A stretch of DNA of 23,632 nt from Deltaproteobacteria bacterium (GTDB taxonomy: Bacteria; Desulfobacterota; Syntrophia; Syntrophales; UBA2210). A program made the position numbers and the translations under genes. How positions within the stretch are numbered: position 1 is the first letter of the stretch; every line of letters begins with the position of its first letter. The stretch lies in NCBI GenBank assembly GCA_016934695.1, contig JAFGSH010000063.1, positions 1-23,632 on the forward strand, written 5' to 3'. Below the pieces are notes generated by a model. That model saw only the letters and a list, made by a program, of their open reading frames with translations. It ran no database searches and was not told the origin of the DNA. Of this stretch, positions 1-23,632 are shown piece after piece.

Positions 1-1
1 C

Positions 2-562
2 TTCGCCGACCACGGCTGCAAGGTCGTCCACAATCCCGAGAGCAACATGAAGCTGGCCTCCGGGATCGCCCCCGTGACGGGGATGCTGGAGCACGGGATC
101 GTCGTCGGGCTGGGGACCGACGGATGCGCCAGCAACAACAACCTCGACATGCTCGACGAGATGGCCACGGCCGCGCGCCTCGGAAAGATCGAGCGGCTCG
201 ACCCGACGGCGCTCCCCGCGAAGACGGTGACCCGGATGGCCACGCGTGACGGAGCGCGGGTGCTGGGGATGGAGGACGTCGGGTCGCTGGAGGAGGGGAT
301 GCGGGCGGATATCATCATCATCGATCTGAACAAGCCCCACCTCACGCCGATCTACGACGAATACTCCCACATCGTCTACGCCGTGGGGGGGTCGGATGTC
401 AGGACGACGATCATAGAAGGCAGGATCGTCATGGAGGACCGCCGGCTCCTGACCATCGACGAGGGGGAGGCGATGCGGCGGGTCCGGAAGATCGCCCGAA
501 GGATCGAAGAGAGCCTGAAATCACAGAAGGAATCTCGTCCCGGCCGCAAGGAAGATCACTGA
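2..562 (+). CDS. mtaD: 5-methylthioadenosine/S-adenosylhomocysteine deaminase-type amidohydrolase, 3' part
   Basis: The open frame enters from the left edge, so the start is missing; 186 residues are visible up to the TGA at 560-562. Near the start is the motif HNPESNMKLASGIAPV, followed by GLGTDGCASNN. Both are hallmarks of the MtaD/SsnA branch of the metal-dependent amidohydrolases, and the Asp of GTDG is the conserved metal/catalytic aspartate. The C-terminal part (MRADIIIIDL and following) is the usual return to the composite beta domain. Known family members deaminate methylthioadenosine, S-adenosylhomocysteine or adenosine to the inosine derivatives in the cytoplasm, for purine and methionine salvage. 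The metal-binding HxH motif lies upstream of the window, so substrate cannot be judged further. The stop codon overlaps the 3' end of the convergent prepilin gene by 7 bases. Confidence 0.88.
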   Translation, partial: FADHGCKVVHNPESNMKLASGIAPVTGMLEHGIVVGLGTDGCASNNNLDMLDEMATAARLGKIERLDPTALPAKTVTRMATRDGARVLGMEDVGSLEEGMRADIIIIDLNKPHLTPIYDEYSHIVYAVGGSDVRTTIIEGRIVMEDRRLLTIDEGEAMRRVRKIARRIEESLKSQKESRPGRKEDH

Positions 563-1728
563 TCGCAGTCTATGTGGATGTCGTCCACGTAGTGGTTGCC
601 GTTGCCGGACCCGGTCCTTCTCAGCTCGATCTTCACGTTGTTCGTCCCGTCATACCCGGTGAAGTACCCCGTGTCGCAGTTCCACCCGTCGGATGACCGC
701 GTATCGCTGTCCGCCCTGAAGGTCTCCAGGAGGTCCCCGTTCGCGTACACCGTGAACCGTCCGCCGTCCCCGCTGTTGTCGGCATCGAGGTGAAACTGGA
801 CCCGCACCGGCCGGTCGATATACAGCCAGGCATAATCGTTGACGTTGTCGAATCTCCAGTTGTTCGGCCCCGAGGTCCCCGACCGGCTCGAACTGGTATT
901 GACGGCCACGGAATGCAGGGATGCGCCGTTCAGCTCCCGCGTGGAGGAGACGTTCCCCGCCGCCACGGTGTCGGGATCGACCGTGTCGCAGTTGTACTCC
1001 CAGAACTGGGGCGCGGGGAGGGTGGTGGTCGTGGTCGTCGTCGTGGTGGTCGTGGTTGTCGTGGTCGTCGTGGTTGTCGTCGTGGTGGTCGTCCCGGTCG
1101 TGGTGGTGGTCGTCCCGGTCGTGGTGGTGGTCGTCCCGGTCGTGGTCGTCGTGCTTGTCGCGGCGGCAGCCAGAGGACCCAGGGGGTTCCCGGCGTTGCG
1201 CGGGTTCACATACGCGGTAAAGGAGAGGGGCGGCACGTCCCGGACGGCGTGTTCAAGGGCAAGCTCTATCCGTATCATCGACAGTTCCCGCGCGTCATCG
1301 GCGGTCGTCCACGCCGACCCGTCTCCCTTGTAATAGGTCAGGACAAAGCCGTCCACGCCGTCGACCAGAATGTCCCCGCTCGGCCAGTCGGTCGATCCCA
1401 CGGAGATTCTGACCGCGTTTCCGGACAGACCGATCCCCCGGCTCCCCGAGGGCTCCGCCCCCGGCGGTATCGTAAACCCTATGGAAGAGGAGGTCATGGC
1501 CGCAGGGACTATGTCCTTGATCTGGACCATCTCCCGGCGCATCCGCTCCAGGGCCAGCTGGGCCTTCTGGCCGAGGAGCGTCGTCTCCTTCGCGAGGATG
1601 TAGCCGTCTATCCCCCTCATGATGCCGATCCCCGCGGCGGTGGCCAGTATCCCCGTCAGCACCAGCACCGCGATGATCTCGATCAGCGTAAATCCTCTTT
1701 CTCCCCGCACGTCTTCCTCCCGCACCAT
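556..1728 (-). CDS. prepilin-type protein with poly-threonine linker and C-terminal beta-rich (possible adhesin) domain
   Basis: This 390-residue protein has a class III (type IV pilin-like) signal: short basic leader, cleavage after Gly12, Phe13 at +1, Glu17 at +5, then a hydrophobic helix (GFTLIEIIAVLVLTGIL). Residues ~40-185 form the pseudopilin-like region. Residues 191-236 are 42 Thr, 3 Gly and 1 Ser, including a run of 24 Thr. The C-terminal domain (~237-390) starts LPAPQFW, is rich in Asp, Asn, Gly and aromatic residues, has three Cys (two in NCDT motifs) and ends HYVDDIHIDC. That pattern resembles jelly-roll or carbohydrate-binding domains, but no family is recognised with certainty. 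ATG at 1728 was chosen; a GTG one codon upstream (1731) is possible. It is the last gene of the minor-pilin operon, a place where MSHA-like loci carry large or adhesive components. A tip adhesin is inferred. No terminator is seen before the convergent mtaD. Confidence 0.85.
   Translation of the reverse strand: MVREEDVRGERGFTLIEIIAVLVLTGILATAAGIGIMRGIDGYILAKETTLLGQKAQLALERMRREMVQIKDIVPAAMTSSSIGFTIPPGAEPSGSRGIGLSGNAVRISVGSTDWPSGDILVDGVDGFVLTYYKGDGSAWTTADDARELSMIRIELALEHAVRDVPPLSFTAYVNPRNAGNPLGPLAAAATSTTTTTGTTTTTTGTTTTTTGTTTTTTTTTTTTTTTTTTTTTTTTLPAPQFWEYNCDTVDPDTVAAGNVSSTRELNGASLHSVAVNTSSSRSGTSGPNNWRFDNVNDYAWLYIDRPVRVQFHLDADNSGDGGRFTVYANGDLLETFRADSDTRSSDGWNCDTGYFTGYDGTNNVKIELRRTGSGNGNHYVDDIHIDCDQ
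1021..1158 (-). repeat. threonine-codon repeat tract encoding a Thr-rich linker
   Basis: These 46 consecutive codons read on the minus strand encode 42 Thr, 3 Gly and 1 Ser. The part nearest the 5' end of the gene contains 21-base units, each six Thr codons plus one Gly codon, three times over (about 1093-1155). The remainder is 24 uninterrupted Thr codons. ACC, ACG and ACA are mixed, so the DNA is not a pure trinucleotide microsatellite, which suggests that selection acts on the amino acid sequence. The tract could still change length by slippage or recombination. Confidence 0.9.
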
Positions 1729-1737
1729 CACGCCCCG

Positions 1738-2169
1738 CTATTCGGTAAAGAGCGTGACCAGCGTCTGGCCGCCCTTTTTCAGCGTCACCTTCTGCACGGC
1801 GCCGTCGGCGCCCGCCTCGGTGTAATCACCGGAGGGAGCGGGATCAGACTGAAAGGCCGTGGCCGCCGCCTGCACGTCGTCGATGCCCGACCCGTACAGG
1901 GCGTTGATCTCCTCCGCCGTGTCCCTGCTCCCGATAAAGGCCGCCAGATCAAGGGTCCCGGCGCTCAACTCCTCCCGGTAATCGGCCAGCATCCGCTCCA
2001 TCACCCGGGACAGTTCGAACTCATCCCTCATCCAGGCGACGGTCCTCCCGCCCTGCGTCACCTTCGTCCCCATGAACGAGACCGCCATGGCCCCCACGAT
2101 CGCGACCAGGACGAGGGTCACGATAAACTCGAGCAAGGTAAAACCCTTCTGGTCAAGGCGTCGCATCAT
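1738..2169 (-). CDS. minor prepilin (GspI/GspJ- or MshO/MshD-like)
   Basis: This 143-residue protein has a nine-residue basic leader (MMRRLDQKG), cleavage predicted after Gly9, then FTLLEFIVTLVLVAIVGAM with Glu at +5. This is a typical pseudopilin N-terminal helix. The rest is a short, polar pseudopilin body without a recognisable named family. The frame stays open 24 codons further upstream, but ATG 2169 has a GGGAGA ribosome-binding sequence at proper spacing and leaves a normal leader, so I chose it. It starts 22 bases after the stop of the PilX-like gene and ends 9 bases before the next prepilin start, so the genes are one operon. It is expected in the inner membrane before assembly, and in the priming or tip complex of the pilus afterwards. 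Confidence 0.82.
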   Translation of the reverse strand: MMRRLDQKGFTLLEFIVTLVLVAIVGAMAVSFMGTKVTQGGRTVAWMRDEFELSRVMERMLADYREELSAGTLDLAAFIGSRDTAEEINALYGSGIDDVQAAATAFQSDPAPSGDYTEAGADGAVQKVTLKKGGQTLVTLFTE

Positions 2170-2191
2170 CCGTTTCTCCCGCCCGGGCGGT

Positions 2192-3328
2192 CTAATCGCC
2201 CGCAAAGTACTGTTCGACGGTCCTGCCCTCGGGATCGGCATACTGGAGGTCCTCGTCGTAGTGGATCCGGGTATTGTTCCCCGCCGTGATCGACTCCCCG
2301 ATCAGCGATCCGTAGACAACGCCGTTGCCTCCGACGGTGATATCCGCCGTCGGCGCACAGATCGCGGCGCGGATGCTGGAATTGTTTCCCAGCATGATGC
2401 TGTTGCATCCCGTGACCCCATAGATGACGAGGCTCCCGGGGGGCAGGCCGGGGTTGGCCGTGAAATTATTCCAGAGGCTTATGCTCCCCCCGGCATAGAT
2501 CGTCAGCGATCCGCCGGGATTGATGTTCACCGTGCCGTTATTCCAGGCGAACGTGAAGCTGCTCACGTACAGCGTCACGTCACCGGTGATATTGATCGTG
2601 GAGTTATCCGAGATGTTGACGAGGTAGGCATAGTACTCGCCGGCGTCGAGATCGATCGTCTGGTTGGGAAGCAGCATGAAGAGTTCCGGCGTCTTGTTCG
2701 TCCAAGACGACGCTCCGTCGGGGACCTCCTTCGGCTCCATATCCTTCCCCGCCGACGTCTCCTGCTCCCCCCGGATGTCTGTGTTGATCCCCACGGTGAT
2801 CGTGTCGCCGTTGGTCCCCACGTCGCCGTTCCTGCCGTCCGTCGGCCGGCCGGAAGAACTGTAACTGTCGACGAGGGCGTTGTTGCCGACGGAGACCCCC
2901 TCACCCCCGAAGAGGCCGAAATCGAAGGTGCTCCTCAGCCGATAGGCGATGGTCACCCGCGATTCGAGATCCGTCCCCTCGCCGACGACGCCCGTCGATG
3001 AAAAACGCTTCCACGAAAGTTTCTCTACCCGGAAAAAGGTACCGCCGCCGCTGAACTTGAAGGTATGCCCTCCGGTTGGTATATTATCCACCCGCGGCAG
3101 GACATACCGTCCTCCCGCCTCGGCGAGATAATACGCCCGCATCGCCCCGCTCGCCGATATCTGCCCCATCTGCGCGGTGAAGAGGGTGGGGAGGAGGGCG
3201 GCGGTCAGCACGGAGAGGATGATCATGGTGACAATCAGGACCATGAGGACGCTCCCCCCCTGACCGCGGATGCGGAAACGGGAACTTCCCCTGCCACCCG
3301 TCTCTCTCAGCGTGGATCGCTCCCCCAT
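2192..3328 (-). CDS. PilX/MshP-like minor pilin with bactofilin-like C-terminal region
   Basis: This 378-residue protein opens with a basic stretch and a hydrophobic helix (about residues 24-50) containing GQGGSVLMVLIVTMIILS. It is followed by SGAMRAYYLAEAG, the recurrent motif just after the helix in PilX/MshP/GspK-type proteins. As in GspK, the +5 glutamate is absent. From about residue 230 the protein becomes a repetitive beta region rich in Gly, Asn and Ile (for example NNGTVNINPGGSLTIYAGG and GNNTRIHYDE), which looks like a right-handed beta-helix of the bactofilin/DUF7305 kind. ATG 3328 is preferred over GTG 3337 because a strong GGAAGGTGA ribosome-binding site lies 5-8 bases before the ATG. 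It sits between the GspH-like and the small prepilin genes. By analogy with GspK/PilX it should cap or prime the pilus tip; that role is inferred. Confidence 0.82.
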   Translation of the reverse strand: MGERSTLRETGGRGSSRFRIRGQGGSVLMVLIVTMIILSVLTAALLPTLFTAQMGQISASGAMRAYYLAEAGGRYVLPRVDNIPTGGHTFKFSGGGTFFRVEKLSWKRFSSTGVVGEGTDLESRVTIAYRLRSTFDFGLFGGEGVSVGNNALVDSYSSSGRPTDGRNGDVGTNGDTITVGINTDIRGEQETSAGKDMEPKEVPDGASSWTNKTPELFMLLPNQTIDLDAGEYYAYLVNISDNSTINITGDVTLYVSSFTFAWNNGTVNINPGGSLTIYAGGSISLWNNFTANPGLPPGSLVIYGVTGCNSIMLGNNSSIRAAICAPTADITVGGNGVVYGSLIGESITAGNNTRIHYDEDLQYADPEGRTVEQYFAGD

Positions 3329-3356
3329 ACCAGTCACCTTCCCCCGCCGCGTGCCG

Positions 3357-3875
3357 TCAGTCGATATAGCCCGTATTCTTCGTGATCACGATATGGCCGA
3401 CATCCGTCGCGATGGTGACGGAGGTCGAACCGGGGTTCCCCCACTCGTCGAACTCCACCGTCGCCGCCGTGCCGATCGCAAGCGGCCAGACCCCCACGGA
3501 GCCGTCGCTGAACACCACCACGTGCCTGGAGTCGTCCTCCACCTGGAACGGCACCGGGGTCTCGTCGTCCCCGTCGGTGAAGAGCCAGTAGGTGCTGTAC
3601 GTCCTTCCGTCGTGGCTGCGGGTGCCGGCAAAGTTGATCCCCCACGCCGTATTGGAATGGATCGCCCGCGCCTGGGCGTAGCGGAGGTGGGCCTTCACCA
3701 TGGCGAGCTGCGATCTTATGGCGTAGGTGTCCGTCGATGTAAGCCGCACCGCGGCAATACCGACCACGATGCCGATGACGATGACGACCGCCATCACCTC
3801 CACCACCGTGAAACCGCGGCGATCTCCCCGTTCCGGCCTCCCGGCCCCCGTCAACATGGAAGAGACACCGCCCAT
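3357..3875 (-). CDS. GspH/FimT-like pseudopilin (MshC-like position)
   Basis: This 172-residue protein has a 21-residue leader ending DRRG, then FTVVEVMAVVIVIGIVVGI with Glu26 at +5 of the mature protein. After the helix, the pattern of Ala/Arg-rich early helix (KAHLRYAQARAI) and beta-rich body (WGINFAG, VVVFSDGSVGVWPL, TVEFDEWGNP) fits the GspH/FimT pseudopilins. The end lies 28 bases before the PilX-like gene. ATG 3875 is preceded by a purine-rich GAGGGGGAGGAA; a GTG at 3914 or an ATG at 3857 are alternatives with poorer sites. It is the first gene of the minor-pilin operon, about 56 bases downstream of the predicted start of transcription from the promoter at 3938-3966. Confidence 0.83.
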   Translation of the reverse strand: MGGVSSMLTGAGRPERGDRRGFTVVEVMAVVIVIGIVVGIAAVRLTSTDTYAIRSQLAMVKAHLRYAQARAIHSNTAWGINFAGTRSHDGRTYSTYWLFTDGDDETPVPFQVEDDSRHVVVFSDGSVGVWPLAIGTAATVEFDEWGNPGSTSVTIATDVGHIVITKNTGYID

Positions 3876-3937
3876 TTCCTCCCCCTCGCGCGGCGCCCTT
3901 CTCGATACCCGCACGGCGCCGTTCCGCTCTATCCTTT

Positions 3938-3966
3938 CTTATATGGGTACCATGCTGTAATGTCAA
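3938..3966 (-). promoter_or_regulatory. near-consensus sigma70 promoter for the minor-pilin operon
   Basis: Read on the minus strand, a perfect TTGACA (3966-3961) is followed after exactly 17 bases by TATAAG (3943-3938), 11 of 12 consensus bases. Transcription would start near 3931, upstream of the GspH-like ATG at 3875. This is among the strongest promoter matches in the window. Confidence 0.72.
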
Positions 3967-3985
3967 TGTTTTTCCCAGAATCTGC

Positions 3986-4013
3986 TTGCAAATATCGCTC
4001 CTTCCTGTATATC
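3986..4013 (+). promoter_or_regulatory. putative promoter of the glycosyltransferase operon
   Basis: TTGCAA (3986-3991) and TATATC (4008-4013) are separated by 16 bases, about 45 bases before the GTG start of the GT2 gene. The match is moderate (5/6 and 4/6). It lies back to back with the minor-pilin promoter, so the two operons would fire divergently from one 183-base region. Confidence 0.45.
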
Positions 4014-4058
4014 AATAGCTACCGGGGGAGTTTTCACCGAACCGGAGGAGGCGAGGGT

Positions 4059-4970
4059 GTGGCCGTGGCGGAGATAACCATCATCATCCCCGCGTATCGC
4101 GAGGAGAAAGGGATCTTCGGCGTCGTCGAGGGGACGCGCCGGGTCATGGACGCGACGGGGCACGGCTACGAGATTCTGGTGATCGATGACGGATCGGATG
4201 ACGGGACGGCCGCCGAGGCGCGCCGGGCCGGCGCCCGCGTCCTGTCCCACCCGTACAACATCGGCAACGGCGCCGCCGTCAAGACGGGGATCCGGAGCGC
4301 CCGGGGGGACATCCTGGTCACGCTCGACGGGGACGGCCAGCACGCCCCCGGGGATATTCTCCGCCTGCTGGAGGTGATGGACACTTACGACATGGCGGTC
4401 GGGGCGCGCGGCGGCAGTTCGAAGCGCCCCCTCCTCCGCAGGGCAGCGAACAGGCTCTACAACTGGTTTGCCACGTACATGTGCAGGCGAAGGATCGAAG
4501 ACCTGACATCGGGCTTCAGGGCGATCCGGAGGGAGATCGCCCGCCGCTTTGTTCCGCTCCTCCCCAACACCTTTTCATACCCGACGACCATCACGATGGC
4601 GGTGGCCCGCTCCGGATACAGTCTCGTCTACGTCCCGATAACAACAGGCCCCCGCGTGGGAGCCAGCAAGATCCGGCCGATCCGGGACGGCATCCGCTTC
4701 TTCTTGATCATCCTCAAGATCGCGACCCTCTTCTCACCCCTGCGGGTCTTCCTCCCCGTCAGCGCCGTCATGTTCCTCACGGGGGTGGGATACGGTCTCT
4801 TCAAGATACTCTGCATGGGGGAACGGTACGGACCGACCTCCGCCATGTTGATGACAGTGTCGGTAGTGATCTTCATGGTGGGGCTCGTCTCGGAGCAGGT
4901 GGCGCAGCTCCGGTTCGACGGGACCGAGTCTTTCAGAGGGAATGATCGGGGCCGCGATGCGCCGGAATGA
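4059..4970 (+). CDS. family 2 glycosyltransferase, polyprenyl-phosphate sugar synthase (DPM1/GtrB-like) with C-terminal membrane segments
   Basis: This 303-residue protein has a GT-A fold at the N-terminus: ITIIIPAYREEKGI, then ILVIDDGSDDGT, then the metal/nucleotide-binding DGDGQH with D90, D92 and Q94. Residues ~115-210 contain the family's LTSGFRAIRRE and KIRPIRDGIRFFLIIL blocks. Two hydrophobic segments close the protein (~226-252 and ~258-280). This arrangement is known from synthases that move a hexose from a nucleotide sugar to a polyprenyl or dolichyl phosphate on the cytoplasmic face. The exact sugar cannot be read. The start is GTG 4059, with GGAGGAGG seven bases upstream; GTG 4065 is an alternative. 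The end overlaps the next gene by ATGA (4967-4970). The gene opens an operon lodged between two pilin clusters, so supply of lipid-linked sugar for pilin glycosylation is a reasonable inference. Confidence 0.85.
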   Translation: MAVAEITIIIPAYREEKGIFGVVEGTRRVMDATGHGYEILVIDDGSDDGTAAEARRAGARVLSHPYNIGNGAAVKTGIRSARGDILVTLDGDGQHAPGDILRLLEVMDTYDMAVGARGGSSKRPLLRRAANRLYNWFATYMCRRRIEDLTSGFRAIRREIARRFVPLLPNTFSYPTTITMAVARSGYSLVYVPITTGPRVGASKIRPIRDGIRFFLIILKIATLFSPLRVFLPVSAVMFLTGVGYGLFKILCMGERYGPTSAMLMTVSVVIFMVGLVSEQVAQLRFDGTESFRGNDRGRDAPE

Positions 4971-6094
4971 ACATATCGAACGAGGGGTCTGCCGGTAATC
5001 GTATGCCGAGCGGGAGCGACACCATACGGGTATGTTATATCCTCTCCTATCGGTCCCCGGAGTACGTGAGGACCGCGAGTCTCCTCCAGGCCCTGCGCAG
5101 GATACACGGCATCGAGGTTCTGACGGCCGTCAACGAGGCACGGGGGATACGGCGCTACGCGCAGACCCTCCGGAGGCTTCTGGCCCTGAAGGCAGGAAAG
5201 GACCCGGACTGCTACATCCTGGGGTTTCGCGGGTACGAACTGTTCTGGATCGTCCGGATGCTGACGCGGGGGAAGCCTCTGATCCTCGATCACCTCATGT
5301 CCCCCTACGACAGCCTGGTGCATGAGAGAAAACGGGTCAGAGAAGGGGGGGTGATCGCCGGGATCATCCGCCGCTATGAACGATCGATCCTCCGGCACGC
5401 GGATATCGTTCTCACGGACACCCCCCTGCACCGCTCGTACCTGTCCGGCCTTTTCGGGGTGGACGCCGGGAAGATTCGCGCGGTACCGGTGGGAACGGAC
5501 GAAGAGCTGTTCAGACCCGCGTCCGCACCGGTACCCGGGGATGGGGACGATCTCTTTCGCGTCCTCTTCTACGGCTCCTTTCTTCCGCTCCACGGAATCG
5601 ATGTCATCCTGGAGGCCGCGCGGATACTGCGGGACACCCCGATACGGTTTACCGTTATCGGAGGGAGGGGGAGACCCCTGAGGGCCTTTCACGATACGGT
5701 CGAGCGGTTGGGACTGGACCATGTCGCCCACCGAAGATGGGTCCCCTACCGGCGCCTTCCCGGTCTGATACGGGAGGCGGACGTCTGCCTGGGAGGTCCC
5801 TTCGGCGGCACCGGCCAGGCGCGCCGCGTCGTCACCGGGAAGGCGCTGCAGGCGCTGGCCATGGGAAAGGCTGTGATCGTGGGCGCAGCCGCGGATGCCT
5901 GCGGCTTTCAGGACAGGGAGAACTGCCTTCTGGTGCCGCAGGGAGACGGCGAGGAACTCGCGCGGGCGATCCGCTGGTGTTTCGAGAACCGCAACCGGCT
6001 GCCGGCGATCGGGGAAGGGGGGCTCCGGCTCTACCGGGAGCGTTTTTCAATCGGCTGCATACAGGAGAACCTCCGGGGGATGCTGGTTCCATGA
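4967..6094 (+). CDS. family 4 glycosyltransferase (GT-B fold)
   Basis: The 375-residue protein has two Rossmann-type halves. The N-terminal half (~20-175) contains VCYILSYRSPEYVRTASLLQ and DIVLTDTPLHRSYL. The C-terminal half begins near RVLFYGSFLPLHGIDVILEA (~200), with FTVIGGRGRP, a VPYRRLPGLIREADVCLGG block and GKALQALAMGKAVIVG, followed by ENCLLVPQGDGEELARAI. These are the standard landmarks of GT4 nucleotide-sugar transferases. The usual second glutamate of the E-x7-E motif appears to be lysine (TGK), a variant seen in parts of the family. No signal peptide or clear membrane helix is present, so it should act in the cytoplasm or at the membrane surface. Start and stop overlap both neighbours by ATGA, indicating translational coupling. 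It may build or extend the glycan carried by the lipid product of the first gene; acceptor and sugar are unknown. Confidence 0.85.
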   Translation: MNISNEGSAGNRMPSGSDTIRVCYILSYRSPEYVRTASLLQALRRIHGIEVLTAVNEARGIRRYAQTLRRLLALKAGKDPDCYILGFRGYELFWIVRMLTRGKPLILDHLMSPYDSLVHERKRVREGGVIAGIIRRYERSILRHADIVLTDTPLHRSYLSGLFGVDAGKIRAVPVGTDEELFRPASAPVPGDGDDLFRVLFYGSFLPLHGIDVILEAARILRDTPIRFTVIGGRGRPLRAFHDTVERLGLDHVAHRRWVPYRRLPGLIREADVCLGGPFGGTGQARRVVTGKALQALAMGKAVIVGAAADACGFQDRENCLLVPQGDGEELARAIRWCFENRNRLPAIGEGGLRLYRERFSIGCIQENLRGMLVP

Positions 6095-7062
6095 GCATGC
6101 GCAGCGAGTGTGGTATGCGGAGTGACCGTATGGAAGGGAGAAGACGGATATGGCTGATTATCGGAACGGGGGTGGCTGTTGCCGCCATGGCCGCCGCTCT
6201 CGCCTCTCAGCGTCATCTCATCGGATACCTCCAGCACGTGCGTCCGGGGACGGCCGCCGCCCTGATCGCAATCGTGCTCCTCTTTCATGTTTCCAACGGC
6301 ATCCTGCTGCGGGCGGTCGCGTCCAAGTTCGGCGTCGTCCTGACCGCCAGGGAATGGCTCGGGCTCCCCTTTGTAACGGCGATGGGGAATTACCTCACCC
6401 CCTTTGCCGGCGGGATGCTGGCCCGGGCATCGTACCTGAAGCTCCGCCACTCCTTCCCGTACGCGAAATTTGTGTCGGTCATCGCGGCGACCTACCTGAT
6501 ATACAGCTGGGTTGCCGGGGCTGCGGGGATCGCGGCCGTGGTCCTGACCGCGGAGAAGCCGGGGCTCTCGGGGAAGCTGATATTCTTCTTTGCGGCGATG
6601 CTCCTGATCCTTTCCTCCTGCGCCCTGATTCCCGCTTTCAGGTTCCCCGGAGAAAACTCCCTGATACGATTTCTGAACAGCGCCTTTGAGGGATGGATTC
6701 TGATACGAAGAGATCTGCCCCTCCTGATCAGGTTCGTCCTGTATACCCTGGCCACCATCCTCCTGGGAGGCATCGCGTTCTGGCTGGCCTTCGGGGCGCT
6801 CTCCGAAAGTCCCGTGCCGTTCGGCGTGCCCTTTATCATCAGCATATTCTCCAGTCTCTCCATCTTCATCCGGGTGACCCCCGGAAATCTCGGCGTCTCG
6901 GAGGCCGTCACCACGCTCGCCTCCGAACTCTTGGGGATGGGGGCCGGGATCGGTTTCATGGCCTCGCTCCTCGTCAGGGCGGTCTCTCTGCTCCCCATCT
7001 TTACCCTGGGGCCGCTCTTCAGCGTTCTGCTCGCCCGGGAACTGAGGGGGGACAAGCCGTGA
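6091..7062 (+). CDS. flippase-like integral membrane protein (LPG_synthase_TM / UPF0104 family)
   Basis: This 323-residue, very hydrophobic protein has roughly seven or eight predicted membrane spans after a basic N-terminus (MEGRRRIWLIIGTG). The pattern GLPFVTAMGNYLTPFAGGM, followed by LRHSFPYAKFVSV, and the later IRVTPGNLGVSEAVTTLASE are the characteristic blocks of the membrane domain shared by MprF, AglD and related proteins (PF03706). The aminoacyl-transferase part of MprF is missing. Stand-alone members commonly sit with lipid-linked glycan genes and are often proposed to move lipid-linked sugars across the membrane. That role is not proven for this family. The first ATG (6091) overlaps the GT4 stop; in-frame ATGs at 6097, 6115 and 6130 would also give a sensible N-terminus. 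The stop overlaps the next gene's GTG. Confidence 0.8.
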   Translation: MSMRSECGMRSDRMEGRRRIWLIIGTGVAVAAMAAALASQRHLIGYLQHVRPGTAAALIAIVLLFHVSNGILLRAVASKFGVVLTAREWLGLPFVTAMGNYLTPFAGGMLARASYLKLRHSFPYAKFVSVIAATYLIYSWVAGAAGIAAVVLTAEKPGLSGKLIFFFAAMLLILSSCALIPAFRFPGENSLIRFLNSAFEGWILIRRDLPLLIRFVLYTLATILLGGIAFWLAFGALSESPVPFGVPFIISIFSSLSIFIRVTPGNLGVSEAVTTLASELLGMGAGIGFMASLLVRAVSLLPIFTLGPLFSVLLARELRGDKP

Positions 7063-9161
7063 TAACGCGAGACGACGGATTCGACCTGCATACCGAGCGG
7101 CTCTTTCCCGAATGGAGGAGGTACGCATTCGCAGGGATCATTCTCTTCATCTTTCTGATCGTCATCTATGCCAACAGTTTTGACGGCGCGTGGCAGTTCG
7201 ACGACACGCCGAATATCGTCGAAAACAGGAATGTCTTCCTGAAGACCCTCGACTGGCCTGACCTCAAGAAGACCTTTCACGCGCCGGAGGGGAAGATCTC
7301 GCGCCCCCTCTCGTACCTCAGTTTCGCCCTGAATTACTATGTCGGCGGGCTGGATATCGTCGGGTATCACATCGTCAACTTCATCATCCACTACCTGGCA
7401 TCCGTCTTCCTCTTCCTCTTTCTGTACAACACGCTGAAGCTCCCGACGGTCCGCGAGCGATACGGCCCTTCCGCCTACGGGATCGCGCTCCTGGCCACGG
7501 TCTTCTGGGCCACCAGCCCGGTGCAGACAACCGCGGTGACGTACATCGTCCAGCGGATGGCGAGCATGGCCGGACTCTTCTACATCACGGCCCTGTATCT
7601 CTACCTCAAGGGGCGGACCGCCGGCCGGCCGTGGGGACGGGGGCTGTTCTGGGGTCTGTGCGCCCTTTCAGCCCTGCTCTCCTTCGCCTCCAAGGAGAAC
7701 GCCGCCATGCTCCCGGTCAGCATATGGCTCTACGACCTGATCCTGATCCAGGGGGTAACACGCGAGAGCATCAAAAAGAATGCCAAGGTGCTTATTCCGG
7801 TGCTCCTCACCGTCTTGGCAATCGGACTTCTCTATACCGATCTTTCTAACATCTTCGACGGGTACCGGAACAGGCCGTTCACCCTGACCGAGCGGCTCCT
7901 CACCGAACCCAGGGTTATCATCTGGTACATCACGCTCCTCCTGTATCCCGTCAGCCCGCGGCTGACCCTGATACACGATATCGAGCCGTCGCGCTCCCTC
8001 CTGACGCCCTGGGACACCCTGCCCGCCATCGCCCTGATCGGTGCCTGCATCACCCTCGCCGTATATGGCGCCCGGAAGAGACCCCTTATCGCCTTTTGTG
8101 TCCTCTTCTTCCTTTTGAATCACGTCATCGAGAGCTCATTTCTTCCCCTTGAACTGATCTACGAACATAGAAACTACATCCCGTCCATGTGCCTCTTCGT
8201 CCCGGTGGCGGTCTTCATCATCCGGGTCCTAGGTTATTTTTCATACCGGAAGGTGCTCCAGTTGACGGTCGCCGCCGCCGTCGCGGTTCTTCTCTGGGCG
8301 CAGGGACACACCGTCTTCATCCGCAACGCGATCTTTGAATCCCCCCTCCTCCTCTGGTCCGACAACGTGGAGAAGGCCCCTGCGCTGAGCCGCCCTTACA
8401 ACAACCTGGGTGCCGCCTACTGGGATCTGGGCAGGCATGAAGAAGCCTACGAGGCATATTCCAAGGCCCTGGAGATCGACCGGCAGACCAACCTCCTGAA
8501 CCGGGGGGTCAACCTGTACAACCTCGGCGTGTACCATCTCCATGCGAAGGGGGAACCCGACAGGGCGCTGGAGCTCTTCCGGTCTGCCCTGGAGGCCTAC
8601 CCCGGATACTGGCCCGCTTACCACGACACGGCCATATGTCACATCCTGAAGGGAAATCTGTTCGAGGCGGGCAAGACGCTCCTGGTGGCCCTCTCCGCGT
8701 GGCCGGACAACGCCTATTTCCGTCACGCCATGGGCTTTGTCCTTCTGAAGACCGGGAAGTACAACCAGGCAATCAGGGAGGCGCGCCGGGCCCTGTCGCT
8801 CGATCCGAACCTCGACAGCGCCCTGTGCATCTTGGGGGAGGCCTTCCGCAGAAAGGGCAGCTATCGGCCGGCAACGGTCTGCTGGGAACGGTACATCGAG
8901 AAACACCCGAACGATCCGGAGGGAAACCTTGCACTGATCGAGCTGTATGACAAAAGCGGGGACCGGGACGCCCTCTCACGAACCATAGGCAGACTCCTGT
9001 GCCTGAAAGGATCACAGGGATGGCGCGCGTTTGTCGGCGGGGTCCTGAGAGACACGCGGCCCCTGGCATACACACCGGAGCCGGAAGAGATCGTCTCCAT
9101 CATCACGGGCAGCCTGCACGATCAGGAACAGCGGCCCGGCGACGCCCCGCGGCCGCGATAA
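7059..9161 (+). CDS. TMTC-like GT-C membrane glycosyltransferase with C-terminal TPR domain
   Basis: A 700-residue protein. After one N-terminal span (~22-38) comes ANSFDGAWQFDDTPNIVENR, with the acidic pair D48-D49 in the first external loop. The loop then has SRPLSYLSFALNYYVGG and GYHIVNFIIHYL. Later blocks are SPVQTTAVTYIVQRMASMAG, ASKENAAMLPVSIWLYDLIL and ELIYEHRNYIPSMCLFVPVA. These follow, in order, the conserved blocks of the TMTC family, whose eukaryotic members O-mannosylate Ser/Thr of secreted proteins from dolichyl-phosphate mannose. About ten spans occupy residues 22-430. Residues ~445-647 are about five TPR units (such as NNLGAAYWDLGRHEEAYEAY). GTG 7059 overlaps the previous stop (GTGA) and follows GAGGGGGG. 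The acceptor is unknown; the threonine-rich pilins on both sides are obvious candidates. It is the last gene of its operon. Confidence 0.8.
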   Translation: MITRDDGFDLHTERLFPEWRRYAFAGIILFIFLIVIYANSFDGAWQFDDTPNIVENRNVFLKTLDWPDLKKTFHAPEGKISRPLSYLSFALNYYVGGLDIVGYHIVNFIIHYLASVFLFLFLYNTLKLPTVRERYGPSAYGIALLATVFWATSPVQTTAVTYIVQRMASMAGLFYITALYLYLKGRTAGRPWGRGLFWGLCALSALLSFASKENAAMLPVSIWLYDLILIQGVTRESIKKNAKVLIPVLLTVLAIGLLYTDLSNIFDGYRNRPFTLTERLLTEPRVIIWYITLLLYPVSPRLTLIHDIEPSRSLLTPWDTLPAIALIGACITLAVYGARKRPLIAFCVLFFLLNHVIESSFLPLELIYEHRNYIPSMCLFVPVAVFIIRVLGYFSYRKVLQLTVAAAVAVLLWAQGHTVFIRNAIFESPLLLWSDNVEKAPALSRPYNNLGAAYWDLGRHEEAYEAYSKALEIDRQTNLLNRGVNLYNLGVYHLHAKGEPDRALELFRSALEAYPGYWPAYHDTAICHILKGNLFEAGKTLLVALSAWPDNAYFRHAMGFVLLKTGKYNQAIREARRALSLDPNLDSALCILGEAFRRKGSYRPATVCWERYIEKHPNDPEGNLALIELYDKSGDRDALSRTIGRLLCLKGSQGWRAFVGGVLRDTRPLAYTPEPEEIVSIITGSLHDQEQRPGDAPRPR

Positions 9162-9165
9162 CCGG

Positions 9166-9205
9166 AAACAAAAACCTGGGTGAAACGCGCCGCCTCACCC
9201 AGGTT
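9166..9205 (-). terminator. intrinsic terminator downstream of the major-type pilin gene
   Basis: A perfect 11-base inverted repeat (9173-9183 and 9195-9205, arm AACCTGGGTGA) flanks an 11-base loop. Read on the minus strand, the stem is followed directly by TTTTTGTTT. It lies 25 bases after the pilin stop at 9230, as expected for a rho-independent terminator. On the plus strand there is no T run after the stem, so it would terminate the glycosyltransferase operon only weakly if at all. Confidence 0.85.
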
Positions 9206-9229
9206 CAGTAACAGCCGGATATCATCGTC

Positions 9230-9613
9230 TCACGGCATCTTCCACGTCTTGGTAACGGCCGTCGCGCCGGAGAAATCGGAACCAGCCTTGCCTCCCACCG
9301 TAATCAGGATGCCCGTCGAATCGGCCGCGAAGGTGTAGCTGAATTCGTCGCTCGCGGGCTTGTTCGCATTCGCCTTGGCGGCGATCTCGGCGGTCGTCGC
9401 GGTGCCGCCGGTCGACAGCATCAACTTGCCGTAGGCGAGACTGACCGTCGACAATCCCTCCGCAAGCGCCCCCTTCAAGGCCCGGTTCTTGGCGTCAGCC
9501 GTCAGGTCCATATACTTCGGGACGGCCACCGCCGCCAGGATGCCCAGAATAATCAGAACCGCGATAATCTCGATCAGCGTAAAACCCCTCTGGCTCCTCA
9601 CCATATCTCTCAT
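9230..9613 (-). CDS. type IV pilin (MshA-like major pilin candidate), short form
   Basis: This 127-residue prepilin has a ten-residue leader (MRDMVRSQRG), then FTLIEIIAVLIILGILAAVAVPKYMDL with Glu at +5, the textbook type IVa/MSHA pilin helix. The body (ALAEGLSTVSLAYGKLMLSTGG ... FSYTFAADSTGILITVGG) has no Cys pair. It is strongly similar through its body to the next pilin upstream, so the two arose by duplication. ATG 9613 has an AAAGGAGG site eight bases upstream. The frame is open to an ATG at 9784 with its own AAGGAGG, but that would give an implausible 67-residue leader. An own promoter (9671-9699), the strong ribosome-binding site and the terminator just downstream are what a highly expressed major pilin would show; expression itself is inferred. 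Confidence 0.87.
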   Translation of the reverse strand: MRDMVRSQRGFTLIEIIAVLIILGILAAVAVPKYMDLTADAKNRALKGALAEGLSTVSLAYGKLMLSTGGTATTAEIAAKANANKPASDEFSYTFAADSTGILITVGGKAGSDFSGATAVTKTWKMP

Positions 9614-9670
9614 CCGACAATCCTCCTTTTGGGGATATTTTCCCTTCGTTACCGCCCCTCTCATGAGGGT

Positions 9671-9699
9671 CGTATATACCATCCTTGGCTTCTTTTCAA
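9671..9699 (-). promoter_or_regulatory. putative promoter of the short major-type pilin
   Basis: On the minus strand, TTGAAA (9699-9694) and TATACG (9676-9671) are 17 bases apart, 58 bases upstream of the pilin ATG. The overlapping TATATA (9678-9673) gives a 15-base spacer. The match is moderate and no sigma54-type GG-N10-GC element was seen in this 214-base gap. Confidence 0.4.
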
Positions 9700-9827
9700 T
9701 ACTTTCTCTCTTCCATCTTTCCGCATCCGCGCCCTCTGCTCCCCGCCTCCGCATGCATCCCTCCTCTCTCCAGCAGCCCGGCATTTACATTCCTCCTTCG
9801 CACGTACGGGAGACCCCGGAAAGGCGA

Positions 9828-10370
9828 TCACGGCCCTCCCCCGCCGCCATGTCCACCGCCACCCCCATGTCCACCGCCACCCCCATGTCCACCGCCGCCC
9901 CACGGCGGCCCGTGCGGCGGAACGGTCGTGGTCGTTGTCGTGATGGTGGTTGTTGTCGTCGTCGCGGTCGTCGACGGCGTCGATTCCGAATCCGAACTTA
10001 TCCACGCCCCGGTGGCCGTCATTCCGGAGAAATCAGAACCGGCCTTGCCTCCCACCGTGATCAGGACGCCCGTCGAGGTGGCCGCGAAGGTGTAGCTGAA
10101 TTCGTCGCTCGCGGGTCTGTTCACATTCGCCTTGGCGGCGATCTCGCCCGTCGTCGCGGTGCCGCCGGTCGACAGTATCAACCGCGCGTACGCGACGTTG
10201 ACGGTCGATACTCCCTCCGCAAGGGCCCCTTCCAGAACTCGATTCCGTGCATCCCCCGTCATATCCAGATACTTCGGGACGGCCACCGCCGCCAGGACCC
10301 CCAGGATAATCAGCACCGCGATGATCTCGATCAGCGTCAGACCCTTCTGGTTCCTTACCGTGCGATTCAC
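9828..10370 (-). CDS. type IV pilin paralogue with Thr-rich linker and Gly/His-rich tail
   Basis: A 180-residue prepilin. The GTG start at 10370 follows GGAGGGAGGAG and gives a ten-residue leader (VNRTVRNQKG) that lines up exactly with that of the neighbouring pilin. In-frame ATGs at 10436 and 10397 exist but give unusually long leaders. The mature part begins LTLIEIIAVLIILGVLAAVAVP, with Leu instead of Phe at +1 and Glu at +5. Residues 11-~115 are closely similar to the short pilin. Then it departs: Ser/Thr-rich linker 128-149 (mostly Thr), VPPHGPPW, and a tail 158-180 of Gly with His every six residues. Such an extension is unusual for a pilin and would sit on the fibre surface. Whether it is a major or a special-purpose subunit is not clear. 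It lies 101 bases after the platform gene and 214 before the short pilin. Confidence 0.85.
   Translation of the reverse strand: MNRTVRNQKGLTLIEIIAVLIILGVLAAVAVPKYLDMTGDARNRVLEGALAEGVSTVNVAYARLILSTGGTATTGEIAAKANVNRPASDEFSYTFAATSTGVLITVGGKAGSDFSGMTATGAWISSDSESTPSTTATTTTTTITTTTTTVPPHGPPWGGGGHGGGGGHGGGGGHGGGGGP
9849..9902 (-). repeat. 18-base tandem repeat, three copies
   Basis: The unit ATGTCCACCGCCACCCCC (plus-strand sense) occurs at 9849-9866 and 9867-9884, and with two changes at 9885-9902. On the coding minus strand each unit encodes five Gly and one His, building the pilin's Gly/His tail. Tandem identity makes copy-number change between strains likely. Confidence 0.9.
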
Positions 10371-10415
10371 AACGGATGCTCCTCCCTCCGCCGACATCGG
10401 ATGAGCAGTCTCTTT

Positions 10416-10429
10416 CCCGATATATCGGG
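10416..10429. other. 14-base perfect palindrome upstream of the tailed pilin gene
   Basis: CCCGATATATCGGG reads the same on both strands. It sits 46 bases before the GTG start of the tailed pilin and 42 bases after the platform-protein stop. It could be a protein-binding site or an mRNA processing hairpin. There is no T run, so it is not a convincing terminator. Confidence 0.4.
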
Positions 10430-10471
10430 CATGCATTCAGAATCTCTACCTGCTCCGCCCTTACAGCCGCG

Positions 10472-11689
10472 CTACTTGACCATCTTCGTCAGGTCCCACA
10501 TGGGGAGGAAGATCGCCAGGGCGAAGAACCCCACCACCGCCGCGAGGGAAACGATCAGGATCGGCCCGATCGCCTCCGACAGTCCCTTCACGGCATACTC
10601 CACCTCATCGTCATAGTGGACCGCGATCACGCGGAGCATCTCTTCGAGTTCCCCGGATTCCTCCCCCACCGCCACCATATCTACCACCATGGGGGTGAAG
10701 TATTTCGACGACCTCAGGGGCTCGGATATCCCTCTCCCCTCCTGAATCTTGTCCTTCAGCCCGGAGAATTCCCGGCTTATGGCGGCGTTACCGATGGTTC
10801 CGGAGAGGATGTCAAGGGCGCTCAGGACGGTGACACCGCTCGCCTGCAGGATCGAAAAGATACTCGCAAACCGGGACATGGCCGCCTTGACGAAGAGAGG
10901 ACCGATGAGGGGTATCTGCAGGATGAGCCGGTCCCGAACATATCTCCCCTGCTCGGTCTTGAACCAGTGTCTCAGACCGAATACGGCAAGGATCAGCCCG
11001 CCCAGGGGCAGGTACCAGTAATCGGAGATCAGACGGTAGAGATACAGACAGATGAGGGTGGGGATGGGGAGGTCCAGGCCTGCCTTGGTGAATATCGCCA
11101 CGAACCGGGGGATCACGAAGGTGAGGAGCACGAAAAAGGCCACGACGAGGGCCACCACCACCATGATGGGATACTGCAGGGCCGACTTGATATCCGACCG
11201 GACCTTGTGCTCGTGCTCCAGTATGTAGACCAGGCGATCGAGGACGTCGGGGAGGGTGCCGCTGGATTCTCCCGCCTCGATCATGCTGACATAGAGCGGG
11301 GGGAATATGCCGGGGTGTTTCCCGAAGGCCTCATGAAGGGCGAACCCCTCCCGTATCTCCGCTGTCATGGAACCCAAGGCTTTCCTGAGTTTCAGGTTCC
11401 GGGTCTGGTGCTCCAGTATCTCGAGGACCTTGAGGATCGAGAGCCCGGCGATCAGCATGGTCTTGAACTGCTTGGTGAAGAGGATCAGTTCCCTCATCGT
11501 GACCGACACCAGCCTCGCCTGTATGCCGGCCAGAAGGGTGCGGGACCCGAGGCTCTCTTCCGACACGTCGGAAGGGATCAGCCCCTGTTCGTTCAGGAGG
11601 TGCTGGGCCGCCTCGACCGATTGCGCCTCGATGGAACCGGAGACCTCGGCGCCATACTGGTTGACGGCCCGGTAAAAAAAGTCCGGCAT
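10472..11689 (-). CDS. mshG: inner-membrane platform protein, GspF/PilC family (MshG-like)
   Basis: This 405-residue protein has the two repeated T2SSF domains. Repeat one spans ~65-190 (LILFTKQFKTMLIAGLSILK, then AGESSGTLPDVLDRL). Repeat two spans ~265-395 (FASIFSILQASGVTVLSALD, then VGEESGELEEMLRVIA). Hydrophobic helices lie at ~166-190, ~215-235 and ~375-398. The length and the GxSSG/GEESG motifs are typical of the platform protein that couples the cytoplasmic ATPase to pilin extraction. It starts 17 bases after the stop of the ATPase gene, with GGATGGGG before ATG 11689. The N-terminus (FFYRAVNQYGAEVSGSIEA) is complete. The symbol follows the MSHA gene order (E then G). Confidence 0.93.
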   Translation of the reverse strand: MPDFFYRAVNQYGAEVSGSIEAQSVEAAQHLLNEQGLIPSDVSEESLGSRTLLAGIQARLVSVTMRELILFTKQFKTMLIAGLSILKVLEILEHQTRNLKLRKALGSMTAEIREGFALHEAFGKHPGIFPPLYVSMIEAGESSGTLPDVLDRLVYILEHEHKVRSDIKSALQYPIMVVVALVVAFFVLLTFVIPRFVAIFTKAGLDLPIPTLICLYLYRLISDYWYLPLGGLILAVFGLRHWFKTEQGRYVRDRLILQIPLIGPLFVKAAMSRFASIFSILQASGVTVLSALDILSGTIGNAAISREFSGLKDKIQEGRGISEPLRSSKYFTPMVVDMVAVGEESGELEEMLRVIAVHYDDEVEYAVKGLSEAIGPILIVSLAAVVGFFALAIFLPMWDLTKMVK

Positions 11690-11706
11690 CCCCCCATCCT
11701 TTCTTC

Positions 11707-13416
11707 CTACATTACCATGACCGTCGACGCCGCCTCTTCGAGCGTCGTTATGCCCCTGACGACCCTGTCAGCCGCGTCGTCTTTGAGGGTCCTCAGTTTC
11801 CCCGCCTCTTTCGCCTCCCGCGTGATCTCCTGCGCGGTCTTCCCCTTCAGGATCATCTCCTGGATCTCCTCGTCGATCTGCAGGACCTCGAAGATGCCGG
11901 TGCGCCCCTTATACCCGCTGTTCATGCACTGGGTGCATCCCGCCCCGCGCTGGAAATCGGCGCCCTCAACCCGGTCAAGTCCCCACGCCCTGAGCGCATC
12001 CGGTGAGGGAGTATAGGGCTCTTTGCAATACGGGCAGACGGTCCTCATGAGGCGCTGGGCGAATGAAACCAGGAGGACCGACGATATCAGGAACGGTTCC
12101 ACCCCCATCTCCGTGAGCCGTGTAATGGTTCCCGCCGCATCATTCGTGTGGAGCGTACTCAGAACCCTGTGACCGGTAAGGGCGGCCTGGACGGCGAGTC
12201 CCGCCGTCTCGCCGTCCCGGATTTCCCCGACCAGCATGACATCGGGATCCTGACGGAGGATCGCCCTGAGCCCGCTGGCAAAGGTCATCCCCGCCTTGCG
12301 GTTGAGCTGGACCTGGCGTATGTGATCGACCCGGTATTCGACGGGGTCTTCCAGGGTGATGATATTGATGTCGGGTTTGTTGAGTTCTTTCAGGATGGCG
12401 TAGAGGCTCGTGCTCTTCCCGCTGCCGGTCGGCCCGGCGCTCAGTATCATCCCGTAGGGTTTGACGATGACAGCTTCTATCTTCTTGCGGTCCGCGACCG
12501 ACATCCCCAGCTGTTCGAGGGAGTACACGCCGGCGCTCATGTCGAGGAGGCGCAGGACGACATTCTCGCCGTAGATGGTGGGGAGCGACGATGTCCTGAC
12601 GTTGATCTCCCTCTTGTCCATCCTCACCGTAAACCGCCCGTCCTGCGGTATCCTCGATACGGATATATCCATGTTTGAAAGGATCTTCAGCCGCGACACG
12701 ATGGGGAGCATGAGGGCCTTGGGGGGCGACGGAACCTCGCGGAGCTTCCCGTCGACACGGAATCTCAGCTGGGTCTTCTCCGCCTCCGGACTGATATGGA
12801 TGTCACTTGCCCCGTCACGGACGGCCTGCGCGATGATGGAGTTGACGATCCTGACGACGGGTGCCTCCTCGGCCATCCCTTGGAGCGAGCTGACGTGGAT
12901 GTCCGTATCGGCCGGGGCAGGTTCCTCCTGGACGGCGACCGCCACATCCTCCATCCCGTCCAGGACCTGCTGCAACCCCCCTGTCTGGGTTCCGTACGTA
13001 AGGGTGATGAGCTGGTTGATCTCCTTTTCCGAGCAGACGACGGGCATGACCTCCATGTTGGTGAGGACCTCGGCGGAGTCGATGGCGTTGATATCCATAG
13101 GGTCGGCCATCGCCACTGTGAGGAGGTGCATCTTTTTTCTCAGGGGGACGATCTGGTACCTGTGGGCCATATTGAAGGGGATCAGATCGGCCAGACTCTG
13201 GTCTATCGGATATTCCTTGGGGTCATATTTTTCTATCTTCAACTGCCTGCTGATCTGGTCGATGATCTGGCCTTCCCTGACCATCCCCTCCCGGATCAGA
13301 TACTGCCCCAGCTTCAGGCCCGTCCCCTTCTGCCCGGCCAGGGCCTGCCGCAACTGCTCCTCGGTCAACAGGCCGGAATCTATCAGCATTTCCCCCAGTT
13401 TCTTGCGTATTCTCAC
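11707..13416 (-). CDS. mshE: pilus extension ATPase, GspE/PilB family with MshEN-type N-terminus (MshE-like)
   Basis: A 569-residue protein. Residues 6-29 and 35-58 are two 24-residue motifs of the form (R/K)LG-x2-hh-x2-G-hh-x4-h-x3-h-x2-Q, five residues apart, exactly the plan of the MshEN c-di-GMP-binding domain. The leading Arg is Lys in both (K6, K35), and both final Gln are present (Q29, Q58). The catalytic part has the Walker A GPTGSGKST (K334), the Asp box IITLEDPVEYR, the Walker B DVMLVGEIRDGETA, the His box LSTLHTNDA, and a zinc motif of CPYC plus CTQC. Together these define a hexameric assembly ATPase working in the cytoplasm against the platform protein encoded just downstream. The start is GTG 13416 with AAGGAAGGA upstream. 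It follows the ExeA-like ATPase gene by 28 bases. Confidence 0.93.
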   Translation of the reverse strand: MRIRKKLGEMLIDSGLLTEEQLRQALAGQKGTGLKLGQYLIREGMVREGQIIDQISRQLKIEKYDPKEYPIDQSLADLIPFNMAHRYQIVPLRKKMHLLTVAMADPMDINAIDSAEVLTNMEVMPVVCSEKEINQLITLTYGTQTGGLQQVLDGMEDVAVAVQEEPAPADTDIHVSSLQGMAEEAPVVRIVNSIIAQAVRDGASDIHISPEAEKTQLRFRVDGKLREVPSPPKALMLPIVSRLKILSNMDISVSRIPQDGRFTVRMDKREINVRTSSLPTIYGENVVLRLLDMSAGVYSLEQLGMSVADRKKIEAVIVKPYGMILSAGPTGSGKSTSLYAILKELNKPDINIITLEDPVEYRVDHIRQVQLNRKAGMTFASGLRAILRQDPDVMLVGEIRDGETAGLAVQAALTGHRVLSTLHTNDAAGTITRLTEMGVEPFLISSVLLVSFAQRLMRTVCPYCKEPYTPSPDALRAWGLDRVEGADFQRGAGCTQCMNSGYKGRTGIFEVLQIDEEIQEMILKGKTAQEITREAKEAGKLRTLKDDAADRVVRGITTLEEAASTVMVM

Positions 13417-13444
13417 CGCGCGATCCTTCCTTCCTGTACCGGCG

Positions 13445-15013
13445 TCACGAGCCGGATGCCATCGTGGAAAAGAAAACCGTGTCCTTGTCCCACTCCTTCA
13501 TGATGCGCGCACCCGAAGAGAGAGACGGGGGCAGCCCGGCCATGGCGCTGCGCGCGGCCTCCTCGTCTCCGAACCCCCCCTGCAGGATGATGTCGAACTG
13601 CAGGCCTTCCCGTGCGTTCCAGTGGGAAAATATCTGAATCGGAGTCACCTGCCCGAGATATCTCCGGTAGACGGAGTACGCGTCTTCAAGGTTGTCTCTC
13701 CGGGCCAGAACCACCAAGCAGGCACCGGGGGCGGGTCGAAAATCGGAGGGGCTGGCGGGAAGCTTCAGCATAGCCCCCGGATCCACCCGATTCGGATCCT
13801 GGATATGGGGATTGGTCTTGTGGATCGATGCGATGCGATCCGTGGTGCATTCCACCCCGTACACGCCCCTGATCACCTTGCAGATCGTCCCGTCCCTCTT
13901 GAGAACCAGCCACCCGAGCGACTCGGGATACCGCTCAGTCCGGGGAGAGGCCGCTTCGGCGGATGAAACCGTTCGAGACGGAATCTTCACGCGAATGGCG
14001 GGGGGAGGCTCCCGGGGAGGGATCTTCACGGGGATAGCGACCGCGTCCAGCGGCGGGAGAGCGGCCCTGTCCACCGGCTGTTCCGGCACGTCGGTGAAGA
14101 AGAGATTCTGTCCGAAATCAAGCCCGATCAAGGTGATCAACACACACGCGAGGACGGCGGCAAAGGCCACCTTCCACGATCTCCTGCGCATCCCTCCCGC
14201 GCGGATGCAGGAACGGACCAGAGACGATCCGGCCTTCAACCGCTCCCGGATGATCAGGGCGAGGATAATCCGGTGGCACAGCCCGATGATCTTCCTCGGA
14301 TACCCCCCCGTGGCACGATATACCGACCACAGGGCCGGAACGGTAAAGCGGACCTTTTTGCCGGCGCCTTTCTCCCGTGCGGCATCCAGGCGGAACCGGA
14401 TCATGGCCCGCGTATCGGCAAAGGTCATGGGGCGCAGGTCATAGGAAAAGTTGATACGATCCGTGAACCCTTCGTGCGCCTCAAGGACCCGGTAAAACTC
14501 CTTCTGGGCAAAGATGACGATCTGGAGCAGTTTGTGCGTGTTCGTCTCATAATTGAGAAATTCCCGGAGGATCTCGAGACAGAAATCCGGTATCTTCTGC
14601 CCCTCGTCTATGATCAGGACCAGGGTCTTCCCCTCGCCCACCCCCTTGTCGAAGAGGTGGTTCTTGATCCGCTCCTTCAGGTGCCATTCCGTAGCGTCCG
14701 GGCCGTCGTCCGCGATCCCCAGCATCTCGACGACGGCGCGGAGAAACTCCGCCGGGCTGCCGAAGGAAGGGTCGAGCATCAGGTAGGTCTCCACGTTCCT
14801 GTCGTCCGCAAACCGGCGGATGATCTGCCGGCAGATCGTGGTCTTCCCCGCCCCGACATCCCCGATGACGGTATTGAGACCGCGGCGCAGGCGCACCGCC
14901 AGTTCCAGTCTCTGCAGGCACTCCACGTGCTGCGGTGACTGGTAGAAAAACTCCGGCTCGGGGGAGTTTGAAAAGGGCTCCCGGCTAAAATCCAATACCC
15001 TGAAATAGTCCAT
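13445..15013 (-). CDS. mshM: ExeA/GspA-type AAA ATPase with membrane helix, LysM-like and SPOR-like domains (MshM-like)
   Basis: A 522-residue multidomain protein. Residues 1-270 are an ExeA-type ATPase: FSREPFSNSPEPEFFYQSPQH at the start, Walker A GDVGAGKTT (K57), Walker B LVLIIDEGQ (D136, E137), and YRATGGYPRKIIGLCHR in the lid. A single membrane helix follows (~279-298). Then come a Pro-rich periplasmic stretch (~305-350), a LysM-like block (~367-418: GVYG ... NPHIQDPNRVDPGAMLKLP), and a C-terminal SPOR-like fold (~430-510). ExeA-type proteins use ATP and peptidoglycan binding to help secretins assemble through the cell wall. The peptidoglycan-reading parts here are consistent with that role, next to the secretin gene. 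Vibrio MshM is shorter, so this looks like a GspA-GspB-style fusion. ATG 15013 follows GGAAGTGA. The LysM and SPOR calls are by pattern only. Confidence 0.85.
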   Translation of the reverse strand: MDYFRVLDFSREPFSNSPEPEFFYQSPQHVECLQRLELAVRLRRGLNTVIGDVGAGKTTICRQIIRRFADDRNVETYLMLDPSFGSPAEFLRAVVEMLGIADDGPDATEWHLKERIKNHLFDKGVGEGKTLVLIIDEGQKIPDFCLEILREFLNYETNTHKLLQIVIFAQKEFYRVLEAHEGFTDRINFSYDLRPMTFADTRAMIRFRLDAAREKGAGKKVRFTVPALWSVYRATGGYPRKIIGLCHRIILALIIRERLKAGSSLVRSCIRAGGMRRRSWKVAFAAVLACVLITLIGLDFGQNLFFTDVPEQPVDRAALPPLDAVAIPVKIPPREPPPAIRVKIPSRTVSSAEAASPRTERYPESLGWLVLKRDGTICKVIRGVYGVECTTDRIASIHKTNPHIQDPNRVDPGAMLKLPASPSDFRPAPGACLVVLARRDNLEDAYSVYRRYLGQVTPIQIFSHWNAREGLQFDIILQGGFGDEEAARSAMAGLPPSLSSGARIMKEWDKDTVFFSTMASGS

Positions 15014-15045
15014 AGCGTGTCACTTCCGTCCCTTGCACAAACGTC

Positions 15046-16593
15046 CTATTCGGAGGCATCCGTCTTCTTGAGCGCCACACCGGTCTTCAGGATGTGAGGA
15101 GTGATGAAGATCAGGACCTCCTCCATCGTCTCCGCCCTGCTGTCGGCCTTGAACAGATACCCCAGCCCCGGAATATCCTTGAGCCCCGGGATACCGCTGT
15201 CCCCTCCGGAGGTCCTCTGCTTGCTGAGTCCCGATATCACTACGGTTTCCCCGTCCCTGACTATCAATGTCGTATCGGTCTGTTTCTTGATGATATACGG
15301 ATTCCCGGCGACGTCGCGCGAGGTGTCGACCTCATCCTTCTTGACCAGTATCTTCATCTTCAGGTTCTCGCCGTCAATCACGTGCGGCGTGATCTCCAGC
15401 CGCAGGACGGCGTCCTCCCAGCTGACCTCCTGATCGCCGTCCGAATACGAGACGAAGGGGACCCGCTCGCCGTTCTCCGTAAACGCCATCTGGTTGTCCA
15501 GCGTCGTGATCGACGGGCTTGACAGGATATTCAGCTTGCCCTGCGACTGCAGGGCGGTCAGCTGCATCTCGAGGATATTTCCCCCCACGGTCCCGAATGT
15601 CAGGCCCAGCGCCCCCAATCCGCCGGCCGTCGTTACGGCGCTCTCCGCCACCGGAAAATTCACGGCCATGTTGGAAAGGTCACCGATCACGGTGCCGCTG
15701 GTGGCGCCACTGGTGGTGGAGCTTCCTCCCGAAACGGAATAGGGGTGGTTCCCCGCCGTTCCTCCGTGTGAGCCTCCCCACTGTATCCCGAGTTCCCGGG
15801 CGGTTTCCTTGGTCGTCTCGACGATATTCGCCTCTATCCGGATCTGGGGGATGGGCTTGTCGATCTGATCGACCATGGGAAGAATCCTCTCGAGATCGCT
15901 CCTGGTCGCCTGCACGACCAGCGAATTGGTGTGTTCGTCCACCCGGATCGATCCGTAGGGGGCGCCCTTGTCGTCCCTGGCCAGGAACCCCTCGAGATTT
16001 TCCTTGAGCTTTTCAGGGTCCGCATAATTGACGGGGATGACCATCGGCAGCAGCGGAGACAGCCTGCTCTTCATGATCTGCTGCTCCCTGCGCTCCCGTG
16101 CGATCTTTGCCAGCGCCAGATCGTTTTCCAGGTCCGCCGCAGTCGTTATCCGTATGATATCGCCATCCCACACGTAGGTGAGCATCTGGGACCGCATAAT
16201 GCTGAGAAAGGCCTCGTCCCATCGAACCTTCCTGAAATCAACGCCGATCTTTCCCTTCACCTCCGATTTGATCAGGATGTTCTGCCCGGCCGCCTTGGCC
16301 AGCGTGTGCAGAACGACGCCGACATCGGTGTCACGCATGACGAGGGTGACCTTCATGGCGGGAAGGGCCTTGCGCTCCGTTGCGGTATCCGACATGTCCG
16401 GTTCATCCGGTATCTTCAGCGAGCGAACCCTGGCAACCGGCGATGTCCCCCTGGATTCCTGCGCCTTGAGGCTCCATTTCTCGAAGAAGGGATCTTTCTT
16501 CTCTTCTTTCGTGCCGGCACAACCGAAGACGAGCACGCCGGCGATGGCCACGAGGGTCATCCACGCCAGTCTTTTCCCTCTGATTACCTTCAA
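15046..16593 (-). CDS. mshL: outer-membrane secretin lipoprotein (MshL-like)
   Basis: This 515-residue protein begins with a lipoprotein signal (RGKRLAWMTLVAIAGVLVFGC, lipidated Cys25). Next is an STN/N0-type domain (~80-150: VVLHTLAKAAGQNILI). An N1-type domain follows (~185-245: VIPVNYADPEKLKENL ... SLVVQATRSDLERIL). The Gly/Ser-rich secretin entry starts at ~265, and the secretin core includes LNILSSPSITTLDNQMAF, LRLEITPHVID, VVISGLSKQ and GIPGLKDIPGLGYLF. It forms the outer-membrane pore for the pilus. The initiation codon appears to be TTG 16593. GGGGAGGA lies nine bases upstream, and the next in-frame ATG (Met12) would remove the basic part of the signal peptide. A self-lipidated secretin may not need a separate pilotin. 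It lies 24 bases after the PilP-like gene. Confidence 0.92.
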   Translation of the reverse strand: MKVIRGKRLAWMTLVAIAGVLVFGCAGTKEEKKDPFFEKWSLKAQESRGTSPVARVRSLKIPDEPDMSDTATERKALPAMKVTLVMRDTDVGVVLHTLAKAAGQNILIKSEVKGKIGVDFRKVRWDEAFLSIMRSQMLTYVWDGDIIRITTAADLENDLALAKIARERREQQIMKSRLSPLLPMVIPVNYADPEKLKENLEGFLARDDKGAPYGSIRVDEHTNSLVVQATRSDLERILPMVDQIDKPIPQIRIEANIVETTKETARELGIQWGGSHGGTAGNHPYSVSGGSSTTSGATSGTVIGDLSNMAVNFPVAESAVTTAGGLGALGLTFGTVGGNILEMQLTALQSQGKLNILSSPSITTLDNQMAFTENGERVPFVSYSDGDQEVSWEDAVLRLEITPHVIDGENLKMKILVKKDEVDTSRDVAGNPYIIKKQTDTTLIVRDGETVVISGLSKQRTSGGDSGIPGLKDIPGLGYLFKADSRAETMEEVLIFITPHILKTGVALKKTDASE

Positions 16594-16617
16594 TGCACCA
16601 TATCCTCCCCGATACGG

Positions 16618-17106
16618 TTACTCCTCCAATAAGGGAACCGTAACGCTCTTGCCCGTCCCCTTTTCCTCGATGACGACCGCGGAAGGCCCTATCCGTTTCA
16701 CCCGGTACCCCCCCACCTCCAGCTCATCTCCGGCTTCGTAGCTCATCCCGTCGATAACGGCCATCCTCTGCGTCCCGATCTCCAGATACCCGGTATACCG
16801 CACGGGCCCCAGGGCCGGGGCGTCCGCCGCGGGGGCGGCCTCCACGTAGAAGGGATCTCTTCGCCACTCACTCTCGGCCCCGGCAACAATGGCGGCGTAC
16901 ACCGGATAGGAGCCGCCCTCCGCAAGGACCTTCGATACCTTTTCTATCAACGCGTCTACCTGCGCCGCCTGCGCCGCGTCCTCTCCCCCGGCGCCTCCCG
17001 GCTTCAACGACGGGGCAATAAAGAAATCATACGCACCGTACAGGACGACAAGCAGCATGATACCCATGATGACGATTTCCCGTGTTGACACCTTGATTTT
17101 TTTCAT
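16618..17106 (-). CDS. PilP/MshK-like periplasmic alignment protein
   Basis: The 162-residue protein has one N-terminal membrane helix (~10-30, IVIMGIMLLVVLYGAYDFF), a Gly/Ala-rich linker, and a small beta domain from ~82. That domain begins WRRDPFYVEA and continues with VRYTGYLEIGTQRMAVIDG and GDELEVGGYRVKRI. The order RDPF, GY-hydrophobic, INGxxY-like turn and GD-h-h-x-GY is seen in the C-terminal domains of PilP, GspB/GspC and related proteins that contact the secretin. The gene lies directly before the secretin, where pilP or mshK is expected. Its ribosome-binding sequence is weak (GTGAAG), so translation may depend on readthrough from the PilO gene 47 bases upstream. The name is by position and pattern; direct homology is uncertain. 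Confidence 0.7.
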   Translation of the reverse strand: MKKIKVSTREIVIMGIMLLVVLYGAYDFFIAPSLKPGGAGGEDAAQAAQVDALIEKVSKVLAEGGSYPVYAAIVAGAESEWRRDPFYVEAAPAADAPALGPVRYTGYLEIGTQRMAVIDGMSYEAGDELEVGGYRVKRIGPSAVVIEEKGTGKSVTVPLLEE

Positions 17107-17153
17107 GCTTCACGCTTGCGTAATCAATCAGTCCCCGGCGCACCGCTTCCTCT

Positions 17154-17696
17154 TCATCCGATTGCCAGCCGCACCGTAAGGGAGAACTGTCTGCCTCCGT
17201 TCTCCTGCCTGATCTCTATCTCCTCCACCCGCTTGAGGGGAAGCGCCCCTCCCACCCGTACCAAAAATTTTCTGAAGTCCAGAAACGCCCCTCTCAGCTG
17301 CAGCGTAACCACCATATCGTCTGACCCCTCCGTCAGGGTCAGCACATCCGGCCTGATGGAAACAACCTGCATGCCGCTCTCGTCGGCCATCCGCTGAAAC
17401 AACGGAGAGACGGTTTCGATCCCTCCCCGGGGAAGCGGCTGTATATCGGGAACCGGCAATGTCCCCCGGATCTTGCCCTCCCCTCTCTTGACCATCTCCT
17501 CATAGAGGGGCATCAGGGTCCTCTGCTTTTTTATGAGAGCGGCCACCTGCGCCGTCTTGGCGTCGATGGTATTCAGGGCGCGCTGATACGGATACAGGGC
17601 GGCAAAGTAGAAGATGATGAGGACCACGGCGCACAGCACGAGATAGATCACGCTCCGGCCGGGGATCTTGCCAATCTGCTTCGTGACATCCTTCAT
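17154..17696 (-). CDS. pilO: PilO/GspM-like inner-membrane alignment protein
   Basis: This 180-residue protein has a short cytoplasmic N-terminus, a membrane helix at ~16-36 (VIYLVLCAVVLIIFYFAALYP) and a coiled-coil-prone segment (~38-65, KTAQVAALIKKQRTLMPLYEEM). It ends in a ferredoxin-like domain (~95-180: VSPLFQRMADESGMQVVSI ... VTLQLRGAFLDFRKFLVRV ... LKRVEEIEI). This is the PilO architecture, and the length is near normal. PilO pairs with PilN in the inner membrane and links the platform to the PilP-secretin complex. The start ATG 17696 has AAGGTG five bases upstream, overlapping the end of the PilM-PilN gene; only nine bases separate the genes. Confidence 0.87.
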   Translation of the reverse strand: MKDVTKQIGKIPGRSVIYLVLCAVVLIIFYFAALYPYQRALNTIDAKTAQVAALIKKQRTLMPLYEEMVKRGEGKIRGTLPVPDIQPLPRGGIETVSPLFQRMADESGMQVVSIRPDVLTLTEGSDDMVVTLQLRGAFLDFRKFLVRVGGALPLKRVEEIEIRQENGGRQFSLTVRLAIG

Positions 17697-17705
17697 CCGT
17701 ACACC

Positions 17706-19574
17706 TTATGCGAAATCGATCGCTATGCTGAAATGAAGCGCCTCGCCCGCGTGAAAGGCCTCTCTGGCATGTTTATCAATCGTGACCTTTCGAAACATAC
17801 GGGAATTCCTGAGATCAAGCACATATTTAGCCAAAACGGATTCGAGAAAACCGGGGTCACCCGTGACGACGCCGTTGATCGTCAGGCCCTCAGCGATCTT
17901 CCTGGCCTCCGCACCGGCTCCCTTCCTCATGGTGGCCTTAACGGCCAGAAGGTGCACATCTTGAGGGGTCAGTTTCGCGAGCTCGCCGATAACCGCCACG
18001 CCGAAATACCTCTCCGCGAACCGCTGGAGGACAAGACGGTTGTCCTTGATCTCGGAGACCATCGTCCGGGCGGCTTCCTCGATCACCTGCGTGTCTCTCT
18101 GCAGCTGCCGGTCAAGCCGTTCCAGCGCGGCCGCCTTCCGATCCACAGTGTCTCCCATCCAGAAAAAGAGGCCGATAAAGACCACCACGGCCGCAGCGAA
18201 GGCGGAAATTATCACGCGGTTCACGCGTCTGATTCTCGCGGATTTTTCCTTGTCGCTGTGGGTAAATATGAGATTCGGGGTGCGAGGCAGACTCGACAGC
18301 GCAAGGCCCAGGGCGGAGGTCAGAGAGGCCCGCTGAGAGGTGGACGTATTCGCCGTGAGGGGGCCGGAGAACGGATTCTCGGGGGCCAGGGGATCCAGGA
18401 CGTCGCTCTCCAGCTTGAGCTGGCCGCCGACATACTCGACGACGGGCCGGTACACCCCCGCGTCGGAAAAAACATATACGAAATCGATTCCCTCGTTGCC
18501 AAGGATGACGGTGTAATGTTCCAGGGTTCTCTCCACCTGGCGCACAAGCCGCTCCAGGGCGGGATTGATCATTGCGAATATCTCTTCCTTACCGAGGCCG
18601 AAACGATCGGCCTCCCCGTACGGAGGCGGCGAATCAAATCCCAGGCTGAAGACCAGATCTTTCGCGTCCTCTATGGTCATGGGGTCCGGTGTCTGTCCGA
18701 GATCGAATCCCCCCCCGGAGATCTCCCCCCATTTCTCTCCCGGAACGGAGGCGGTGGAGTGTTCCTCCAAAAGAGACTCCGCCATGCTGTTGATCCCCGC
18801 CCGTATGCCGCGCGTCATCACCAGATTTCCCTTGGAGAAGACATCGATCCGCGACGAATCGTCCCCGATGTACAGGGTAGCCGTCCGATCGGGGAGAGAC
18901 ATCCAGCCGACCCTGAAGAAGTTCTGGAGGGCGAAGGGGGCGACGGTAAGGCCGGCCAGGGGAAACCCGATATCGTCAAAGAGGTCTTTCATCTCCTCTA
19001 CCTCACGCTTGGGGGCGGTGCATATCACCACCGACAGCCTGGTCACCCCCTCTTCGACCACCTCCCCTTGAACCTCAAAGTCAAGGATCGTTTCCTTTTC
19101 GTCAAAGACCGTATTCTTCTTCGCGGTCCAGAAGACGGCGTTTTCAAGCTGCTTTTTCCCCACCTTGGGAATGCGGAGGCTCTCCACATCCACCCTGTCC
19201 GACCGGATCATACTCCATATGCTGTAATCCTTCCCCGGGCCGCAGAACTTCTCGATCTCCGCTCTCAGGAAGCCGGCAAACCCGGGAGTACCCCATGAAA
19301 CCCCGGATTCGACAAAGACCTTTCTGCAATCCAGCAACTCGTACTGGCCGCTTGACGGCTGCCGTACCTTGACCAGCCTCAGTTCGTCGAGTCCGATATC
19401 CACCCCGACGGACACGGACCTCTTTGCAAGAAATCCCCGCGCATCTCCTCTCCCGGCCTTTCCGGACGAAGAGGCATCCGCGGCGCCGGGCGTACTCCCT
19501 CCGCTCGGGGCTCCATCACTCCGGATCAGCTTCAGCAGCCTTTCAGTTGAAGAGATATCTTGTTGAGAAGGCAC
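17706..19574 (-). CDS. pilM: PilM-PilN fusion protein (MshI-like)
   Basis: A 622-residue protein. After a polar N-terminal extension (~1-50, with ERLLKLIRSDG) comes an actin-like PilM domain (~53-390): VSVGVDIGLDELRLVKV, VESLRIPKVGKKQLENAVFW, LYIGDDSSRIDVFSKGNL, and VRQVERTLEHYTVI with FVYVFSDAG. Residues ~453-473 are a membrane helix (IISAFAAAVVVFIGLFFWMG). The rest is PilN-like: a coiled coil (AALERLDRQLQRDTQVIEE), then a ferredoxin-like fold (KLTPQDVHLLAVKAT ... LTINGVVTGDPGFLES). In most type IV pilus systems PilM and PilN are separate proteins that bind each other; here they are one chain. The start is GTG 19574 with GGTGGAGG upstream. It is the first structural gene of the operon, 81 bases after the HTH gene. 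Confidence 0.88.
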   Translation of the reverse strand: MPSQQDISSTERLLKLIRSDGAPSGGSTPGAADASSSGKAGRGDARGFLAKRSVSVGVDIGLDELRLVKVRQPSSGQYELLDCRKVFVESGVSWGTPGFAGFLRAEIEKFCGPGKDYSIWSMIRSDRVDVESLRIPKVGKKQLENAVFWTAKKNTVFDEKETILDFEVQGEVVEEGVTRLSVVICTAPKREVEEMKDLFDDIGFPLAGLTVAPFALQNFFRVGWMSLPDRTATLYIGDDSSRIDVFSKGNLVMTRGIRAGINSMAESLLEEHSTASVPGEKWGEISGGGFDLGQTPDPMTIEDAKDLVFSLGFDSPPPYGEADRFGLGKEEIFAMINPALERLVRQVERTLEHYTVILGNEGIDFVYVFSDAGVYRPVVEYVGGQLKLESDVLDPLAPENPFSGPLTANTSTSQRASLTSALGLALSSLPRTPNLIFTHSDKEKSARIRRVNRVIISAFAAAVVVFIGLFFWMGDTVDRKAAALERLDRQLQRDTQVIEEAARTMVSEIKDNRLVLQRFAERYFGVAVIGELAKLTPQDVHLLAVKATMRKGAGAEARKIAEGLTINGVVTGDPGFLESVLAKYVLDLRNSRMFRKVTIDKHAREAFHAGEALHFSIAIDFA

Positions 19575-19655
19575 CGTATGAAAGCCTCCACCTATGCGTT
19601 ACCCAACCAATGTTCATGTCACTACACACTGCCTGCGTTCTCCCCGAGCAGACCC

Positions 19656-19904
19656 TCAAAAGATGCTCAGCTGTTTGTCTCTTTTGAGAGACGCCTGCTT
19701 CTGGCGATAGGTTTCAAGGATCCTCTTTGCCTCCCCCATGTAATCCTTGGGAAAGTGCTTGAAGGTGCGCAGCCCGGACTGCACCTCCGGAGGCTCCGGG
19801 ATGATGCCCTTTTCTATGTAGCTCCGTATCGTCTTTGCGGAGACACCAAGGGCCTTCGCCGCATCGGCCGTCGTATAGTACGTCCTTCCCTCGATAATAA
19901 CCAT
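19656..19904 (-). CDS. small MerR-like helix-turn-helix DNA-binding protein
   Basis: An 82-residue protein whose core TTADAAKALGVSAKTIRSYIEKGIIPEPP is a MerR/excisionase-type winged helix-turn-helix: sensor helix, turn LGV, recognition helix KTIRSY, then the KGIIP wing. The second half (FPKDYMGEAKRILETYRQKQ) is a basic helix ending in a hydrophobic LSIF. No effector-binding domain is present. ATG 19904 is favoured by GGGAGAA six bases upstream; an ATG at 19940 would add 12 residues with a poor site. It lies upstream of, and in line with, the pilus operon and downstream of a TTGACA promoter whose -10 overlaps a dyad. It may control the operon and itself. An excisionase-like role is less likely, as no integrase is nearby. 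Confidence 0.75.
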   Translation of the reverse strand: MVIIEGRTYYTTADAAKALGVSAKTIRSYIEKGIIPEPPEVQSGLRTFKHFPKDYMGEAKRILETYRQKQASLKRDKQLSIF

Positions 19905-19982
19905 AGAGTTCTCCCAGAAATTATGAAATTTCCTCACCATCCGTCCATATCGACAGGTCCGCCCATACCGAGTGGTCCATTA

Positions 19983-19996
19983 GGTATCAACATACC
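19983..19996. promoter_or_regulatory. candidate operator dyad overlapping the -10 of the HTH promoter
   Basis: GGTAT (19983-19987) and ATACC (19992-19996) form a perfect inverted repeat with a four-base centre. If one base is bulged, the arms extend to TAGGTAT and ATACCCTA. It covers the predicted -10 element, so protein bound here would control initiation. The small HTH protein encoded downstream is the obvious candidate. Confidence 0.4.
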
Positions 19997-20018
19997 CTAC
20001 CTTCCGAACCCATGTCAA
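19989..20018 (-). promoter_or_regulatory. predicted promoter of the HTH gene and pilus operon
   Basis: On the minus strand a perfect TTGACA (20018-20013) is followed after 18 bases by TATGTT (19994-19989; 4/6). Transcription would begin near 19982, about 75 bases before ATG 19904. The slightly long spacer with a dyad over the -10 is in keeping with control by a MerR-like protein, though the classic MerR spacer is 19-20 bases. Confidence 0.5.
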
Positions 20019-20084
20019 GGAATTTTCTCCCCGCCGCCGGAGTACGGCAATCCAGATTATCAGTGCAAATTCAAAGTTGTACAA

Positions 20085-20115
20085 AGAAAAATATCTTTGA
20101 TTAAAATATTTTTCT
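20085..20115. other. AT-rich 10-base inverted repeat
   Basis: AGAAAAATAT (20085-20094) and ATATTTTTCT (20106-20115) are exact reverse complements, 11 bases apart. As RNA this would be a weak A-U hairpin in either direction. As DNA it could bind a regulator or bend the helix midway between the two divergent promoters. Confidence 0.45.
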
Positions 20116-20145
20116 ACGATCACCTCTAAAAACAGGTATAAACTA

Positions 20146-20172
20146 TTGACACAGTAGTTGCTCTCATACTAT
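20146..20172 (+). promoter_or_regulatory. predicted promoter of the acyl-CoA operon
   Basis: A perfect TTGACA (20146-20151) is followed after 15 bases by TACTAT (20167-20172), a 4/6 match; a 16-base spacer gives ACTATG. The short spacer suggests a weak or activator-dependent promoter. It is followed directly by the palindrome at 20184-20200. Confidence 0.45.
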
Positions 20173-20183
20173 GGGGTGTATTC

Positions 20184-20200
20184 AGTGTGAGTTTCACACT
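20184..20200. promoter_or_regulatory. perfect palindromic operator candidate
   Basis: AGTGTGA and TCACACT are exact inverted arms around GTT. The site lies about 5-21 bases downstream of the predicted transcription start, where a bound TetR- or GntR-type repressor would block elongation or initiation. Such sites are common upstream of acyl-CoA degradation genes. No such regulator gene is in the window. Confidence 0.5.
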
Positions 20201-20353
20201 TCGCGGGGGGCGAACTTCCGATGGTTACATTTTCCATGGATACCGTGGTAACGTATCGAGAAGCCTCTCAAAATCTCGACCCGCCCACGTGCATGCGGAT
20301 ACCGAGCCGGCCGGTTCACGGCCGGACCAAATACAACACAAAGGAGAGAAGCT

Positions 20354-21799
20354 ATGGTTGGTATCACGTCGTACGGCGCGTATATCCCCTGGTACCGGAT
20401 GAACCGCGCGATCATATTCGAACAGTTGGGGTGGTTCAATCCGGCAAACGCCTCCGTGGCACGGGGGGAGAAGGCGGTCGCCAATTATGACGAAGACAGC
20501 GTCACGATGGCCGTTGCGGCGGCCCTGGACTGCCTGGGAGGCCAGTCGCGGGAAGGGGTCGACGGCCTGTACCTGGCGTCCACCTCCCTCCCTTTCGCCC
20601 AGAGACAGAACGCGGTGATCGTCTCTCAGGGTCTCGACCTCCCACCCGGCGTGAGGACGGCCGATTTTGGAGGGTCGACCAAGGTCGGCACCACCGCCCT
20701 CCTCGCCGCCCTCGACGCGGCCGAGAGTGGAAGCATGATGGTCTGCGCGAGCGAGAACCGGCTCGCGAAGCCGGGGAGCTCTCAGGAACACACCTACGGC
20801 GATGGCGCGGCGGCCTTCCTGACGGGGAACGAGGACGTCCTGGCACAGTTCAAGGGTTCCTTTTCCGTCTCAACGGATTTTATCGATTTCCGGCGCACTC
20901 AGGAGGAAAAATTTCCCCACGCCTGGGAGGAGCGGTGGATACGCGACGCGGGGTATGCACGGATCATTCCCCAGGCAGTCGCGGGTCTCCTCGACCGGCA
21001 TGACCTGAAGATCGCCGATTTCGCGAAGGTCATTCTGGCCTGCCCCGTTGCGGGCGCCGTGAAGGGTCTTCTCGCGGCTATCGGGGCCTCCCCCGAGCAG
21101 ATGCAGGACACCATGATGGACCGGGTGGGGGACACCGGGGCGGCCTTGCCCCTCATGATGCTGGCGGCGGCGCTGGAAGAGGCCCATGCTGGCGACAAGC
21201 TTCTCGTCGCCAGCTACGGGAGCGGGAGCGACGCCCTCTGGTTCGAGGTGACGGACAGGATAGAGGCGTTTCGCACGGGCGCCAGACAGGGGGTCAAAGG
21301 GCATCTCGCCGCAAGAAACGATCTGTCGGTGTACGGGAAATATCTGGTCTTCAGAAATCTCATCCCCCTGGAGGTGGGGATCAGGGGGGAAGAGGTAACG
21401 CCGACGGCGATGACCGTCCTCGGGAGGGACGGGAACGCCATCTCCGCCCTCGTGGGCTCGCGGTGCAGGGCCTGCGGAACCCCGCAGTACCCGAAACAGC
21501 GTATCTGCGTGAACCCGGACTGCGGCGCCGTGGATGACATGGAAGAGTACCGCTTCTCCGACAAGACGGGGACCCTCACAGCCTATACCGGGGATAATCT
21601 GGCCTTCAGTTGGGACCCTCCCCAGATCTACGGTCTGGTCGATTTTGAGGACGGGGGGAGGATCCTCCTCGATCTCACCGACTGTTCGCTCGATTCCGTC
21701 AAGGTGAAGATGCCGGTTACTTTAAGTTTCCGCAGAAAGTACGCGGACCCCCAGAGAGGCTACTACGGCTATTTCTGGAAGGCGGTTCCGGTCAAATAG
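20354..21799 (+). CDS. HMG-CoA synthase-like protein fused to a DUF35 zinc-ribbon/OB-fold domain, catalytic triad absent
   Basis: A 481-residue protein. Residues 1-~310 follow the archaeal-type HMG-CoA synthase (thiolase fold) along their length: MVGITSYGAYIPWYRM, YDEDSVTMAVAAALD, SENRLAKPGSSQEHTYGDGA, and VASYGSGSDALWFEVTDRI. Where the family has Glu-Cys-His I align Thr77 (in ASTS), Thr109 (before KVGTTAL) and Ala229 (in LACP), so the usual chemistry is not expected. Residues ~355-481 are a DUF35 domain with four zinc-ligand cysteines (C371, C374, C385, C390) and an OB-fold (GTLTAYTGDNL, YGLVDFEDGGRILLDLTD). In archaea, HMG-CoA synthase, a DUF35 protein and a thiolase form one complex; a thiolase gene follows here by 28 bases. 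A non-catalytic or altered-substrate thiolase partner is inferred. ATG 20354 follows AAAGGAGAG. Confidence 0.82.
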   Translation: MVGITSYGAYIPWYRMNRAIIFEQLGWFNPANASVARGEKAVANYDEDSVTMAVAAALDCLGGQSREGVDGLYLASTSLPFAQRQNAVIVSQGLDLPPGVRTADFGGSTKVGTTALLAALDAAESGSMMVCASENRLAKPGSSQEHTYGDGAAAFLTGNEDVLAQFKGSFSVSTDFIDFRRTQEEKFPHAWEERWIRDAGYARIIPQAVAGLLDRHDLKIADFAKVILACPVAGAVKGLLAAIGASPEQMQDTMMDRVGDTGAALPLMMLAAALEEAHAGDKLLVASYGSGSDALWFEVTDRIEAFRTGARQGVKGHLAARNDLSVYGKYLVFRNLIPLEVGIRGEEVTPTAMTVLGRDGNAISALVGSRCRACGTPQYPKQRICVNPDCGAVDDMEEYRFSDKTGTLTAYTGDNLAFSWDPPQIYGLVDFEDGGRILLDLTDCSLDSVKVKMPVTLSFRRKYADPQRGYYGYFWKAVPVK

Positions 21800-21827
21800 A
21801 ATGAATCTGTGAAAAAGGAGAGATACA

Positions 21828-23030
21828 ATGGCACAGGGAATAAAAAATGAGGTGGCCATAATCGGTATGGGGTGCACCACCTTCGGCGAGCTGTGGGACA
21901 AGAGCGCGTCCGATCTCATGGTCGACGCCTTTCAGGAGGCGCTCGAGGATGCCGGCATCGAGAAGAAAGACATCGACGCCGCGTGGTTCGGCACCTGTTT
22001 CGACGAGGTCAATGTGGGGAAGAGCGCCTTGTCGCTCACCAAAACCTTGAAACTCCCCTTCATCCCGGCGACCCGGGTGGAGAATTTCTGCGCCAGCGGG
22101 ACGGAATCCTTCCGCGGCGCCTGTTACGCCGTCGCCTCGGGGGCCTGCGATATCGCGCTGGCGCTGGGAGTCGAGAAGCTGAAGGACACCGGGTACGGCG
22201 GCCTCCCCGACTTCGGCAATCTTTTAGGATCACAGAACAGGGCCATTTTCGCCAATCTCACGGCCCCGGGGGGCTTCGCCATGCTGGCGACGGCCTACTT
22301 CGATAAGTACGGCCTCTCCCCCGAGGAGGGGAAACGAGCCCTGGCGCACATATCGTCGAAGAGTCACCACAACGGGACCCTGAGCCCCAAGGCGCACCTG
22401 AAGAGCGAGGTCTCCGTCGAGAAGATCATGAACGCCCCGATCATCGCCTGGCCGCTGGGGCTCTTCGACTGTTGCGGCGTGAGCGACGGGGCCGCCTGCG
22501 CCATCGTCTGCCGCGCGAGCAGGGCTCAGGAGTTCAGGAAGGACCCGATCTACGTCAAGGGCCTGCAGATTGCCGTCACCTCGGGGGAGGAGATGGCGCA
22601 CCAGAAGTGGGACGGCACCCACGTCATCCCGACCTACCGGGCCGGGTGCGCGGCCTTCAAAGAGGCCGGGATCACCAAGCCCCGCGAAGAGATCAGCATG
22701 ATGGAGGTCCACGACTGTTTCTCCATCACCGAGCTCTCGACGTACGAAGACCTCCAGATATCCCCCCGGGGGAAGGCCGTCCAGGACATCGAGGCGGGGT
22801 TCTTCGACCTCGACGGGGAGATCCCCTGCCAGACCGACGGCGGGCTGAAATGCTTCGGCCACCCCATCGGGGCATCGGGGATCAGGATGATCTATGAGGA
22901 ATACAAACAACTCCAGGGAAAAGCGGGGGAGCGGCAGATCGAGAATCCCCGGATCGGCTTGACCCACAACCTGGGAGGATTCCCCTGCATGAGCGTCGTC
23001 AGCGTGGCGCTGTTCGGAAACACACTATGA
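21828..23030 (+). CDS. thiolase family protein (SCP2-type acyl-CoA acyltransferase)
   Basis: The 400-residue protein has thiolase landmarks: VAIIGMGCTTFGE at the N-terminus, nucleophilic Cys88 in NFCASGTESFRGA, His295 in VHDCFSITEL and His345 in CFGHPIGASG. It ends in GLTHNLGGFPC. Cys387 lies in the GG-containing C-terminal loop where degradative thiolases have their second Cys, but the motif is not the classic CxG. The overall pattern is that of SCP2-like thiolases, which split or form 3-oxoacyl-CoA and in several systems work bound to a DUF35 protein. The substrate is not readable. It follows the DUF35 fusion gene by 28 bases with AAGGAGAG before ATG 21828, and is followed by a 3-hydroxyacyl-CoA dehydrogenase, so a beta-oxidation-like step pair is likely. 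Confidence 0.9.
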   Translation: MAQGIKNEVAIIGMGCTTFGELWDKSASDLMVDAFQEALEDAGIEKKDIDAAWFGTCFDEVNVGKSALSLTKTLKLPFIPATRVENFCASGTESFRGACYAVASGACDIALALGVEKLKDTGYGGLPDFGNLLGSQNRAIFANLTAPGGFAMLATAYFDKYGLSPEEGKRALAHISSKSHHNGTLSPKAHLKSEVSVEKIMNAPIIAWPLGLFDCCGVSDGAACAIVCRASRAQEFRKDPIYVKGLQIAVTSGEEMAHQKWDGTHVIPTYRAGCAAFKEAGITKPREEISMMEVHDCFSITELSTYEDLQISPRGKAVQDIEAGFFDLDGEIPCQTDGGLKCFGHPIGASGIRMIYEEYKQLQGKAGERQIENPRIGLTHNLGGFPCMSVVSVALFGNTL

Positions 23031-23037
23031 CGGTTCC

Positions 23038-23066
23038 GCGGGAGAGGGCCGGTAGGGGTCTCCCGC
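23038..23066 (+). other. intercistronic hairpin between thiolase and dehydrogenase genes
   Basis: GCGGGAGA (23038-23045) and TCTCCCGC (23059-23066) are exact inverted repeats with a 13-base loop. No T run follows, so it is not a standard intrinsic terminator. It may act as an mRNA stability or processing element in the 64-base gap. Confidence 0.4.
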
Positions 23067-23094
23067 ACCGTCAGTCACAGAAAAGGAGGAAGCG

Positions 23095-23632
23095 ATGGAA
23101 ATAAAGAAAGTATGCGTCTTGGGGGCGGGCCTGATGGGGAGCGGCATCGCCCAGGTCTGCGCGCAGGCGGGGTACAAGGTCGCCATGCGGGATATCGAAC
23201 AGCGTTTCATCGACGGGGGGATGGACACGATCAAGAAGAATCTCGCCCGGGCCGTATCGAAGGGAAAACTGGCACCGGAAGAGATGGACGCCGTCCTCGG
23301 AAGAATCACCCCTACCCTGGACCTGAAAGAGGCGGCCGGTAACGCCGACGCCGTCGTCGAGGTGATCGTCGAGGTGATGGAGATCAAGAAGCGGGTATAC
23401 GCCGAGCTGGAAGAGATCGTCCCGGACCGGTGTCTCTTCTTCACCAACACATCCGGCCTGAGCATCACGGAGATGGCCTCCATCACGAACAGGCCGGACA
23501 AATTCATCGGCACCCATTTCTTCAATCCCGTTCCGGTGATGCGCCTCCTGGAAATCATAAAAGGACATGAAACCTCCGAGGAGACCCTGGAGACGGCGAA
23601 GGAGTGGGGGAAAAAGATCGGCAAGGAGATCA
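23095..23632 (+). CDS. 3-hydroxyacyl-CoA dehydrogenase (HBDH family), 5' part
   Basis: ATG 23095 follows a strong AAAGGAGGAAGCG site; 179 codons are visible and the frame runs off the right edge. The N-terminus has the NAD-binding Rossmann motif CVLGAGLMGSGIAQVCAQAG (GxGxxG). Further on are the family's TNTSGLSITEMAS (usually NTSS) and GTHFFNPVPVMRLLEII, with catalytic His141 and Glu153 at the expected 12-residue spacing. The enzyme oxidises (S)-3-hydroxyacyl-CoA to 3-oxoacyl-CoA with NAD in the cytoplasm, providing the substrate for the thiolase encoded just upstream. The C-terminal dimerisation domain is outside the window, so short-chain or longer-chain preference cannot be judged. Confidence 0.92.
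   Translation, partial: MEIKKVCVLGAGLMGSGIAQVCAQAGYKVAMRDIEQRFIDGGMDTIKKNLARAVSKGKLAPEEMDAVLGRITPTLDLKEAAGNADAVVEVIVEVMEIKKRVYAELEEIVPDRCLFFTNTSGLSITEMASITNRPDKFIGTHFFNPVPVMRLLEIIKGHETSEETLETAKEWGKKIGKEI

Follow-up and report, generated by a model that had tools for sequence, protein, structure and literature searches.

A candidate pilin glycosylation cassette encoding a predicted GT-C and TPR enzyme in an MSHA-like type IV pilus cluster of the Desulfobacterota

The window, the whole stretch of 23,632 nucleotides of Deltaproteobacteria bacterium DNA analysed here, carries an MSHA-like pilus cluster in which a sugar cassette lies between the minor- and major-pilin genes. The four cassette genes are on the same strand in the order GT2, GT4, LPG_synthase_TM and GT-C+TPR, each pair sharing 4 bp; the coordinates, the overlaps and the Pfam matches bear out the earlier note, which had described four coupled genes between two pilin clusters. 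The genes and features are listed below, the PilO-like label within the pilus machinery being given by position only.

556..1731, minus strand: PilW-like minor prepilin; its linker is 42 T in 46, and it has a C-terminal domain
1738..2241, minus strand: PilV/GspI-like minor prepilin, start uncertain (PF07963, 2.6e-7)
2192..3337, minus strand: PilX-like protein with DUF7305 and an ice-binding-like adhesive domain (PF23981, 3.7e-22; PF20597, 1.6e-7)
3357..3914, minus strand: GspH-like minor prepilin (PF07963, 1e-5; PF12019, 0.0012, below cut-off)
about 4059..4970, plus strand: GT2 glycosyltransferase, AglJ/polyprenyl-phosphate-sugar-synthase-like, start codon uncertain (PF00535 Glycos_transf_2, 1.7e-26)
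4967..6094, plus strand: GT4 glycosyltransferase (PF13692 Glyco_trans_1_4, 7.3e-14)
6091..7062, plus strand: LPG_synthase_TM membrane protein, a candidate flippase or lipid-sugar handling protein (PF03706, 1e-19)
7059..9161, plus strand: TMTC-like enzyme with a predicted GT-C fold and a C-terminal TPR domain, GTG start
9230..9613, minus strand: PilA/MshA-like (GspG/PilA-like) pilin, convergent with the GT-C gene and 68 bp from it (PF07963, 2.6e-8)
9828..10370, minus strand: second GspG/PilA-like pilin, with a Thr-rich linker (14 T in 16) and a Gly/His-rich tail (PF07963, 5.3e-7)
10472..19574, minus strand: pilus machinery (PilC, MshE-like ATPase, AAA of the ExeA/MshM-like kind, secretin, T2SB-like, PilO-like and PilM-like proteins)

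The product of the first cassette gene, previously called DPM-like, is indeed a family 2 glycosyltransferase (PF00535) with hydrophobic stretches, seen by eye, at its C-terminal end, but the DPM-like label is a loose one: it scores below cut-off against the AglJ model TIGR04182 (120.5 bits, cut-off 325), PpgS (94.9 bits, cut-off 370) and the other models listed. The GT4 gene occupies the variable middle of the cassette, where relatives carry other sugar genes.

The N-terminal part of the GT-C+TPR protein has a predicted GT-C fold (pLDDT 91 for residues 1-447, from 97 sequences), residues 1-447 having been modelled after a full-length model from 28 close relatives proved poor (pLDDT 66.8); about 11 long TM helices can be counted by eye. 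Pfam TPR matches are confined to the C-terminal part, and the odd TM count would place these TPRs in the periplasm. The best Pfam match of the first 434 aa has an E of only 0.33, NCBIfam gives none at E 0.01, and a PDB profile search with the GT-C part returned zero matches at E 10; Pfam likewise finds no O-antigen-ligase-related (WaaL-like) domain in the whole protein (E 0.01) or in the first 434 aa (E 10). Along with the predicted many-TM fold, the protein has the acidic pair expected of the GT-C superfamily in its first outer loop (D48/D49), and D48, D49, R82, K212 and Y373 are invariant in 97 of 97 aligned rows, a few of which are one protein drawn from two sources.

Animal TMTC1-4, whose layout the window protein is predicted to resemble, combine an 11-TM GT-C part, a DD in the first outer loop and then TPRs (PMC7801869, available part), although their acceptors are cadherins. 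Among the TMTC motifs, the DD of M1 is kept in 97 of 97 rows, M2 (SHKSYRP) is partly kept through its RP (R in 97 and P in 96 of 97), the K of M4 (KE) is present in 97 and the E in 86 of 97, and EHRNY occupies the place of the M7 ERxxY; the aspartate of M3 (RxD) was not seen in the alignment. PF08409 (TMTC_DUF1736) matches none of 32 members at E 0.1 and nothing above cut-off in 13 genomes, 14 control genomes also being without a positive, so that formal membership of the TMTC family is not borne out. A distant paralogue (L235:2-1990) scores 22.3 bits against PF08409 (cut-off 27) and 79.5 bits against our own GT-C profile, which hints weakly at a thread of kinship to TMTC. Alternatively, the protein could act in pilus assembly as a pilotin- or TfpY-like TPR factor, with an inactive GT-C part; its TPRs resemble PilF/Tgl-type proteins, below cut-off, and tfpY-type pilin-accessory genes adjoin the pilin gene (PMC11841053, available part). 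We regard this as very unlikely, given the five residues identical throughout the alignment and the overlap of the window gene with its LPG_synthase_TM neighbour in a sugar cassette.

In the window's likely order, 33 of 42 copies of the enzyme gene have a prepilin within 600 bp (stricter pilin pattern, 1 kb flanks). The class sample comprised 147 genomes, with 100 regions taken among the matches listed and those below about 305 bits left out; a prepilin lies within 600 bp of 23 of the 31 copies at 450 bits or more and of 7 of 65 distant family members (<400 bits), among the matches listed. A gene beside the pilin gene is a trait of the TfpO/TfpW kind. Repeated sequences and copies with less than 1 kb of flank were removed before adjacency was counted. 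The chance rate, reckoned by hand from the 148 prepilins of 12 genomes that carry the enzyme, with prepilins treated as scattered, is about 0.8%. Close and distant copies differ in adjacency with a Fisher p of 8e-10 among the matches listed, a value that ignores kinship; adjacency changes 19 times on the tree, compared with at least 41 in shuffles, and, so clustered, the copies do not count as independent cases, which makes the Fisher p exaggerate the difference. A looser pilin pattern placed a prepilin within 600 bp in 58 of 79 scanned loci, and in 41 of 47 with 1.5 kb on both sides, but it gave a few false prepilins (e.g. at L170 and L199), and therefore the stricter pattern was used for later counts.

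At order level the nearest pilin is convergent and 3′ of the enzyme gene in 21 of 33 cases, and directly upstream on the same strand in 11. Paired pilins are of both MSHA-like and PilA-like kinds, the type changing 6 times on the tree versus at least 15 in 200 shuffles. For nine of the 42 copies in the order, no prepilin occurs in the 600 bp next to the gene. Five of these nine have 5 kb flanks, and within 9 kb they carry GT2 in 5/5, PF03706-type in 4/5 and DegT in 4/5, which would suit another acceptor as well; in three of the five (L275, L297 and the second L306 copy) a pilin does lie 2.0-2.8 kb away. The enzyme is evidently optional, since it is absent from 41 of 81 genomes with a close secretin (cut of 1e-130, picked after seeing the matches; kinship among genomes disregarded; fragments, e.g. 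in G174 and G179, scored as absent).

Variable sugar genes lie near the enzyme in many loci, not all. At L001, L002, L004, L011, L021 and L031 the GT-C gene has a PF03706-like gene no more than 220 bp away, a label Pfam-checked in L021 and L031 only and drawn from pooled scans with some loci present twice. Within 9 kb, the 27 pilin-linked order-level loci (5 kb flanks) carry genes of PF03706-type (13), GT2 (18), GT4 (12) and DegT (8); where the PF03706-type gene is missing nearby, in 14 of 27, the donor must come from elsewhere. The sugar genes next to the enzyme differ among loci, and mannose, the sugar suggested by the likeness to TMTC, is not supported.

GT2, GT4, PF03706 and sugar-nucleotide genes are common in polysaccharide loci as well, and the cassette's genes would fit one that builds an exopolysaccharide or another surface glycan and merely has its site in the pilus locus. 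Two loci (L287 and L288) have sugar genes with no prepilin in the examined stretch. Such a role is nonetheless improbable: the pilin, not the sugar genes, is the constant neighbour, pilin-paired L028 and L056 are without such sugar genes in reach, and no recognised polymerase or exporter occurs among the window's four cassette genes.

Residues 192-237 of the 391-aa PilW-like prepilin contain 42 T in 46, and the 180-aa pilin has 14 T in 16 (15 T in a wider run of 23), confirming the report of one Thr-rich linker per pilin cluster; the codons are mixed (ACC/ACG/ACA), and thus the tracts are not a pure codon slip. These window prepilins could be taken to mean that the cassette serves Thr-rich linkers, giving mucin-like O-mannosylated pilins. 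Consistent with this, L004 has a PilW homologue with a Thr/Ser linker, the L289 linker is rich in Thr/Pro/Glu, L001 has a Thr run with a Gly/His tail, and the linker sequences diverge yet remain Thr-rich. However, of the 92 prepilins in the regions taken at order level only 4 reach 9 T in 20, with long tracts in two (L004 and L289) and the other two passing weakly; this count requires the prepilin motif in the frame of the tract, and the L001/L323 Thr run is absent from it because its frame has no such motif. The tracts therefore do not travel with the enzyme in these regions, contrary to the co-occurrence of enzyme and poly-Thr prepilins for which the earlier note had proposed a survey, and the enzyme-pilin pairing persists at loci without them. 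In type I pilins the S+T content is 0.201 (n=59) when enzyme-adjacent versus 0.212 (n=22), and in type II pilins 0.244 (n=39) versus 0.215 (n=19), figures that are compared at face value and merge loci from both scans, some entered twice; neither type has a clear rise. With so few tracts, S+T not clearly raised and mannose unsupported, we consider dedicated service to Thr linkers unlikely, and they do not hold up as the defining substrate.

With the tracts not following the enzyme, the major pilin is the likelier candidate for the usual acceptor; by analogy with TfpO/TfpW, this acceptor is probably the adjacent PilA-type pilin, 9230..9613 in the window. The window's Thr tracts, including the PilW-like linker, may be extra acceptors in the source organism. 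As to the site, inspection by eye of the listed type I and type II pilin C-termini showed no common acceptor residue of the TfpO sort.

The best reading, and one that we think moderately probable, is a dedicated pilin glycosylation cassette in an MSHA-like type IV pilus cluster; what stands of the original pilin glycosylation proposal is a predicted GT-C/TPR enzyme paired with pilins well beyond chance, without the Thr substrate, mannose or formal TMTC membership. The GT2 enzyme would load a sugar onto polyprenyl phosphate in the cytoplasm, the identity of the glycan would depend on GT4 and also, among relatives, on further sugar genes, and the LPG_synthase_TM protein may assist transfer of the lipid-sugar to the periplasmic side. 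There the GT-C enzyme, with its presumed chemistry and sidedness, would pass the sugar to the pilin, its periplasmic TPRs probably gripping the acceptor.

TfpW, set beside the window enzyme by description, adds D-Araf and is not known to have a TPR domain. Like the window enzyme of predicted GT-C fold, it goes with a pilin; it is a GT-C protein that sugar-modifies its partners, the group IV pilins of Pseudomonas aeruginosa (PMC11841053, available part). The pilin O-OTases TfpO/PilO, TfpM and PglS are also often encoded near their pilin substrate, but have WaaL-like domains, whereas the window protein has no such Pfam domain; the O-OTase classes in the available part of a 2025 review do not include a GT-C+TPR enzyme type (PMC12645811). 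The three-component systems GtrB/GtrA/Gtr and ORF15/ORF14/ORF12 (GT136) consist of a polyprenyl-P-sugar synthase, a flippase and a GT-C enzyme (PMC11127046, available part), to which the window's GT2, PF03706 candidate flippase and predicted GT-C-fold protein may correspond; their flippase is MATE or GtrA rather than PF03706, and they modify polysaccharide, in contrast to the pilin partner gene here. In cable bacteria (Ca. Electrothrix), likened here by gene layout, pilA is next to TPR genes and sugar enzymes; the available part of the source reads these TPRs as mediating contacts between proteins, and no word starting with 'glycosylat' occurs in its main text (PMC10580974).

Many sulfur- and syntrophy-related bacteria have the enzyme next to their main pilus gene, which suggests, from sequence comparison, an undescribed route of sugar-coating pili; one cultured carrier is Desulfonema magnum (L009). 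More broadly, and tentatively, at a little short of an even chance, we propose that the Desulfobacterota have an undescribed dedicated pilin-modifying class, GT-C (TMTC-like) plus periplasmic TPR, in an exchangeable slot by the major pilin and often with variable sugar cassettes, that at least one other TPR-bearing membrane family fills the slot, and that decoration varies by lineage as with Pseudomonas tfpO/tfpW. If so, pilin glycosylation would reach a large environmental group (syntrophs, sulfate reducers, perhaps cable bacteria), and TMTC-like GT-C+TPR enzymes would have a bacterial counterpart, together with a testable explanation of why they bear TPRs. New glycoengineering enzymes would follow, and, by analogy with TfpO/TfpW, pili might have a phage-evasion trait.

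Nine readable pilus loci are without the enzyme; beside the pilin, four have the other TPR-bearing family, one a distant relative and four nothing. This other family, called a membrane protein from reading of its sequence, lies within 490 bp of a prepilin in 9 of 10 copies. GT-C homology of this family gained no support: hhalign against the GT-C enzyme aligned the TPRs alone, and the best 60 of 97 PDB matches all fall within the TPR part. Three genomes (G174, G175 and G176) have both families. In G175 and G176 it is the other family that occupies the PilA slot, and the examined stretch around the window-type gene contains no prepilin; in G174 the window-type gene (L304) is 282 bp from a minor-type prepilin, and exclusion between the two families is thus not strict.

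The minus strand of the window carries an MSHA-like gene cluster for a type IV pilus, and the earlier note was right to place a four-gene operon between two pilin clusters:

556-3914, minus strand: minor pilins
between the minor and major pilins, plus strand: GT2, GT4, PF03706 membrane protein and 700-aa TPR protein genes, in successive 4-bp overlaps
9230-10370, minus strand: two PilA-like pilins
after the PilA-like pilins, up to 19574, minus strand: PilC, MshE-like ATPase, AAA protein, secretin, T2SB-like and PilM-like genes

The TPRs of the 700-aa protein (7059-9161, TMTC-like with a predicted GT-C fold; hereafter the enzyme) are confined to its C-terminal part, and 68 bp separate the 3′ end of its gene from pilin gene 9230-9613, which is convergent with it. 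The best explanation, which we consider probable, is an MSHA-like pilus cluster with its own glycosylation cassette, in which the GT-C enzyme acts on pilin. Known dedicated pilin enzymes encoded near their own pilin include the WaaL-like TfpO, TfpM and PglS (PMC12645811) and TfpW, a GT-C enzyme for D-Araf (PMC11841053, whose reference list names a 2008 TfpW paper). For polysaccharides, systems of polyprenyl-sugar synthase, flippase and GT-C enzyme are known (PMC11127046), GT-C OTases are treated in PMC9239064, and cable bacteria have a pilA cluster with sugar enzymes and TPR proteins, the TPRs being read as mediating protein-protein interaction (PMC10580974). Among the full-text matches listed, which leave most subscription papers and preprints outside their scope, no title or abstract opening describes a bacterial TMTC-like or GT-C plus TPR pilin enzyme.

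In a first scan, with one genome per species, the best 80 of 254 relatives were retained, giving 79 loci; by a loose pilin pattern, a prepilin lies within 600 bp of the enzyme gene in 58 of these, and in 41 of the 47 whose two flanks both measure 1.5 kb or more. The GT-C domain was found at E 1e-10 in 90 genomes of an even draw of 147 from the class of the Desulfonema magnum locus (L009). Class-level adjacency, counted under a more stringent pilin pattern for copies flanked by 1 kb in 100 regions among the matches listed plus L009, falls with bit score, from 23/31 (≥450 bits) through 7/13 (400-450) and 4/25 (350-400) to 3/40 (300-350), and distant members of the same family therefore act as a control. 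The rough base rate is 0.8%, reckoned from 12 genomes that carry the enzyme (mean size 5.8 Mb), in which there are 148 prepilins. At order level (155 genomes from the order of locus L004, probably the Syntrophales), 54 genomes carry the window-type enzyme at E 1e-90. Of 60 copies in the regions fetched, 42 are flanked by 1 kb, and a prepilin lies within 600 bp of 33 of these; the pilin gene is convergent in 21, immediately upstream and co-directional in 11, and otherwise placed in one.

On a FastTree phylogeny of 184 enzyme copies, adjacency (161 labelled) changes 19 times, where 200 shuffles gave 41 changes or more; for pilin type, MSHA-like versus PilA-like (73 labelled), there are six changes, compared with 15 or more when shuffled. 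With far fewer changes than in the shuffles, adjacency is passed down within clades; the copies are thus not independent, and the Fisher p of 8e-10 for the ≥450-bit group versus all below 400 bits, which ignores kinship, overstates the significance.

Sugar genes accompany many copies. Within 9 kb, the 27 order-level loci that are linked to a pilin and flanked by 5 kb have PF03706-type (13), GT2 (18), GT4 (12) and DegT aminotransferase (8) genes; for the five order-level copies with such flanks but no pilin in 600 bp, the counts are 4, 5, 2 and 4, respectively. Among close relatives the cassette ends are constant (GT2 first; PF03706 and GT-C last) and the middle differs:

L001, cassette middle: UDP-GlcNAc 2-epimerase
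L002, cassette middle: GT4, methyltransferase, GT4
L011, cassette middle: GT4, FkbM methyltransferase
L016: 2-epimerase and GT2, in a different order
L031: oxidoreductase/hexapeptide protein, epimerase, nucleotidyltransferase, DegT, methyltransferase

The changing middle genes are compatible with a varied glycan. Some pilin-paired copies, L028 and L056 among them, have no such sugar genes within reach; in loci like these the sugar donor would be supplied from elsewhere.

The earlier note, citing O-mannosylation by animal TMTC proteins, proposed that the cassette glycosylates Thr-rich pilin linkers. The tracts are present as described, with 42 Thr in 46 residues (192-237) of a 391-aa prepilin and 14 in 16 of a 180-aa pilin, but they do not accompany the enzyme elsewhere: among 92 prepilins from the order-level regions, only 4 have as many as 9 Thr (or 14 Ser+Thr) in 20 residues, with long Thr tracts only in L004 and L289 (a Thr run in L001/L323 falls outside this count because its frame lacks a prepilin motif). 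Nor does any evidence point to mannose. In L004 and L289, just as in the window, the tract belongs to a PilW-type minor pilin that has an additional C-terminal domain, so such tracts may be added acceptors in the window's lineage; of four distinct prepilins 280 aa or longer, two have a Thr tract. Enzyme-adjacent pilins are not clearly higher in Ser+Thr than other pilins, and no acceptor site was found in the pilins compared; the usual acceptor is probably the adjacent major pilin. In the 180-aa pilin, the second of the pair, the Thr tract is followed by a Gly/His-rich tail (9828-9930), which could bind metal. A comparable GGHHGGHG tail occurs at L001:8426-8671 (minus strand), in a pilin whose reading spans two frames that overlap.

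Of the 155 order-level genomes, 81 encode a close secretin (E ≤ 1e-130), 40 with the enzyme and 41 without; 14 have the enzyme only and 60 neither (p = 9e-5, with kinship ignored and fragments scored as absent). Twenty enzyme-free pilus loci were fetched, and the nine readable beyond the pilin have another TPR-bearing protein (four), a protein distantly related to the window enzyme (one), or neither (four). This other protein is multi-spanning in look, with TPR matches in three of the four, the fourth sequence being cut. Its family lies beside MSHA-type pilins:

L327:8993-11173
L336:16387-18000
L337:6806-8944
L339:8161-10503
L351 and L354-L358

These proteins have an N-terminal DTDLWYHL motif, and the N-terminal part has no Pfam match in the four scanned; profile comparison joins them to the window family through the TPRs only. 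There are 10 copies in 9 of the 155 genomes, nine within 490 bp of a prepilin and the remaining one 2.4 kb away. Both families occur together in three genomes, with the other family at PilA-type pilins in each. The stretches fetched around the window-type gene of G175 and G176 contain no prepilin (L287, L288); in G174 (other family at L351) a minor-type prepilin is found 282 bp from the window-type gene (L304), so the two families do not strictly exclude each other. The one distant relative noted above, a TMTC-like protein (L330:8193-10040; 76 bits), occupies the slot beside the pilin in a genome with no window-type enzyme, with a weak PMT_2 match (PF13231, 22.6 bits, below cut-off). Distant TMTC-like genes also form tandem arrays, at L222-L224 (G054:C13; 11 copies over about 40 kb), L196 (G084:C6) and L198, with no prepilin within the fetched stretches.

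Some loci carry regulatory genes. The window has no space for a sigma-factor gene at the position where one lies between the minor pilins and the enzyme or major pilin in L028 (9166-9726, Pfam-checked) and, by genes similar in look, in L011 (4066-4638), L056 (9162-9737) and L324 (7895-8473). Nor does the window have a sigma-54 activator-type gene between the major pilin and PilC; one lies there in L031 (13203-14525, Pfam-checked), with genes of similar look in L011, L016, L021, L028, L056 and L064. The window's minor pilin cluster includes a PilX-like protein (2192-3337) with DUF7305 and an ice-binding-like adhesive domain.
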